Assembly (NCBI RefSeq): GCF_000426465.1
Contig: NZ_AUFK01000009.1
Location: 434,001 to 498,000 of the forward strand
Reading direction: 5' to 3'
Length of the DNA stretch: 64,000 bases
DNA from: Epilithonimonas caeni DSM 17710
Lineage (GTDB): Bacteria > Bacteroidota > Bacteroidia > Flavobacteriales > Weeksellaceae
Part shown: in pieces, positions 1 to 64,000 of the stretch
How the letters are laid out: the number at the start of each line of letters is the position of its first letter
How positions within the stretch are numbered: the stretch's first letter is position 1
Program-made: the position numbers and the translations under genes
Notes under the pieces: model-generated
Seen by the model: the letters and a program-made list of their open reading frames with translations, nothing else
Database searches by the model: none
What the model was told of the DNA's origin: nothing

Positions 1-3000
1 AAATAATAACCGGCAAATTTTCCAGGCCTTCATGGCTTTTTATCCTTTCAACGATCTGATAGCTGTTTCCTCTTGCTGAACCCACATCAACGATCACACA
101 ATCCACATTATCTTTTTGAAAAGCTTTTACACTGTCCTCCACATTGTTTTCTACAGACAAGGATATGCTGTAATTACTAAGAAAATAAGATAAAGCTTTT
201 GCGTGTTGGGCGTTTTCCTCTACAATCAATACTTTTTGCGGCGATCGTTTCAATGCATCTTCAATTTTTTTGAATACATTGTTCATTTCTTCCATTGCTA
301 CCGGTTTATTAATAAAATCAATAGCACCTCTCATCAGACTTTCTCTTTTGGCTTGTAGAGAGGACATCATGTGGACCGGGATAGGTTTTGTCTGGCTATT
401 TGTTTTTAATTCGTTCATAACCTGCCATCCATCTTTAACCGGTAGCTGAATATCAAGCAGGATGGCCGCAGGCTTATATTCCAATGCGGCAGAAAGTGCA
501 TAATCTCCTCTTACAACTACAACGGCTTTGTAATCGTTAACATGCGCATATTTCAAAAGTGCTTTTGCAAAATGTGTATCATCTTCAATTATCAAAATGA
601 CCTTATCTCCTTTGGAGATATTATTTCGATCATCCTCAATCTCTTCAGGAATTTCCAGATGAGCTATTGAAGCTATATTTTCATCATCTGTTTCAATTAT
701 TGCTTTAATATCTTCTACATCCTGGGAAATAACTTCTATCAAACTTTGTTCGGCAGAAATGATCTCTGAAGAATCTAACGGTTCTTTCGGGATAATCAGG
801 CTAAAGTTACTTCCTTCGCCTAATTGGCTTTCAAGTGTAATTTTCCCACCTAGAAGTTTCGCAAGTTCACGACTGATGGAAAGTCCCAACCCCGTTCCTC
901 CAAATTTTCTTTGCGTAGAACCATCAGCCTGCTGAAAAGCTTCGAATATCAGTTTCTGTTTCTCCTCAGGAATTCCCATTCCAGTATCTTTTACGGAGAA
1001 AACAATATAGTCGGAATTTTTAGGACATTCATAGATATTAAGGTCTACTGAACCTTCTTTGGTAAATTTGAAAGCATTTGAAAGTAAATTCCTTAATACC
1101 TGGTCTAATCTTAAGCGATCGGTATTTATAGTTTTATTTATAGAATCATCAAGATTTACATTGAATTGCACGCCTCTTTCGTTGACAATCGGCATAAAGA
1201 GGTTCTTGAGGTCCCTGGTAACATCCTCCAGTAAGACTTTTTCGTTCACCAGATTCATTTTTCCGGATTCTATCTTCGCAAGATCCAGTATCTCATCTAT
1301 CAATGTCAGGAGACTTGTCCCTGAGCTTTGAATTACTTTTGCTGATTCTATCTGGTCTTCGGTGAGATTCTCTTCCGGGTTTTCTGCCATTAAACGAGAT
1401 AGTAACAATATGGAATTAAGCGGTGTTCTTAATTCGTGCGACATATTTGCCAAGAACTCTGATTTGTATTGAGTACTAAGTGCCAATTCTTCTGCTTTCT
1501 TCTGGATCTCAATATTTCGTTCAGCAATTAGATGATTTTTTTCCTCTAATGCTTTTGAGCGCTCCTCTAGTTCGGTATTGGTTTGTAAAAGTTCTTCCTG
1601 CTGAACTCTCAGCTCTTCTTCCGAAGCCTGAAGTTTTTGAGTCTGCGCTTCCAATTCTGTATTGAGATTTTCCAATTCTGCATGCTGGACCTGCAATTCT
1701 TCTGACTGTGCCTGCGTTTCTTCCAACAAGCGCTGCTCTTTCTCCCTTCCTTTGGCTGCGCTTAGGGCAATTGCAATATTTCTGGCACCTTCATTGAAAT
1801 AATTGATTTTAGCTTCATCAAAATTATGTGTAGCACCCAGCTCCAACACCCCGAAAGTTTGTCTCCCGAGTATAATAGGAATTAGAATTATTCCATTGAT
1901 TTTGATCTTACTGCTTGCAAAGCTTGCTACAAAATCTTTATCATCAAGATCATTGAATACAGCTGTATTTTCATTCACAAAGGCTTGTCCAACCATCCCT
2001 TCGCCTGGTAAAAAGCTTTTTTTCATATGTTCTTCAAGACCAGAGGCATTATATAATTTCAGTCTCTCATCTTCATAAAGATATATAGCTCCGTTGACAC
2101 AATCTGCGTAAGAAATAAAATGGTCCAGCGCATTATCCGTAACCTCTTTTACGGTTTTGTTGCCAACAAGGGATTCATTCAATAATACCAATCCTTTTTG
2201 TCTCCATTCGCTTTCATTGATCTGTTCAAAAGAAGTCTTCAAAGACAGGGTCATATGATTGAGAGATTCTACGATATCCCCCAGTTCATCTTCTCCACCA
2301 TCAGAAAGCTTTACATCATAATCCCCGCTTGCAACTCTACTTGCAACTTGCTTAATGATGCTTACTCTCTTAGAGATCTCCAGATCTTTAGCTGTAAGTT
2401 CTTTTTCAAGTTTATCTCTTCTGATGAGATCGCTCCTTAGTTTAGTATAAAAGAAAATCGTAACGATCACCGCAGCAAGCGCAGAAAAAATAATGAATAA
2501 AACCGTGGTATTGGAAGAGTTGTTAAGTGCCTTATTTTTGATCACCAATTGACTTTCTTCATATTTGACAAAGTCGGCAACAATCTGTCTGCATTTGTCC
2601 ATATAGACCTTGCTGGAAGTTATCTGTTCCTGTGTCATCAATAATCCATTGCGTCTATTGATCACAAACTGTCTCAGATTTTCCATGCTATTATTGGCAT
2701 TCTGCTGCAGATCCTCTACTCTTTTCAATTGCAGCTTATCTGTTATTTCTATTTCTTTTGCTCTATTTATTGCTTGTGTGTACTCAGAAACACTTCGGTT
2801 GTAAGGTTCCAGGAAAGATTCTCTCCCGGTCAGCTGGTAACCCCTGTTTCCTGTCTCGGCATCCAAAAGAGCTATCAGAACATCCTTAACTGCAGTTATA
2901 GAGCGGCGGCTCTGAGAGGATCTTTCCCGATTTTCCATCTGGTTCTGGATACTCAGATATGAAGCTAATGAACTGGCAAGCAATATCAAAAGAGATAGAC

Positions 3001-3040
3001 CAACACCGAACTGCAGATTACGTATAATTTTTTTTGGCAT
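1..3040 (-). CDS. Hybrid sensor histidine kinase/response regulator (CHASE3-HAMP-GAF-HisKA-HATPase-REC-REC), 3' end outside window
   Basis: Membrane histidine kinase with C-terminal receivers, read by translating the minus strand from the ATG at 3040; about 1013 codons are visible and the stop lies before base 1. In order: TM segment (about residues 8-30), a CHASE3-type sensor region containing LLDAETGNRGYQLTG, a second TM (about 172-196), HAMP, GAF (about 290-425), a long Glu/Gln-rich coiled coil, HisKA with MSHELRTPLNS (His535), HATPase with LLSNAFKF, DTGMGIP and GTGLGLSIS motifs, then a receiver with LLDIQLPVKDG (Asp863) and the start of a second receiver (about 934 onward). It begins 4 nt after the stop of the upstream kinase gene, so the two are co-transcribed. 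No DNA-binding output domain is visible; the signal is unknown. Family assignment is secure, the ligand is not. Confidence 0.9.
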   Translation of the reverse strand, partial: MPKKIIRNLQFGVGLSLLILLASSLASYLSIQNQMENRERSSQSRRSITAVKDVLIALLDAETGNRGYQLTGRESFLEPYNRSVSEYTQAINRAKEIEITDKLQLKRVEDLQQNANNSMENLRQFVINRRNGLLMTQEQITSSKVYMDKCRQIVADFVKYEESQLVIKNKALNNSSNTTVLFIIFSALAAVIVTIFFYTKLRSDLIRRDKLEKELTAKDLEISKRVSIIKQVASRVASGDYDVKLSDGGEDELGDIVESLNHMTLSLKTSFEQINESEWRQKGLVLLNESLVGNKTVKEVTDNALDHFISYADCVNGAIYLYEDERLKLYNASGLEEHMKKSFLPGEGMVGQAFVNENTAVFNDLDDKDFVASFASSKIKINGIILIPIILGRQTFGVLELGATHNFDEAKINYFNEGARNIAIALSAAKGREKEQRLLEETQAQSEELQVQHAELENLNTELEAQTQKLQASEEELRVQQEELLQTNTELEERSKALEEKNHLIAERNIEIQKKAEELALSTQYKSEFLANMSHELRTPLNSILLLSRLMAENPEENLTEDQIESAKVIQSSGTSLLTLIDEILDLAKIESGKMNLVNEKVLLEDVTRDLKNLFMPIVNERGVQFNVNLDDSINKTINTDRLRLDQVLRNLLSNAFKFTKEGSVDLNIYECPKNSDYIVFSVKDTGMGIPEEKQKLIFEAFQQADGSTQRKFGGTGLGLSISRELAKLLGGKITLESQLGEGSNFSLIIPKEPLDSSEIISAEQSLIEVISQDVEDIKAIIETDDENIASIAHLEIPEEIEDDRNNISKGDKVILIIEDDTHFAKALLKYAHVNDYKAVVVVRGDYALSAALEYKPAAILLDIQLPVKDGWQVMNELKTNSQTKPIPVHMMSSLQAKRESLMRGAIDFINKPVAMEEMNNVFKKIEDALKRSPQKVLIVEENAQHAKALSYFLSNYSISLSVENNVEDSVKAFQKDNVDCVIVDVGSARGNSYQIVERIKSHEGLENLPVII

Positions 3041-3044
3041 ACGA

Positions 3045-4514
3045 TTAATTTAATGGTAATGTAAAATAGAATGTGGAGCCTTCGTTGACCTCACTGGAAA
3101 CACCGATAGTTCCATCGTGCTGCTCAATGATCTCAGAACATATGAATAGGCCAATCCCAAGGCCTTGAAATTGTACTGAAGATTCTTCCACACGATAGAA
3201 TTTTTGAAATACGGAAGGCTGTTTATATTCCGGGATCCCAATTCCGAAATCTGTTACACTCACTCGGACATTTTCTTCATCAATGAAGGTAGAAACAAAG
3301 ATCTGATGATTGTCAGGAGAATATTTGATGGCGTTACTTAAAAAATTGAGCAACACCTGTTCTATTCTCATTTCATCGAGAGGAATCAAAATATCAGGCT
3401 TTGGCCCGTGGCGTTCAATATTTATCTTATTGCTATCATGTGTTTGTAAGATCGTGTCAATTGAATTTTGAATGACAGATTCAAGATTGGTAGGTTTCTT
3501 ATTGATTTTCAGTTTACCATTTTCGATTTTGGAAACATCAAGAAGATCGGTAATCAAACTGTTAAGTTTCTCGATCTGGGTAAGAACTTTGTCCACATAA
3601 GTTTTTTCCGGACTTTCCGGATCGAATTTAAGCTTACGGTCCATCAGCTGAACATAGGCTTTTATACTTGTCAAAGGTGTTTTCAGTTCGTGGCTTGCAA
3701 TACTCAAAAACTCATCTTTTTCCTTCTCTACTTTCTTTTGATCATCGATATCTGTAAAAGTCCCCACCCAGTTTTTAATGGTTTCATTTTCAAAGACAGG
3801 TGTCATTCTAAGCAGATGGTATCTAAAGCTGTTGGATCGCAAATGTTTGATCCTAATCTCTAGTTCAAGTGGTTTATGTTTCTTTTTGGACCTTTCAAAC
3901 TCTTTCAAAATATCTTTGTCATCAACATGAGTTTCCGGGAACAAAGATTTGGAATTAGAATAATCATACCATTTTGCATTCACGAATGTCACTTGACCGT
4001 CTTTGTCCAAAGTAAAGGCAATCTGCGGCAAAGCTTCCAGCATCAGATGAAAATGATCGATCTCCGATTTCATCACTACCTGGGATTCTCTTCTGCCTTT
4101 CACTTCCAATTCCAGATTCTGATGATTTTTTTTAAGCGCCAGACTATTTTCCTGAAGATTATAAAAGGTTTTAACTTTTAGCATCAAGATCTCCGGGTCG
4201 ATCGGTTTTGTAACATAATCAATCCCTCCAGATGCATAACCTTTTGCTATGAATTGTTTTTCCGTATTGACCGCAGAAAGAAAAATGATAGGAATGTCTT
4301 TGGTCTTACTATATCCTGCAAAGCTTTCCGCCACTTCAAAACCATCCATTCCGGGCATCTGAACATCAAGAATGATCAAGAAATAATTATTTTTTAGCGC
4401 TTTCCCTAATGCTTCTTCGCCTGATTCTGCTGTATCAATTTTAAAACCTTGAGATTCTAATAGCTTTTTTAAAGAATAAATATTGTTTTTATTATCATCA
4501 ACTATTAAAATCAT
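3045..4514 (-). CDS. Response regulator-PAS-histidine kinase hybrid (489 aa)
   Basis: Cytosolic histidine kinase with an N-terminal receiver. Seen in sequence: receiver 1-120 with acidic pair near residue 6, phospho-acceptor Asp50 in LIILDVQMPGMDGF and Lys103 in TKP; a linker helix; a PAS-like region about 150-260; HisKA with SIASHELKTPLTS (His275); HATPase with NFLSNAIKYSP (Asn394), DFGIGIP and GLGIGLFICS. There is no TM segment, so input probably comes through phosphorylation of the receiver. It is the first gene of a two-gene operon with the larger CHASE3 kinase 4 nt downstream, which suggests the two form a phosphorelay (inference). Upstream 4515-4667 is AT-rich leader DNA. Confidence 0.92.
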   Translation of the reverse strand: MILIVDDNKNNIYSLKKLLESQGFKIDTAESGEEALGKALKNNYFLIILDVQMPGMDGFEVAESFAGYSKTKDIPIIFLSAVNTEKQFIAKGYASGGIDYVTKPIDPEILMLKVKTFYNLQENSLALKKNHQNLELEVKGRRESQVVMKSEIDHFHLMLEALPQIAFTLDKDGQVTFVNAKWYDYSNSKSLFPETHVDDKDILKEFERSKKKHKPLELEIRIKHLRSNSFRYHLLRMTPVFENETIKNWVGTFTDIDDQKKVEKEKDEFLSIASHELKTPLTSIKAYVQLMDRKLKFDPESPEKTYVDKVLTQIEKLNSLITDLLDVSKIENGKLKINKKPTNLESVIQNSIDTILQTHDSNKINIERHGPKPDILIPLDEMRIEQVLLNFLSNAIKYSPDNHQIFVSTFIDEENVRVSVTDFGIGIPEYKQPSVFQKFYRVEESSVQFQGLGIGLFICSEIIEQHDGTIGVSSEVNEGSTFYFTLPLN

Positions 4515-4667
4515 AAGACAAATATTGTAGGTGGGTAATTTCTCGTTTCATTAATTTCAAAAATAATGAGATTTTTTTTAGTAGAACACAATTTTTAAAT
4601 ATTTATAAATATTGTGCTAAATAGAAGCCCATGATTTGTTTCTCATTAAGCTAATAACAGATTGTCC

Positions 4668-4898
4668 TCATGCACTTTGTGAAGGAGCATAAGTATTTTG
4701 GTAAACATTAAAACTCGCCAATTTATTATTCTGCTGAATGTAGGTGATCTCTACTAAAAAAGATCCAAGTTTATAAATAACGAAACGTAAATCACTCTTT
4801 GAACTTTCGTTAATAATCTGACCTTGTGTAGTCACCAATTGACATTGATCCTGAGATGACAAATTTTTAAAATCAAAATAAGAGATTTCTGTATCCAT
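4668..4898 (-). CDS. Small conserved-looking hypothetical protein (76 aa)
   Basis: Not recognised as a named family. The frame can be extended upstream to an ATG at 4946 (92 aa), but the ATG at 4898 gives a compact protein starting MDTEISYFDFKNLSSQD, which looks like a natural N-terminus. It is soluble, with no signal peptide, TM or cysteine motif, and a likely beta-rich core (RFVIYKLGSFLVEITYI). The coding strand has no larger competing gene and codon use resembles that of its neighbours. It is separated from the kinases by 153 nt and diverges from the stress operon at 5395, with a Crp-type palindrome in the shared spacer. Real gene likely; function unknown. Confidence 0.55.
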   Translation of the reverse strand: MDTEISYFDFKNLSSQDQCQLVTTQGQIINESSKSDLRFVIYKLGSFLVEITYIQQNNKLASFNVYQNTYAPSQSA

Positions 4899-4946
4899 AA
4901 TTATAGTTTTGAAATTTGAAAAGACACTATACAATTTCTTTACCAT

Positions 4947-5394
4947 TCGAAATAAATAATCAATAAAAATATTTAAATATGATTGTAATTGCTCTTTTAG
5001 AACATTAGCTATATAATCTTTTTATTTTTATGACTTTCCAAAGTATAGAGATCCTTATAGTATCCTTGTATCTTTAGTATTCCATGATCTTTTTGGTTAT
5101 CAATAAAGAAATTACAATGTCTTTCGCCAAAACAACTTTTCTGCCAAAGATCCGGCACTCAGAATCTATCATATTAAAATTTTGATTATAATATTTATGA
5201 CTCCGGTCATAAAACAATTAACAATACCAACACCGGTTAACGCCCATATATACTACCAAAAGAAGATGTTTTCGAATAATTTCCTGTTCGAATAGAAATT
5301 TAAAAAGATAATTGAAAAAAATCTGGATCTGTTGGATTTACAACTCATTTTTCAGTTAGCACATTATTTGTAACTATTTCGAAAAATAAAAAAA
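4947..5394. other. Divergent intergenic region with one Crp/Fnr-type palindrome
   Basis: AT-rich 448-nt spacer between the small hypothetical gene (minus) and the SDR gene (plus). The only clear structure is the perfect 8-4-8 palindrome at 5194-5213. No RNA gene, terminator or coding frame was convincing. Confidence 0.6.
5194..5213. promoter_or_regulatory. Crp/Fnr-type palindromic operator, copy 1
   Basis: TTTATGACTCCGGTCATAAA: both 8-nt arms are perfectly complementary around a 4-nt centre. The 5-4-5 core (ATGAC-N4-GTCAT) has the same geometry as Fnr sites. Near-identical copies occur at 13911-13930 and 15382-15401, next to two Crp/Fnr genes. It lies 181 nt upstream of the SDR start codon and about 295 nt upstream of the small hypothetical gene. 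Regulator identity is inferred. Confidence 0.65.
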
Positions 5395-6258
5395 ATGGAA
5401 AAAGAAGCTAAAAAGAAAATTAGACCCCAACAAAAACAGAAACGACCGGGATCGGAAAAGAATATGAGCCCAATTCCCGAGACTGAACCGATAAAATATC
5501 CGAAAGAAGGAAAATTAAAAAATAAAGTAGCATTGATCACAGGTGGCGACAGCGGAATTGGAAAGGCAATAGCGTTGCTGTTTGCGAAAGAAGGTGCAGA
5601 TATTATCATAGCCTACCTAAGTGAAACAAAAGATGCCAGACAAACTAAAAAAGAAGTGGAAGCCTTTTCAAGAAAATGCACTTTGATAAAAGGTGACCTC
5701 GGAAAAGAAAACCACTGTAAAAAGGTTGTTCAGGATACGATAAAAGCCCATGGGAAAATCGATATTATTGTGAACAATGCTGCTCTGCATTGGGAAGCGG
5801 AGTCGATTGAAAAAATCTCCACAGAACAATTGTTAAAAACATTTCAGAATAATTTTTTTTCTTATTTCTGGATCACAAAGTATGCAATGCCATATCTAAA
5901 AAAAGGCGCAAGCATCATCAATACATCTTCCGTCACAGCCTACAGGGGAAGCCCGCAACTTATCGATTATTCTGCAACCAAAGGTGCCATTATTTCCTTT
6001 ACGAGAAGTCTGTCTGCAAATCTTGTCGATAAAGGAATCAGAGTGAATGCGGTTGCACCAGGCCCGGTTTGGACGCCATTGATCGCTTCCTCGTTCAAAC
6101 CGAAAAAAAATTCGGAGTTCGGAAGTGATTCGCCCATGAAACGTGCCGGAATGCCCAATGAAATTGCACCAAGTTTCCTTTTTCTCGCCAGCGAAGATTC
6201 CCGCTTCATCAGCGGACAGGTTCTTCATCCGAATGGCGGGGAAATTGTAAATGGATAG
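5395..6258 (+). CDS. SDR family NAD(P)-dependent oxidoreductase, stress-type (287 aa)
   Basis: Short-chain dehydrogenase with an extended hydrophilic N-terminus (first 40 residues rich in Lys, Gln and Pro) typical of the general-stress/glucose-dehydrogenase-like SDR branch. Motifs: TGGDSGIG (49-56) for dinucleotide binding, NNAA (127-130), catalytic Ser in NTSSV, Tyr192 and Lys196 in YSATK, and PGPV after strand 6. Substrate cannot be read from sequence. It is followed after 34 nt by a pyridoxamine-oxidase-fold stress protein, so the pair is probably one operon, ended by the hairpin at 6817. A Crp-type palindrome lies upstream. Cytoplasmic. Confidence 0.9.
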   Translation: MEKEAKKKIRPQQKQKRPGSEKNMSPIPETEPIKYPKEGKLKNKVALITGGDSGIGKAIALLFAKEGADIIIAYLSETKDARQTKKEVEAFSRKCTLIKGDLGKENHCKKVVQDTIKAHGKIDIIVNNAALHWEAESIEKISTEQLLKTFQNNFFSYFWITKYAMPYLKKGASIINTSSVTAYRGSPQLIDYSATKGAIISFTRSLSANLVDKGIRVNAVAPGPVWTPLIASSFKPKKNSEFGSDSPMKRAGMPNEIAPSFLFLASEDSRFISGQVLHPNGGEIVNG

Positions 6259-6292
6259 ATCAATAGTAAACAAACATCAAAAATAAAATATT

Positions 6293-6799
6293 ATGTCTAC
6301 ACAAAATCTCACACATCTGGAAGCCATCAAAAAAATCAAAGAACTGTCGGAAAAAGCTAAAATCTGTATGTTCTGCACAGAACTCGACAGATTGCCCGTA
6401 AATTCCCGGCCAATGAGCTTGCAGGAAACCGATGATAGCGGTAATCTATGGTTCATCAGCAGTGCAACAAGCAACAAGAATTTTGAAATCAAGGAAGACA
6501 GACGCGTTCAGCTTTTCTTTATGAATAACAGTGATTCCGAGTATCTTTCTGTTTATGGCGAAGCTTCCATCTATAAGGACAGATCCACGATTGAAGACAA
6601 ATGGTCGCCAATGGCAAATGCCTGGTTTGACGGAAAACACGACCCAAATGTTTCCATCATCCGAGTGAAACCGAAGGAAACTTATTATTGGGATACGAAA
6701 GCCGGAAAATTGGTTAGCCTTTTAAGCTTTGCCGCAGCTGCAATTTCTGGTACCGAAACCGATAATTCTGATGGTGTTGAAGGAACCGCCACGATTTAA
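6293..6799 (+). CDS. Pyridoxamine 5'-phosphate oxidase-fold family protein, general stress protein 26-like (168 aa)
   Basis: Split-barrel flavin-binding protein of the general stress protein 26 type. Seen: an N-terminal helix, the barrel strands with MCTELDRLPVNSRPM-like substrate side (residues about 24-42), GNLWFISSATSNKN (51-64), VYGEAS, and the C-terminal VKPKETYYWDTKAGK segment characteristic of this subfamily. The family binds FMN or related flavins; true PLP synthesis is unlikely because members of this branch are stress-induced and lack the PdxH length and C-terminal residues. Second gene of the stress operon with the SDR. Confidence 0.87.
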   Translation: MSTQNLTHLEAIKKIKELSEKAKICMFCTELDRLPVNSRPMSLQETDDSGNLWFISSATSNKNFEIKEDRRVQLFFMNNSDSEYLSVYGEASIYKDRSTIEDKWSPMANAWFDGKHDPNVSIIRVKPKETYYWDTKAGKLVSLLSFAAAAISGTETDNSDGVEGTATI

Positions 6800-6816
6800 A
6801 TTAAAATTGATCCTAT

Positions 6817-6851
6817 AAATCTCCAGTAAAATTTTGCTGGAGATTTTTTTT
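6817..6851 (+). terminator. Rho-independent terminator after the stress operon
   Basis: Arms AAATCTCCAG (6817-6826) and CTGGAGATTT (6837-6846) pair over 10 bp and run into a tract of eight T residues (6844-6851). It lies 18 nt after the stop codon of the preceding gene. Confidence 0.85.
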
Positions 6852-6947
6852 GAGGTTAAATTTAATTTGTAAAATATTCAAGAGTCTTGAAAAGAAATAA
6901 TTTGGTCAGTTTTTTGAATATTCAGAAATAACCAATTATTTATTCTT

Positions 6948-7964
6948 TTGAAACTCATTACATTCACAAACAAAGGCATTTATTGTCCTCAAGGAAAATT
7001 CTATATTGACCCGTGGCGACCTGTTGATTTAGCGGTCATTACCCATGGTCACGCCGACCACGCCCGTTGGGGAATGAAGAAATACCTTTGCCATCACTTC
7101 ACAAAACCGATCTTGTACAAAAGAATCAGTGAGGATATCGAATGTCAAAGTGTCGAATATGGCGAAATTCTCAATATCAATGGCGTGAAACTTTCACTTC
7201 ACCCAGCGGGACACATTATCGGTTCAGCTCAGATTCGGCTGGAATATAAGGGCTATGTGAGTGTAATTTCAGGAGATTATAAAATTCAGGACGATGGTTT
7301 GAGTACACCCTTTGAATTGGTAAGATGCAACGAATTTGTTACAGAAAGTACTTTCGGGCTTCCGATTTACAATTGGCTGGAAGTGGATGATTTGAACAAA
7401 AAGATGCAAAGCTGGGTTTTGAGAAATAAAGAAAATCAGAAAACATCAGTGTTCGTCGGTTATTCTTTAGGTAAAGCTCAGCGAATTATGAAAGCCGTGG
7501 AAGGTTTGGGGAAAATCCACGTTCATTACTCCATAGGAAAACTTAATGACGCTTTTGAAACGGTCGGGATTGACTTACCAGACTACGAAATTCCTGATCT
7601 CAGAGAGTCTGTAAAACATCTTCAAAATGAAATTGTCATTGTTCCACCCGCTTTGTTAGATTCTAATGTGATCAAGAAAATCCCGAATCCGGCAACTGCG
7701 ATTTGCTCCGGTTGGATGCAAGTCCGAGGCGCAAGAAGATGGCGAAGTGCAGATGCAGGTTTTGCGATGAGCGATCACGCCGATTGGAAAGGGTTGTTGG
7801 AAGCCGTGAAAGCTACGGAAGCCGAAATTGTTCACGTCACGCATGGGCAAACCGAAGTTTTTTCAAAATATCTAAATGAAATCGGAATTAGATCTGATGT
7901 TGTGGAAACTTTGTATGGCAATGATGATGAAGAGGAAAAAGAAAAAGAGATTATTGAAAATTGA
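6948..7964 (+). CDS. Ligase-associated DNA exonuclease, metallo-beta-lactamase/beta-CASP fold (338 aa)
   Basis: Predicted 5'-3' DNA exonuclease of the ligase-associated repair module (SNM1/beta-CASP relatives). Metal ligands visible as HGHADH (33-38) plus His89 in HPAGH, Asp in ISGDYK, and the late SDHADW motif. Length fits the family. The start is unusual: no in-frame ATG precedes the conserved N-terminus (KLITFTNKGIYCPQG), so translation appears to begin at TTG 6948. It is first of four plus-strand genes (exonuclease, ligase, helicase, PdeM). Family membership is secure; the role in DNA damage response is known mainly from gene co-occurrence. Confidence 0.9.
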   Translation: MKLITFTNKGIYCPQGKFYIDPWRPVDLAVITHGHADHARWGMKKYLCHHFTKPILYKRISEDIECQSVEYGEILNINGVKLSLHPAGHIIGSAQIRLEYKGYVSVISGDYKIQDDGLSTPFELVRCNEFVTESTFGLPIYNWLEVDDLNKKMQSWVLRNKENQKTSVFVGYSLGKAQRIMKAVEGLGKIHVHYSIGKLNDAFETVGIDLPDYEIPDLRESVKHLQNEIVIVPPALLDSNVIKKIPNPATAICSGWMQVRGARRWRSADAGFAMSDHADWKGLLEAVKATEAEIVHVTHGQTEVFSKYLNEIGIRSDVVETLYGNDDEEEKEKEIIEN

Positions 7965-7977
7965 ATGTTTTTTGGAA

Positions 7978-8003
7978 AGCTCCGTAGGAGCGACATGTTT
8001 ATA
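7978..8003 (+). repeat. Short palindromic repeat family E (AGCTCCGTAGGAGCGA type), copy 1
   Basis: AGCTCCGTAGGAGCGACATG followed by TTTATA. The first 14 bases form a hairpin (GCTCC/GGAGC). Related copies on the opposite strand lie at 26578-26602 and 26628-26652. It sits 14 nt after the exonuclease stop codon. Confidence 0.75.
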
Positions 8004-8028
8004 ACAGATTATTAAACACCGAATTGCA

Positions 8029-8095
8029 CGCAGCCCGGCTTGAACGGAACTCTTTTTATGAGAAGGCACGAATAAAAAAGGTAATAGCCGCCATA
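8029..8095 (+). repeat. Palindromic repeat family A (CGCAGCCCGGCTTGA type), copy 1
   Basis: Begins CGCAGCCCGGCTTGAACGGA and continues with CTCTTTTT, then an A-rich arm and a degenerate end (GCCGCC instead of GCTGCC). Same element as 20149-20268, 26741-26821 and 42097-42204. Directly follows the family E copy inside the exonuclease-ligase spacer; about 75 nt remain before the ligase. Confidence 0.75.
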
Positions 8096-8171
8096 AAAAA
8101 TAAAATTTGATATTAGACACAGATGTCCAAAAAGTTATAAAAATACGTTTCGGAAACGCCAATTAAAATGT

Positions 8172-9752
8172 ATGAAACATTTCGCAGAACTCATCAACGC
8201 TCTTGAAAGCACCAATAAAACCAATGCTAAGATCGATGCGATAATCGATTATCTGGAACGTGCGCCAGATGATGATAAACTGTGGTTTATTGCTTTGTTT
8301 ACAGGTAAAAGACCGAAGAGAAATGTGAACACCAATTATATGAAAGAATGGGCATTGGAAATTACCCGATTGCCATTTTGGCTGTTCCAGGAAAGTTATT
8401 CTTCGGTTGGGGATTTGGGCGAAACTTTGTCATTGATCCTTCCGCCACCAACGGAAAAAATCGAGAAACACCTGTCTGAATGGATGAATGAAATTGTAGG
8501 TTTGAAAAATAAATCGGATCTAGAAAAAAAAGAATTTGTTCTCAATTCCTGGAACGGTCTGGATTACACAGAACGGCTGATTTTCAACAAATTATTGGGA
8601 GGTAGTTTCAGAATCGGGGTTTCTGATAAAACTTTGATCAATGCTCTGACAAAGTTTTCCGGACAGGAAGCAAGTACATTGATGCACAGTTTAATGGGAA
8701 AATGGCAACCAGACGAAGTATCGTTCAAAGAATTGATTTCTGCAGAAAATATTAATCCCGACAATTCAAAGCCCTACCCTTTTTGTTTGGCTTATGCGCT
8801 TGAAAAAGATCTGGATGAATTGGGGACTCCTTATGAATGGATGATCGAGTACAAATGGGACGGAATTCGTGGACAAATTATCCGAAGAAATGATGAAGTT
8901 TTCATCTGGTCTCGTGGAGAAGAATTGGTTACCGAACAATTTCCCGAAATCAAAGAAGTTGTTCAGAACATGAATGGAAATTTTGTAATTGATGGCGAAA
9001 TACTTGCCGTAAAAGATGATAAGGTTTTGAATTTTAACGAATTACAGAAACGGTTAAACCGAAAAACCTTTACAAAAAAAATGCTTTCCGAAATTCCGAT
9101 TCAGGTTTTTGCATATGATCTATTAGAGTTGGAAGGAACTGATTTGCGCGAAAAGCCAGTCTCTGCAAGGCGTGCAATGCTGGAAGAATTATTATTAAAT
9201 GAAAATCCCGGAAATATCAAAATTTCTCAGGTCATTGATTTTGAAAACTGGGAAGAACTAAATCAGATCAGAGAAAATTCCCGGGAGATCAATAGTGAAG
9301 GTTTGATGCTGAAACAGAAAAATTCACATTACCATCCCGGACGAAAAAAAGGCGACTGGTGGAAATGGAAAATCAATCCACTTACCATTGACGCTGTTTT
9401 GATTTATGCCCAAAAAGGAAGTGGACGACGAAGCGCTTATTACACAGATTATACTTTTGCAGTAAAAAGTGAAGATAAATTAGTCACGATTGCCAAAGCG
9501 TATTCCGGCTTGACCGACAAAGAAATCATGGAAGTCAGTAAGTTTGTCAACAAAAATGCGATTGAAAAATTTGGTCCGGTTAGAACCGTAAAACCAGAAT
9601 TGGTTTTTGAAATTGCTTTTGAAGGGATCGGTTTCAGTAATCGTCACAAAAGTGGTGTTGCATTACGTTTCCCGAGAATCCTGAGATGGCGGAAAGATAA
9701 AACGGTGGATGAGATTGATGATTTGGTAGAGATTAAGAAATTGATACAATAA
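8172..9752 (+). CDS. ATP-dependent DNA ligase, repair-module type (526 aa)
   Basis: ATP-dependent DNA ligase (Cdc9/LigB-like). N-terminal DNA-binding region (about 1-200) with FNKLLGGSFRIGVS, then the nucleotidyltransferase core: EYKWDGIRGQ with adenylated Lys228, FVIDGEI (motif III), FAYDLLELEG, SEGLMLK (motif IV), WWKWK (motif V), followed by the OB-fold. Length fits the standalone ligases found next to the ligase-associated exonuclease and helicase, not the LigD fusion. It is separated from the exonuclease by 207 nt filled mostly by repeats. It complements, and does not replace, the NAD-dependent LigA expected elsewhere in the genome. Confidence 0.93.
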   Translation: MKHFAELINALESTNKTNAKIDAIIDYLERAPDDDKLWFIALFTGKRPKRNVNTNYMKEWALEITRLPFWLFQESYSSVGDLGETLSLILPPPTEKIEKHLSEWMNEIVGLKNKSDLEKKEFVLNSWNGLDYTERLIFNKLLGGSFRIGVSDKTLINALTKFSGQEASTLMHSLMGKWQPDEVSFKELISAENINPDNSKPYPFCLAYALEKDLDELGTPYEWMIEYKWDGIRGQIIRRNDEVFIWSRGEELVTEQFPEIKEVVQNMNGNFVIDGEILAVKDDKVLNFNELQKRLNRKTFTKKMLSEIPIQVFAYDLLELEGTDLREKPVSARRAMLEELLLNENPGNIKISQVIDFENWEELNQIRENSREINSEGLMLKQKNSHYHPGRKKGDWWKWKINPLTIDAVLIYAQKGSGRRSAYYTDYTFAVKSEDKLVTIAKAYSGLTDKEIMEVSKFVNKNAIEKFGPVRTVKPELVFEIAFEGIGFSNRHKSGVALRFPRILRWRKDKTVDEIDDLVEIKKLIQ

Positions 9753-9765
9753 CCCCTTAAAATTT

Positions 9766-9888
9766 AACCACAAAAGCCACAAAAGTTTTTAGAGTTGTCA
9801 TTGGTAAAAATTAAAGTTTACAAAAGATCATGCGTAGGGCTTTTTGTGCTTTTGAATAACTTTAAACAGATTTAGATCTTTTGTGGTT
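9766..9888. repeat. Inverted-repeat element family F (AACCACAAAAG ... CTTTTGTGGTT), copy 1
   Basis: Perfect 11-bp terminal inverted repeats: AACCACAAAAG (9766-9776) and CTTTTGTGGTT (9878-9888), with AGTTTTTAGAG and GGGCTTTTTGTGCTTTTG inside. It fills almost the whole ligase-helicase spacer, and its right arm contains the TTG at 9881 that could be mistaken for the helicase start. A degenerate relative lies at 62717-62792. Confidence 0.75.
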
Positions 9889-9904
9889 CAAAAATATAAA
9901 TAAT

Positions 9905-12352
9905 TTGACAACATTCGAAAATACCAACGGCTACAAAATCATTCAAAACTGGATGAGCGATAAAGGTATTTCGCCTTTTAAATTTCAGATTCAGACTTGG
10001 CAGAAATTCGGGAACGGTTATAGCGGAATGGTTGTTGCGCCAACAGGTTTTGGTAAAACTTATTCCGTTTTTTTAGCCTTGATTTCTGATTTTCTGAATC
10101 ATCCCGACCAATACAAAAACGGACTGAAAATGATTTGGATTACGCCGCTGCGTTCCCTGTCAAAAGATATCGCAAAAGCAATGCAGGAGGCGATTGACGA
10201 GATTGGTCTGGATTGGACAGTAGGCGTAAGAAACGGTGACACAGACCCGAAAGTCCGTCAGCAACAAGTCAAAAATATGCCCGAAATCCTTGTGGCAACT
10301 CCCGAAAGTTTACAATTGCTTCTCGGACAAAAAAATCATCAGCGTTTTTTTACGAATTTACAGACAATTGTTGTAGATGAATGGCACGAATTATTAGGTT
10401 CGAAACGTGGCGTCTTGGTGGAGTTGGGGATTTCTCAGCTTAGAAAATACGTTCCGAAAATGAAGATTTGGGGAATCTCGGCAACAATTGGAAATCTGGA
10501 TGAAGCCATGCAAGTTTTGATTCCTTACAACATCAAAAAGACAAAAGTTACTGCTAAGGAACATAAGAAAATTGAGATTCTTCCCGTCTTTCCGGATGAA
10601 GTGGAAATTTTGCCTTGGGCAGGGCATCTCGGTCATAAATTAGCGGATAAAGTTGTTCCGATTATTCTCAATTCAAAATCAACGATTGTTTTTACGAATA
10701 CAAGAAGTCAAAGCGAAATGTGGTATCAGCTCCTGCTTGAAGCTTATCCCGATTTTGCCGGGCAAATTGCAATCCATCACAGTTCGATTGATACGCATCT
10801 GAGAATTTGGATTGAAGAAAATCTGAGTAATGGTAAATTAAAAGCAGTTGTTTCCACTTCATCTCTAGATTTGGGAATTGATTTTAAACCGGTTGATACC
10901 GTTATTCAAATCGGTTCTGCGAAAGGTGTTGCGAGATTTTTGCAAAGAGCTGGACGAAGCGGTCACTCCCCTTTTGAAACTTCAAAAATTTATTGCGTTC
11001 CGACGCATTCTTTGGAATTGATCGAGGTTTCTGCCTTGAAAGAAGCTGTCAAACAAAATGTTATTGAACCTCGCGAGCCGCAGGTTTTATGTTTCGATGT
11101 TTTGGTTCAGTTTCTGATGACGCTGGCAATTGGCGACGGATTCTATCCTGATGAAACTTACAAAAGGATAAAGCAGATCTATACGTTCCAGGAAATCAGG
11201 GATGAAGAATGGAAGGCCATTATCGATTTTCTCACAATTGGCGGAAGTGCGTTGAAAAATTACGAAGAATATCATAAAGTCGTCGTGATGGAAGACGGTT
11301 TGCATAAAGTCACTTCACGCAGAATTGCGATGCTCCACCGGATGAACATGGGTGCGATCGTGAGCGATGCGATGCTGAAAGTGAAATTTATTTCCGGCGG
11401 ATATATCGGAATGGTTGAGGAATATTTTATTTCAAAATTAAAGAAAGAAGAGAAATTCATCTTGGCGGGCCGCGTTTTGGAAGTGTCAATGGTAAAAGAT
11501 ATGACGGTCTATGTCCGGCTGTCAAAAGGCAAAGCTTTGGCTCCTAGTTATTTGGGAGGGAGATTGCCTTTGAGTTCAAACTTGGGACATTTTCTCAGGG
11601 AAAAACTTTCCGGAGCATTGAATCCGAAAGCTTCTGAAAAGGAACTGAAATTTCTGCACCCGCTTTTGGTGAATCAAGAAGAAAGATCGCATATTCCCAA
11701 GGAAGATGAATTTTTGGTGGAACTCATCAAAAACAGGGAAGGTTACCATCTGTTTATGTATCCTTTCGAAGGTCGATTGGTTCACGAAGTAATGGCCGCG
11801 CTGATCGCTTACCGAATTTCAAAACTTTCTCCTATCTCCTTTTCGATGGCAATGAATGATTATGGTTTTGAATTGTTCAGTGACAAGGAAATTCCTTTGA
11901 ATGAAGAAAATTTAGATAAAATCTTAACGAGAGAAAACCTGATGACTGATGTGATTTCCAGCATTAATGCGGCGGAAATGGCGAGACGAAAATTCCGTGA
12001 TATTGCAGTGATTTCCGGAATGGTTGTACAGAATTTCCCAGGGCTACAACGTTCCAACAAATCGCTTCAAAGCTCAGCCGGGCTAATTTTCAAAGTCCTG
12101 GAAGATTATGACCCGAATCATTTTCTTGTAAGACAGGCTTATACGGAAGTCTTCAATATGCAACTTCAAGAACAAAGATTGGTGGAAGCTTTCAAGCGAA
12201 TCGCAAAATCGAAAATTATCCTGAAGTTTGCAAATGCTTTTACACCTTTGAGCTTCCCGATAAAAGTAGATAGTCTGCGACAGACTTTGACGAGTGAGAG
12301 TCTGGATGCAAGAGTTCAGAAATTGATTTTGCAGGCGAAGAAAATTAAGTGA
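9905..12352 (+). CDS. Ligase-associated DExH-box DNA helicase, Lhr-like (816 aa)
   Basis: Superfamily 2 helicase of the ligase-associated DNA damage response group. Motifs: Walker A APTGFGKT, DExH box as VVDEWHELLG, GISATIGN (motif III), TNTRSQSE (IV), SSLDLGIDFKPVD (V) and QRAGRSGHSP (VI), followed by the Lhr-type winged-helix and C-terminal domains. No ATG precedes the conserved N-terminus; candidates are TTG 9881, which lies within a repeat arm, and TTG 9905, chosen because MTTFENTNGYKIIQNW fits the family start. The first in-frame ATG (9953) would remove conserved sequence. Third gene of the four-gene repair module. Confidence 0.88.
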   Translation: MTTFENTNGYKIIQNWMSDKGISPFKFQIQTWQKFGNGYSGMVVAPTGFGKTYSVFLALISDFLNHPDQYKNGLKMIWITPLRSLSKDIAKAMQEAIDEIGLDWTVGVRNGDTDPKVRQQQVKNMPEILVATPESLQLLLGQKNHQRFFTNLQTIVVDEWHELLGSKRGVLVELGISQLRKYVPKMKIWGISATIGNLDEAMQVLIPYNIKKTKVTAKEHKKIEILPVFPDEVEILPWAGHLGHKLADKVVPIILNSKSTIVFTNTRSQSEMWYQLLLEAYPDFAGQIAIHHSSIDTHLRIWIEENLSNGKLKAVVSTSSLDLGIDFKPVDTVIQIGSAKGVARFLQRAGRSGHSPFETSKIYCVPTHSLELIEVSALKEAVKQNVIEPREPQVLCFDVLVQFLMTLAIGDGFYPDETYKRIKQIYTFQEIRDEEWKAIIDFLTIGGSALKNYEEYHKVVVMEDGLHKVTSRRIAMLHRMNMGAIVSDAMLKVKFISGGYIGMVEEYFISKLKKEEKFILAGRVLEVSMVKDMTVYVRLSKGKALAPSYLGGRLPLSSNLGHFLREKLSGALNPKASEKELKFLHPLLVNQEERSHIPKEDEFLVELIKNREGYHLFMYPFEGRLVHEVMAALIAYRISKLSPISFSMAMNDYGFELFSDKEIPLNEENLDKILTRENLMTDVISSINAAEMARRKFRDIAVISGMVVQNFPGLQRSNKSLQSSAGLIFKVLEDYDPNHFLVRQAYTEVFNMQLQEQRLVEAFKRIAKSKIILKFANAFTPLSFPIKVDSLRQTLTSESLDARVQKLILQAKKIK

Positions 12353-12363
12353 AGTTGAAACAT

Positions 12364-12450
12364 TTCGACAGGCTCAGTGTGACATCTCTAATACTAAATT
12401 CTGTTTATTAGCATTGTCAGGCTTTTGTCATCCTGAGCTTGTCGAAGGAT
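12364..12450. repeat. Palindromic repeat family C (CTTCGACAAGCTCAGGATGACA type), copy 1
   Basis: Left arm TTCGACAGGCTCAGTGTGAC, then an AT-rich middle and TTGTCAGGC, right arm TGTCATCCTGAGCTTGTCGA. Arms are inverted complements. Same unit as 44009-44084 and 52749-52825. It lies in the helicase-PdeM spacer, 28 nt before the PdeM start. Confidence 0.8.
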
Positions 12451-12477
12451 TGTCTAAGCCATTTTTAATAAAAAGTA

Positions 12478-13122
12478 ATGAAAATAGTAACTAAAAATAT
12501 CAACATCCAAAACGAAGTTTTTACCTTAACCAATCAGCGAGCATTGTTTTGGAAAAAAGAAAAAGCTTTGATTTTATCTGATCTACATATCGGAAAAACG
12601 GCTCATTTTCGAAAGAACGGAATTGCTTTGGCAAATCAGGTCATGAAAAATGATTTGGAGCGTTTATCTATTCTGATTGAATATTTTCAGCCGGGAAAAT
12701 TCATCGTTGTCGGTGATTTGCTTCACGCCGGAGACAATTCTGATGTGGATGAATTCTGTACTTGGAGAAATCAATATCCACATTTACAATTTTATTTAAT
12801 TGAAGGCAATCATGACAGGATTTCTAAAAAACTAGAATCAAAGCTTTGTTTGAATTCTAAATCAAAATCTCTGGAAATTGAAGATTTCACTTTTGTTCAC
12901 GATTTTGAAAAAGAGCAATCAAAATTTCAAATCACAGGTCATATTCACCCGGGGTTTGTTATTAATTCTATTGTGAAAAAAATCAAGCTGCCTTGTTTTG
13001 TGGTTTCGGAAAATCAGTTACTGCTACCGGCTTTTAGTGAATTTACAGGTCTGGATACAAAAAGCCTTCCGAAGGGTGGAAGATTCTATGTTTTTACGGA
13101 TACAGAAATTTATGAGATTTAA
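12478..13122 (+). CDS. pdeM: Ligase-associated DNA damage response endonuclease PdeM (214 aa)
   Basis: Calcineurin-like metallophosphoesterase acting as a nuclease or phosphodiesterase in the ligase-associated module. Metal-binding motifs are complete: LILSDLHIGK (Asp35, His37), VGDLLHAGDNSD, EGNHDR, VHDF and TGHIHPG. Length fits the family. It completes the exonuclease-ligase-helicase-PdeM set on one strand. Its stop codon overlaps by 4 nt the stop of the convergent SemiSWEET gene. Exact DNA substrate is not known from sequence. Confidence 0.9.
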   Translation: MKIVTKNINIQNEVFTLTNQRALFWKKEKALILSDLHIGKTAHFRKNGIALANQVMKNDLERLSILIEYFQPGKFIVVGDLLHAGDNSDVDEFCTWRNQYPHLQFYLIEGNHDRISKKLESKLCLNSKSKSLEIEDFTFVHDFEKEQSKFQITGHIHPGFVINSIVKKIKLPCFVVSENQLLLPAFSEFTGLDTKSLPKGGRFYVFTDTEIYEI

Positions 13123-13379
13123 CGTTTCTTTTTGAAGATAAAACAACAGGTCAACAAAGTCAGATTCACCAAAATTGAAAAGCCATTTGATAAAATAATT
13201 GGTAGTTCATCTTTCAAGATCCCATACCAAACCCAGAGAGAGAGCCCGGAAATCAAAACCAGTAACATTACTATTGAAATGTCTTCTGCATTTTTTTCTT
13301 TCAAAACTTTAATAAGTTGTGGCATCATTGCAATAGATGTAATTCCTCCCGCAATTAATCCAAGTAAGTTTTCATCCAT
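13119..13379 (-). CDS. SemiSWEET family sugar transporter (86 aa)
   Basis: Half-size SWEET (MtN3/saliva) protein: three predicted TM helices in 86 residues, with the PQ-loop motif in SIAMMPQLIKVLKEKNAEDIS, a central WVWYG segment and a final hydrophobic helix ending in KKKR. SemiSWEETs dimerise to form a sugar uniporter in the inner membrane. It is convergent with pdeM, stop codons overlapping by 4 nt, so no room for a separate terminator. Substrate is not predictable; the carbohydrate genes further right may be the relevant context, but it is on its own here. Confidence 0.88.
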   Translation of the reverse strand: MDENLLGLIAGGITSIAMMPQLIKVLKEKNAEDISIVMLLVLISGLSLWVWYGILKDELPIILSNGFSILVNLTLLTCCFIFKKKR

Positions 13380-13478
13380 TTAATTAGATTTAAAATAAAT
13401 ATACAGAAATTTTAGGGTAAGATCGTTTTTTTGCTATGTGCCATGATCAGAATAAGATCTACCTCTAATTTTGTGATA

Positions 13479-13841
13479 TCAGGATATCCATTTTTCAACC
13501 TTTCTCTCTAATTCGCCTAGATCAAAAGGTTTGGATAAATAATCAACAACTGATGATTGTGAAGATATAAAAGCTGCATCGTTTTTTGCAGTAATGAAGA
13601 TGACAGGAATCTTGTTATGGACAATATGATTCTTCAATAATCTTGTAGCTTCTACCCCTCCAATTACAGGGATATATACATCCATGATAATAAGGTCCGG
13701 TAAGAAAACGTTTACTCTTGAAATAATGTCGTCTGCGGTTTCTGCAATTTCAACTTCATAACCATTATCTTCAAAGATAATAGAAACAACTTCCAATATA
13801 GAAGTATCATCATCAAAGATCAAAATTTTCTTTTTACGCAT
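13479..13841 (-). CDS. Single-domain response regulator (120 aa)
   Basis: Stand-alone CheY-like receiver with no output domain: acidic triad DDD (10-12), phospho-acceptor Asp54 in LIIMDVYIPVIGG, Thr in FITAK and Lys104 in LSKPFD. No partner kinase is adjacent, but the operon at 1-4514 encodes hybrid kinases that could feed it (inference). It diverges from the Crp/Fnr gene at 14016, and the Crp-type palindrome at 13911-13930 lies between them, 69 nt from this start codon, so the two may share control. Confidence 0.9.
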   Translation of the reverse strand: MRKKKILIFDDDTSILEVVSIIFEDNGYEVEIAETADDIISRVNVFLPDLIIMDVYIPVIGGVEATRLLKNHIVHNKIPVIFITAKNDAAFISSQSSVVDYLSKPFDLGELERKVEKWIS

Positions 13842-13910
13842 TTAATCTGTTTTGGCAAGTTCTTGAAACATTCCCCATAATAGCAAAATTACATATATCT
13901 ATCACAGACT

Positions 13911-13930
13911 TTTATGATTTGGGTCATAAT
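13911..13930. promoter_or_regulatory. Crp/Fnr-type palindromic operator, copy 2 (divergent promoter)
   Basis: TTTATGATTTGGGTCATAAT, an imperfect 20-bp palindrome sharing the half-site GTCATAA and geometry with the copies at 5194 and 15382. It lies between the divergent receiver gene (start 13841) and Crp/Fnr gene (start 14016), 69 and 85 nt away respectively. Autoregulation is inferred. Confidence 0.65.
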
Positions 13931-14015
13931 TGATATCCATCAAAAATTATATGATCTCGTTTTCGGCATAGAAATTACTTAGTAATAATCAAATAAACTA
14001 TCGAAATTTTAAACT

Positions 14016-14612
14016 ATGCTAATTCCAGAAGAGCTTCTTATAACTTATGGAGCAACAATTGAAAATTATAAAAGAGGAGATGTTATTTTCAGTGAGTTTG
14101 AAACCCCTAAAAATTATTATCAAATCATTTCAGGAAGCATAAAGCTAAACCATTACAATGAAGATGGCAAAGAACTTATATTCGCTATTCTTAACAGTGG
14201 TTTGAGTGTATGCGAAATGTTGTTGTTTATTGATCATACTTTCCCCGTGAATGCGGTTGTTTTCGAAGATGCAAAAGTTCTGAGATTATCAAAAGCCCGG
14301 TTTACACAAATGTTGGATGATCATCCAAATATTTCGAGAGACATCAATAAGTTTCTTGCAGAGCGGCTTTATCAGAAATATATAATGTTAGAAAACAATT
14401 CTTCTCTATATGCCAATGTCAGAATCAAAGGTGTTCTGGAGTATCACAAAAGCTTCAGTCCGGATAGAACTCGATATTCATTTCAAATGCCTTTGACCAG
14501 GCAGCAATTAGCTGCGATGACAGGTCTGAGAGTGGAAACTGTTATCAGACATATTAAAAATTTTGAGAAACAAGGGGCTCTAAAAATTGTCAAAGGAAAA
14601 ATATATTACTAG
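14016..14612 (+). CDS. Crp/Fnr family transcriptional regulator A (198 aa)
   Basis: N-terminal cyclic-nucleotide-binding-type beta barrel (about 1-120), dimer helix, and C-terminal winged helix with PLTRQQLAAMTGLRVETVIR. There is no Fnr cysteine cluster, and the Arg that holds the cAMP phosphate in Crp is missing (FPVNAVV at that place), so the effector is neither obvious iron-sulfur nor cAMP. The recognition helix keeps the Glu and Arg of V-E-T-x-x-R. It is tail to tail with a paralogue (stops 4 nt apart) with nearly the same recognition helix; both have the same palindrome upstream. Confidence 0.9.
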   Translation: MLIPEELLITYGATIENYKRGDVIFSEFETPKNYYQIISGSIKLNHYNEDGKELIFAILNSGLSVCEMLLFIDHTFPVNAVVFEDAKVLRLSKARFTQMLDDHPNISRDINKFLAERLYQKYIMLENNSSLYANVRIKGVLEYHKSFSPDRTRYSFQMPLTRQQLAAMTGLRVETVIRHIKNFEKQGALKIVKGKIYY

Positions 14613-14616
14613 GGAC

Positions 14617-15213
14617 TTAGTAGAAAATTTTTCGATTTTTGATTTTTACAACATTCTCTTTTTCCATCATCTTAAGAGCTCTGATGGTTGTTTCCACGCG
14701 TAATCCTGTAAGACTTGCCATCTGCTGCCTCGTAAGTGGGACCTGAAAAGAAAATGCACTTAAATCTTTTTCCGAACTTTTAAGGTAATCCATTAGAACG
14801 CGAAGTTTCATTGCTGGATTTTGTGTACAGAAAATTTCTCCCATCACGTACTTGAAGTACATTGAGGCAGATAAACTATTAATGATCTTAAATTGATTTT
14901 CAGGGAATTTATTAAGTATTTGAAAAAACTTGGATTTAGGAAGACGAAGAACTTTACAAGCCGTGATTGCTATTGCATTTATGGGATAAGCTTTATCAAG
15001 AAAAAGCAAAGACTCTCCTACGCTTTGACCTTTTTTCAGGATTGTTTGGATTGTTTCCTTACCATCCTCATTATAATTATTCAGTTTAACTTCTCCTTCT
15101 ACAATCTGATAATAATAATTAGCATTGCTCTTTTCAGAAAAAATAATTTCTGACGCATTATATTCTTTTAATTTCCCCCCAAATAATTTGATGACACTTT
15201 CCTCAATAACCAT
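14617..15213 (-). CDS. Crp/Fnr family transcriptional regulator B (198 aa)
   Basis: Same length and architecture as the convergent neighbour and clearly paralogous along its whole length (shared NYYYQI/NYYQII, KLNNYNEDGKE, KVLRLPKSKF, PLTRQQMASLTGLRVETTIR). Lacks an iron-sulfur cysteine cluster and the cAMP-binding Arg. The recognition helix R-V-E-T-T-I-R is almost identical to that of regulator A, which predicts a common operator. A Crp-type palindrome lies 168 nt upstream of its ATG. The family includes regulators of oxygen, nitric oxide and stress responses; which one applies here is not visible. Confidence 0.9.
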   Translation of the reverse strand: MVIEESVIKLFGGKLKEYNASEIIFSEKSNANYYYQIVEGEVKLNNYNEDGKETIQTILKKGQSVGESLLFLDKAYPINAIAITACKVLRLPKSKFFQILNKFPENQFKIINSLSASMYFKYVMGEIFCTQNPAMKLRVLMDYLKSSEKDLSAFSFQVPLTRQQMASLTGLRVETTIRALKMMEKENVVKIKNRKIFY

Positions 15214-15772
15214 ATCAATCTGACCTGTTCTCTTATGCTTTCAAATACTTAAATGATATTTTTACTCAAATTAATTGAATGGACTGAACCAATAGTTTGA
15301 ACAAATACAGAACAGAAATTGAATATAAGTTTATCATAGTTTATCTTTAATCATCAAAATTAAAGAGAACTTCTATAGAACTTTATGACCTGGGTCATAA
15401 TTAAGTTCATGAAAATTTAAATATAAAAATACAGGGCAACTTACGCCATCTGGTATTGGCTTGCATTAAAGATTTATTTGTGACATCAGTGGTGAACTTC
15501 CCGAACGCTTTTATAGAAGATTTAACTATATTTTAGGGATGTTTTTTAGAGTTGTTTGCGGCTTACAACCTTAGAGATTGGGTTTTAGAATTTAAAATAA
15601 CCATATATTCTTTAGCATAGATGTTATATGCATTCGTGCATCCCGCCAGTCAATTAAAGACATAATGCAGCATCCACATATTTTTATAATACAGTGTTTT
15701 CAGGATACCATTTTGATCAATGTGGAGAAGAACTGAATTCCGAAGATAATGGAGTGCGGATCATTATGAAAA
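15214..15772. other. Long intergenic region with one Crp/Fnr-type palindrome
   Basis: 559-nt spacer upstream of Crp/Fnr regulator B and downstream of the HAD phosphatase. Apart from the palindrome at 15382-15401 no repeat of the families listed here, no terminator and no convincing frame was found. Confidence 0.55.
15382..15401. promoter_or_regulatory. Crp/Fnr-type palindromic operator, copy 3
   Basis: TTTATGACCTGGGTCATAAT, matching copy 1 in 7 of 8 bases of each arm. It lies 168 nt upstream of regulator B on the minus strand. The three copies give the consensus TTTATGAy-N4-GTCATAAw. Confidence 0.65.
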
Positions 15773-16570
15773 TTATAGTTTTAAATAGTCACTTATCGTT
15801 TCCAGCACACCGAATTCATCATTAGAAAGAGCAGAAAATGATGCAATCTCTTTCACATGAGAATGGGCATTCTCCATAGCATAAGAATATTTTGATTTTT
15901 CGAGCATAGTAATATCATTCATATAATCTCCAAATGCCATCGTTTCCGAGGGCAAGATATTCAACTTTTTCTGGAGGATTTCCAACGCTTTTCCTTTGCT
16001 GATGTTTCGGTTCATAATATCAATCCAGTATTTTCCTGAGACCACGACCTCAAGGTTTTTATTCTCAAACTGTTTAAGATAAGGATAAAGATTTTCTTCA
16101 GCACCTTCGGGATGATAAACTGCAATTTTAAATGTGTTATCCTCCAGTTCGTTTGTCAAGTCATCTATTTTCTGATTTTCTGTATAATATCTGGTAAAAT
16201 AATTGACAAATTTTTCATCTTCACTTTCATAGTAGGCTTTTTTCTTTGCTGATAATACGGCTCTTGCGCCAGGAATTTCACGAACAGTTTCGATGATTTC
16301 TTTTATAAATGAATTTTCTAATTTGTCTGCAAAAAGCTCTTCATTTTTATAAATCACATAACCACCGTTTTCAGCAATAAACCCGATCTCGTCTTCTATT
16401 TCTGTAAAATATTGGGTAATTCCGGGCATTTGTCTTCCGCTTGCAGGAACGAAAAGGATATTTCTCTTTTTCAATTCTTGGTAAATGGCAGGAAAATCCG
16501 GACTGACTTCATATTGAGAATTAAGAAAAGTGCCATCCATATCGGTGACAATCAGTTTAATGTCATTCAT
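15773..16570 (-). CDS. Cof-type HAD-IIB family hydrolase (265 aa)
   Basis: Sugar-phosphate phosphatase type HAD protein: VTDMDGTFLNSQ (nucleophile Asp10, Asp12), Ser/Thr motif in FVPASGR, cap domain C2B in the middle, Lys in SKGKALEIL and the final acidic motif FGDYMNDITML. Length fits Cof-type phosphatases, which act on phosphorylated sugars or cofactors. It precedes nothing in its direction and lies 74 nt downstream of galT, so it may end the galK-galT transcript. Substrate unknown. Confidence 0.9.
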   Translation of the reverse strand: MNDIKLIVTDMDGTFLNSQYEVSPDFPAIYQELKKRNILFVPASGRQMPGITQYFTEIEDEIGFIAENGGYVIYKNEELFADKLENSFIKEIIETVREIPGARAVLSAKKKAYYESEDEKFVNYFTRYYTENQKIDDLTNELEDNTFKIAVYHPEGAEENLYPYLKQFENKNLEVVVSGKYWIDIMNRNISKGKALEILQKKLNILPSETMAFGDYMNDITMLEKSKYSYAMENAHSHVKEIASFSALSNDEFGVLETISDYLKL

Positions 16571-16644
16571 AAATTTAATTTTATAGAAAAATAGCTTAAT
16601 TCCTCTATGATTAATAAAAGCTTTACAAAGATAAAACTATCTTT

Positions 16645-17694
16645 TTACTTGTCTTTATAATGATTTGTGGAAAGGTTTTTAAGGATTTCAGCACTTTGTT
16701 CAGGCGTAATATCGCGTTGTGGTTCAGCCAGCATTTCATAACCGACCATGAATTTTTTCACTTCCGCACTTCTCAGCAATGGCGGATAAAAATGCATATG
16801 GAAGTGCCACTCGGGGTGAGATTTCCCGTCGGTTGGCGACTGATGAATTCCGGCTGAATACGGAAATGAAATTTCAAAAAGATTGTCGTATTTCGTGGTT
16901 AAATCCTTTATGATGGATGCCAGAGACAATTTTTCAGCTTCAGAAAATTCTGTGAGACTTGCTATTTTACGCTTACTGATAATCATTGTCTCGTAAGGCC
17001 AGACTGCCCAGAAAGGAACTAATGCAACGAAATCATCATTGTCTAAAATTATCCTTTCATTAATTTCCAACTCTTTTTTCACATAATCTTCAAGAAGTGA
17101 AGCCCCGTTTTTCTCAAAATATTTTTTAAGATTTTCCTGTGTCCTTAAAACATTAGAAGGTACCGAAGATTGGGCCCAGATTTGCCCGTGCGGATGCGGA
17201 TTGCTGCAACCCATAACCTGACCTTTATTCTCAAAAATCTGAACATGGTTGATATAATCTTCAAAACCCAGATCTTTATATTGTTCTTGCCAGACATCTA
17301 CCACTTTTTTAATATCAGCAACTTCCATTTCCGGCAAGGTAAGACTATGATTTTCAGAAAAACAGATAACTCTGTTAATCCCGCGTTCCGGTTTTAATGA
17401 AAAAAAATCCGACCGTTCTTCAGAAAATTCAACATCATCTCTCATCAAAGAACCAAAATCATTTTCGAAAACAAAAACACCTTGATAATCAGGATTTTTA
17501 TTACCATTTATACGTACATTTCCTGAACACAAGTAGCAATTCGGGTCGTGAGCGGGAAGTTTTTCTTCGGCAACTTTTTCGGTTTGTCCCTGCCAAGGTC
17601 GGTTGGCCCGTTGCGGGGAAACCAGAATCCACTCATCCAAAAGCGGATTATATCTTCTGTGAGGATGATTTTTTTGATTAAATGACGAATTCAT
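16645..17694 (-). CDS. galT: UDP-glucose--hexose-1-phosphate uridylyltransferase GalT
   Basis: Second enzyme of the Leloir pathway; exchanges UMP between UDP-glucose and galactose-1-phosphate. Seen: HPHRRYNPLLDEWILVSPQR at the N-terminus, zinc-site CYLCSG, and the active site NPHPHGQIWAQ with catalytic His, plus a late HMHFYPP histidine motif. Three in-frame ATGs (17718, 17709, 17694) all lie inside the end of galK; 17694 is chosen because it gives the usual spacing to HPHRRYNP and 349 residues. The overlap with galK (17 nt) indicates translational coupling. Confidence 0.93.
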   Translation of the reverse strand: MNSSFNQKNHPHRRYNPLLDEWILVSPQRANRPWQGQTEKVAEEKLPAHDPNCYLCSGNVRINGNKNPDYQGVFVFENDFGSLMRDDVEFSEERSDFFSLKPERGINRVICFSENHSLTLPEMEVADIKKVVDVWQEQYKDLGFEDYINHVQIFENKGQVMGCSNPHPHGQIWAQSSVPSNVLRTQENLKKYFEKNGASLLEDYVKKELEINERIILDNDDFVALVPFWAVWPYETMIISKRKIASLTEFSEAEKLSLASIIKDLTTKYDNLFEISFPYSAGIHQSPTDGKSHPEWHFHMHFYPPLLRSAEVKKFMVGYEMLAEPQRDITPEQSAEILKNLSTNHYKDK

Positions 17695-18865
17695 TTCTTT
17701 TGTATTCATTGATTCCATCCGATATTTTTACATGGTACACCTTCATTTCGATGTCAAAATCTGCTTTGTATTTTGCACTGATATTTTTGATCACATCATC
17801 AACATTTTCATCTTTAATAAGATTGATGCTACATCCGCCAAAGCCGCCACCCATTATTCTCGCACCCAGAACGCCATTTTCCTTTAAAGTTTCTTCTACC
17901 ATAAAATCCAGTTCTTCACAGCTTACCTCAAATTCTGTTGAAAGTCCGGAATGTGTTTCGACAAGAAGTTCTCCCAAACATTTCACATCGCTTTCTGACA
18001 AAGCTTTGGCAGCTTTTTCTACCCTTTTGATTTCCTTCAGAAGATAAAGACATCTTTTATAGGACAACTCTCCTATTTTTGTTCTCACTTCATCCAACAT
18101 TGAAAAGCTGAAATCCCTGAATTTCTCTACTTCCGGGAATTTTTCCCACAATGCTTTCTTTCCGTTATCGACATCATTTCTCCTGTCATTGTAGCCGGAA
18201 GTCAGATGCGTATGCTTCACACAACTGTCAAAAAGCACCAGACTGTAACCTTCGATATTGGCTTCAAAATACTGATGTTCGAGAGAATTGCAATCGAGCA
18301 GTATCACCTGATGTTCTTTTCCGAAAACAGACGCAAACTGGTCCATAATTCCGCACTTTACACCAACAAAGGTGTGTTCAGATCTCTGACCGATAAGTGC
18401 CAAATCTTTTTTAGATAAACTCAGATCAAAAATCTGGTTGAGAATAAAGGCAAATCCGCATTCCAAAGCTGCCGAAGACGACAAACCAGAACCCATCGGA
18501 ATCGTGCTGCTGAAGGCAATCTGCAGACCGCCAATTTCTTTACCAGTTTCTTGGATAGCATTGAAAACGCCAAGCAGATAATTGACCCAAGTCTGCGAAA
18601 CCGGAGTTTGTTTTTGATGGATATTAAAACTGAAAGATTCATTAAAATCTTTCGCAAAAAAAGTACATGTTTCTGAGTCATCCATCTTTTTCACAGCAAA
18701 ACAAATATGTTTGTCGATGGCCGCAGGAAGTACAAAGCCATCGCTGTAATCAACGTGTTCGCCAATAATATTAATTCTTCCGGGAGCCAGAAAAAAATGT
18801 TCCGGCTCAGATTGAAAGGCTGATTGAAAAGCCTCTCTGGTATGTTTGATTAATTTCTCCTGCAT
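17678..18865 (-). CDS. galK: Galactokinase GalK
   Basis: GHMP kinase phosphorylating galactose at C1. Signature PGRINIIGEHVDYSDGFVLP near the N-terminus, ATP-binding PMGSGLSSSAALECG in the middle and the C-terminal GGGFGGCSINL. The frame is open from a TTG at 18877, but the ATG at 18865 (MQEKLIKHTREAF) gives the usual family start and 395 residues. First gene of galK-galT. Galactose is a xylan and pectin side-chain sugar, so the pair fits the plant-polymer theme of the window. Confidence 0.94.
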   Translation of the reverse strand: MQEKLIKHTREAFQSAFQSEPEHFFLAPGRINIIGEHVDYSDGFVLPAAIDKHICFAVKKMDDSETCTFFAKDFNESFSFNIHQKQTPVSQTWVNYLLGVFNAIQETGKEIGGLQIAFSSTIPMGSGLSSSAALECGFAFILNQIFDLSLSKKDLALIGQRSEHTFVGVKCGIMDQFASVFGKEHQVILLDCNSLEHQYFEANIEGYSLVLFDSCVKHTHLTSGYNDRRNDVDNGKKALWEKFPEVEKFRDFSFSMLDEVRTKIGELSYKRCLYLLKEIKRVEKAAKALSESDVKCLGELLVETHSGLSTEFEVSCEELDFMVEETLKENGVLGARIMGGGFGGCSINLIKDENVDDVIKNISAKYKADFDIEMKVYHVKISDGINEYKRNEFVI

Positions 18866-18900
18866 AGATGACTGCAATTTATGGCTTTTTTATAATATAT

Positions 18901-18960
18901 TTTGGCTAAAGCCAATTTAATTATTCATATTAAAAACGGGCTAAAGCCCATTTCTATTAA
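18901..18960. repeat. Palindromic repeat family J (TTGGCTAAAGCCAA / GGGCTAAAGCCC)
   Basis: Two hairpins of the form GGCTAAAGCC: TTGGCTAAAGCCAA (18902-18915) and GGGCTAAAGCCC (18938-18949), separated by an AT-rich linker and followed by ATTTCTATTAA. One copy in the window, between the tktC stop and the galK start. Recognised as the type of spacer repeat frequent in flavobacteria. Confidence 0.7.
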
Positions 18961-19023
18961 TATTTTAATATGTTTAAACAGCGTTTACGTATTTGTACTA
19001 ATAATCGATATTTAAAAAAATAA

Positions 19024-19977
19024 TTACTTTCTTTTCATCACTTTTTTTACGGCTTCAACGATGTCATTGGCAGTCAATCCGTATTTTTCCATCAGTTGGT
19101 CAGGCGTTCCGCTTTCTCCGAAACTGTCGTTTACCGCAACATATTCCTGAGGTGCAAGATATTCTGTAATCAGAAGCTGTGCAACGCTGTCACCCAATCC
19201 GCCTAATCTGTTGTGTTCTTCCGCAGTAACTACACAACCTGTCTTTTTAACGGAATTAAGAATAGCTTCTGAATCTAAAGGTTTGATAGTGTGAATGTTG
19301 ATAATTTCCGCATCTATGCCCTGCTCTTCCAGAATTTCTCCGGCTTTGATCGCTTCCCAAACCAAATGACCCGTTGCTATAATTGTTACATCTTTTCCTT
19401 CATTCACCATCCAGGCTTTCCCGATTTCAAATTTCTGATTTTCATCGGTAAAAACTGGAATTACCGGTCTTCCGAATCTTAAATAAACCGGGCCTTCGTA
19501 ATCTGCAATCGCAATGGTTGCCGCCTTGGTCTGGTTGTAATCGCAGGTATTGATGACCGTCATTCCGGGAAGCATTTTCATCAATCCGATATCTTCGAGA
19601 ATTTGATGCGTTGCGCCGTCTTCACCTAAAGTTAAGCCAGCGTGGGAAGCACAAATTTTCACATTTTTTCCGGAGTAAGCAACCGACTGGCGAATCTGGT
19701 CGTACACTCTTCCTGTAGAAAAGTTGGCAAATGTTCCTGTGAACGGAATTTTGCCTTCCGTTGCCAAACCTGCGGCCATTCCAATCATATTGGCTTCTGC
19801 GATTCCGACCTGGAAGAATCTTTCCGGTGCTTTTTCGATGAATTTTTCAAATTTTAATGAGCCAATCAGGTCAGCGCAAAGTCCGACAACATCGGGATTT
19901 TTATCGGCCAATTCTGCCATTCCGGCTCCGAATCCGCTTCGGGTATCTTTTTTTTCTGTGTAGGTATATTTTTTCAT
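19024..19977 (-). CDS. Transketolase C-terminal subunit (318 aa)
   Basis: Carries the pyrimidine-binding and C-terminal domains of a split transketolase: RSGFGAGMAELADKNPDVVGLCADL at the start (domain 2), GIAEANMIGMAAGLA with the catalytic Glu, HAGLTLGEDGATHQ, and the C-terminal domain with ITAEEHNRLGG-like VVTAEEHNRLGGLGDS. The ATG at 19977 (MKKYTYTEKKD) is preferred over the one at 20007. It needs the N-terminal subunit encoded upstream; 299 nt of repeat-rich spacer separates the two. Works in the non-oxidative pentose phosphate pathway. Confidence 0.92.
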   Translation of the reverse strand: MKKYTYTEKKDTRSGFGAGMAELADKNPDVVGLCADLIGSLKFEKFIEKAPERFFQVGIAEANMIGMAAGLATEGKIPFTGTFANFSTGRVYDQIRQSVAYSGKNVKICASHAGLTLGEDGATHQILEDIGLMKMLPGMTVINTCDYNQTKAATIAIADYEGPVYLRFGRPVIPVFTDENQKFEIGKAWMVNEGKDVTIIATGHLVWEAIKAGEILEEQGIDAEIINIHTIKPLDSEAILNSVKKTGCVVTAEEHNRLGGLGDSVAQLLITEYLAPQEYVAVNDSFGESGTPDQLMEKYGLTANDIVEAVKKVMKRK

Positions 19978-20019
19978 TTGATTAATTTTAATTGATGGAT
20001 TTACCATTCATTACGTTTT

Positions 20020-20065
20020 CCATAGGTTTTACCTACGGCTACTGATATTGAACCCTTCGGGTTTT
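20020..20065 (+). repeat. Palindromic repeat family B (CCATAGGTTT ... GAACCCTTCGGGTTC), copy 1
   Basis: CCATAGGTTTTACCTACGGC, then TACTGATATT, then GAACCCTTCGGGTTTT. Two hairpins: AGGT/ACCT and AACCC/GGGTT. Six copies occur in the window (this one, 24133, 24197, 41155, 41223, 42048), all in the same orientation and all in spacers. It sits between the two transketolase subunit genes. Confidence 0.85.
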
Positions 20066-20148
20066 TTAAAAACATTAATTTAAACAGCGAATCTATCTCC
20101 ACTTTATTATTTTTTTTTTGAATCGATGAATCTCGTTCCTCGATTTCT

Positions 20149-20268
20149 CGCAGCCCGGCTTGAGTGGAGCTCTTTTTGTGACATTGCGCGTTGTAACGTT
20201 CTATGGATTGCTTCACTTCGTTCGCAATGACACAAAAAAGCGGGAACGGAAGACGGATTAAGCTGCCC
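20149..20268 (+). repeat. Palindromic repeat family A, copy 2, with nested insert
   Basis: Begins CGCAGCCCGGCTTGAGTGGA and ends AAGACGGATTAAGCTGCCC. The middle (about 20193-20232, containing GATTGCTTCACTTCGTTCGC) is absent from copy 3 at 26741 and looks like another repeat inserted between the CTTTTTGTG and CACAAAAAAG arms. Just before it, 20129-20147 (AATCTCGTTCCTCGATTTC) matches 62920-62938 with one change. Confidence 0.8.
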
Positions 20269-20276
20269 AAATTATT

Positions 20277-21122
20277 TTAATAATCTCCCAAAGTTTCTTC
20301 TAATTGGTCTAATGCTTTTGCCAGTTGCTCGTCATTCGGTGCTTTTCCGTGCCACGCGTGAGTTCCCATCATATAATCGACGCCGTGTCCCATTCCGGTT
20401 TTCAACAAGATACAAATCGGCTGACCTTTCCCTGCTAATGATTTGGCTTCATCCAGAACGCTCAGAATTTCTTCCATATCGTTTCCGTTTTCTACTTCAA
20501 GAACTTTCCAGTCAAAAGCTTCGAATTTGGTTTTCAGATTACCTAATGAAAGGACTTTTGAAGTCGGGCCATCAATCTGCTGACCGTTGTAATCGACCGT
20601 TGCGATGAGATTGTCAACTTTGTTATGAGAAGCATACATAATGGCTTCCCAGTTCTGCCCTTCCTGCAATTCGCCATCACCGTGAAGGCTGAAAACGAGA
20701 TTCGGGTCTTTATCTAACTTTTTTCCGACAGCGTGACCGATGGCAACGGACAAACCTTGTCCCAATGAACCCGAAGCTATGCGAACTCCGGGAAGATGCT
20801 CGTGCGTTGTCGGATGCCCTTGTAATCTGGAATTCAGTTTTCTGAAAGTGGCCAGCTCAGATTTGTCGAAATAGCCTGCGTGCGCCAAAACACTATAAAA
20901 AACTGGTGAAATATGGCCGTTGGAAAGGTAAAAAACATCTTCGCCTTTTCCTATCATATCGAAGCTTTCTTTTCTTTTCATCGCATCAAAATAAAGAGCT
21001 ACAAGAAAATCTGTGCATCCTAATGAACCTCCCGGATGTCCCGACTGACAGGCGTGAACCATTCTTACAATATCTCTTCTGACCTGAGAAGCAATACTTT
21101 TTAGTTTTGAAATATCGTGCAT
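20277..21122 (-). CDS. Transketolase N-terminal subunit (281 aa)
   Basis: Thiamine-diphosphate-binding half of a split transketolase: HPGGSLGCTDFLVALYFDAM near the start, LSNGHISP, GSLGQGLSVAIGHA and the TPP motif GDGELQEGQNWEA ending in NN-like YNGQQIDG. About half the length of full transketolases, with the other half encoded downstream at 19024-19977. It starts 4 nt after the transaldolase-like gene, so the two are co-transcribed. Confidence 0.93.
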   Translation of the reverse strand: MHDISKLKSIASQVRRDIVRMVHACQSGHPGGSLGCTDFLVALYFDAMKRKESFDMIGKGEDVFYLSNGHISPVFYSVLAHAGYFDKSELATFRKLNSRLQGHPTTHEHLPGVRIASGSLGQGLSVAIGHAVGKKLDKDPNLVFSLHGDGELQEGQNWEAIMYASHNKVDNLIATVDYNGQQIDGPTSKVLSLGNLKTKFEAFDWKVLEVENGNDMEEILSVLDEAKSLAGKGQPICILLKTGMGHGVDYMMGTHAWHGKAPNDEQLAKALDQLEETLGDY

Positions 21123-21126
21123 ATTT

Positions 21127-21780
21127 TTATTGCATTTTTTGTGAGTCTTTGATGAACTGCTCCAGACCGCTTGCTGTTAAAGGATGATTAAGCAAAGACA
21201 AAATCGGTGGCAGTGGACAGGTCACGACATCGGCGCCGATTTTCGCACAGTTGATGATGTGCATTGCGTGACGGACAGATGCCGCAAGAATCTCGGTTTC
21301 AAAACCATAATTATCAAAAATGGTTCTGATTTCCTGGATTAAATGAAGACCATCCGTGGAAACATCATCCAGCCTTCCTAAGAATGGAGAAACGTAAGTT
21401 GCTCCTGCTTTTGCTGCTAAAAGAGCCTGTCCGGCTGAGAAAATCAGGGTACAGTTGGTACGGATTCCTTTTTGCGAAAAATATTTGATGGCTTTGATTC
21501 CGTCTTTGATGATGGGAACTTTTACCACGATATTCGGATGAATTGCTGCCAATTCCTCGCCTTCTTTTATCATTTCTTCATAAGTTGTGGAAAGGACTTC
21601 TGCCGAAATATCCCCGTCTACAATTTCACAAATGTCTTTGTAATGCTTCAAAATAGCTTCTTTTCCGCTGATTCCTTCTTTTGCCATCAGGGACGGATTG
21701 GTTGTAACGCCATCAAGGATTCCCAAATCCTGAGCTTCTCTTATCTGCTCCAAGTTGGCAGTGTCGATAAAAAATTTCAT
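21127..21780 (-). CDS. fsa: Fructose-6-phosphate aldolase / transaldolase, TalC/Fsa type (217 aa)
   Basis: Small transaldolase-family enzyme: [30 protein letters not shown], Schiff-base Lys in [39 protein letters not shown]. At 217 residues it is the short TalC/Fsa class, which contains both fructose-6-phosphate aldolases and true transaldolases; linkage to transketolase subunits favours the transaldolase role in pentose metabolism. First gene of the fsa-tktN-tktC group. A perfect AraR-type palindrome lies 205 nt upstream. Confidence 0.9.
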
Positions 21781-21867
21781 ATATAGATTTTTATTTGTTA
21801 TTAATTATTTTACTCGTTATTAGTTTTAGTTATTAGATTTGAATATTTCATTATTTTCAGTACTCTG

Positions 21868-21934
21868 TTTGTCATTCCGCAGGAATCTAAACTGCTTTAT
21901 TTTGGCTCTGTTGAAATTCCTACGGAATGACAAA
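21868..21934. repeat. Palindromic repeat family D (GTCATTCCGCAGGAATC type), copy 1
   Basis: Arms TTTGTCATTCCGCAGGAATC (from 21868) and GAAATTCCTACGGAATGACA (to 21934) are inverted complements around an AT-rich middle. A second copy lies at 52925-52984. It stands between the AraR-type box (21986) and the fsa start codon. Confidence 0.8.
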
Positions 21935-21985
21935 CGAGCTGTTAAGAAATATGATTATAATTCATTAAAGTTAAACGATTTTATT

Positions 21986-22006
21986 TAAGTGTTAAAATTA
22001 CACTTA
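21986..22006. promoter_or_regulatory. AraR-type 21-bp palindrome upstream of fsa-tktN-tktC
   Basis: TAAGTGT-TAAAATT-ACACTTA, with perfectly complementary 7-nt arms; the most symmetrical copy of the series. On the minus strand it is followed by TAACTTTA, a weak match to TAnnTTTG, 12 nt beyond the box (15 nt at the four canonical promoters). Predicted site for the Nudix regulator at 33357. Confidence 0.65.
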
Positions 22007-22077
22007 ATTGATTAAAAAAACAACTCCCTGTCTTAAAAAGATTCAGAAAGTTATTTGTTTAAGTTTAAATAGATTGT

Positions 22078-24108
22078 TTAATTGTGATGTCCCATATTGA
22101 GCTTGATTTTTTTTAAATTTTCAAGCTGGTGAACAGGTTTTTCAATATCAGACGGAATTGGCGTTTTTGAGAATGTTTGAAAATATAAAAGACACGCATC
22201 CTTCCACCAAACGGCATCTTCAGCCTGAATCTTTAATTTATCCTGAACCTCTGAAAATCTCTCCGCATCCACGTAAGGTTTTACCGATTCCCAGGCTTTT
22301 TGATAAGCTCTGACATCCCGAACTCCCGAATCATATTTATAGCACAACTCATCCCAAAGGGTTTTTCCGTCTATCATCCTGTAATCCCAAGGAACGTGAT
22401 GGAACCATAGAATCAAATTTTCTGGAGTTGTTTTAATGTTATTATAGATTTCGTTAAGCGGCGGAAAATATTGCGAAACGGCATTGCTTCCCGTTTTTGT
22501 TCTATCGAATCCGATTCCTTCTGCATTAGCCTGATGATAATAAACCGGCGACCAGTCAGGTCTTCCTCCTTTATAATCGCCCCAAGGTTCAGGACCGTAA
22601 TGGTGTCCGCCGGCAAAAATGTGGTGAAGACCAAGCGGCATCATATAATCTACGGCAGTTTCGCGTGAAGTAAGCATTATTTCTTTGACCGGATTTACGA
22701 AGTTTTTATCATCCGTAAAAGTCATTTTAATCCATTCATCTGCAATCTGTTCTGATGACAAATCGTGATTCCAGGCTAAACGTCCGAAAGCGTACCAATT
22801 GGCCTGTGCAAAGTGATGTCCCGTCCAGTTTTTATCTTCTCCGATGTTAGCAACTGCTGAAATCGCTGTCAGTTTTGCTGGTCTTAAAGTTCCGTCTGTA
22901 ATCTTTGCTATCGTAGAACCCTTTCCGTCCGAAAAAGTATCGCTGTCCAAAGTTTCTTTGAATAACGGGGCAAGATAAACCAGATGATTGGCCTGTCCCA
23001 AGTATTCCTGGGTAATTTGAAATTCGACCATTTCAGAAGTTTTTCTCAATGCCCCGAATAGCGGATTGAATGCTTCTCTCGGCTGAAAATCTATGGGTCC
23101 GTTTTTAATCTGAATAATAACATTATCCCTGAATTTTCCATCTAAAGGAACAAATTCCAAATGCGCCTGTTTCGCACGGTCTTCTTTGCTTGGACTGTAA
23201 ACAAATGCTCTCCACATCACGATTCCGCCATAAGGTTTCAAAACATCTGCCATCATATTCGCTCCGTCTGCGTGGGTTCTTCCGTAATCCTGCGGTCCGG
23301 GCTGTCCTTCCGAATTGGCTTTTACTAAAAATCCTCCGAAATCAGGAATCAGTTTATAAATTTCTGCAGCCTTGTCTTTCCACCATTTCTGAACATCCCG
23401 ATTCAACGGGTCTGAATTCTGTAATCCACCCAAAACTTTTGGTGAAGAAAAATTGACAGACAGGTAAACTTTGATTCCGTAAGGTCTGAAAATATCGGCT
23501 AAAATTTTGACTTTTTTAAGATAATCTTCACGAAGCATATTTGGTGAAGCATTCACATTATTCAATACTGTTGCATTGATTCCGATGGATGCGTTGGCTC
23601 TTGCATATTCTTCGTATCTCGGAGAAAGTTTATTAGGTAAGTCTTCCCACTTCCAAAGCGAATGACCGGCATAACCACGTTCAATGGTTCCGTCGAGATT
23701 GTCCCAATGGTTGAGAATTCTTACGTCATAGGAAGGTTTTTCTTCAAGTTTCAGATTAGAAAAATTGGCTTTTTGCTGCTGTAAATTCAACAACTGATAG
23801 CTCCCGTACAGCAATCCTAAGTCTGTTTTTGCCAAAACGCTGATTTTTTTCGGAGTAGAAACGATTTTGTATCCGTCTTTAAAATTTTCCGGAAATCTGT
23901 CAATCTTTAAATCAACGGCTTGTCCTGTCCAATGTTGGTTCAGTTCCTTTTTGGCGATTTCAATAGTCGGACTTTTACTGTTTGAATTGACAATATTTCT
24001 TGGCTTTGGATTTACCGGATATCTTAGCCATAACTGACTTCCGTCTTCGGCAAAAGCCATTAACGGAATGATTAAAAACAGTAATATGTAATGTCGGAAA
24101 TGTTGCAT
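22078..24108 (-). CDS. aguA: GH67 alpha-glucuronidase (676 aa)
   Basis: Removes (4-O-methyl)glucuronic acid from the non-reducing end of xylo-oligosaccharides. N-terminal signal peptide (hydrophobic LLFLIIPLMAFA). GH67 hallmarks: DNLDGTIERGYAGHSLW, FLVKANSEGQPGP with the catalytic Glu, IDFQPREAFNPLFG and EFQITQEYLGQ carrying the proposed base residues. Length fits GH67. It is last in the order symporter-GH10-GH43-GH67, the conserved core xylan cluster of Bacteroidota. A spacer with two family B repeats separates it from GH43. Periplasmic. Confidence 0.93.
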   Translation of the reverse strand: MQHFRHYILLFLIIPLMAFAEDGSQLWLRYPVNPKPRNIVNSNSKSPTIEIAKKELNQHWTGQAVDLKIDRFPENFKDGYKIVSTPKKISVLAKTDLGLLYGSYQLLNLQQQKANFSNLKLEEKPSYDVRILNHWDNLDGTIERGYAGHSLWKWEDLPNKLSPRYEEYARANASIGINATVLNNVNASPNMLREDYLKKVKILADIFRPYGIKVYLSVNFSSPKVLGGLQNSDPLNRDVQKWWKDKAAEIYKLIPDFGGFLVKANSEGQPGPQDYGRTHADGANMMADVLKPYGGIVMWRAFVYSPSKEDRAKQAHLEFVPLDGKFRDNVIIQIKNGPIDFQPREAFNPLFGALRKTSEMVEFQITQEYLGQANHLVYLAPLFKETLDSDTFSDGKGSTIAKITDGTLRPAKLTAISAVANIGEDKNWTGHHFAQANWYAFGRLAWNHDLSSEQIADEWIKMTFTDDKNFVNPVKEIMLTSRETAVDYMMPLGLHHIFAGGHHYGPEPWGDYKGGRPDWSPVYYHQANAEGIGFDRTKTGSNAVSQYFPPLNEIYNNIKTTPENLILWFHHVPWDYRMIDGKTLWDELCYKYDSGVRDVRAYQKAWESVKPYVDAERFSEVQDKLKIQAEDAVWWKDACLLYFQTFSKTPIPSDIEKPVHQLENLKKIKLNMGHHN

Positions 24109-24132
24109 TATTTTAAATTTTTGCTTTAAATT

Positions 24133-24177
24133 CCATAGGTTTTACCTACACCTATTGATATTGAACCCTTCGGGTTC
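24133..24177 (+). repeat. Palindromic repeat family B, copy 2
   Basis: CCATAGGTTTTACCTACACC then TATTGATATT and GAACCCTTCGGGTTC. In direct tandem with copy 3, 20 nt later, in the GH43-GH67 spacer. Confidence 0.85.
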
Positions 24178-24196
24178 GGTCTTTATCTTTAATATT

Positions 24197-24241
24197 CCAT
24201 AGGTTTCACCTACGGCTACTTTTGTTGAACCCTTCGGGTTC
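24197..24241 (+). repeat. Palindromic repeat family B, copy 3
   Basis: CCATAGGTTTCACCTACGGC then TACTTTTGTT and GAACCCTTCGGGTTC. Tandem partner of copy 2. Confidence 0.85.
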
Positions 24242-24284
24242 TCTTTAATGAAAACATTTTAAGAATCAATAACATATTAAGGGT

Positions 24285-25259
24285 TTACTCATTGTCTTCC
24301 AATCCTTCAATAGTTTTGATTTTACCGTCGTTATCATATTCAATTTCGACAACCTTCATACTTCTCAGCCACGTTCTTCCACCACTCGGAACAGAATCGT
24401 GGAAGAACAGATACCATTTTTCTTTAAATTCCACAATGCTGTGATGCGTGGTCCAACCCACAACAGGCGTTAATATTTCACCCTGGAAAGTGAACGGTCC
24501 ATAAGGATTATCACTTATTGCGTAACAAATCAAATGGGTGTCTCCCGTGGAATATGAAAAGTAATATTTTCCGTCGTATTTATGCATCCAGGATGCTTCA
24601 AAAAAACGATGCTTATCGCCGTGAAGCAAAGGATTTCCGTTTTCGTCAATTATTAAAACATCTTTCGGCTCTTCTCCAAATTCCAGCATATCATCACTTA
24701 ACATTACTACTTTTGATGAAATGGCAGGCTCATTATCGGCAGGAAGAATGGCAGATTCCAATGCTTTGTTATTTCTGTAGCGTTGTAATTGTCCGCCCCA
24801 GATTCCGCCGAAATACATATAATGCTTTCCGTTATCCTCAAAAAGACAAGGGTCTATGCTGTAACTTCCCATCATCGGATGTTTTTCAGGAACGAACGGT
24901 CCGTAAGGTTTATCGCTCACCGCAACACCGATTCTGAAGATGTCGTTTTTGTCCTTCAAAGGGAAATACATATAATATTTGCCATTTTTAAAAGCCACAT
25001 CGCAATCCCATAACTGTCTTCCCGACCAGGGAATATCCTTTACCGAAAGAACAACACCGTGGTCTATAACTTCACCATTTTCCACATCATCAAGAGAAAA
25101 AACGTGGTAATCGTTCATATCGAAATGGTCGCCGTTGTCATTTTCTTCGATTCCACTTTCACGGTCGTGTGATGGATAAATGTAAAGTTTTCCTTCAAAA
25201 ACGTGTACGGAAGGATCTGCCATATAATCGCTTGGGAAAAGATATTTTGTTTTGTTCAT
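24285..25259 (-). CDS. GH43 family beta-xylosidase/arabinofuranosidase, no signal peptide (324 aa)
   Basis: Five-bladed propeller glycosidase. Catalytic acids visible: base Asp in ADPSVHVFEGKLYIYPSHD, pKa-modulating Asp in SIDPCLFEDNGKHYMYFGG and acid Glu in FEASWMHKYDGKYYFSYS. A single catalytic domain without CBM. No signal peptide (starts MNKTKYLFPSDYM), so it probably acts in the cytoplasm on xylo-oligosaccharides brought in by the symporter two genes upstream. Exact specificity within GH43 is not decided. Confidence 0.9.
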   Translation of the reverse strand: MNKTKYLFPSDYMADPSVHVFEGKLYIYPSHDRESGIEENDNGDHFDMNDYHVFSLDDVENGEVIDHGVVLSVKDIPWSGRQLWDCDVAFKNGKYYMYFPLKDKNDIFRIGVAVSDKPYGPFVPEKHPMMGSYSIDPCLFEDNGKHYMYFGGIWGGQLQRYRNNKALESAILPADNEPAISSKVVMLSDDMLEFGEEPKDVLIIDENGNPLLHGDKHRFFEASWMHKYDGKYYFSYSTGDTHLICYAISDNPYGPFTFQGEILTPVVGWTTHHSIVEFKEKWYLFFHDSVPSGGRTWLRSMKVVEIEYDNDGKIKTIEGLEDNE

Positions 25260-25312
25260 TGTTTAGATTTTAGATAATAGACTGATAGATGATAGATTTG
25301 TTTAATTTTATT

Positions 25313-25382
25313 TCTCGCAGATTTTTTCAGATTTCGCAGATTATTCCAATAAAAATCTGCTCAATTCGCTAAATCTGCGAGA
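25313..25382. repeat. Inverted-repeat element family G (TCTCGCAGATTT ... AAATCTGCGAGA)
   Basis: Perfect 12-bp arms TCTCGCAGATTT (25313-25324) and AAATCTGCGAGA (25371-25382), with further CGCAGATT and AATCTGC repeats inside. One copy in the window, in the GH10-GH43 spacer. Confidence 0.75.
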
Positions 25383-25423
25383 TAATATTTTTAAATCTTA
25401 AAACTTTAAAAGCTTTTTCGAGA

Positions 25424-26545
25424 TTATTTTTCTTTTGTTAATTGAATGATTTTCTCAACGACAGGTTTTGCCTGGTAATTCCTGTCAAATGGCAACGGAT
25501 AATCGGTTCTTCCTTTTACCGGAAAGTCATTTTTCCAGGATTGATTGTCGGTAACGCCCCACAATGTCACCCGTCTTATTTTATCCTGATGTTTCAGGAA
25601 CAGTCTGAAAAAATCCAGATAACGGTTTTCCCATTCTTTCGTCACATTTTCAGGTAATCCTTTGGTGTAAGGATTCATTTTGGCTTCGTATTCTACTTTG
25701 TCGGAGACATTCGCAGAAGTTCCCCACGGAGAAGGCAGTGCGCTGATTTCCATTTCGGTAACATTGATTTTTACGCCTGCTGCAGCATAATCAACGATTG
25801 CTTTTTCGTATTCTTCAAGTTTCGGATTGTCTAATCCAACGTGGGTCTGCATTCCAACGCCATCGATGCGGATTCCTCTGGATTTCAAATCTTTGACGAT
25901 TTTGGTAACGGTTTTTACTTTTTCCGGAAACCATTCGTTGTAATCGTTGTAATAGAGTTCGGCATTCGGGTCAGCTTCCTGCGCATATTGGAAAGCGAGC
26001 GGAATAAATTCTTCGCCCAGAATTTCGTAAAATTTGCTTTTGCGATACGTTCCGTCTTCCATAATGGCTTCGTTTACCACATCCCAACCTTTTACACGGC
26101 CTTTGTATCTGCCGACCAACGTTGAAATATGGCTTTTCATTCTCTGTCTCAGAACTTCGGGTGAAACATCTTTTCCGTCCTTGTCTACGAAAAACCATCT
26201 TGGTAATTGTGAATGCCAAATCAAGGTATGACCGATGATGAACATTTTGTTTTTCTCTCCGAATTCTACAAATTTGTCCGCATCGCCAAAGAAAAACTGC
26301 CCTTCCTGAGGTTGGATAAACATTGATTTCATACAGTTTTCTGCAACAATGGAGCTGAATTGCTTCTTGATGATTTCATCCGATTTTACATCGGTACCGT
26401 CAATTTGCGGAAGGCTCATTGCGGTTCCGATGTAGAATTTATTTTTGTAGGCATCTTTCAGGGAATCTTTTGAGGATGCCGAACTTGCTGTTTTGCAGGA
26501 AACGGTCAAGGCTAAAACTCCTAATAATGCGGCTATTTTTTTCAT
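25424..26545 (-). CDS. GH10 endo-1,4-beta-xylanase, lipoprotein (373 aa)
   Basis: Cleaves the xylan backbone. Lipoprotein signal with lipobox LTVSC (Cys17), so membrane-anchored. GH10 motifs: [11 protein letters not shown], acid/base Glu159 in WDVVNEA, YYNDYN, and nucleophile Glu264 in [18 protein letters not shown] near the end. Single catalytic domain. It follows the symporter (293-nt spacer with repeats) and precedes GH43 and GH67 on the same strand. Confidence 0.95.
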
Positions 26546-26577
26546 TGTTAATTTTTTTTAATTCTTCGTGAAACCTT

Positions 26578-26602
26578 AACAGGTCGCCTCTACGAGGCTT
26601 GA
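26578..26602 (-). repeat. Short palindromic repeat family E, copy 2
   Basis: On the minus strand AAGCCTCGTAGAGGCGACCT then GTT. Hairpin GCCTC/GAGGC. The stem bases differ from copy 3 but pairing is kept, a compensatory pattern. Confidence 0.65.
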
Positions 26603-26627
26603 TGGCTTATCTTATATATTGGCTATT

Positions 26628-26652
26628 AACAGTTCGCTCCTACGGAGCTTTT
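26628..26652 (-). repeat. Short palindromic repeat family E, copy 3
   Basis: On the minus strand AAAGCTCCGTAGGAGCGAAC then TGTT. Hairpin GCTCC/GGAGC, tandem with copy 2 and matching copy 1 at 7978. Confidence 0.7.
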
Positions 26653-26740
26653 GCTATTTTTATTTTCTTTATTAAAATTCTAAATCTAAAGAATGACCAA
26701 TATTGTATTTAAGGGTAAAATTTGTTTTTATGCTGAATCT

Positions 26741-26821
26741 CGCAGCCCGGCTTGAACGGAGCTCTTTTTGTGGAGCAAAGCGGAACAAAAAAGCGGGAGT
26801 GGAAGACGGATTAAGCTGCCC
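26741..26821 (+). repeat. Palindromic repeat family A, copy 3 (81-bp reference copy)
   Basis: CGCAGCCCGGCTTGAACGGA, GCTCTTTTTGTGGAGC, then CAAAAAAGCGGGAGTGGAAG and ACGGATTAAGCTGCCC. The CTTTTTGT and ACAAAAAAG segments can pair. It sits 17 nt after the symporter stop codon. Confidence 0.85.
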
Positions 26822-26838
26822 AAATAATCAAACCTATA

Positions 26839-28293
26839 TTAATCTTCTTTTTTTCTTCTTTCTTTGAGTTCCTGTTCGATTTGGGTTTCCATTTTTTTGT
26901 TGATTTCGTAGAACATTAATAATCCACAGGCCGCAAAGAACGGAATAGCCGGAAAAATACTGACCAGCATCTGAGCGCCATTTGCAACGGATTCTGGCTG
27001 GATAACGTTTTCGGTTCCTTCGGATGAAATATAGCCGTAATGACCAATAATGGAAGAAACCAATGAGCTTCCGATGCTCAACCCTACTTTTAGTCCAACC
27101 ATCATCGCGGAAAAAATAATTGCTGTGGCGCGTCTGTTGTTTTTCCATTCGGAATAGTCGGCGACATCGGCAATCATTGCCCAAAGCAACGGTGTGCTGA
27201 TTCCGTAGAAAAAGCCATGAAGGATTTGCGAAAGGAACATCAATCCTACCGATTTTGGCGGATAAAAGATGAATGCAACAATAAATAAAGTTGAAATGAA
27301 CAATGATGCAATGAACGCATCTCTTTTCCCGTATTTATCGGCAAATCTTTTTGAGAAGGTAATCCCAACAATCATCATAATGATTCCGCCGGCATTGAAG
27401 AGCCCGAAACCTGCTGAACGAGGGTCTTCACCGAAGAAATTCATTCCGATGGAACTGAAAAATGCAGTAATCGGCGAAATGAAATTTTTCAAAGAAGTTT
27501 CATCGACATAATTGTTGAAATAATAAACGTACGAACCGCCTTTCATTGCCAAAGTAATGAAAATCAAGGCTGTAACTACCAACATTATTATCCAAGGCTT
27601 GTTTTTCTTTAAGTCTTTTAAATCGGCTCCCAAAGAGGATTCCTGCTCCGGTTTTGGAATGACTCTTTCTTTGGTGGTGAAAAATGTGATGAGCAACATA
27701 ATCGTTCCGATAATCGCTAACCAGGTCATCACAATTTCGATTCCGGCTGCTTTGTCACCTTTCCCTGCCGATAAAATTATTGGCAACATAAATACCTGAA
27801 CGAAAAACTGTGCAAACATCACCGCCACAAAACGGTAAGAGGAAATACTGTTTCGTTCGCCCATATCGCCTGTAATCACGCCGCTCAGTGCTGCGTAAGG
27901 TAAATTATTAGCTGCGTACAAGAGTAATAAAATTGTGTAAGTTGCTGCTGCATAAATCATTTTCCCCTGATACGAAAAATTGGGTGTGCTGAATGCAAAA
28001 AGTGCTGCTGCACCCAACGGAACGGCAGAAAATAAAATCCACGGACGGAATTTCCCCCATTTGGTTCGTGTTCTGTCTGCCAAAGCGCCGACCAGCGGAT
28101 TGAACCCAAAACCGGCAATGAGCCCGACAATCAAAGTAATGATGGAGGCGTCTTCCGGCTTTAATCCGTAGATATCGGTGTAAAAATAAGCTAAGTAAGT
28201 CACCAAAGTCTGGAAAACCAGATTGGCCGCTAAATCTCCCAAACTGTAGCCGATTTTTTCAACGACAGGTATTTTCTGAGATGGATTGTTCAT
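26839..28293 (-). CDS. GPH-family (glycoside-pentoside-hexuronide:cation) symporter (484 aa)
   Basis: Inner-membrane MFS-type symporter with about 12 TM helices. N-terminal KIGYSLGDLAANLVFQ and the loop GALADRTRTKWGKFRPW are GPH hallmarks; MIADVADYSEWKNNRR is the matching conserved segment in the second half. First gene of symporter-GH10-GH43-GH67, so xylo-oligosaccharides or aldouronates are likely substrates with H+ or Na+ coupling (inference). Its upstream spacer holds a family H repeat and an 18-bp inverted repeat (28471-28488). Confidence 0.92.
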   Translation of the reverse strand: MNNPSQKIPVVEKIGYSLGDLAANLVFQTLVTYLAYFYTDIYGLKPEDASIITLIVGLIAGFGFNPLVGALADRTRTKWGKFRPWILFSAVPLGAAALFAFSTPNFSYQGKMIYAAATYTILLLLYAANNLPYAALSGVITGDMGERNSISSYRFVAVMFAQFFVQVFMLPIILSAGKGDKAAGIEIVMTWLAIIGTIMLLITFFTTKERVIPKPEQESSLGADLKDLKKNKPWIIMLVVTALIFITLAMKGGSYVYYFNNYVDETSLKNFISPITAFFSSIGMNFFGEDPRSAGFGLFNAGGIIMMIVGITFSKRFADKYGKRDAFIASLFISTLFIVAFIFYPPKSVGLMFLSQILHGFFYGISTPLLWAMIADVADYSEWKNNRRATAIIFSAMMVGLKVGLSIGSSLVSSIIGHYGYISSEGTENVIQPESVANGAQMLVSIFPAIPFFAACGLLMFYEINKKMETQIEQELKERRKKED

Positions 28294-28353
28294 ATAGTTT
28301 ATGGTTGTTTTTTATTGAGATAAATAGATGATAGACTGATAGATGAAAGGTTT

Positions 28354-28463
28354 TTTAAACATTAAGAATTTAAGAGGCTTAATTTTTCTTAAATAAAATT
28401 GACTTGTTAATTTCTTAAAATTTTTACTTATTATTAAATTTCTTAAATCCTTAACGTTTAAAT
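28354..28463. repeat. Inverted-repeat element family H (TTTAAACATTAAGAATTTAAG type)
   Basis: Left end TTTAAACATTAAGAATTTAA and right end CTTAAATCCTTAACGTTTAA are inverted complements with two mismatches; the middle repeats TTCTTAAA. One copy, between the acetylesterase and the symporter. Confidence 0.65.
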
Positions 28464-28470
28464 AAATTAG

Positions 28471-28488
28471 AAATAAACAAGTTTATTT
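28471..28488. promoter_or_regulatory. AT-rich 18-bp inverted repeat upstream of the symporter operon
   Basis: AAATAAAC-AA-GTTTATTT, perfect 8-bp arms, 178 nt upstream of the symporter start. Too AT-rich to be a good terminator for the acetylesterase; could be an operator for the core xylan operon. It does not match the AraR-type consensus. Confidence 0.35.
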
Positions 28489-28513
28489 AAAATTAAGTAA
28501 TTTAAGCCTTTAG

Positions 28514-30427
28514 TTATTCCGTTGTGAAAGGCGATGCGGGAAGTCCGGTTTTGCTTTTCAGGTTTCCATCGGGATTGTCTGCCCAGTCGTAACGGACTGC
28601 AACTGGATTTGTTACCGAGTCATTCCAAACCACAATTGTTTTTCCTTCGATTTTTGCTTTTGCCCAAGCCCATTTTCCTTCGGCATTTTTAATGGCAAAA
28701 CCTTTCAATTCTGAAACTGGCGCAAAATCATCGGTTCCTTTTTTGAAAGTAAGAACGATTTTATTTCCGTCAACTTTCATCGACTGATAAACCGGGCCGT
28801 CTGCAACGATGTTTTTTCCGTAAGCCAGTTTCATCGCCTGCAAAGCCAGCCTGTCTCCCACTGTTTTTTTATCCAGCGGATGAATGTCATTCCATTCTCC
28901 TATGTCGATGATTACTGCAAGTCCGGCATTCGGAACTTGTAATGAAACTTTACGCTGCTGGTCTCTGAGTTCCGCCCAGTTGCTTTCTATCGGCTGTGCT
29001 TTTGACTCCATAAAATTAGCCAGCTGAACGGTGATAAACGGCATTTCTTTGTTATTGAATTTGTTTCTCCAGTCTGTAATCATTGTCGTCAGTAAATCGC
29101 CGTATTCTTTTGGTTTTCCGGTGTTGCTTTCGCCTTGGTACCAAATGGCGCCTTTGATATTATAATTGATGAGCGGATTAATCATTGCATTGTACAATCC
29201 GGTCGGTTTCCAGCGGATGAAAGTAGTTCCGGGAGCCATTTTTTCCATTTTAGCACCGATTTTATATTTCCATTCGGATTTTAAATCGATTTTATTACCA
29301 TCAATTTCAAGATAATAAGGTTTATCGGCGATGAACTGCCCTTTTCCGCTACCGTTGGAAACTCTCACAGCAATGACGTTTTTACCTTCTTTCAAAACTC
29401 CTGCTGGAACGTCGTACCAACGTGGCGGATATTCATAGGTTACATTTCCGACTTTTGTTCCGTTGATGTATGTCACATCAGCATCTTTGATTCTACCAAG
29501 GTTTAAAAATGCAGGTTTTCCTGCCTGATTTTTGGTTAAATTAATTTCTTTTCTGAACCAAACCGAGCCTTCAAAAGAACCTTCTTTATCTTCCCAGGAA
29601 CCTGGAATTTGCATCGTTTTCCAATCAGAATCGTCTAGGTCGAAATTTTCCCAATGTTGATTTAATCCGATATCGCTTTGGTCGAGTTCCGTGTACCAGG
29701 CTTTGCTCAAGGCCTGTTCGCCGGATTCGGTAGATTTTATTAAATCATCATTTTGCCATTTTTTGGCTTCGTCCAGATATTCAGGGTATTTTTTCAGAGA
29801 ATTTTCATCCATCCAAGCCTGAATCGGAGAACCGCCTAAACTGGAGTGAATAATTCCTACCGGAACTTTATTTTTCTCGCTTAAATCTTTAGCAAAAAAA
29901 TAAGCTACACCAGAGAAATTCAGAATCGTTTGTGGATTTGTTGCTTCCCATTTTCCGCCATCAAGCTCAGTTTGAGGTGACTTAAAATTATATTTTTGAG
30001 GAACAGTAAAAAACCTGATGTTCTGATTATTTGCATTTTTGATTTCGTCAGCATAAAGCGGAGTCAGTCTGCGCATCGGCAGTTCCATATTCGATTGTCC
30101 GGAAGCGAGCCAAACGTCGCCGATGAGAATATCTTTCAATGTAATTTCATTGATGGTCATCGTGTAAGGACCTCCGGCTTTCTGCTCCGGAAGTGTGATT
30201 TTCCAGTTTCCGTTTTGGTCGGCAGTGGTTTTATAATTTTTATTGAGGAATTTCACTTCCACTTTTTCTCCAACATCGGCTTTTCCCCAAACATTCAGTT
30301 TTTGGTTACGCTGCAAAACCATTCCGTCTGAAACCAGTGCCGGAAGTTTGATTTTGGCTTCAATAAAGGAAATGCATAATAAGCCTACGCATAAAATTAA
30401 TATTTTAAAAAAGATTCTGTTTTTCAT
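28514..30427 (-). CDS. Sialate O-acetylesterase-like carbohydrate esterase, copy 1 (637 aa)
   Basis: SGNH esterase that removes acetyl groups from sugars; in a xylan locus probably an acetylxylan esterase. Signal peptide at the N-terminus (ILILCVGLLCISFIEA). Motifs: Ser block LASGQSNMELPM (about residue 110), IWYQGESN, and DIGEWNDIHPLDK holding the Asp/His pair. A beta-jelly-roll insert (FRKEINLTKNQAGKPAFLNLG to VRVSNGSGKG) sits between, as in family members. A paralogue with the same layout lies at 57461-59350. It starts 28 nt after the GH127 gene. Confidence 0.9.
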   Translation of the reverse strand: MKNRIFFKILILCVGLLCISFIEAKIKLPALVSDGMVLQRNQKLNVWGKADVGEKVEVKFLNKNYKTTADQNGNWKITLPEQKAGGPYTMTINEITLKDILIGDVWLASGQSNMELPMRRLTPLYADEIKNANNQNIRFFTVPQKYNFKSPQTELDGGKWEATNPQTILNFSGVAYFFAKDLSEKNKVPVGIIHSSLGGSPIQAWMDENSLKKYPEYLDEAKKWQNDDLIKSTESGEQALSKAWYTELDQSDIGLNQHWENFDLDDSDWKTMQIPGSWEDKEGSFEGSVWFRKEINLTKNQAGKPAFLNLGRIKDADVTYINGTKVGNVTYEYPPRWYDVPAGVLKEGKNVIAVRVSNGSGKGQFIADKPYYLEIDGNKIDLKSEWKYKIGAKMEKMAPGTTFIRWKPTGLYNAMINPLINYNIKGAIWYQGESNTGKPKEYGDLLTTMITDWRNKFNNKEMPFITVQLANFMESKAQPIESNWAELRDQQRKVSLQVPNAGLAVIIDIGEWNDIHPLDKKTVGDRLALQAMKLAYGKNIVADGPVYQSMKVDGNKIVLTFKKGTDDFAPVSELKGFAIKNAEGKWAWAKAKIEGKTIVVWNDSVTNPVAVRYDWADNPDGNLKSKTGLPASPFTTE

Positions 30428-30454
30428 AGTGAATTTGAATTCTGCAGTTTACTT

Positions 30455-32830
30455 TTAGTTTTTATCTGGCATTTGGGTCAGTAATCTTACTTCAATGATT
30501 TTCGGGGTCAAAGATTTTTCATTTGTATTAAATTTTACATTAAGAATATCTTTTCTACTTTCAGATTCAGGAATCGGGATTAATAATGATTGCGGAGAAC
30601 TGCCCATTTTTCCATCGAAATTTTTAGAAATCGCTTTCATTCCATTGATTTCTACATTCAAAGTTCGGTTATTGTTGGCATCAAAATAAATAAGATAAAG
30701 GTATTTCGCATTCTTATCTTTGTTTCTCATCTGGTAGCTGAACCAGCCTTTTGCCTCACGGAAATGGCGGTCTTCCATATATCCGGTGTTGGAATCTTTG
30801 CTGTCGATGAAATGGTCGGATTCCGGCTGCTGCTCACCAAGTTGGATTTTATCGGTTGTGATATTATCCAGTTTTCTGATTTCCTCTTCTTCTTTGGCTT
30901 TCTGTTTCTGAATCATTTCGATTTTATCCTGATTCGCCTGAGGAAAATAAATAATGTAACGTTCTTCCTGGATTTTATAAAACGGAACCAACTTCAATCC
31001 GTTACTGAACTTATTTTGAGGATACAATCCTTTTAATCTGAAAGTCAAACCCTTATCATTCACCGTTTCCAAATGGCTTAAAACCGAATCTGAACTTCCC
31101 AAAATGGTAGGAATTTCATTCAAAGGAATTTGTGGTCCGTGCGCGATATGTCCGCCTCTGCTGTCATCGGCAAAAAGTCCGTCCTGATTTTCCTTGCCGT
31201 ATTTTGCCGCCAAAACTATCGGACCATATTTGAAGGCAAAATAATCCGAATGGTCAGGAAGCTGTTCTGCGGAAAGGTGCATTGGCATTTTCATTTCGAT
31301 AACGTCTCCTTTCTTCCATTTTTTATTAATGGTAAAATAACCTTCGGCATCAACCGTAACATTGATATTTTTGCCATTTACTGAAATGGTAATTTCAGAA
31401 GCATTTGCCCATTCCGGTGCTCTTAATTTTAAATTTAAATTTGATTTCGGAGCAACATCAAAAAATAATTTTGTCGATGGATTTTCAGGGAAATTATTTT
31501 CCTGTCTCAGAACCAATTTCTTTTCAGACCATTTTAAAATGGAAGGAATAAACAAATTCACGTATAAATCTTCATCAGAATAAGCATAAATCATTTCACC
31601 ATATTTGGCTTGATTTTCCATTCCTGAACCTACACAACACCAAAAGCTGGTTTCCGGCTGAGAATAAACCCTGTAATGACCCGGACGCATCGGTGTAAAA
31701 TACACAAAACCGCCTTTTTCAGGATTTTGTGTGGAAAGAATATGATTGTACAAAGCTCTTTCGTAATAATCTACATACGACGATTTTGGATTGGTCGCAT
31801 ACAATTCTTTGGAAAGTTTCAGCATATTATATGTATTGCAGGTTTCGGGTCCTTCAATACTTTTAATCATTCCGCTGAAATCATTGATGGGATTAAAATG
31901 CTCACTCACACTGTTTCCACCAATAATTGCTGACCTTTTTTGGGTAACATTGGTCCAGAAAAAATCGGCGGCATTGCTCCAATCTTTGTTATTTTCCAAA
32001 TCTGCAATTCTTTTGAAACCAATCACTTTCGGAATCTGCGTATTAGCGTGGATTCCTGTGAGTTTATCTTCCTGAATCAATAATGGGTTTAAAATGGCAA
32101 GATGTGAAAAACGATGGGCAAGTTTGAGATATTTCGGATTTTTTGTGATGTCGTACACGTCGGCAAAAACTTCATTCAGACCGCCGTGCTCACTGCGAAG
32201 CATATCCTGAATCTGTTCATCGGAAAGTCCGGAAACTTCATCAGCCATCCAATCAGTGAGCTTTATCAGCATTCTTTTTGCTTTCTCGTTGCCTGCATAC
32301 CAATAGGCATCGCGTAAACCCGAGTAAATTTTGTGAATATTATACAGCGGAACCCAGCGGTCATTCAAACCGAAAGTTGCGGCACGAATGTTTCCGTCAG
32401 CAATTTCTCTCCATATTTTTTTACCGTTTGGAACCCCGGAAAGATACCCATTTCCTGAAAGATTCTGGCATCGTTCCAATTCATCAATCATATACTCCAA
32501 ACGTTGCTTGATTTTTGCATCGCCTGTGGAAGCGTACATCAACGCCAACGCAGAAATATAGTGTCCTCCGATATGACCGTCCAATCCAGTATTTTCCCAG
32601 TTTGGATAATTTTCTTTTTTTGGTTTCAATCCTGCTTCTTTCAGATACGGCGCAAGAAGCCGGTCTACATCCATCGACAAGATATATTTCTCATCTGTTT
32701 GCATCGCTTTGCTGAAAACACTTTCGGACAGATGAACCTTATTGAGCGGAAAGTAGCTAACATTTTTCTTTACCTGCCCAAAAGCAAGCGAAGTAAAGCC
32801 TAAAAATAATATCAGTGATTTCTTGTTCAT
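30455..32830 (-). CDS. GH127 beta-L-arabinofuranosidase-like glycosidase (791 aa)
   Basis: DUF1680/GH127-family enzyme, typically acting on terminal beta-L-arabinofuranosides. Signal peptide (LILFLGFTSLAFG). The characteristic zinc/nucleophile set is intact: Glu329 and Cys331 in EGPETCNTYNML, and Cys398-Cys399 in SFWCCVGSGMENQAKYGE, the latter Cys being the nucleophile in the family. An (alpha/alpha)6 barrel is followed by beta domains and a C-terminal extension (about 660-790) of the DUF4986 type. First gene of GH127-acetylesterase. Two AraR-type boxes upstream, one 3 nt before its ATG. Confidence 0.9.
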   Translation of the reverse strand: MNKKSLILFLGFTSLAFGQVKKNVSYFPLNKVHLSESVFSKAMQTDEKYILSMDVDRLLAPYLKEAGLKPKKENYPNWENTGLDGHIGGHYISALALMYASTGDAKIKQRLEYMIDELERCQNLSGNGYLSGVPNGKKIWREIADGNIRAATFGLNDRWVPLYNIHKIYSGLRDAYWYAGNEKAKRMLIKLTDWMADEVSGLSDEQIQDMLRSEHGGLNEVFADVYDITKNPKYLKLAHRFSHLAILNPLLIQEDKLTGIHANTQIPKVIGFKRIADLENNKDWSNAADFFWTNVTQKRSAIIGGNSVSEHFNPINDFSGMIKSIEGPETCNTYNMLKLSKELYATNPKSSYVDYYERALYNHILSTQNPEKGGFVYFTPMRPGHYRVYSQPETSFWCCVGSGMENQAKYGEMIYAYSDEDLYVNLFIPSILKWSEKKLVLRQENNFPENPSTKLFFDVAPKSNLNLKLRAPEWANASEITISVNGKNINVTVDAEGYFTINKKWKKGDVIEMKMPMHLSAEQLPDHSDYFAFKYGPIVLAAKYGKENQDGLFADDSRGGHIAHGPQIPLNEIPTILGSSDSVLSHLETVNDKGLTFRLKGLYPQNKFSNGLKLVPFYKIQEERYIIYFPQANQDKIEMIQKQKAKEEEEIRKLDNITTDKIQLGEQQPESDHFIDSKDSNTGYMEDRHFREAKGWFSYQMRNKDKNAKYLYLIYFDANNNRTLNVEINGMKAISKNFDGKMGSSPQSLLIPIPESESRKDILNVKFNTNEKSLTPKIIEVRLLTQMPDKN

Positions 32831-32833
32831 TAA

Positions 32834-32854
32834 TAAATGTTATTTCTACATTTC
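32834..32854. promoter_or_regulatory. AraR-type palindrome just upstream of the GH127 start codon
   Basis: TAAATGT-TATTTCT-ACATTTC; six of seven arm positions pair. It ends only 3 nt before the GH127 ATG, inside the expected 5' leader, so a bound protein could block elongation or the box could work as a secondary site. Unlike the canonical boxes, no TAnnTTTG element follows at the fixed spacing. Confidence 0.55.
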
Positions 32855-32986
32855 TAAAATAAAAGAAAGTATCTATATGGCAAACAATTTTCATTATTTA
32901 GAAATAAATCCTATTGAAAAAGCATTTTTCAGGCAACAAAAAAATGTTTAAAAAAGTTTCACCTTATCATAAAAAACAAGATTAGA

Positions 32987-33030
32987 CAAACCATAGAATA
33001 TCAATTAAATAAATGTAATTTATACATTAT
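32987..33030 (-). promoter_or_regulatory. Promoter module of GH127: AraR-type box plus -7 element
   Basis: Box TAAATGT-AATTTAT-ACATTAT (33010-33030, plus-strand reading) followed on the minus strand by TATGGTTTG (32995-32987), a one-base-longer variant of TAnnTTTG. The TTTG stands at exactly the same distance from the box (23 nt) as at 44128, 46245 and 52618. Confidence 0.65.
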
Positions 33031-33277
33031 CAAAATAGATAGAGTGGGTTTCTAAAAAACAATAAAAATTTAAATTTATACTTATCGTATTTTAAATAAT
33101 ATGTCGAATAAATTTTCAACTTAAATCCAAGATGAAAATTTAACACAATTTTAACATTATATTCACATAGGATACATAGTAATTTCAGCAAATAAATTGT
33201 CGAAACGATGAACACAATTCCCCAAAACACTTCCTAAAATCAACAAATCATTAAAAAAAATAGTTAGAACATAAAAA

Positions 33278-33342
33278 TAAAGTGTCTAACATACATTTAT
33301 TTATTTTTCATATTAGAATCTATTTCAAAACCTTTAACTTTG
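33278..33342 (+). promoter_or_regulatory. Promoter of araR with AraR-type box
   Basis: Box AAAGTGT-CTAACAT-ACATTTA (33279-33299) and, downstream on the plus strand, a perfect TAnnTTTG element TAACTTTG (33335-33342) only 14 nt before the araR ATG. The box is further from the -7 element than at the target promoters, which would suit autoregulation (inference). Confidence 0.55.
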
Positions 33343-33356
33343 TATAAAATCATTTT

Positions 33357-34046
33357 TTGATGGAAGAGAATTATCTTAATTATCCCAAACATCTTGTTGC
33401 AGTTGACTGCATTATTTTCGGTTTTGACGGAGAAAATCTGAAAATCCTTCTGGTACAAAGAAATTTCGAGCCTAAAAAAGGAGAATGGTCTCTGATGGGC
33501 GGGTTTGTTGATGATAAAGAAAGTTCTGACCAAGCCGCAAACCGTGTCCTGAATACATTGACCGGACTAGAAAACATCTACCTTGAGCAGCTGAATACCT
33601 ACACCGAAATCGACCGTGAGCCGACAGCCAGAATTATGTCGATTTCGTATTATGCTTTAATTAATATTCAGGATAATATCCAGATCAATGAAAAATACAG
33701 CGCTAAGTGGTTTGATCTGAAAAACAGTCCGGACCTTATTTTTGACCACAACGCAATGGTGAAAGATGCCGTTTTGAGATTGAGAAGAAGAGCTACGACA
33801 AGGCCAATCGGTTTTGAACTGCTGCCTGAAAAATTCACAATGAAAGACCTACAGAATCTTTACGAAGCTATTTTTGACGAAAAATACGACAAAAGAAATT
33901 TTACCAGCAAAATCAATGCTTTGGATGTATTGTTAAAAACCAGCGAAAAAGATATGAGCTCGTCTAAAAAAGGTTCTTTTCTGTACACTTTTGATGAAAA
34001 AAAATACAATAAGAAAATCGCGGAAGGGTTTATGTTCAAGATTTAA
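33357..34046 (+). CDS. araR: Nudix-like transcriptional regulator, AraR type (NrtR family, 229 aa)
   Basis: N-terminal Nudix fold (about 10-145) fused to a C-terminal winged helix (about 150-220, FELLPEKFTMKDLQNLYEAI). The Nudix box (48-71, GGFVDDKES ... NRVLNTLTGL) has lost the catalytic REUxEE glutamates, so it is a sensor rather than a hydrolase. NrtR-family proteins of this layout include AraR of gut Bacteroides, which responds to L-arabinose. The name is supported by its place between arabinose genes and by matching palindromes upstream of arabinose-related genes. Start at 33357 or the adjacent ATG 33360. It is the only plus-strand gene in the right part; its stop is 2 nt from the convergent DUF294 gene. 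Confidence 0.82.
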   Translation: MMEENYLNYPKHLVAVDCIIFGFDGENLKILLVQRNFEPKKGEWSLMGGFVDDKESSDQAANRVLNTLTGLENIYLEQLNTYTEIDREPTARIMSISYYALINIQDNIQINEKYSAKWFDLKNSPDLIFDHNAMVKDAVLRLRRRATTRPIGFELLPEKFTMKDLQNLYEAIFDEKYDKRNFTSKINALDVLLKTSEKDMSSSKKGSFLYTFDEKKYNKKIAEGFMFKI

Positions 34047-34048
34047 AC

Positions 34049-35956
34049 TTAAAAACTTCCTGTAAATTTCACTTTGATTCCCATCTGGAAATTGGCAATG
34101 GTTTTGAAGATTTCGATTAAAGTGATCCGCTCTATTTTGGTAAGTTTACTGATTTCGATATAATTATCAGGACGTTTTTTATCAATGTTAATCTGATTTG
34201 CCTGATTTTTTAGCCGAAGTGCCATCAGATAATAGTAAGACTGATGCATTTCATTGTATTGATGCTGGGTGAAAACTCCGATTTCCGTCAACTTTTTCAT
34301 TCTCTCGCCTGTATTTTCTATTTCCAGCTGATTTTTCAATGCATAAACACGAAGCAAGTCAACAATTGGAGACATCGCAGTCTTAATATCAAAAACCTCT
34401 GATTTCCCGATGGTCTGGGTTTTAATTCTTTTCAAAAAAGTCAAAGGTGGTTCGTACTGTAGAGCATTTTTAGCAATATGGGCAAAAAACAGATGATTGG
34501 GCGAAACCAGCTTTTCCTTGATAAAAGTTTTCAGTTCTTTCACAATAGTTTCTTCGCCATAAATAAAACGGAAATCGAAAAATGTGGAAAGCTTCATTGC
34601 GGTTTCCGGTACAGGTTCTTCAATCCATTGGTTGTAATTTCTTTTCCAGTGAGAAAGAGAATGCGTCCATTGGGGATTGCTTGCCATAAAATTACCTTTG
34701 CAGTATTCAAACCCAATTGTATTGAGATCATCCGAAACTTTTTTGGCAAAATCCAGAAAATATTCCCTTACCATTTCACGTTGTTCATTGGCTTTATCTT
34801 CATAGATAATTCCATTGTCCTGGTCGGTGCTGAGTGTCTGTTCTTTCCGACCTTCGCTTCCGGTAACAATAAACGCAAATTTCGCGGGAGGTTTTCCTAT
34901 TTGTTTGATCACTTTTTCTATTACTTTTCCGGTTATTGTATCGGCAATAGTAGTAATGACCTGACTGGCAATTTCACCGTGTACTCCCCTACCCAAGAGT
35001 TGGGTGATAATATCCGGAACCTGTTTCCATTTTTTTTGCAGCTCTTCTATACTTTCAGCCTGTTTTACAGATTGGATAAAAACAAGCGGACTTTGTCCCT
35101 GCTCACTCAACAGACGATTTCTGCTCAGAAAGCCTAGATATTCACCCTTATCTTTTATGAGAAGATATCTTGATTTAGTTTTAAACATCATCAGAATCGC
35201 TTCATAGAGATAAGCATCGCTGGAAATACTTACAATGGGATTATCCATCACCTCAGAAATTGCAATCCTGGAATCCAGGCAGCGGGCGATAACATTATCA
35301 CGCAAAGTAATATCTGTTGCATAGCCAATAATCTCCTCACTTGCTGACTTTTTCACAAAGATGCAACTTACCTTATTGGCAGCCATTATTTGAGCTACCT
35401 CAAAAACAGGGGTACTTTCTTCGCAGGAAACGATACTTTTATAGGTAATTCCTTGTATTTTTCTAGAATAAAGCTGGTCGGCTGCAAAATAACTTTCTTC
35501 AAACGTGGCAGGCGTTTTCACAAAATGAGAAAATTCTTCATCCAGCATTTTTTTACCGAAATCTGAAGTAAAATAGTGGAAAAAATCTTCATACGCATTA
35601 CACAATTCATAGAATTCCTTTTTGGGTAGCGTGTAAACAACAGTTCCCTTTTTGGCTATAGCCGATTTCAGTGCACGTACTCTGTTCAGAACCACTGAAA
35701 TTCCGCCAAAGCAATACGGGGAATGGTGTCTGGAAATACATCTTTTGTCTTCTGCTGCGTCGAAAAAAAATGTTTCGTATTCTCCTGATTCAATAATATC
35801 CACACCTTTCATCTCTGTCACTTCCTGTCTGTAAACCAACGTATCTTTTGAAAATTCCGTTTTTGTAAATGTTTCCGAGATTTCCGCAAGAACGGTTTCA
35901 GGTAAAAGATGAAAAGGTTTTGTTATCTTTAAAAGTGAAATAATTTTTTCCTGCAT
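34049..35956 (-). CDS. cNMP-binding/CBS/DUF294 nucleotidyltransferase-like signalling protein (635 aa)
   Basis: Domains in order: cyclic-nucleotide-binding barrel (about 10-130), CBS pair (about 165-295), a DUF294 nucleotidyltransferase-like domain with TGSEGRKEQTLSTDQDNG (acidic pair in TDQDNG), and a helical C-terminal DUF294 domain. Such proteins are predicted regulators whose ligands are nucleotides; the enzymatic activity is unproven. It follows a DnaQ-like exonuclease gene after 5 nt; these two genes commonly accompany Na+/solute symporter genes, as here. Cytoplasmic. Confidence 0.88.
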   Translation of the reverse strand: MQEKIISLLKITKPFHLLPETVLAEISETFTKTEFSKDTLVYRQEVTEMKGVDIIESGEYETFFFDAAEDKRCISRHHSPYCFGGISVVLNRVRALKSAIAKKGTVVYTLPKKEFYELCNAYEDFFHYFTSDFGKKMLDEEFSHFVKTPATFEESYFAADQLYSRKIQGITYKSIVSCEESTPVFEVAQIMAANKVSCIFVKKSASEEIIGYATDITLRDNVIARCLDSRIAISEVMDNPIVSISSDAYLYEAILMMFKTKSRYLLIKDKGEYLGFLSRNRLLSEQGQSPLVFIQSVKQAESIEELQKKWKQVPDIITQLLGRGVHGEIASQVITTIADTITGKVIEKVIKQIGKPPAKFAFIVTGSEGRKEQTLSTDQDNGIIYEDKANEQREMVREYFLDFAKKVSDDLNTIGFEYCKGNFMASNPQWTHSLSHWKRNYNQWIEEPVPETAMKLSTFFDFRFIYGEETIVKELKTFIKEKLVSPNHLFFAHIAKNALQYEPPLTFLKRIKTQTIGKSEVFDIKTAMSPIVDLLRVYALKNQLEIENTGERMKKLTEIGVFTQHQYNEMHQSYYYLMALRLKNQANQINIDKKRPDNYIEISKLTKIERITLIEIFKTIANFQMGIKVKFTGSF

Positions 35957-35961
35957 ACTGA

Positions 35962-36606
35962 TTACTTCATTTTATCTGTTAAAAACTTTAATCCGGATTT
36001 GATTTCCTGATGAATATTCTGAAATTCAATTTCTGAAATTTCTCCTCGTTTCTGGATTTCAAAAAAACATTTTGCTGTCATTTCTGCATCCACCATTGCA
36101 TTGTGAGAACGTTCCATTGTGTCATTAAAAAGAAACTCGTAAAGCTGGTACAATCGAAAATAATCAGCTTCAGGATTAACAACGTAGTCTTTACTTTTGA
36201 GCATCGTACAGTAAAAATGACTTTTCAGAAAAGGGTTTTCCAGGTTTGCCCTGTAAAAATCGCAACTCAACGTGTGAATATCAAACTCTGTAAAATGTCC
36301 CGTAATCAATGGCTGAAATTCTTTAATATCCGAAGACAATTTTTCTAAAACCGTTTTTCTTTCTTGTCCGTTTTTGCTGAGAAACTCTTTTGTTATCCCG
36401 TGTATTTTTAATGACTTTGAACTGATTTTCAAATCATTATCAAAAATATAAAAATTTTCACGCTCAATTTCCTGAGCATTTTCGTCATAGATAATCCAGG
36501 CAACCTGAACTGCTGAAGGCCAATTACCCGTTTCAGAGTAAGGCAGATTCCAGCGTTTTGGAATTCCTGTGGTTTCGGTATCGATGAAAAGAAAATATGT
36601 TTTCAA
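35962..36606 (-). CDS. DEDDh 3'-5' exonuclease, DnaQ/PolC-epsilon-like (214 aa)
   Basis: Stand-alone DnaQ-fold exonuclease: motif I FIDTETTGIPK (Asp and Glu), motif II around GHFTEFDIHTL, motif III HNAMVDAEMTAKCF (His and Asp of DEDDh). No polymerase domain. Start ATG at 36606. It is separated from the symporter by a hairpin terminator (36633-36662) and coupled to the DUF294 gene 5 nt downstream. Substrate could be DNA or small RNA; the pairing with a symporter and DUF294 protein suggests a signalling role (inference). Confidence 0.88.
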   Translation of the reverse strand: MKTYFLFIDTETTGIPKRWNLPYSETGNWPSAVQVAWIIYDENAQEIERENFYIFDNDLKISSKSLKIHGITKEFLSKNGQERKTVLEKLSSDIKEFQPLITGHFTEFDIHTLSCDFYRANLENPFLKSHFYCTMLKSKDYVVNPEADYFRLYQLYEFLFNDTMERSHNAMVDAEMTAKCFFEIQKRGEISEIEFQNIHQEIKSGLKFLTDKMK

Positions 36607-36632
36607 AACACTGTCAAAATTATAAAAAAAAT

Positions 36633-36662
36633 AAAAAGGATGCCCTTAATGACATCCTTTTT
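36633..36662 (-). terminator. Rho-independent terminator between the symporter and exonuclease genes
   Basis: AAAAAGGATG (36633-36642) and CATCCTTTTT (36653-36662) form a 10-bp stem with an AT-flanked loop, 19 nt after the symporter stop. It separates the arabinose operon from the exonuclease-DUF294 pair. Read on the minus strand the stem ends in a T tract. Confidence 0.75.
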
Positions 36663-36680
36663 CTATAATGAAATTAAAAT

Positions 36681-38408
36681 TTACCAAAATCTCACATAAA
36701 GTGCAGTGAGTAAAAGCAATGTCACGACAATTAAGACCAATGTTCTATTATCTACTTTGAACATTGTTGCATCAATAACAAAAGCTTTTGGATTGACTTT
36801 CGGTCCTGCAAGGCTGATGAAAATCATTACTACAATCGTAAAAAAGAATGACCATCCCATATTAATCAGAAACGGAATTTCGGTAATGGTATGAACTGTA
36901 CCATTTTCCAATTTCTCATACGTGAAAGCGGTGTATAACCAAGTTTCTTTCCCGAAAATATCCACTGCAAAGCTATTGAAGAAAATCGCCAGGACAAATC
37001 CTAAAATTACTCCAACCAAAGCTGCAGTTCCGGTCGTTCTTTTCCAGAACATTCCTAAAAGGAACATCGCAAATACCCCAGGGCTAATAAATCCTGTATA
37101 TTTCTGAATGAAGGTAAATCCTCCTTCACCACCAATTCCCAAAGCATCGGTCCAAGTAAATGCCAAAGCCACGAACATTGCTATGATAATTGCCCAACGT
37201 CCTGTTCTCACCATCTGAATTTCCGTAGCATCAGCTTTCAGGTATTTTTTGTAAATATCTAAAGTGAAAATAGTTGAAATACTATTTACCTTTCCTGCTA
37301 AAGACGCTACAATTGCGGCTGTTAAAGCGGCAACGGCAAGACCTTTAAGACCTGTAGGTAAAAAGCCTAAAATCGCAGAGTATGCACCATCTTTCACCCC
37401 GTTAAAGCCCGGTAAATGTCCCTTTGTGTATAATACATAAGCTGCAATTCCCGGAAGCATTACAATAATCGGCATAAATAATTTCAAGAATCCGGCGAAT
37501 AGAATTCCGGTTCTTGCTGTTTTCAAATCTGCTCCTAAAGCTCTTTGCGTGATGTATTGATTACAACCCCAATAATTCAGATTCACAATCCACTGGCCTG
37601 CGAAATACATTGCCAAGCCCGGTAAAACCACATATTTCTGAACGTCAAGATTTTCCGGCATTGCTAAAGTTGTCGTTGTCTTAACTGGTTTGTCAAGCAT
37701 TAATTTGAAATGTTGCGGTGCTTCATTCATCAATGTCTGAAAGCCTGCAAAAGCATTTCCTACGGCAGCTCCGTTGATTCGCTGGTCAACAATTTGCAGC
37801 GCCATATAAACCGTAGCAAAACCTCCGATAATTAAAACTGCTACCTGAATCACATCGGTGTAACCGATTACCTTCATCCCGCCCAAGCCAATCAGCAAAG
37901 CCATTAAAAGCAATCCTATCATAATAATATGCAAATTATCACCACCAAGCAGCGTATCAATCGCCAAGGCGCCTAAATAAAGAATTGAGGTAAGGTTTAC
38001 AATTACATATAAAAACAGCCAGAAAACAGCCATAATCAATGAAACAGATTTGTTGTAACGGGTTTCCAGAAACTGGGGCATCGTATAAATCTTGTTTTTA
38101 AGATAAATCGGAATGAACCAAATGGCAATAATGATGAGTGCAAGCGCAGCAATCCATTCGTAAGCAGCCACGGCTACCCCTACGAAAAACCCTTCGCCAC
38201 TCATCCCGATAAATTGTTCTGCCGAAATATTAGAAGCAATTAAACTGGCCCCGATTGCCCACCAAGTTAATGAGCCTTCTGCCAAAAAATAATCTTTGCT
38301 GCCTGAAGCCACGGATTTTTTCTTTCTGTAAATCCAAATTCCGTAAGACGCTACCACCACAAAATAAATAAGAAAAATGATGATATCAATAGTTGCTAAA
38401 TTTCCCAT
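36681..38408 (-). CDS. Sodium/sugar symporter, SSS family (575 aa)
   Basis: Inner-membrane Na+/solute symporter with about 14 TM helices, vSGLT-like: LAEGSLTWWAIGASLIASNISAEQFIGMSG at the N-terminus is typical of the sugar branch, and QWIVNLNYWGCNQYITQRAL of the core. A periplasmic insert (PVKTTTTLAMPENLD) is present. It lies 3 nt after the mutarotase in araB-araD-araA-galM order, so L-arabinose or a similar monosaccharide is the likely substrate (inference from context). Confidence 0.92.
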   Translation of the reverse strand: MGNLATIDIIIFLIYFVVVASYGIWIYRKKKSVASGSKDYFLAEGSLTWWAIGASLIASNISAEQFIGMSGEGFFVGVAVAAYEWIAALALIIIAIWFIPIYLKNKIYTMPQFLETRYNKSVSLIMAVFWLFLYVIVNLTSILYLGALAIDTLLGGDNLHIIMIGLLLMALLIGLGGMKVIGYTDVIQVAVLIIGGFATVYMALQIVDQRINGAAVGNAFAGFQTLMNEAPQHFKLMLDKPVKTTTTLAMPENLDVQKYVVLPGLAMYFAGQWIVNLNYWGCNQYITQRALGADLKTARTGILFAGFLKLFMPIIVMLPGIAAYVLYTKGHLPGFNGVKDGAYSAILGFLPTGLKGLAVAALTAAIVASLAGKVNSISTIFTLDIYKKYLKADATEIQMVRTGRWAIIIAMFVALAFTWTDALGIGGEGGFTFIQKYTGFISPGVFAMFLLGMFWKRTTGTAALVGVILGFVLAIFFNSFAVDIFGKETWLYTAFTYEKLENGTVHTITEIPFLINMGWSFFFTIVVMIFISLAGPKVNPKAFVIDATMFKVDNRTLVLIVVTLLLLTALYVRFW

Positions 38409-38411
38409 ACT

Positions 38412-39572
38412 TTATTTCTTAACTGAAAATTTATAAATTGTTTTCGACTGATATTTTTGTCCCGGCTTTAACTCTGTGGAAGGGAAAGAAGTCTGATTCG
38501 GAGAATCCGGGAAATGCTGAGTTTCTAAGCAAAAACCTGTTCGGAATTCATTTTTCCCTCCGGTTTTGGTATCAAATTTTCCATCAAGGAAATTTCCGGA
38601 ATAGAACTGAACACCCGGTTCATCGGTAAGTACTTCCATCACTCTACCCGATTCTGCGTGATAAACTTTTGCGATACTTCTTAATCCGCTGCCATTCAGA
38701 ATCCAGTTGTGGTCGTAGCCTTTTCCTTTTTTCAATTGGTCGTCATTTGAATTAATGTCTTTTCCGATAGGTTTTGAAACCGTGAAGTCAAACGGAGTTC
38801 CTTTCACCAATTTTTGCTCGCCAGTAGGAATTAACGTTTCATTCACCGATAAAAATTTATCTGCATTAATTTGCAATTCGTGATCAGTAATTGTTTTTGT
38901 GAAATTTCCGGAAAGATTGAAATATGAATGTTGCGTTAGATTCACAACAGTTGGTTTATCTGTTTCCGCTTCGTAAGAGATTTCCAGAGTGTTATCGTCA
39001 GTCAACGTGTAAAAAACAGTTGTTGTCAATTTTCCAGGATAACCTTCTTCTCCATCTGCACTTGTGTAGGTCAGCTTCAACGTTGGGAATTTTGCATCTT
39101 TTACAGGTTCAATATTCCAGAATTTAGTATGAAATCCTTCCTTTCCTCCGTGAAGACTGTTTGGACCGTCATTTTTGTCGATGTCATACGATTTGCCTTC
39201 CAATGTGAATTTGGCGTTGGCAATCCTGTTTCCGTAACGGCCAATCAATGCTCCAAAATAGTAAGGATTTCCGTTGAAATAATCTTCAGGTTTGGTAAAT
39301 CCTAAAACGACATCTTCGTATTTTCCGTTTTTATCGGGAGCGGTAAGTGAAGTGATAATTCCACCGAAGTTAATGACTTCCAGCTTCATCCCGTTTTTGT
39401 TGGTCAAAGTATATTTTTTGATGGAATCGCCTTTTGACGTGACTCCGTAATCTGAAACCTGTATGTTTTCCATTGTTTCCGGTTGAGTTTTTGATTGATT
39501 TTCTTTTTTATTGCACCCGAAAATACATAAAACGGCAAAAAGAATTATCAGGTTGATACTTGTTTTTCTCAT
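38412..39572 (-). CDS. Aldose 1-epimerase (mutarotase), lipoprotein (386 aa)
   Basis: Interconverts alpha and beta anomers of aldoses. Lipoprotein signal with lipobox IFGC (Cys20), so it is exported and membrane-anchored, unlike cytosolic GalM. Motifs: FGGIITSLTAPDKNG, GRYGNRIANAKF, SLHGG, catalytic His in TQHSYFNLSG and Glu in FCLETQHFPDSPN. Position in the arabinose operon between isomerase and symporter suggests it supplies the right arabinose anomer for uptake (inference). 20 nt after araA. Confidence 0.92.
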   Translation of the reverse strand: MRKTSINLIILFAVLCIFGCNKKENQSKTQPETMENIQVSDYGVTSKGDSIKKYTLTNKNGMKLEVINFGGIITSLTAPDKNGKYEDVVLGFTKPEDYFNGNPYYFGALIGRYGNRIANAKFTLEGKSYDIDKNDGPNSLHGGKEGFHTKFWNIEPVKDAKFPTLKLTYTSADGEEGYPGKLTTTVFYTLTDDNTLEISYEAETDKPTVVNLTQHSYFNLSGNFTKTITDHELQINADKFLSVNETLIPTGEQKLVKGTPFDFTVSKPIGKDINSNDDQLKKGKGYDHNWILNGSGLRSIAKVYHAESGRVMEVLTDEPGVQFYSGNFLDGKFDTKTGGKNEFRTGFCLETQHFPDSPNQTSFPSTELKPGQKYQSKTIYKFSVKK

Positions 39573-39592
39573 TTTTTAGAAGTTTTGCAAGT

Positions 39593-41089
39593 TTAACGAT
39601 AATATATTTCATTCCAGCGAAGCGTGTTCTTAAAATCACGGATTTTCGTATCTTCATCAATAACAAGCGATTCGATACCTGCAATCTCCGCAAAATCTTC
39701 CAATTGTTCTACGCTGATGTTCTCACTGTAACACGTGTGATGCGCTCCACCTGCCAAAATCCACGCTTCAGCTGCCGTGTACAGGTCAGGAAGCGGTTTC
39801 CAAAGGACTCTCGCAACAGGAAGTTTTGGCAATTCTTCGGTAATTTCCAACGCTTTTGTTTTGTTGATTAACAGTCTGAAATGATTTCCGAAATCCATCA
39901 AAGCTGCATTCAGAGAATCAATATTTCCTCTGGAATTGAACACGAGACGCACTGGGTCTGCTTTTCCACCAATTCCCAATGGATGAATTTCACAAGATGG
40001 TTTATCAACCGCCAAAACAGGGTCAACTTCCAGCATATGCGAACCTAAAATCGAAGGATTTGAAGGGTTTAAATGATAAGTATAATCTTCCATAAAGGCA
40101 TTTCCCCCTTCCAGACCTTGTCCCATTGTTTTCATTGCACGAACTAAAGCGGCAGTTTTCCAGTCGCCTTCTCCGGCAAATCCGTAACCTTTTTCCATTA
40201 ATCTCTGAACGGCAATTCCGGGAAGCTGCTCTAACCCATGAAGGTCTTCAAACGTGTCTGAAAAACCTTTGAAGTTTCCTTCTTTCATGAATTTTTCCAG
40301 TCCTAATTCTATTCTTGCAGCCACTTCCAAAGATTTTCTATTGGCTCCACCGGAAAGAAGAGATTCAGCCATTTTGTATGAGGCTTCGTATTCCTCCATC
40401 AAAGTTTTAATCTCACCATCGCCTATGGAATTGACAACACTCACCAAATCCCCGATTCCCCAAGTGTTGACAGAAAATCCGAATTTGGTTTCCGCTTCCA
40501 CTTTATCTCCGTCTGTAACCGCTACAAATCTCATATTATCTCCAAAACGGGCGAATTTTGCACCCTGCCAATCGTCCCATCCCGCTGCAACACGGCTCCA
40601 ATCACCTATTTGTTTCTGAACTCTTTCTTCCGCCCAATGTCCTACAACAACTTTTCTGTTTTTACGAAGACGGCTTACCATAAATCCAAATTCCCTGTCG
40701 CCGTGAGCAGCCTGATTCAGGTTCATAAAATCCATATCCATTGTAGACCACGGAATATCCTGGTTGAACTGTGTATGAAGATGCAGCATTGGTTTTTGTA
40801 AAGCAGTCAGCCCGCGAATCCACATTTTTGCAGGCGAAAAAGTGTGCATCCAGGTTACGATTCCGATACAATCTTTTGCGGAGTTGGCAGCTGTAAGCGT
40901 TTCAAAAATTTCTTCTGTAGTTTTTACCGTTGGCTTTAAAACAACTTTTACAGGAATTTCCGAAGATGCATTAAGTGCTTCTACGATTTTTGCTGAATGT
41001 TCTGCAACCTGGGCTAATGTTTCAGATCCGTATAAATGTTGGCTTCCAGTAATAAACCAGATTTCTTTTGTATTGAGAGATGTTAACAT
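39593..41089 (-). CDS. araA: L-arabinose isomerase AraA (498 aa)
   Basis: Converts L-arabinose to L-ribulose. Full-length family member starting [17 protein letters not shown]; conserved [50 protein letters not shown] and [10 protein letters not shown], the last two carrying metal-binding His residues. Cytoplasmic, Mn-dependent family. Third gene of the arabinose operon; the 5' region contains a five-unit ATTTTT tract and two family B repeats between araD and araA. Confidence 0.96.
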
Positions 41090-41122
41090 ATTTTATAAAT
41101 GATGATTTATAATTGATAATTG

Positions 41123-41154
41123 ATTTTTATTTTTATTTTTATTTTTATTTTTTT
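41123..41154. repeat. Hexanucleotide tandem tract (ATTTTT)5
   Basis: Five perfect ATTTTT units from 41123 followed by TT. It lies 34 nt upstream of the araA start codon and directly adjoins a family B repeat. Tracts like this can vary in length by slippage. Confidence 0.8.
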
Positions 41155-41199
41155 CCATAGGTTTAACCTACGGCTATTCATATTGAACCCTTCAGGTTC
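41155..41199 (+). repeat. Palindromic repeat family B, copy 4
   Basis: CCATAGGTTTAACCTACGGC, TATTCATATT, GAACCCTTCAGGTTC; one base change in the loop-proximal stem. Tandem with copy 5 in the araD-araA spacer. Confidence 0.85.
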
Positions 41200-41222
41200 T
41201 GTAGGATTTTGTACATTTTCCT

Positions 41223-41268
41223 CCATAGATTTACACCTACGGCTACTGATATTGAACCCTTCGGGTTC
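41223..41268 (+). repeat. Palindromic repeat family B, copy 5
   Basis: CCATAGATTTACACCTACGG, CTACTGATATT, GAACCCTTCGGGTTC. Ends 43 nt before the araD stop codon. Confidence 0.85.
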
Positions 41269-41310
41269 AGATTTTCAAACGCAGCTAAAAGCCTATTGTC
41301 ATAAGCTTTT

Positions 41311-42009
41311 TTACTGTCCGTAATAGGCATTTTTGCCGTGCTTTCTTTCGTAATGTTTTTTGATTAAGGAATCTTTTAAACGAGGTGCATCCGGATTAAT
41401 TTGTCTTGTGAGATACGCCATTTCAGCGATGGTCTCAAGAACTTTGCTGTTGTAAACGGCTTTGTCGGCATTTTTTCCCCACGTGAATGGTCCATGGTTT
41501 CCGATGAGCACCATTTCCACTTCTTCATAAGATAATTGCTTTTCTTTGAAACATTCCAAAATCTGGATTCCGGTGTTGTATTCGTAATTTCCTTCGATTA
41601 AATCATCCCGCATGGGCGGAGCACAAGGAATATCCTTCGTCAAATGGTCTGCGTGTGTCGTTCCGAAAATCGGAATATCCAGCTGTGCCTGTGCCCAAGC
41701 TACAGAATAAATGGCGTGCGTATGGGAAATCCCGCCAATATTTTCCCAATTCTTATAGAGATAAGCGTGGGTTTTGGTGTCGGAAGATGGTCTTAAATTT
41801 CCTTCGACCACGTTGGCATCGTAATCTAAAATTACAATGTCTTCAGGCTTTAAAATCTCGTAAGGAACACCGCTTGGTTTGATGGCAAAAATTCCTTTGT
41901 CACGGTCAACGGCACTTACATTTCCGAATGTGTATACGACCAGCTTCAATGCATCGAGCTGCATATTGGCTTCGTAACATTCTCTTTGTAGTTCTTTATA
42001 GATATTCAT
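41311..42009 (-). CDS. araD: L-ribulose-5-phosphate 4-epimerase AraD (232 aa)
   Basis: Class II aldolase-fold, zinc-dependent epimerase making D-xylulose 5-phosphate. Motifs: GNVSAVDRDKGIFAIKPSGV, zinc ligands in GISHTHAIYSVAWAQ, GTTHADHLTKDIPC, and LIGNHGPFTWG. The frame is open to 42060, but that extension reads into family B copy 6, and the ATG at 42009 (MNIYKELQRECYEAN) gives the normal family start, so 42009 is chosen. Second gene of the arabinose operon. Its product feeds the transketolase/transaldolase enzymes encoded at 19-22 kb. Confidence 0.95.
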   Translation of the reverse strand: MNIYKELQRECYEANMQLDALKLVVYTFGNVSAVDRDKGIFAIKPSGVPYEILKPEDIVILDYDANVVEGNLRPSSDTKTHAYLYKNWENIGGISHTHAIYSVAWAQAQLDIPIFGTTHADHLTKDIPCAPPMRDDLIEGNYEYNTGIQILECFKEKQLSYEEVEMVLIGNHGPFTWGKNADKAVYNSKVLETIAEMAYLTRQINPDAPRLKDSLIKKHYERKHGKNAYYGQ

Positions 42010-42047
42010 TTTATTTACATATTTGTTGAAAATCTTTCTTTTCAAAT

Positions 42048-42092
42048 CCATAGGTTTCACCTACGGTTATTCGTATTGAACCCTTCGGGTTC
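42048..42092 (+). repeat. Palindromic repeat family B, copy 6
   Basis: CCATAGGTTTCACCTACGGT, TATTCGTATT, GAACCCTTCGGGTTC. It is followed 4 nt later by family A copy 4, a composite spacer. Confidence 0.85.
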
Positions 42093-42096
42093 TAAT

Positions 42097-42204
42097 CGCA
42101 GCCCGGCTTGAGCGGAAATCCTTTTTTGCATTGAAAAAGCCCTGGCAAAAAGATTGGGAGCCCTTCGACAAGCTCAGGATAAACCACAGACGAATTAAGC
42201 TGCC
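42097..42204 (+). repeat. Palindromic repeat family A, copy 4, containing a family C fragment
   Basis: Begins CGCAGCCCGGCTTGAGCGGA and ends GACGAATTAAGCTGCC. The right half includes CCCTTCGACAAGCTCAGGAT (about 42161-42180), the left arm of family C, so this copy is a mosaic of two repeat types. Confidence 0.8.
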
Positions 42205-42270
42205 ATAATAATTTTAGTTGTTAGTCAATGATTGTTTGTTGACGGTCTTTACTTTTGAAATTTCTATCAA

Positions 42271-43968
42271 CTACAAACTATCAACTGTCGACTTTTTCTT
42301 TGATTTGATATTATTTTCGGTGAAATCTGCGAGAATCTGATACTGTTTCATAAACTCTGCATATTTTTCTACCTTTTCTTCCTGTGGGAAATACTCTGCC
42401 TCAAAATCGGAGCCCATTTTCTGGCTGGCTTCCTGAACAGTAGGATAAATTCTTGCTGCAACGGCTGCATACACAGCTGCGCCCAAAGCCGGGGCCTGGT
42501 CTGAGGCTGCAACGACAATCGGCATATTCAGTACATTAGCCAAAGTCTGCATAATGAAAGGTGATTTTCTGGCAACGCCTCCAATTCCTATTACCTTATT
42601 AATTTTAACGCCTTCCTCTTCGAAACGGTCGACAATTTTTTTAGCTCCAAAACAAATAGCATTCACCAACGCTTTGAAAATATGCGGTGCTTTTGTTCCC
42701 AAAGAAAGGTTACTAATAGCCATTTTTAGTTCCTGGTTCGCATCCGGCGTTCTGCGTCCGTTAATCCAGTCCAATGCAACCGGAACAACCTCCGAAAGTG
42801 AAATTTTTTCCGCTTCCAAAGTAAGATTGCGAATAAGATTGTTTTCTATTTCTTCTTTCAGCAAGTGTTTTTGATTTTCATCAATCACATTGGAATTCAT
42901 CAGAATATTGTGTGTAGGCCAGGTCAGAATGTCTTTGTACCAAGCCAGAACATCTCCAAATGCAGATTGCCCCGCTTCCAGCCCCATCAACCCAGGAATT
43001 ACAGAACCATCGACCTGCCCGCAAATTCCTTTTACAGTTTTGTCACCGATGACTTCGTAGGGAGCCACCATAATATCACAAGTTGAAGTTCCCATAATTC
43101 TGATGAGCGTATTTTCCTCGACTTTTGCTCCCACTGCTCCGGAATGGGCATCGAAAGTTCCTACAGCAATTACTGTTTTAGTCGTTAATCCTAATTTTGT
43201 CGCCCATTCCTGATTTAAATTTCCGGCAACTTCGTCTGAAGTATACGTTTTTTCATAAAGTCTGTCTCGGAGTGCTGACAATGACGGATCCAGCTGACCG
43301 AGAAAATCTTTGGAGGGAAGTCCATCCCACGATTCGTGCCACATTGCTTTGTGACCGGCTGCACAACGGCTTCTTTTAAAAGTTGCTAAATCCTGATTGT
43401 CGGAAAGTAAAAATGTGAGGTAATCGCAATGTTCCATCCAGCTGTAGGCCGCATCTTTAACATCTTCATCTTCTCTGCTGATATGGAGAATTTTTGCCCA
43501 AAACCATTCTGAGGAGTAAATTCCGCCTTCGAATCTGGTATAATCTTCGCCTCCCCAATTTCTTGCTAACTGATTGATTTCTTCGGCCTCATTTATTGAA
43601 GTATGGTCTTTCCATAACACCATCATTGCATTCGGATTTTCTGAAAATTGAGGCAAAAGCGATAATGCAATTCCTTCTTTATTCACAGGAAGTGGTGATG
43701 AACCCGTTGTATCAATACAAATGCTAACAATATTTTCGGGCGAAACTCCACTTTCTTTCACGACAGTTGAAATGGTTTTTTCCAACCCTTCGATGTGGTC
43801 GAGCGGATGTTGGCGGAATTGGTTTTTTTCTGGCTTGCAGAATTTTCCTTCTTTCCATCTTTGGTAATAACTTACGGAAGTCGCCAGTTCTGCCCCATTT
43901 TCTGTATCAATCAAAACAGCACGAACAGAATCTGTTCCGTAGTCTAAGCCGATAACATATTTTTTCAT
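42271..43968 (-). CDS. araB: Ribulokinase, FGGY family (565 aa)
   Basis: Phosphorylates L-ribulose to L-ribulose 5-phosphate. N-terminal GLDYGTDSVRAVLIDTENG (phosphate loop of the ASKHA fold), DTTGSSPLPV, GTFDAHSGAVGA, MGTSTCDI and the late GGVARKSPFIMQTLANVLN plus APALGAAVYAA. Length and internal motifs fit the ribulokinase branch rather than xylulokinase. First gene of araB-araD-araA-mutarotase-symporter. A canonical AraR-type promoter module lies 160-203 nt upstream. Confidence 0.94.
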   Translation of the reverse strand: MKKYVIGLDYGTDSVRAVLIDTENGAELATSVSYYQRWKEGKFCKPEKNQFRQHPLDHIEGLEKTISTVVKESGVSPENIVSICIDTTGSSPLPVNKEGIALSLLPQFSENPNAMMVLWKDHTSINEAEEINQLARNWGGEDYTRFEGGIYSSEWFWAKILHISREDEDVKDAAYSWMEHCDYLTFLLSDNQDLATFKRSRCAAGHKAMWHESWDGLPSKDFLGQLDPSLSALRDRLYEKTYTSDEVAGNLNQEWATKLGLTTKTVIAVGTFDAHSGAVGAKVEENTLIRIMGTSTCDIMVAPYEVIGDKTVKGICGQVDGSVIPGLMGLEAGQSAFGDVLAWYKDILTWPTHNILMNSNVIDENQKHLLKEEIENNLIRNLTLEAEKISLSEVVPVALDWINGRRTPDANQELKMAISNLSLGTKAPHIFKALVNAICFGAKKIVDRFEEEGVKINKVIGIGGVARKSPFIMQTLANVLNMPIVVAASDQAPALGAAVYAAVAARIYPTVQEASQKMGSDFEAEYFPQEEKVEKYAEFMKQYQILADFTENNIKSKKKSTVDSL

Positions 43969-44008
43969 TAACGTGGATAATAAATTTTTTATGAATTATT
44001 TTAATAAA

Positions 44009-44084
44009 TCCTTCGACAAACTCAGGATGACATCCCTAATATCAACTGCAATATTTACCATTGTCAGGCTTAGCCTGTCGAAGC
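44009..44084. repeat. Palindromic repeat family C, copy 2
   Basis: Left arm TCCTTCGACAAACTCAGGAT then GACATC, AT-rich middle, TTGTCAGGCTTAGCCTGTCG and AAGC. Middle sequence also resembles copy 3 at 52749. It lies between araB and its AraR-type promoter module. Confidence 0.8.
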
Positions 44085-44127
44085 TTTTTTAGTTTAAGAT
44101 TGAGTTAATTCTTCATCAGAGATAAAA

Positions 44128-44171
44128 CAAATATAAGATTCTATTTTAAATAAATGTAATATTTACACTTA
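44128..44171 (-). promoter_or_regulatory. Promoter module of araB operon: AraR-type box plus TATATTTG
   Basis: Box TAAATGT-AATATTT-ACACTTA (44151-44171) and, on the minus strand 15 nt beyond, the -7 element TATATTTG (44135-44128). The box covers the place of the -33 element. Near-identical 44-bp modules stand before GH51 and GH3. Confidence 0.75.
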
Positions 44172-44207
44172 ATTTTATTTTTTTATTTTCTTGACAGTAG
44201 TTTAAAG

Positions 44208-46190
44208 CTATTTTATTTTCAAAACAATGAGAGAATTTGCCGGAATTCCGACAGAAATCTTTCCATTTTTCAAGCTGTGGGTTTCCTCAATCGGCTTAAT
44301 AGTTTCTGTCTGGAAATTATTTTCATCTGAAAGTCCTGGAGAAGTCAATATAATTTTGGTGACATCATTGTTTAATTTGATATTTTTCGGATTAATTTCA
44401 ACTAAAGTTTCCAAAGGATTAGTATTGACAATTTTAATGATGGTTTCTCCTTTTTTGTTGTCACGAACTGCCGATGCATAGAGATTATTCTCGCCCTTCA
44501 ACGGTTTTCCGTTTTCGGAGATTTTAATTAAATCAGTTCCTTTATTGTTAGAAAATAATTTCTGAACATAATAATTTGGTGTTGCGTAAGATTTTAAATT
44601 ATTAAACCAAATCAAATCCGGAGTCCATTGCCACCCATCTGCATGGGCGAAAAGCGGCGCATAGGAAGTCATCGTCACGACATCTGCATTGCGCTCCAGT
44701 CCTGTCATAAAAGCAGCTTCCGAAAGTGCGGTAAGCCAATTGTTTTTATTGTCAGGTTTCACGACGCCAACTGATTGCGCGGCATATTCTCCGGCGAAAA
44801 CTTTAGGTCCGGAACGGTCATAATTATCATATCTTCCAGCATTTTTCAAAAACCATTCCGGGGAATTGTAGTAATGTTCGTCCACAATCTGAGCTTTGAG
44901 TTTTTTGAGCTCTTTCCATCCATAATCGAAAAATTCGCCATCAGGTGACGGTCCGCTTCCGGAAATGATTTTGATATCGGGATATTTAGCATGAATGGCT
45001 TTCTCAAAAACTTTGTAACGTTCGATGTAATCTGCGCCCCACTGTTCGTTTCCTACCCCGATGAATTTCATATTAAAAGGTTTTGGATGCCCCATTTCAA
45101 CACGAATTTTTCCCCATTTTGTATGAGCATCGCCATTGGCAAATTCAATTAAATCCAAAGCATCCTGAACATACGGGTCTAAATCTTCCATTTTCACAAG
45201 TTCCGCCGTATTGAATTGGCACGCCATTCCGCAACTTAAAATCGGAAGCGGTTCTGCGCCTAAATCTTCCGCTAACTGGAAATATTCGAAAAAGCCAAGC
45301 CCGAAAGACTGCCAGTAATCCGGCGTAAGACGATGCGAAAAACCGTTGTTCCATTTATTAATAAGATTTTCACGGTCTTCTGTTTTACCGACCGTTTTTT
45401 TCCACTGATAACGTTCTGCTAATGTTCTTCCTTCCACAATACAGCCACCCGGAAAACGTAAAAATCCTGGCTGCAAATCATATAATTTCTGAACTAAATC
45501 TTTTCTTAAACCACCTTTTCTTCCTTTCCATGTATCTTGTGGGAAAAGTGAGATCATATCCATATTTACAATGCCTTTTCCGGTAAAAGTAATTTGAAGC
45601 TTTGTTTTTTCAACAGTTTTGGCAGGTGCAAAAACAGCATTGTATTTTTGCCAGCCTCCACCTTTGATGATTGTAGAAACTGATGAAATCACTGTTCCGT
45701 TTTCATCAATCAAGCTTGTATTGATGGCAGAAATATTTCCTGAAACGTTTTCTAAATTAAAACTTAAGTCATATTTCTCACCTTGATGGAGACCAATCCC
45801 TCTGAATCCTTCATTTTCCAGCACATAGTTTTTGTCATTCCAAACGGTAATTCTTGCGTAATTTTTATTGGTTTTTGACCTATCCGTTATAATCGTCAGA
45901 AAACCTGAATCCAGATTGGGAGAAAGTGTTTTGGTGTTGGGCTGTTTCCAACCTGTTAAAGGTTCATCAAATTCGAAGCTGCGATTTTTAATCAATTCAG
46001 CATACAATCCGCCATCCGCTGCGAAGTTGATATCTTCAAAGAAAATTCCGTACATCGTTGACTGGATTTTGATGTTGGTAGAAGTTCCGTCTAAATCGAG
46101 GAAATGCTTTTGGACATTTCCGTTTTGCGCCGAAAAGAGTGCAACACTTAGTGAAATAGCCGCTGTGAATATTTTGGTGTTTATTTTCAT
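44208..46190 (-). CDS. GH51 alpha-L-arabinofuranosidase (660 aa)
   Basis: Removes alpha-L-arabinofuranosyl side groups. Signal peptide (FTAAISLSVALFSAQ). N-terminal CBM4-like jelly roll (about 60-215), then the TIM barrel with FLRFPGGCIVEG, acid/base Glu in IGVGNEQWGADY, DEHYYNSPEWF and nucleophile Glu in VFAGEYAAQ, and a C-terminal beta domain. Exported, probably periplasmic. Monocistronic, with its own AraR-type module 55-98 nt upstream. Its product, arabinose, is the substrate of the adjacent araBDA genes. Confidence 0.94.
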   Translation of the reverse strand: MKINTKIFTAAISLSVALFSAQNGNVQKHFLDLDGTSTNIKIQSTMYGIFFEDINFAADGGLYAELIKNRSFEFDEPLTGWKQPNTKTLSPNLDSGFLTIITDRSKTNKNYARITVWNDKNYVLENEGFRGIGLHQGEKYDLSFNLENVSGNISAINTSLIDENGTVISSVSTIIKGGGWQKYNAVFAPAKTVEKTKLQITFTGKGIVNMDMISLFPQDTWKGRKGGLRKDLVQKLYDLQPGFLRFPGGCIVEGRTLAERYQWKKTVGKTEDRENLINKWNNGFSHRLTPDYWQSFGLGFFEYFQLAEDLGAEPLPILSCGMACQFNTAELVKMEDLDPYVQDALDLIEFANGDAHTKWGKIRVEMGHPKPFNMKFIGVGNEQWGADYIERYKVFEKAIHAKYPDIKIISGSGPSPDGEFFDYGWKELKKLKAQIVDEHYYNSPEWFLKNAGRYDNYDRSGPKVFAGEYAAQSVGVVKPDNKNNWLTALSEAAFMTGLERNADVVTMTSYAPLFAHADGWQWTPDLIWFNNLKSYATPNYYVQKLFSNNKGTDLIKISENGKPLKGENNLYASAVRDNKKGETIIKIVNTNPLETLVEINPKNIKLNNDVTKIILTSPGLSDENNFQTETIKPIEETHSLKNGKISVGIPANSLIVLKIK

Positions 46191-46244
46191 TCCTGATATA
46201 TTATTTAAAAAGAAGTAATGATTTTACGCATGATAGAGTAATAA

Positions 46245-46288
46245 CAAATATAAGATTCTATTTTTAATAAATGTAAAATAAACACTTA
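46245..46288 (-). promoter_or_regulatory. Promoter module of GH51: AraR-type box plus TATATTTG
   Basis: Box TAAATGT-AAAATAA-ACACTTA (46268-46288) and -7 element TATATTTG on the minus strand (46252-46245), with AGAATCT in the spacer as at 44128 and 52618. It lies 55 nt upstream of the GH51 ATG. Confidence 0.75.
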
Positions 46289-46345
46289 TTTTAAATATTA
46301 CCGATATATTCTTAAATCTCACTTTTTATTATTTATAATCCTTAA

Positions 46346-46375
46346 AAAGCCATCACAGAAATCTATGATGGCTTT
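46346..46375 (-). terminator. Rho-independent terminator after GH30
   Basis: AAAGCCATCA (46346-46355) and TGATGGCTTT (46366-46375) form a 10-bp stem; on the minus strand the hairpin is followed by TTTTT. It lies 31 nt after the GH30 stop codon. Confidence 0.8.
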
Positions 46376-46406
46376 GGATGAAAAAATGTTAATGAAAAAA
46401 TTACTA

Positions 46407-49130
46407 TTACTGTTTGATGAACTTGTTGGTTTCCGTCTTTTGGGTATTCCCGGAAACTATATAATATACTCCAGCCGTAAGTTTGGAAACATCTATCCTA
46501 TTCTTACCCGATGTTAGTTTTCCTGTAAAGACCAAACTTCCTTTTGCATCAATGATCTTATATTCGGAATCCGAATTTTCAATTGTAACAAAGAGTTCCC
46601 CTTTTGCAGGATTCGGATAAATCTGTATTTTAGATCTAGCAATATCTCCAACGGCAAGCGTTTCAAATTCTAAAGGTAAAAGTGAAGCTGAATAGGCATT
46701 TTCTTCAGTGATATAAGCACTGAACGCCGGTACAGTCTCGTTTCCGCTTGCAATTTTGTAGAATCCGGCAGTCCCGCTCACAGTTTTAAGGACATAGCCT
46801 CCTGTATAAGCTTTTATCGTGCTGTAATCTGCATTGAACTGATTAGAAACAATCGCTTTCGGTGTAGAAACAGTACCCGATCCGGTGAATATAAACGTGC
46901 CGTTTCCGTTAACCAATACTGGTGTGTTTGCCGGAATTTTGCTATTGACAACCGCAGTACATAAAACCCTGGATGATGAAGGCTGCATATTATAAGCCTG
47001 CACACCATTTGGTACATTAGCCTCAAAAGGAAGTACGATCACTGCATATCCACTCAATGTTTTGGTATATGAAGCAGCAGTTGCCGTGAAAGTAAAAGGC
47101 GCATTAAAATCGCCACCCTGGTCGGATAGTTCCAATGATGCGGCAACAGTTCCTGAAACAACATTTGTATTGGCTGCTTTGGAAGAACTTGTACGGAATC
47201 CTGAACCGCTGCTGACATAAAATATACTGTTTGAATTGGCCATCTTGCTTTTCCAGTCAGCCGAAGTATTGATACCTGTCGTACTGGTGAAATCCAATGA
47301 GGTATAATAAGTATTTTCGTAAACATCCATCAGATTGCTGTCCCCATCCGAGTAAACGCCTGCAAACTTCATCGCTTTTTCATTTGAAATCCCAAAATAG
47401 ACATCTCCGAAATTGAATGTCAGAATAGAACTGAAATTACCATTTCTAAGTCCGATAATTCCTTTGCAACCCGTTGTAAGAACTGCCCTGGAAATATCAA
47501 ATACCAAATCGAAATTGGACGAGCCGGACGATGGCAAGTTAACTGTTCCATAATTATAGGACTTCACAACGCCAGCATTATCAACATAATATAAAGTCGT
47601 ATTGGATGAAGTTGCAAGATTGCTCGTCGTATAACTATTAACATGGAAAACCAGTTTGTTGTAACGATCATCTAAACTGATGTATCCATTAGCATCTGTC
47701 GTATTGGAACTGATCAACGGCGTCGAGTTGTACAACGTAGCTGTTTTACCACTTAATTGGTAAGATGTTCCGAATGCAGGATTGGTAACGGATTGGGTTT
47801 CAATTTTAGAGTAATTAATATCCTGTCCCGTCATATTGGAAACTTCTCTGACATTACTTTTATCAAAAACAAAAGTGATAAAGCTTGATGGATTGACCTG
47901 AATGGTCGGACGGAAAGTCTCTGTAAAATTCTGATTAGAAGAAACCATATTAGAGGTTTCGTTGGTCATGATCTTTTGTGCAGACGTAGTATAGAATGGC
48001 AGATCTACTTTCAGTGTATAAGTATTGGCCGATGAGTTGAAAACCATCAGTTTTATCTTATCACCGGAATCATTGATGTACGCAGATCCCTGCATCGATC
48101 CCTGGTCGCTCCAGATGGCATCCAGTCTTTTTGAGCCCGTGGTATATTTTGCAAAATGAGAAAGGATATAACCACGTTTGGTAATTTCGCCAGCCACAGT
48201 TCCGTACAGGCCATCGCCCATCATCCCATAATATCTTTTCGTCGCATAATGGATCCAGGCATTTCCTCCGCCTACCATAACATCATTGACGCTTTTTGCA
48301 AAGTCAAATGCATCGGTATTCCAAGAAAAATTTCTGGTGCCACCATTGGAATTCCAGTTGATCAGAAACTCTGTCATCCAGATTTCTTTGTTCGTGTTCA
48401 GGAAACCTTTGTATGTTGAGCCTATCCCACCATATTGATGTCCCGCATAGATCTCAAATTTCGGCAAAACATCTGTGGTAAGAAGTGCATTGGCATAATT
48501 GTTTGACATTCCGACGGTTTCCGGCACGATGATCCTGCAGGAAATAACGTCAGAATAATTCTTAAGAAAATTGGTGATCTGAGTCGGTGTGTAAGTACAT
48601 CCCGCATAAGTAACGACATAATCCGGTTCATTTTGCAGGGATATTGCGTATAATTCGACACCGTTATCTCTGAGATAAACCACGAATTCATTCAGATAAT
48701 TAGCAAAATCTGCATAATTTTCCTCTTTCAGAAATCCCTCTACCCCATTATAAGTTCCGGCATCATTACCATTGGTCTTCCATTCTGCGGGTGGCGACCA
48801 CGGACTTGCAAAAATAATCAGACCCAAAGATGCTGCTTTTTGTGCAGTGGCAAGAGCCGCGCTCCAATTCTCCTTGGTTGTAGGAATATAAAGCCGCATA
48901 ATGTTATATCCGGCATCGCTGTTGGCACCCCACATTTTTTCAATTTCTGCAGGCGTCATATGGTCGTAAGCAAACTGAGGACTACACACAAAACCTCCAA
49001 ATCCGGTAATTTTCTGCCTTGGTGTTGCATCGATACGGACTTTCGGAGTTTGAGCAATTAAATGAAATGTGGATAAAACAATTACAAAAAATGTGATTCT
49101 TCTAATAGATGTAGTAATAAATTTGTTCAT
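46407..49130 (-). CDS. GH30 family xylanase-like enzyme with T9SS sorting domain (907 aa)
   Basis: Signal peptide, then a GH30 catalytic domain (about 30-420): QKITGFGGFVCSPQFAYDHM, FASPWSPPAEWKTNG, acid/base Glu168 in SLQNEPD and nucleophile Glu254 in EIWMTEFLINW. The resemblance is to glucuronoxylan-directed GH30 enzymes. Residues about 430-820 form beta-rich modules of unassigned type. The last 75 residues are a type A sorting domain (IYPNPAKGELFV ... GVYYIVSGN ... KFIKQ), so the enzyme is exported by the type IX system to the surface or medium. Monocistronic, between two terminators. No AraR-type box was found upstream. Confidence 0.9.
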   Translation of the reverse strand: MNKFITTSIRRITFFVIVLSTFHLIAQTPKVRIDATPRQKITGFGGFVCSPQFAYDHMTPAEIEKMWGANSDAGYNIMRLYIPTTKENWSAALATAQKAASLGLIIFASPWSPPAEWKTNGNDAGTYNGVEGFLKEENYADFANYLNEFVVYLRDNGVELYAISLQNEPDYVVTYAGCTYTPTQITNFLKNYSDVISCRIIVPETVGMSNNYANALLTTDVLPKFEIYAGHQYGGIGSTYKGFLNTNKEIWMTEFLINWNSNGGTRNFSWNTDAFDFAKSVNDVMVGGGNAWIHYATKRYYGMMGDGLYGTVAGEITKRGYILSHFAKYTTGSKRLDAIWSDQGSMQGSAYINDSGDKIKLMVFNSSANTYTLKVDLPFYTTSAQKIMTNETSNMVSSNQNFTETFRPTIQVNPSSFITFVFDKSNVREVSNMTGQDINYSKIETQSVTNPAFGTSYQLSGKTATLYNSTPLISSNTTDANGYISLDDRYNKLVFHVNSYTTSNLATSSNTTLYYVDNAGVVKSYNYGTVNLPSSGSSNFDLVFDISRAVLTTGCKGIIGLRNGNFSSILTFNFGDVYFGISNEKAMKFAGVYSDGDSNLMDVYENTYYTSLDFTSTTGINTSADWKSKMANSNSIFYVSSGSGFRTSSSKAANTNVVSGTVAASLELSDQGGDFNAPFTFTATAASYTKTLSGYAVIVLPFEANVPNGVQAYNMQPSSSRVLCTAVVNSKIPANTPVLVNGNGTFIFTGSGTVSTPKAIVSNQFNADYSTIKAYTGGYVLKTVSGTAGFYKIASGNETVPAFSAYITEENAYSASLLPLEFETLAVGDIARSKIQIYPNPAKGELFVTIENSDSEYKIIDAKGSLVFTGKLTSGKNRIDVSKLTAGVYYIVSGNTQKTETNKFIKQ

Positions 49131-49917
49131 AACATAAGTTTTATTTTTAATGATTTTGAATTTTTAAAAGATCATCAGCAACTTCTCATTCTAAAAAACA
49201 CAATACAATAGCTGATGCAATTTGAACAAATGCATCCTTAACGAGATTTTAAAGATTTATTGAAGAGTTACAATTTAAAATCAGCCTTTTTAAAATCTAA
49301 CTAAAAACAAATAGCAGATTTTTTCAGTCTTAAAATTGCCATACTATTTAGAGAAGTAAATCGTTAGTTTCATATTAATTTTGAATTAGATATTATTATA
49401 ACCGAATATAATAAAAATACTCAATATTAAACCAATTAACATGAGAATAAATCAAATAAAATACCAATTTTAGATAAAATATACAATAATTAAACATCAT
49501 TGTTTCATGAATAGCTTATCATTGAATTAACAATTAGTTAACATTAAGATCTTTTGTTAAAGAAATTTTCCCGATATAAATATTATTATTGATAAACAAA
49601 AAATAATGATAATATATGATAAGGATTATACTATCATATTTGTAAAAATTATCTAAAAAATATATTATTTATAATAAATTAAATCTTTTTATATCACAAT
49701 TTCCAATTAATCTCTTACGAAAAAAGGCAGATGACCGTATCTAATTGTTATATATTGAAAAATATTTGATTTTTATCTTTGACTTCCTTTAGTAAAAATC
49801 AACTAAAAATTCAATCTGTAGAATCATATTCCAATTGATACATAAATAGAAAACCCTTCCATATTTAGAAGGGTAATCAGTTTTAGAATCGGCTAGATAT
49901 AAAGTAAATCCATTATT
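49131..49917. other. Long AT-rich intergenic region upstream of GH30
   Basis: 787 nt. Contains the GH3 terminator (49853-49874) and a small inverted repeat GATGCA-N11-TGCATC (49214-49236), 84 nt upstream of GH30. No credible frame and no listed repeat family. The remainder is very AT-rich with no structure I could support. Confidence 0.55.
49853..49874 (-). terminator. Rho-independent terminator after GH3
   Basis: ACCCTTC and GAAGGGT arms around CATATTTA; on the minus strand the stem is followed by TTTTC. It lies 44 nt beyond the GH3 stop codon. Confidence 0.65.
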
Positions 49918-52545
49918 TTATTTCACTTTTACCTGAAGGCTTTTCAATCCGGATTCATCGGAAGTTCCGCCGTAGAAGATGGTGTAATCTCCAGCTTTCG
50001 GAGTCAAGTCATCCTCTTTTTCATCATAAAATTTAAATGAATCTTTAGAAACATTTAATTGGATATTTTTTGTTTCCTTAGATTTAATCAAAACCCTTTC
50101 AAAGGCTCTCAAAGTCTTTACAGGAGCCAAAGAATCATTATTTCTTTTCACATAAACCTGAATCACTTCCTCACCGTCTCTTTCAGAATTATTGGTAACA
50201 GGAATTGTAATCGTAACATTTTCATTGGAATTGATGGTATTTTTGCTCAATTTGGCATTTCCGTAAGCAAATTTTGAATAACTCAACCCGTGGCCGAAAG
50301 CATACAACGGTTTTTCTGTCATATAACGGTAGGTTCTTCCCTGCATATCATAGTTTTCAAAACCCTGATGTTTGCTGGTTTTAGATAAATTATTGTCGAG
50401 CTGTTCCAGATTTTTGTAGAATGTAACCGGCAACCTTCCGGACGGATTGTAATCTCCCGCCAAAACATCTGCAACCGCAGTTCCTCCGGCTTGTCCGCCA
50501 TACCAAGCGTTCAGTAATGCATCATAATTTTTTTCATCCTTTTCCAAACCAAGCGAACTTCCTGTACAAAGCACAAAAACGACTGGTTTTCCTGTTTTTC
50601 TTAATTCAGCTAACAGTTCACGCTGAACTTTTGGAAGGTCGATGGAAGTTTTATCACCACCTTTGAAACCTTCTGCATTCACCATCATTTCTTCGCCTTC
50701 CAGACTTGGAGAAAGTCCGCCTGCAAAAATAATGACATCCGCATCTTTCACTTTTTCCCTTACGGCATCGAAGTTCACAGGGTCTTTTCTGTACACGTCA
50801 AAAGTGATGCTTACATATTTTCCTTTCTGACTATGACGCAATTCTATTTGATACTCTTTTCCTTTCTCCATTTTTATAGGAAATTCCGAAGGATGTCTTG
50901 CATCGGGGCCTTTTCTGGTGGCAATTTCTTTACCGTCAACGAAAAGTGTATAAACATCGGATGTTGAGGGTGAAAGAATCACATCGCCCGTATAAGGACT
51001 TTTGAAAACTCCGGAAATGATGGACGAAGTATTTTCTCTTTCCACGTTCGGAGCAAACTGAGTTCCGCCAAAACTGTTGTAGTTGATTCCTGTTTTATTG
51101 ACAGAAATATTCGCAGATTTCCCTTTGAATTCATTGTTGTTAAAAAACTCTACTTTCATTCCTTTCTCACCGCTTTTCTGGCTTAAAAAGTTTTGGTAAA
51201 GAGAGGTTCTGGAAGATGGGTCGGCGACTTCGGTTCCTTTCTCATAAATGATTTCTGCATTTGGAAATTTGGTTTTGATTCCGTCCAAGATCGTTACAAT
51301 GGAAGAAGGTGTTCCGTTATAATTTCCCAGCTGCATGAGTCCGTCATCGGCGTTTGGACCGACAACAGCAATCTTTTTGATATTTTTATTCAAAGGCAAA
51401 ACATTATTCTCATTTTTCATCAGAACAATAGATTTCTGAGCCATTTTTAAAGCCTGTTTTTTATGCTCATCAGAATCCACAACTGAATATGGAATGGAGT
51501 TCCAGTGAACGGAAGATTTTGGGTCGAGCATTCCCAACTCAAACCAACCTTTCAGAATTCTTTGCATAGAAATATCGAGGTCTTTCTCCGTGATTAATCC
51601 GCTTGCGAGAGATTTGTTTAAATTATTATACGTGTCGCCACACTCTAAATCTGTAGAATGTTTCAGGGCGTCTGCGGCGGTAGTTTTTTCGTCGGGATGT
51701 GTTCCGTGGTACTGTTTCTGGTAGAAATCTGCCAAAGCCCAGCAATCGGAAACGACCATTCCATCGTAGTTCCATTTTCCACGGAGAATTTCTGTCAGCA
51801 AAGTATTGTTGGCGCAGCACGGCTGTCCGTCGAATGCATTGTACGCACACATCACTTCCCTTACATTTCCTTCCAAAACCAATGCTTTGAAAGCCGGAAG
51901 ATAGGTTTCATACAAATCTCTTTTGGAAACTTCGGCGTTGTAAGAATGGCGGTTCCATTCCGGGCCGCTGTGAACGGCGAAATGTTTGGCACAGGCGTGG
52001 GTTTTGAAATATTTCGGGTCGTTTCCTTGCAAACCTTTTACCGCAGCAACGCCCAAAACAGAAGTCAGATACGGGTCTTCACCGTATGTTTCCTGACCCC
52101 TTCCCCATCTTGGGTCGCGGAAAATATTGATGTTTGGCGTCCAAAATGTAAGACCTTCGTAACGACCTGTTTTCTGAGATTCGTCAAAAGATTTATTGTA
52201 TTTTGCTCTGGCTTCATCAGAAATCATTTCAAAAGTTTTGAGATGCTCCGGAACGTCCCAGGTTGCCGCCATTCCGATGGCTTGAGGAAAAACCGTGGCT
52301 GTTCCTGCCCTTGCAACACCGTGAAGCGCCTCATTCCACCAACCGTAACCGGGAATATCCAATCTGGGAACTGCTTTAGAATTATCCATCATCATTCCGA
52401 TTTTTTCATCAACCGTCAATAAACCGAGAAGATTGTCGATTCTCTGCTCGACCGGAAGCTTTGGGTCTTGGAACGGATATTTATGATTCTGTGCGGATGA
52501 GAAGGCGCAGATGAAGACTGATAAGGAAAACAGGACTTTTTTCAT
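49918..52545 (-). CDS. GH3 beta-xylosidase/beta-glucosidase-like enzyme with PA14 insert (875 aa)
   Basis: Exo-acting glycosidase. Signal peptide (FSLSVFICAFSSAQ). N-terminal TIM barrel with MMDNSKAVPRLDIPGYGWWNEALHG, FWTPNINIFRDPRWGRGQETYGEDP, KHFAVHSGPE and nucleophile Asp in MVVSDCWALADF. A PA14 domain (about 440-580) interrupts the alpha/beta sandwich, which resumes with IIFAGGLSPSLEGEEM. C-terminal fibronectin III-like domain. Xylan-cluster members with WWNEALHGV are often beta-xylosidases. A canonical AraR-type module lies upstream. Periplasmic. Confidence 0.93.
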   Translation of the reverse strand: MKKVLFSLSVFICAFSSAQNHKYPFQDPKLPVEQRIDNLLGLLTVDEKIGMMMDNSKAVPRLDIPGYGWWNEALHGVARAGTATVFPQAIGMAATWDVPEHLKTFEMISDEARAKYNKSFDESQKTGRYEGLTFWTPNINIFRDPRWGRGQETYGEDPYLTSVLGVAAVKGLQGNDPKYFKTHACAKHFAVHSGPEWNRHSYNAEVSKRDLYETYLPAFKALVLEGNVREVMCAYNAFDGQPCCANNTLLTEILRGKWNYDGMVVSDCWALADFYQKQYHGTHPDEKTTAADALKHSTDLECGDTYNNLNKSLASGLITEKDLDISMQRILKGWFELGMLDPKSSVHWNSIPYSVVDSDEHKKQALKMAQKSIVLMKNENNVLPLNKNIKKIAVVGPNADDGLMQLGNYNGTPSSIVTILDGIKTKFPNAEIIYEKGTEVADPSSRTSLYQNFLSQKSGEKGMKVEFFNNNEFKGKSANISVNKTGINYNSFGGTQFAPNVERENTSSIISGVFKSPYTGDVILSPSTSDVYTLFVDGKEIATRKGPDARHPSEFPIKMEKGKEYQIELRHSQKGKYVSITFDVYRKDPVNFDAVREKVKDADVIIFAGGLSPSLEGEEMMVNAEGFKGGDKTSIDLPKVQRELLAELRKTGKPVVFVLCTGSSLGLEKDEKNYDALLNAWYGGQAGGTAVADVLAGDYNPSGRLPVTFYKNLEQLDNNLSKTSKHQGFENYDMQGRTYRYMTEKPLYAFGHGLSYSKFAYGNAKLSKNTINSNENVTITIPVTNNSERDGEEVIQVYVKRNNDSLAPVKTLRAFERVLIKSKETKNIQLNVSKDSFKFYDEKEDDLTPKAGDYTIFYGGTSDESGLKSLQVKVK

Positions 52546-52617
52546 TAGATTTTATTTAAAATATCACTTGAATATCAAATTGATTCTAGAAATTGAAATT
52601 CGATATCCGATTGATAA

Positions 52618-52661
52618 CAAATATAAGATTCTATTTTTAATAAATGTATTATTAACACTTA
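52618..52661 (-). promoter_or_regulatory. Promoter module of GH3: AraR-type box plus TATATTTG
   Basis: Box TAAATGT-ATTATTA-ACACTTA (52641-52661) and minus-strand TATATTTG (52625-52618). The intervening sequence and the stretch after the -7 element match the GH51 module almost base for base. Confidence 0.75.
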
Positions 52662-52748
52662 ATTTGTCTGAAAATTTTAAACTTATTGACTTATCCTTTT
52701 AATTAATATTGAAGAACTACGATTAATAGAAGTATTTTCTAGTAGAAG

Positions 52749-52825
52749 CCCTTCGACAAGCTCAGGGTGACATCTCAAATACTAACCATAATATTTAATG
52801 TTGTCAGACTGAGCCTGTCGAAGCC
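52749..52825. repeat. Palindromic repeat family C, copy 3
   Basis: CCCTTCGACAAGCTCAGGGT at the left, GACATC, AT-rich middle, TTGTCAGACTGAGCCTGTCG and AAGCC at the right. Same size and internal layout as copy 2. Confidence 0.8.
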
Positions 52826-52924
52826 TTTATAAGTAAAAGGTATGGGTCAATAAACTTATTTATTCTCTAAGTTTAATATGGAAATCCGTTTTCGACATAT
52901 TGCTGATAAACCTAATGGTTTTTC

Positions 52925-52984
52925 GTCCTTAGGAATCAAAATCTCTTTATTTCTGTGTGTTGAGATTCTTACGGAATGACAAAA
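52925..52984. repeat. Palindromic repeat family D, copy 2 (degenerate)
   Basis: GTCCTTAGGAATC on the left and GAGATTCTTACGGAATGACA on the right; the left arm has lost part of the match seen at 21868. Confidence 0.65.
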
Positions 52985-53040
52985 TGCTGCTGAAATTAAT
53001 TATTTGTTATCAAACATAAATTTTAAAATAAACCAAACAG

Positions 53041-53066
53041 AAAACCATCAGAAATCCGATGGTTTT
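53041..53066 (-). terminator. Rho-independent terminator after the aldo/keto reductase
   Basis: AAAACCATCAG and its inverted partner GATGGTTTT around AAATCC; on the minus strand the stem ends in TTTT. It lies 45 nt after the stop codon. Confidence 0.7.
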
Positions 53067-53111
53067 AAAGCTGTTGCTATGATTTAGTTCAGAAAAAAAA
53101 TCCCAAATCAG

Positions 53112-54089
<978 letters not shown>

Positions 54090-54168
54090 TTATTGATTTT
54101 AAATTTTGATGAAACAAAGTTGGTTCAATAAAAAATGAATGGATCTGCCATTTGGCAAAAAGTGAATT

Positions 54169-54738
54169 TCAACGGATATTTTTTCTTATTCTGCTCAAAG
54201 AAGACTGCGTAATTCCGAGATAAGAAGCGATGTAAGACAAAGGAACACGATTGACCAAAGTTGGAAATTTCTGAATAAAATCAAGATAGCGTTCCGTTCC
54301 GTCCTGCGAAACCAATTCGCTTCTCCTGATGATTTTTTCACTATGATGTTTGGCGACTATTTTTTGAATAATGTTATCCCAATTTATTATTGTCTGGGAG
54401 ATCTCTTTCCAATCCTGTTTTGAAAAAACAATCAATCTGCATTCTGTTATTGCTGACAAATATTCAGACGGCATATAAATTTCGTCGATTGTATTTCCTG
54501 ATAAAATCAAATGGTTTTCATCAATGAAATATCTTGTAATTTCCTCGCCCTTATTATTGTAATAGAAAACCCGAATAACGCCATCGATTAAGAACCCGAT
54601 CTGTTTCACAGTTTTTCCGGCCTCCCAATAGAATTCATCTTTACGAAGTTCTATTTCTTTGGCTTTGCTTTTTATGAAATCCAGTTGTTGCTTGTTCAGA
54701 TTATCAAATTGCAAGATGTAATCAATAAATTTTTCCAT
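54169..54738 (-). CDS. Crp/Fnr family transcriptional regulator C (189 aa)
   Basis: N-terminal cNMP-binding-type barrel with FYWEAGKTVKQIGFLIDGVIRVFYYNNKGEE and a short C-terminal helix-turn-helix (VPLSYIASYLGITQSSLSRIRKNIR). It is shorter at the C-terminus than regulators A and B and belongs to a different branch, with a different recognition helix (TQSSLSRIR). No Fnr cysteines. Probably controls the downstream reductase gene; no palindrome like those at 5194/13911/15382 was found upstream. Confidence 0.9.
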   Translation of the reverse strand: MEKFIDYILQFDNLNKQQLDFIKSKAKEIELRKDEFYWEAGKTVKQIGFLIDGVIRVFYYNNKGEEITRYFIDENHLILSGNTIDEIYMPSEYLSAITECRLIVFSKQDWKEISQTIINWDNIIQKIVAKHHSEKIIRRSELVSQDGTERYLDFIQKFPTLVNRVPLSYIASYLGITQSSLSRIRKNIR

Positions 54739-54865
54739 TCGATAAAATTACAAATAGTTGCTTGGCATATATTTGACATTTGGTAAAAAATGTGATTTGA
54801 CAATTTAAAATCGACAAAATTTTAAATAAAGATATCAGCTTCATTAAAAATTATATTAATAAAAA

Positions 54866-54890
54866 AACCACCAGAAATCTGATGGCTTTT
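54866..54890 (-). terminator. Rho-independent terminator after GH115
   Basis: On the minus strand GCCATCAG-ATTT-CTGGTGGT followed by TTTTTT; one G-T pair in the stem. It lies 7 nt after the GH115 stop codon. Confidence 0.75.
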
Positions 54891-54897
54891 ATGATCA

Positions 54898-57429
54898 TTA
54901 GTTTGAATATTCACTTTCCGGTGCTCCGAGATAACTTGGTTTCAGTCCGCCTGTATTGATCAATATTTTTTCTAAAACAATTCCAGGTTCCAAAACTCTG
55001 AAACGAAGTGTATGTTTTCCGGGTTCAGAAATCTGATGTTTGGTTATGGATTTAATGATATGTTCAGATTGCCATCTTCCCAATTCACCTTTGTAATGAC
55101 CATTGAAATTGACAACTTGCGGAGTTCCGCCATCAAAGGAAATCTCATAACGTAAACCTTTATTATGATTGAAATTCAAAGTCGGGGCTAATAACAACTG
55201 GACCTCAAATTCACCTTTGGATTCAAAATTCATATCATATTCCAGATAAATATTTTCATCAGCTTTCGGATAAGCGTTTTGAGGGAAAGTCGTTACACCG
55301 GATTTTGTCTTTCCAAAATCAGGAATCACTTCCCAATGGATTCGGTCTGAATTATTCATCCTTGCAAAATTTTCAGCTTCAATGGAAACATAACCGTTTT
55401 TCTCCTGAAACACTTTTTCTTTCGGAACTTCAGACTCAGAAACACGGGTAACTTCAGGCATTATATTTTCTTTTCCGTCGAACCAGTTCTTATACCCGAT
55501 TTTCATCTGATCCATCATATGGGTCCATTTTCCTTCCGCAATCACATTGTTATATTGATTGTCGAGGTAATTATTTCTTTCAAAACATTCTTTTACTTTA
55601 TCGGCATAAACATTTGCTTCAATATCCTTTTTAGCAGCCAATTCCCTGTTTTTGGCGACAGCATAATACATTTCATACAAATTACTGCACGCATCAATCG
55701 GATACAACACCAACTGAAAATATGCATCCTGATACTCTGCCGGAATCTGCTCTTTCAGACGTAATGCTTCAACTGCCAATGCTCTGTAATCATTCAGAAC
55801 TGTTTCAAATTCATTATAATTTTCCAAGCTGTAGGTTTTCCAATCCAGTGTCTCAGGTGTTACCCGACGGTTATATTTTGAATAAAGATTAATCATTCCG
55901 GCAATTTCTTTGGCATGTTTTTCCCCAAACTGCTGTGCAGACCATTTTTCGGTATACGCCAAAAGATTTTTTGAATTGAATTGTTTCGGATTCCACGCCA
56001 TCTCAAGGAAAAAGTTGATTGGGAATTCCATCGGCTTCAAATCCCCTACATTGACGACCCAAACTTTATCCACTGTATGTTCGTAAGAAAGATTCATCTG
56101 TTCCCAAACTCTTTGAATCGGACTGATATTAATCCATTTTGAATTTCTTGGTCCGCCCACATAATCGAAGTGGTAATACATTCCGTAACCGCCTTTATGT
56201 AAAGGTTTTGAAAGGTCCGGAAGTTTTCTCACATTTCCCCAGTTGTCATCACAAAACAATAAAATCACATCGTCCGGAACGCGCATTCCCTTGTCATAAT
56301 AATCCTGAACTTCTTTGTACAAAGCCCAAACCTGAGGCGTTTTCTCCGCTTTTTTTCCTGTTACGTCAGCAATAATTTTTCGCTGGTCTTTCACGATTTT
56401 TTCAAGTAAGGAAATATTGGTTCCTTCTCCCATCGCTTCATCGCCATCGCCACGCATTCCCACTGTAACAAGTTTTTCCCAGTTTTTGCTTCTTTCTAGC
56501 CCTAATTTCCAGAATTCCTGCAAAACTTTCTCATTTTTCGAATAATCCCAGACATTCGGCAGATTATTCTTCTTGATGTATCTGTGCCAATCGGTTTGAG
56601 CCTGAGCCATCGGTTCGTGATGCGAAGTTCCCATAATGATTCCCATTTCGTTGGCTAAAGGTCCGTTCAAAACATCATCATCATAAAACGCTTTTCCCCA
56701 CATTGCAGGCCAGATGTAATTGCCTTTCATTCGCAAAATCAGTTCAAAAACTTTTTCGTAAAATTTAGAATTGATTCCTCCAAACGTTGCTCTCGCCCAT
56801 CCTCCAAGTGAAGGTTCTTCATCATTCAGGAAAATTCCGCGATATTCCACTGCAGGTTCTCCGTCTGTGTAAATTCCTTTTTTAAAGTAAATATTTTCTT
56901 TTTTCTCAATCGGAACATCCGCCCAGTAATACCACGGTGAAACTCCGATTTGTTTGGACATTTCGTAAATTCCATAAATTGTTCCGCGTTTGTCGCTTCC
57001 TGCAATTACAATCGCTTCTGAAACGCCGGGAAATGGATTGCTGATATTTTGAATGATAAATTTTTCATTCTTTCCTTTGATTGAAGTTCCATCAATTTTT
57101 TTAGCTTTAATTAAAGCATCAATGGTCTTGCTTTTCCCGGCCTCACCAATAATGATGAGCATTCCATTCGCCCCGGAATTTTTGGAAATAAGAGTAGGCT
57201 GAATACCTGTTACCTTTTGAAAATCAGATTGAAGATTCGCAACCGCACGAAGAATTCCTTTATCCGAATCGCTATCCGAAAACAGCATCAACCCTGAATT
57301 GTGCTCTTTCAACACAACCGAGTTTTCCGTTTTAGTAAAAGAAATAAAAGGGTCGGCGGCTTTTATCATCGTTGTAAAAACCAACGTTATCAAAAGAGAA
57401 AAAAAGTTAAAAATCGTCTTCATAATCAA
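54898..57429 (-). CDS. GH115 xylan alpha-glucuronidase (843 aa)
   Basis: Removes (4-O-methyl)glucuronic acid from internal xylan positions, complementing GH67, which needs chain ends. Signal peptide (FFSLLITLVFTTMIKA). Family features: N-terminal domain with IIGEAGKSKTIDAL, then the barrel with YRGIFLNDEEPSLGGWAR, NYIWPAMWGKAFYDDD, GTSHHEPMAQAQTDW, LFCDDNWGNVRKLP, helical region and a C-terminal beta-sandwich with YVSIEAENFARMNN. Last gene of the GH43-GH43-GH97-esterase-GH115 series. Confidence 0.92.
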   Translation of the reverse strand: MIMKTIFNFFSLLITLVFTTMIKAADPFISFTKTENSVVLKEHNSGLMLFSDSDSDKGILRAVANLQSDFQKVTGIQPTLISKNSGANGMLIIIGEAGKSKTIDALIKAKKIDGTSIKGKNEKFIIQNISNPFPGVSEAIVIAGSDKRGTIYGIYEMSKQIGVSPWYYWADVPIEKKENIYFKKGIYTDGEPAVEYRGIFLNDEEPSLGGWARATFGGINSKFYEKVFELILRMKGNYIWPAMWGKAFYDDDVLNGPLANEMGIIMGTSHHEPMAQAQTDWHRYIKKNNLPNVWDYSKNEKVLQEFWKLGLERSKNWEKLVTVGMRGDGDEAMGEGTNISLLEKIVKDQRKIIADVTGKKAEKTPQVWALYKEVQDYYDKGMRVPDDVILLFCDDNWGNVRKLPDLSKPLHKGGYGMYYHFDYVGGPRNSKWINISPIQRVWEQMNLSYEHTVDKVWVVNVGDLKPMEFPINFFLEMAWNPKQFNSKNLLAYTEKWSAQQFGEKHAKEIAGMINLYSKYNRRVTPETLDWKTYSLENYNEFETVLNDYRALAVEALRLKEQIPAEYQDAYFQLVLYPIDACSNLYEMYYAVAKNRELAAKKDIEANVYADKVKECFERNNYLDNQYNNVIAEGKWTHMMDQMKIGYKNWFDGKENIMPEVTRVSESEVPKEKVFQEKNGYVSIEAENFARMNNSDRIHWEVIPDFGKTKSGVTTFPQNAYPKADENIYLEYDMNFESKGEFEVQLLLAPTLNFNHNKGLRYEISFDGGTPQVVNFNGHYKGELGRWQSEHIIKSITKHQISEPGKHTLRFRVLEPGIVLEKILINTGGLKPSYLGAPESEYSN

Positions 57430-57460
57430 TATTTTATGAGTATTTTATTTTAATATTTAT

Positions 57461-59350
57461 TTACCAATCATCCGTTCTGAATGGCGACGCCAGCAAATCT
57501 TCTTTATTTTGAAGGTTGGCATCTTCGGGATTATTGCTCCACGCATATCGCACTGCAACCGGATTTTTGATTTCCTTGCTGGTCACAATGACTGTGTTTC
57601 CTTTAATTTTTGCATCAGCCCAGACAAATTTCTTGTCGCTTCCGGCAATTGCAAAATGTTTCAGGTTTCCGTTTTTACTTTGCAAACCGCTTCCAACATT
57701 GTCAAACGAAAGGATGATATTTGAATTTTCAACTTTCATCGACTTGAAAACAGGTCCGCTGCTTACCAATTTTTCACCATACACCAATTTTCGGGCAGCC
57801 AGAAATAGACGTTTTGCCATATCTTTTTTATTGAGAGGGTGAATGTCATTCCATTCTCCAATATCATAATTGACACTCATTGCCGTGTACGGAACCGTCT
57901 GTGACGTTTTAAACTGAGCCTCACGAATTCCTGCCCATCCGCTTGGTGCATTCGGGTCGTTTGTTTTTTCCATAAAATTCGGAAGCTGAACCAATAAAAA
58001 CGGCATCTGACTCCATTGAAATACGTCCCGCCAATTTTCGATAAGATTTTTCAGCAAACCGGCATAATCTTCTGATTGACCGGCATTGCTTTCGCCCTGA
58101 TACCAAATAGCACCACGAACTTTGTAATCCCGAATCGGATAAATCATTCCGTTGTACAATCCGGAAGGCGTGCTTCTCAGGTTTTTCAGTTTTGATTTAT
58201 ATTCTTCATCTTTGCCTGTATCTCTTCCGATGTTATATTTCCATTCGCCCGTCAAATCAACGGTAACGCCGTCTCCTACAATTTTATAAGGTTTATCCGC
58301 TACAAATTCACCGTTTCCGAAATTGGAGGTCAACTGGATGGCAATCGTATTTTTTCCCTGTTTTAAAATTCCGCCTGGAATATCATATTTTCTTGGTGGA
58401 TACGTATATGAAGTAGAGCCCACAAATTTTCCATTCACAAAAACCGAATCGCTATCCACCATTACTCCCAAATACAGTCGGGCAAATTTTCCATTCATTG
58501 ACGCAGGAAGTTCAAAGTTTTTTCGAAACCAGACCGTTCCTTTTGCGCGGATTCCATTATCTTTCCATTTTCCGGGAACTTTTGCCTTTTCCCAATTCCC
58601 GTCGTTAAAATCCTTTTGATTCCAAAGATTTCTTCCCTGGTCCAGTTTTGAAGAATTGAGCGCTGACAATGCCTGTTTATCAATGATATCATCAGGAAAA
58701 TTCTTAAGATGCTCCTGACTGACCCAACTCTGAATTGCCGAACCACCCAAACTGGAAACCAGCATTCCCTGCGGAATTTTGGTGTGTTCATACGCTTCCA
58801 CCGCATAGAAATACGCAAAGGCCGTCCAATTCATCACTTCTGAAGCCGTCCCAGTGAACCATTTTCCGCCTGATGCTATATTTTCCCGAACAGATTCAAC
58901 AGTGTTCTGTGTAGGAACTTTGAAGTAGCGGATTTTATTAAAATCAGAAACATTAATCTCCGGAAAACGGTCTGTTAACCGTGCAATAGGCGTTTCCATA
59001 TTGGACTGCCCGGAAGCTAGCCAGACATCTCCTACCAGAATATCCCGAATTGTAATTTCATTGATTTCCATCACAAACGGTCCTCCTGCTTTCTGTGGTT
59101 TCAATTGGACAGACCATTTCCCGTTTTTGTCCGGTGATGTATTGTAGGTTTCATTTCGGAATTTGATGGTAATATTTTCACCATTATCTGCCCAACCCCA
59201 AATTTTAAGTTCGACATCACGTTGCAAAACCATCTTATCACTTACCAAATCAGGAAGTTTTATTTTCCCGAAAGACAACTGATGACTAAGAAAAATCATC
59301 AAAAAGACAATTTTAAAAACCGTTGAGAATTTGAAATTTCTGGGTTCCAT
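57461..59350 (-). CDS. Sialate O-acetylesterase-like carbohydrate esterase, copy 2 (629 aa)
   Basis: Paralogue of the esterase at 28514-30427, same layout: signal peptide, N-terminal domain KLPDLVSDKMVLQRDVELKI, Ser block LASGQSNMETPIARL, jelly-roll insert (TVWFRKNFELPASMNGKFARL), IWYQGESNAGQ and DIGEWNDIHPLNKKDM. Probably deacetylates xylan or xylo-oligosaccharides in the periplasm. It lies 31 nt upstream of GH115 and 32 nt downstream of GH97. Two copies with different partners suggest different acetylated substrates (inference). Confidence 0.9.
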   Translation of the reverse strand: MEPRNFKFSTVFKIVFLMIFLSHQLSFGKIKLPDLVSDKMVLQRDVELKIWGWADNGENITIKFRNETYNTSPDKNGKWSVQLKPQKAGGPFVMEINEITIRDILVGDVWLASGQSNMETPIARLTDRFPEINVSDFNKIRYFKVPTQNTVESVRENIASGGKWFTGTASEVMNWTAFAYFYAVEAYEHTKIPQGMLVSSLGGSAIQSWVSQEHLKNFPDDIIDKQALSALNSSKLDQGRNLWNQKDFNDGNWEKAKVPGKWKDNGIRAKGTVWFRKNFELPASMNGKFARLYLGVMVDSDSVFVNGKFVGSTSYTYPPRKYDIPGGILKQGKNTIAIQLTSNFGNGEFVADKPYKIVGDGVTVDLTGEWKYNIGRDTGKDEEYKSKLKNLRSTPSGLYNGMIYPIRDYKVRGAIWYQGESNAGQSEDYAGLLKNLIENWRDVFQWSQMPFLLVQLPNFMEKTNDPNAPSGWAGIREAQFKTSQTVPYTAMSVNYDIGEWNDIHPLNKKDMAKRLFLAARKLVYGEKLVSSGPVFKSMKVENSNIILSFDNVGSGLQSKNGNLKHFAIAGSDKKFVWADAKIKGNTVIVTSKEIKNPVAVRYAWSNNPEDANLQNKEDLLASPFRTDDW

Positions 59351-59382
59351 TGAGATTTATTTTTTCGGGTTAAAATGAAATA

Positions 59383-61323
59383 TTAATGAATTACAAATCC
59401 GCCTTTGGATTGGATTTCTATTTTGAGTTCTCCGTTTTTGCCAACAGTAATTATTTTTTCAGAAGTCTCCCCTTTCGAATCATCATTGATGAATCTAACC
59501 GATTTTCCGGCAAGCATCGGAAGTTTTAAAGTAAGTTTCTGAACAGTGTTTTCAGCGTTCACACCTGCAACAAACCATTGATTCTGATGCCTTCTGGCAA
59601 TCACGGAATATTTCCCGGGATAACCGTCGATGAACACTGTTTCGTCCCAAAGCGTCGGAACTTCTTTCATAAAATCGAGCTGGAATTTTGGAGCATCGGT
59701 CAGGTTATTCGGCATTACTCCAAACATCTGAACCGGATTTTGAAACAGAACAGCCGTTGCCAACTGGAAACCATCTGTTGTGTATCTTTTATTTTTATCC
59801 TTGTTGGATTTTGTCAAATATTTGTTGAGGAAAGTTCCGCCAAATTCCATACTTCCGACCGTATTTCTGATGAACGGATGCAAAGTCGCAAAAAAAGCTT
59901 CCTGCTTGCGGACGTCTTCTGAAAAATACAGCATTTCAGACGCCAGGACGGCTTCACTTCCGGCGTAGTTCGGGTACATTACTTCCCAGCCTCTCGGCAA
60001 AGTAGCTCCGTGGAAAATAATCTTTAATCCAAAATCATTGGCATCGGAAAGAATATCTTCATAAAGACGCATTGTTTCCTGCTTGTCGCCTCCGAAAAAG
60101 TCGACTTTCAGACCTTTTACACCAATATCTTTAAGCCATTTCATTTCTTTTTTTCGTTCAATCGCTGAACTCATTTTGTTTCTCGGTCCCATTGGTGCAT
60201 CATTCGCAGCGCCGTTGGAATTGTACCAAAGTAATATCCCTACATTTTGAGATTTTGCATACTGAATGAGGTCTTTCATTCGTTCTTTTCCAATATTTTT
60301 GTCCCAAAGCGCATCAATTAAAATATATTCATAACCAAGTTTTGATGCCAAATCGATAAACAGACTTTGGTCTTCATAATTCATGCTGTTATCCTGCCAC
60401 AAAATCCAGCTCCATGTAGATTTTCCAAAAGTGTATTTCTGTGAAGGTTCATACATTGGCTCGACAACGTCAAAAGGAATCGTCGTTTCAACAATTGGCT
60501 TCAAAGAATCTCCCACCGTAATAGTTCTCCATGGTGTTTTTCCCGGAAGCGAAATAGCAGCTCCGGTACTTCCGAAACCATTGTTTTCAGCCATATTAGG
60601 GTAAGCAACCTGATAAAGATTTTTTTCTGACGTTGTATCCAAATGAGAAGCACAGAACAAACTGTTTATTCCTGTTTCGGACAATAAAATCCAGCCGTCA
60701 TTTCCAATATGAAATAGTCCAGGGAAAACGTAACCATAATCGGCTTTTGTTCCTAATTCTGCATCAGCTTTGTAACCGCTTTCGTAGCTTGGAGCGGTTC
60801 TGGCAAAACCTGTCATCGGCTTCATCATCGGAGAAAGGAAAGTTGTAGTTTGAGACGGAAATCTGTAACCCGTAATTTCCGATTGTACAACTGCGCTCAA
60901 ACGGTCTTTCATCGGCTGAATCTCATATCTGAAAGCGACATTATTATCGCTCACCTGAAATTCAATTCCGATATTGAAATTATCTGCATTGGTAAAATTG
61001 ACTGTCAGAGTATTAGCCGTATAACTAACTTGTGATTTTTTGATTTTTTCGTTCGTGTAATTTTTGGAAACCTTATTTTTTTTGCTGTCAATGAATTTTA
61101 AATTTTTAGAGAAATCAGATTCATTGGTGACTAAGCCCAATGGAGATTTATCAAGCATTGTTTTCCCTTGAAAAGTAACATTATAAAGTGCTTTTCCGTT
61201 TTCTGAAAAGACATTCAGTTTCAATTTTCCGTCAGGACTGGAGATTTCTGCAACCTGTGCAAAAACAGTATTCATAATGAGAATACTAAAGGCGAGTGAT
61301 AGTTTAAAAAAAAGTTTAATCAT
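59383..61323 (-). CDS. GH97 family alpha-glycosidase (646 aa)
   Basis: Signal peptide (SLAFSILIMNTVFA), N-terminal beta-sandwich (about 25-290), catalytic barrel with WSWILWQDNSMNYEDQ, GYEYILIDALWD, GVKGLKVDFFGGDKQ, FHGATLPRGWEVMYPN and SEAVLASE, and a C-terminal beta domain. GH97 includes inverting alpha-glucosidases and retaining alpha-galactosidases; the KVDFFGGDKQ strand with an Asp suggests the retaining alpha-galactosidase type, which would fit galactose side groups and the galKT genes. That specificity is tentative. It starts 2 nt after the GH43-CBM6 gene. Confidence 0.88.
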   Translation of the reverse strand: MIKLFFKLSLAFSILIMNTVFAQVAEISSPDGKLKLNVFSENGKALYNVTFQGKTMLDKSPLGLVTNESDFSKNLKFIDSKKNKVSKNYTNEKIKKSQVSYTANTLTVNFTNADNFNIGIEFQVSDNNVAFRYEIQPMKDRLSAVVQSEITGYRFPSQTTTFLSPMMKPMTGFARTAPSYESGYKADAELGTKADYGYVFPGLFHIGNDGWILLSETGINSLFCASHLDTTSEKNLYQVAYPNMAENNGFGSTGAAISLPGKTPWRTITVGDSLKPIVETTIPFDVVEPMYEPSQKYTFGKSTWSWILWQDNSMNYEDQSLFIDLASKLGYEYILIDALWDKNIGKERMKDLIQYAKSQNVGILLWYNSNGAANDAPMGPRNKMSSAIERKKEMKWLKDIGVKGLKVDFFGGDKQETMRLYEDILSDANDFGLKIIFHGATLPRGWEVMYPNYAGSEAVLASEMLYFSEDVRKQEAFFATLHPFIRNTVGSMEFGGTFLNKYLTKSNKDKNKRYTTDGFQLATAVLFQNPVQMFGVMPNNLTDAPKFQLDFMKEVPTLWDETVFIDGYPGKYSVIARRHQNQWFVAGVNAENTVQKLTLKLPMLAGKSVRFINDDSKGETSEKIITVGKNGELKIEIQSKGGFVIH

Positions 61324-61325
61324 AA

Positions 61326-62702
61326 TTAATTATTTTCAAGAAAAGTCCAATAATCGAAAAACATAATATCTTTTGCTGCTTTTCCATTAAATACAAAATA
61401 CACATCGTGAACACCGGAAACTTTTTCCTTAACTTCGGCTTTCACCGTTTCCCAACGGTCGTCTCCGCCAGTCAACGGAACTTTTACCGTAGCGATAATA
61501 GGTCCGTTAATACTGTCCAAATGAACATCCATCGTCACATCGCTGTTGTGTGTCGTTCCAACTCTGGATGAAAATGTTGATGCTCCTTTTTTACCAAAAT
61601 CGACATTTTTCACACTGGTATAAGCACCGCTTTTTTTAGCTTTGATGAAGACGCCTGCTTCTTTGTTCTGATAAGATTTTACATTTTCCGACCAAGCAAT
61701 CATTTCCGCCTGATTGAAAGCATAAGGATTAACCGATGCAATCGCTTTGGTAATGCCATTCGTCATTTTGATGGGCGAAATCGAACCGTCTTTGTTAAAA
61801 TTAAGTTCCTCCACACTCACCGACCTTGTGAAACCGCTTCCTCCCGGCAAAGCACCGTTGTGATAAAAGAAATAGGTTTTTCCTCTGAAATCAACAATTC
61901 CGGGATGATTGGTAAAAGATTTTCCTTCGGTTGGCATTACAATTCCACCATATTTCCAAGGTCCTTGTGCACTTTTGCTTGTGGAATATCCGATGAATTC
62001 CGGAAGCGGACCACCCGGCCAGAACAGATAATAAAGATTTTTTCTTTTGTACAACCAGGGTCCTTCCTCATATTTTGTCGGTCTTTCAGGATTTTCTTTT
62101 CCATCCCTTTTTCCGAAAGATTCTGCGATCATTGGCACTTCCACAATATCGCCGGAATAGGAAATCATATTTTCATTCAGTTTGACATATTTTAGTTTTG
62201 GATTTCCCCAGTACATATGCGCCTGACCGTCATCATCCACAAAAACCGTTGGATCGATGTCGCCCCATTCACTCTGAACCAATGGTTTTCCAAGCGGATC
62301 GTGAAATGGTCCAAACGGACTATCTCCAACAGCAACACCAATAGCACCTTTATTATTAGTTTTGGACCACATTGGAACATACATAAAAAATTTGCCGTTT
62401 CTTTCGACACATTGCGCTGCCCAGGCATCACGTTTTGCCCAATCGAAATCGCTGTAGGAAAGAATGGTTCCATGGTCGGTCCAATTCACCATATCGTTGG
62501 TAGAATAGACCTTCCAGTCGTTCATCGTAAACCAAGTTGAATCGTCTTCATCGTGAGTGGTGTAGACGTAAAGCCTGTCGTTATACACCATCGGAGCCGG
62601 GTCGGCGGTATAATTGGTCTGAATGATGGGATTCTGACAAAAAAATGTTCCCGAATATCCTATTAAACAGAGATTAAGTATTGTTTTTATTGTTTTTTTC
62701 AT
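61326..62702 (-). CDS. GH43 family enzyme with C-terminal CBM6 (458 aa)
   Basis: Signal peptide ([17 protein letters not shown]). GH43 propeller (about 28-320) with base Asp in [22 protein letters not shown], Asp in [19 protein letters not shown] and acid Glu in [24 protein letters not shown]6-type beta-sandwich (about 330-458) starting [15 protein letters not shown]. Typical of arabinoxylan arabinofuranohydrolases or xylosidases. Overlapping role with the downstream-of-window paralogue next to it. First of the group GH43-GH97-esterase-GH115 after a 263-nt repeat-bearing spacer. Confidence 0.92.
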
Positions 62703-62716
62703 ATCTAACTTTTTTT

Positions 62717-62792
62717 GAACACTAAGGTCACAAAGTTTTTATTTTTTAAGTTTCACAAAGCCGCTAACGCTTGTATAAGCTCTGTGTGGTTG
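62717..62792. repeat. Inverted-repeat element family F, copy 2 (degenerate)
   Basis: GAACACTAAGGTCACAAAG at the left, TTTCACAAAGCCGCTAA in the middle and CTCTGTGTGGTTG at the right, matching the layout of the element at 9766-9888 but with several changes in both arms. Confidence 0.5.
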
Positions 62793-62837
62793 TATTGTTT
62801 GGTTTGGTGAATCAGGTTTCCGATATTGTTATACAGA

Positions 62838-62957
62838 CCATTTTAACCACCCCGTCAAAAATTCTTTGAATTTTCGCCACCAGTGCCTCAATATTTATTA
62901 ATTGATTTTTTGTTTCGGCGAATCTCGTCCCTCGATTTCCAAAGGAGGGGAATTTGT
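62838..62957. repeat. Composite spacer repeat family I (CCACCCCGTC ... AGGAGGGG)
   Basis: AACCACCCCGTCAAAAATTC and TTTGAATTTTCGCCACC, then AT-rich DNA, AATCTCGTCCCTCGATTTC (62920-62938, also at 20129-20147 with one change) and CAAAGGAGGGGAATTTG. Looks like remnants of spacer repeats common in flavobacteria. Confidence 0.55.
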
Positions 62958-62965
62958 CTTTCATC

Positions 62966-64000
62966 TTATTTTTTCTGAAAACTCCAGTGGTCGAAATTGA
63001 AAAGCACCCTTCCTGCCGTAATGTTTTTACCTTTAAAGACAAAATATACATCGTGAACGCCGGAAACCGATTCTGAAATTTTTGATGTCAGGGTTTTAAA
63101 TTCTTCCCAACCTCCGGTTCTCGGAGCTTCAATTTCCGCAATTTTATTTCCGTCCACCTTATCTAATCTCACTTCTAAAATTCCACCATCAACACCTGCG
63201 GCAATTGAAGCTGAAAATTCAGAGGCGCCTTTTTCAAAATCCACCGAACGAACTTTGATATAACCTCCCACTCTGGTATCGGAAACATAAATTCCCGTCT
63301 TTTTGTTTTCGGAAGTGCTGCATTTCTCTGACCAGGCTATTGTTTCCGCTTCGTTTCTTTTGTAGGGATTTAATGTTCCAACGGGATTTACGCCTTCTTT
63401 GGTCATAGAAATTTTTGGAATGCTGCCATCCTGATTGTATTTGAATTCTTCAATAGACGTTGACCTTCCGTAACTTCCTGCTCCGGGCAATAATCCTATG
63501 TGATAGAACAGATAGGATTTTCCTTTAAAATCGATAATTCCACCGTGGTTGGTAAAACTATTGGTTGGCTGGCCAGTCATTATTTTTCCCTGATATTTCC
63601 ACGGTCCGGTCGGTGAATCGCTTATGGAATAAGACAGACATTCGGTTCGGTCGGTCATCCCGGCATACATCATATAATATTGCTTGTTGCGTTTGTAGAA
63701 CCAGGGTCCCTCCACAAAAACATCTTTAAACTGCTCCTGTTTCTGCAAAACCTCATCACTTCTTCCGGGACGTCTCAATCCACCGAAAGCTTCCACTGAT
63801 TGCGGAACTTCGGTGATTTTTCCTTCATACGAAACCATATCTTTATTGAGCTTCACATAAAATAATTTGCTGTTTCCCCAATAAAGATACGCCTGTCCGT
63901 CATCATCAATAAAAACCGTCGGGTCGATATTATCCCAGGTTCCTGTTGTCACCAGCGGTTTTCCGAGTGCATCTTTAAAAGAACCTGTCGGACTGTCTGA
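62966..64000 (-). CDS. GH43 family enzyme with C-terminal CBM6, 5' end outside window
   Basis: The frame is open to the window edge (345 codons visible, beginning SDSPTGSFKDALGKPLV). Seen: Asp in NIDPTVFIDDDGQAYLYWG, Glu in FVEGPWFYKRNKQYYMMYAG, INFHGGI-like TNHGGIIDFKGKSYLFYH, and a C-terminal CBM6 with RNEAETIAWSEKCSTS. Closely related in layout to the gene at 61326-62702, so a tandem duplication. The N-terminus with the base Asp and any signal peptide lies beyond base 64000. Confidence 0.9.
   Translation of the reverse strand, partial: SDSPTGSFKDALGKPLVTTGTWDNIDPTVFIDDDGQAYLYWGNSKLFYVKLNKDMVSYEGKITEVPQSVEAFGGLRRPGRSDEVLQKQEQFKDVFVEGPWFYKRNKQYYMMYAGMTDRTECLSYSISDSPTGPWKYQGKIMTGQPTNSFTNHGGIIDFKGKSYLFYHIGLLPGAGSYGRSTSIEEFKYNQDGSIPKISMTKEGVNPVGTLNPYKRNEAETIAWSEKCSTSENKKTGIYVSDTRVGGYIKVRSVDFEKGASEFSASIAAGVDGGILEVRLDKVDGNKIAEIEAPRTGGWEEFKTLTSKISESVSGVHDVYFVFKGKNITAGRVLFNFDHWSFQKK

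Follow-up and report, generated by a model that had tools for sequence, protein, structure and literature searches.

A predicted AraR-type arabinose regulon with a clade-specific promoter-operator layout in Weeksellaceae

The window, the whole 64,000-nt stretch of Epilithonimonas caeni DSM 17710 DNA that was analysed, contains three promoters, those of araB, a GH51 gene and a GH3 gene, in which a 21-bp palindromic box stands at one fixed distance from the -7 element. These and related boxes are probably the operators of a linked AraR-type repressor of the Nudix/NrtR family that is released by L-arabinose, a reading to which we assign a probability of roughly 0.78. It is based on the boxes, their geometry and conservation, the co-occurrence of AraR, and the conservation of residues in the regulator. 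Collectively, comparison of the sequences indicates that the regulon is genuine, of AraR type and well conserved in Weeksellaceae, and that its promoter-operator layout is specific to this clade. The kind of system was already known; what is new is the clade-specific cassette and a Weeksellaceae AraR regulon that would reach transaldolase and transketolase.

Boxes were scored against the pattern TAArTGT-N7-ACAyTTA, which has 14 fixed positions in 21 bp. The three modules and the genes around them are as follows:

44128..44171, minus strand: araB module, with box at 44151-44171 (14/14), 15-nt spacer and TATATTTG at 44128-44135
46245..46288, minus strand: GH51 module, with box at 46268-46288 (14/14) and TATATTTG at 46245-46252
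52618..52661, minus strand: GH3 module, with box at 52641-52661 (14/14) and TATATTTG at 52618-52625
42271..43968, minus strand: araB (FGGY kinase), first gene of araB-araD-araA-galM-SSF
36681..42060, minus strand: araD (41311-42060), araA (39593-41089), galM (38412-39572) and SSF transporter gene (36681-38408)
44208..46190, minus strand: GH51-type alpha-L-arabinofuranosidase
46407..49130, minus strand: GH30-like protein with T9SS sorting domain, between GH3 and GH51
49918..52545, minus strand: GH3 glycosidase

Read on the minus strand, each module consists of TAAGTGT-N7-ACATTTA, 15 nt ending in AGAATCT, and TATATTTG, with 23 nt from the end of the box to the last G of TATATTTG (the 15-nt spacer plus 8). 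The original prediction had placed AraR-type boxes in fixed geometry at these genes, and the 14/14 boxes and the 23-nt distance in all three bear it out; its shared spacer AGAATCT was likewise recovered, with AGAATCTTATATTTG present in each module. Exactly three copies of AGAATCTTATATTTG occur in the whole genome, all at these modules, plus two matches with one mismatch. The TAnnTTTG -7 element of Bacteroidota sigma-A promoters is present in the three modules and in the araR promoter; in flavobacteria it has been mapped at -12 to -5 (PMC6847099; same position in PMC9723704). No -33 element was seen in the three modules, and the loci in hand yielded 42 putative promoters free of boxes, too few to place one. 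Promoters of F. johnsoniae are described in the available text of PMC6847099 as lacking a clear -33 element and having AT-rich zones at -18 and -28 only, and the earlier statement that the box takes the place of the -33 element was therefore too strong.

The window contains four 14/14 boxes against 0.004 expected (1000 dinucleotide shuffles, maximum 1), and shuffling of the 14 intergenic stretches that hold all four perfect boxes gave 0 in 2000 shuffles. The claim that an invariant offset in four unrelated genes cannot be chance thus stands for the boxes, which lie beyond chance, and falls for a module at GH127 and for the independence of the genes. The whole genome (4.11 Mb) has no perfect box besides these four. 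Five boxes carry one mismatch, two of them in the window and three outside. Of the three outside, one lies 5' of a GH10 gene, and the other two fall in reading frames that stay open across their entire 3-kb loci. At two mismatches a reversed control pattern was commoner than the box (146 versus 105 in the whole genome), and such matches were therefore treated as chance. Because a one-mismatch box precedes the off-window GH10 gene, the regulon probably extends past the window. This box, on contig C3 (L007 1501-1521; G000:C3:386632-386652), ends 40 nt before the GH10 start and is followed after 11 nt by TATATTTA (not TTTG); the gene lies far from the window and is a candidate regulon member.

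The putative regulator is divergently placed beside GH127, in a region with the following features:

33360..34043, plus strand: araR, 228-aa Nudix and NrtR/AraR winged-helix regulator (PF00293, PF21906, PF19368)
33279..33299, plus strand: araR promoter box AAAGTGT-N7-ACATTTA (13/14), with TAACTTTG 35 nt further on at 33335-33342
33010..33030, minus strand: GH127 box of the original prediction (12/14), not conserved
32834..32854, minus strand: AraR-like box at the GH127 start codon, GAAATGT-N7-ACATTTA (13/14), ending 3 nt before the ATG
30455..32830, minus strand: GH127 beta-L-arabinofuranosidase

The AraR protein has NUDIX, NrtR_WHD and AraR_C domains, all three Pfam models scoring over cut-off, and is identical to Bacteroides thetaiotaomicron AraR (BtAraR, PDB 5bs6) at 105/214 positions (49%). 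The three residues that hydrogen-bond L-arabinose (R34, R86 and H131) are all conserved, as are the other ligand residues Y5, F36, G47-G48-F49 and F129, with V92 changed to I. The core DNA contacts K179, R180 and N181 are kept, and of the base-contacting residues 4/6 are kept, K184 being S and R205 being K. These six residues are reported in the available text of PMC4666351 to be fully conserved in AraR orthologues of the phylum; because the orthologues named there are from Bacteroides and Prevotella, the full set was not taken as defining. The Nudix signature is impaired (GFVDDKESSDQAANRVLNTLTGL), with the three glutamates of REUXEE lost, and the 21-bp operator GTGT-N7-ACAy is present upstream of the ara genes.

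Besides AraR, the genome encodes three NrtR-type proteins, with 36-39% identity to the window AraR. The gene for one of them (C1:532247; 36%) adjoins FGGY kinase and xylose-isomerase-like genes and is preceded by AAAGTGTGTTTTTTACACTTT. Because this xylose-linked paralogue has a similar box, AAAGTGT-N7-ACACTTT, cross-binding is possible. The sequence AAAGTGTAAAAAACACACTTT 5' of the paralogue (L070 9214; G000:C1:533213) is a possible XylR-type box, closely resembling the AraR box.

Conservation in the araR-GH127 region was examined in an alignment of 42 of 43 candidates (the window and L016-L057; one was dropped for N runs or shortness, and L058-L065 stood outside it). The araR box scored at least 12/14 in 42/42 aligned sequences, and the GH127 start-codon box at least 13/14 in 39/42. 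The GH127 site of the original prediction (32987-33030) scored 12 in 2 of the 42 sequences, window included, 11 in 9, and 10 or less in 31. Downstream of it stands TATGGTTTG, in which TA and TTTG are three bases apart, the second and third of these being G; in the available text of PMC6847099, F. johnsoniae -7 elements practically never show two G's there. The element thus departs from TAnnTTTG, and the proposed fourth module is weak, with a 12/14 box and TA-N3-TTTG that relatives have not kept. Three other boxes had been overlooked, at 21986 (14/14), 33279 (13/14, araR) and 32834 (13/14, GH127 start). The distance from the araR box to the -7 element, counted with T also accepted as second base of that element, was 25-27 nt in 21/44 loci, 33-37 nt in 22/44 and 17 nt in one. 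Strict 10-bp phasing of the araR boxes was absent; they form two groups about 10 bp apart, each spread over several bases.

A separate motif, CTTATCRTA, occurs twice between araR and GH127 (32963 and 33081), both copies being in the 90% consensus of the 42 aligned sequences, and TATGATAAG upstream of GH30 (window 49615) relates to it. Its only perfect palindromic copy in the genome, TTATGATAAGCTTATCATAA, lies beside the xylose-linked genes (L070 9059-9078). This motif may be the site of another sugar regulator.

The fourth perfect box of the window precedes transaldolase and transketolase genes:

21986..22006, minus strand: perfect box (14/14) 5' of transaldolase/transketolase, 205 nt before the ATG
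19024..21780, minus strand: transaldolase gene tal (21127-21780) and split transketolase (20277-21122 and 19024-20007)

Among the 13 relatives' loci with an identified tal gene, 12 have a 14/14 box upstream of it. The box lies 17-34 nt before the ATG in 11/13 and 194 nt before it in one; the remaining locus has no box. Part of the 205-nt distance in the window is taken up by an inverted repeat of some 60 nt (21870-21935) between box and tal. In 7/20 loci no tal was found; a 13-14/14 box stands some 1.8 kb past GH67 in five of these and is absent from two. Judged by these positions, the box at 21986 probably belongs to the transaldolase/transketolase genes. The tal boxes are symmetric, GTGT-N7-ACAC, in 11/12. 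Transketolase is encoded here as two genes, for the N-terminal and C-terminal halves, adjoining transaldolase (19024-21122).

Intergenic repeats of the GTCATTCC..GGAATGAC and CTTCGACAAGCTCAGG types occur at window positions 21870-21935, 44009-44088 and 52749-52783; at tal and araB they separate the operator from the gene, and one precedes the GH3 module. CTC..GAG letters in some species had hinted at a 5'-terminal hairpin in the araB transcript, but this was not general.

The family was then covered by a scan of 197 genomes for RTGT-N7-ACAYTTA followed by TAnnTTTG within 5-35 nt, which gave 131 matches in 56 genomes. The offset was 15 nt in 69 matches (41 genomes), 14 nt in 7, 25 nt in 18 and 35 nt in 9, the rest being scattered. 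Of the 25-nt matches, 15 come from genomes with AraR, and in 13 of these the end resembles that of an araR promoter. Orthologues of AraR (E up to 1e-60) were detected in 40/197 genomes, from three genera, and all 40 have the 15-nt module. Among the 157 genomes lacking AraR, one holds a 15-nt module, inside a frame of 176 open codons. The hypergeometric probability of this co-occurrence is 4e-41, a figure that ignores common descent. Together with the 49% identity to BtAraR, the presence of the module in 40/40 AraR genomes makes the Nudix protein that had been proposed as binder (placed at 33357) the likely one, and the proposed pentose regulon is supported.

Among the loci in hand, distinct module-plus-leader strings were labelled araB in 40 cases, GH3 in 20 and GH51 in 2, a label requiring a gene at least 60% identical to that of the window within 420 nt. 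Outside this tally fall genes of GH30 type, where in three genomes the module stands 430-443 nt ahead of a 55%-identical match, and a 648-aa gene with a module in L055 and L057. The araB modules of relatives have 15 nt, some of them 14. The GH3/GH51 clusters were compared in 20 stretches from 12 genomes chosen from the 56 with matches, and a further set of 17 genomes was chosen likewise.

Outside the family, 34 AraR loci were covered (27 from a class search and 7 named). The 15-nt geometry was found in 0/34, and for this reason the cassette looks clade-specific. A relaxed box lay near the matched gene in 19/34 and was absent there in 15/34, counts to be read with the class-search loci being at most 3.7 kb and distant ara promoters partly beyond their ends. 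In 4/34 the box ends about 17-32 nt upstream of the araB match. The titles and abstract openings surveyed contained neither a Nudix-type AraR nor the 15-nt geometry in Flavobacteriia; the 2008 NrtR family paper may mention them.

Constraint within the module was measured on 45 distinct offset-15 strings, the open-frame match among them. Mean information was 1.99 bits per position in the box arms and 1.96 in the -7 element, both largely fixed by the search pattern, 1.50 in the spacer and 0.88 in the seven-base box centre. The tenth spacer base is G in 40/45 strings. The inner arm is ACATTTA in 45/45, though the pattern also allowed ACACTTA; set against the symmetric tal boxes, this uniformity suggests a promoter constraint.

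In the proposed mechanism, an AraR dimer would cover the 21-bp box when L-arabinose is absent and keep RNA polymerase off. If the -7 element corresponds to -12 to -5, the box would lie at about -48 to -28 in the araB, GH3 and GH51 promoters. L-arabinose in the Nudix pocket would release AraR, and release would open the arabinose operon, the arabinoside hydrolase genes, araR itself and probably transaldolase/transketolase. At GH127 and tal, where the box closely precedes the start codon, a dimer bound there should act as a block. The 15-nt offset would most likely be set by the promoter, the inner half of the box doubling as an AT-rich upstream promoter part. From sequence we infer binding by the window protein, L-arabinose as signal, repression and the start sites. 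BtAraR binds a fragment with AAAGTGT-N7-ACACTTA (BT0365) and, as a dimer in the crystal, GTGT-N7-ACAC, and its binding is abolished by 0.5 mM L-arabinose (PMC4666351, available text). Repression is favoured over activation because boxes adjoin the start codons at GH127 and tal, and also lie near the araB match in the four outside loci.

Some features speak against a simple blocker: the rigid offset and conserved 15-nt spacer exceed the needs of plain blocking, and the araR boxes at 25-27 or 33-37 nt from the -7 element in 43/44 loci also count against it. Counting against repression more broadly are the two of six BtAraR DNA contacts that are changed (K184 to S, R205 to K), the 15/34 outside loci with no box near the matched gene, possible cross-binding by the xylose-linked paralogue, and the one of 13 tal loci without a box. 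There is a small but real chance that the 44-bp module is a composite cassette, with operator, regulon-specific spacer element and -7 element as one unit and AraR acting on the bound RNA polymerase itself, which it would hold or position and not merely exclude. The same modest odds apply to the spacer, TTwAAAATAGAATCT, being the site of a second regulon-specific factor or of an unusual sigma contact, the module then comprising the sites of two proteins. The excess of spacer over box-centre information, the G at the tenth base and the restriction of AGAATCTTATATTTG to the three modules of the genome speak for such a site; no candidate factor was found, however, some araB modules have AAAAATT instead, which argues that the spacer is not essential, and shared descent of the modules and AT-richness explain part of the conservation. 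Activation by AraR, either generally or at the araB, GH3 and GH51 modules only, by recruitment of RNA polymerase from a fixed distance, is unlikely. It would account for the invariant offset (15 nt in 69/131), and the two groups of araR boxes about one helical turn apart (21/44 and 22/44, with one at 17 nt) and the lack of a TTG ahead of the -7 element in all three modules are in its favour. However, BtAraR loses DNA with L-arabinose, the wrong sign for an inducer-dependent activator (PMC4666351, available text), and boxes at start codons would be unable to activate in the usual way. The araR offsets are spread over several bases instead of falling in sharp 10-bp steps, and none of the 19/34 outside loci with a box near the matched gene has it at 15 nt.

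Recent duplication of one promoter to three genes is an improbable explanation of the similarity as a whole, although it fits GH51. The GH51 module of this genome is most like that of GH3, with which it shares TTAAAAATAGAATCTTATATTTGTTAT, and among labelled loci GH51 has its own module only here (G000) and in a near relative (G006). In these two genomes GH3 and GH51 have a GH30 gene between them; the other 11/12 fetched clusters have the two side by side, without a separate module for GH51. The GH51 module would most simply be a local copy of that of GH3, made when GH30 came in. Several findings go against duplication as the general cause: every one of the 40 AraR genomes, which span three genera, has the module, it stands at araB and GH3 alike where the genes are labelled, box centres have drifted, and similarity stops near the module edges. 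Duplication is therefore unlikely for araB and GH3 and stands as the probable origin of the GH51 copy. It is very improbable that the xylose-linked paralogue, and not the 33360 protein, is the main binder: its adjoining kinase and isomerase-like genes and its upstream AAAGTGTGTTTTTTACACTTT lend this some appeal, but it is only 36% identical to the window AraR, and AraR and module co-occur in 40/40 genomes.

The predicted AraR repressor has its closest known counterpart in BtAraR (BT0354) and its Bacteroides/Prevotella regulon, with which it shares the Nudix-like sensor and NrtR winged helix, 49% identity, the ligand residues, the 21-bp GTGT-N7-ACAy operator, and the arabinose operon and GH51 targets (PMC4666351, available text). 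For BtAraR, boxes stand in tandem ahead of the arabinose operon, separated by 3 or 42 bp, whereas the Flavobacteriia studied here have single boxes 15 nt from TAnnTTTG, and two of its six DNA contacts differ in the window protein. The predicted window targets GH127, GH3 and transaldolase are not named in the available part of PMC4666351, and no target named for the window is SusC/SusD. XylR (BT0791) is also of the NrtR family (PMC4666351, available text), and a similar box stands here beside the xylose-linked paralogue; the window protein is probably set apart from it, being closest to AraR among the sequences compared and linked to ara genes. Canonical NrtR (Shewanella, PDB 3gz5) shares the Nudix and winged-helix parts and an impaired Nudix signature (PMC4666351, available text), but it is associated with NAD genes and not with pentose genes, and it scored 85 bits in a PDB search versus 224 for AraR. 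Bacillus subtilis AraR (GntR/LacI type) has the name, sugar and repressor logic in common and belongs to an unrelated protein family (PMC4666351, available text).

The AraR regulon, described for Bacteroides and Prevotella (PMC4666351, available text), is thus carried into the Chryseobacterium group and linked to transaldolase and transketolase. As a naturally repeated, tight promoter-operator, the module could be of use in Flavobacteriia as a tool for arabinose-controlled expression. The spacer is kept more strongly than the adjoining operator centre, which bears on how promoters are recognised in a phylum with a poorly defined upstream promoter element, and why it is kept is a point of some interest.
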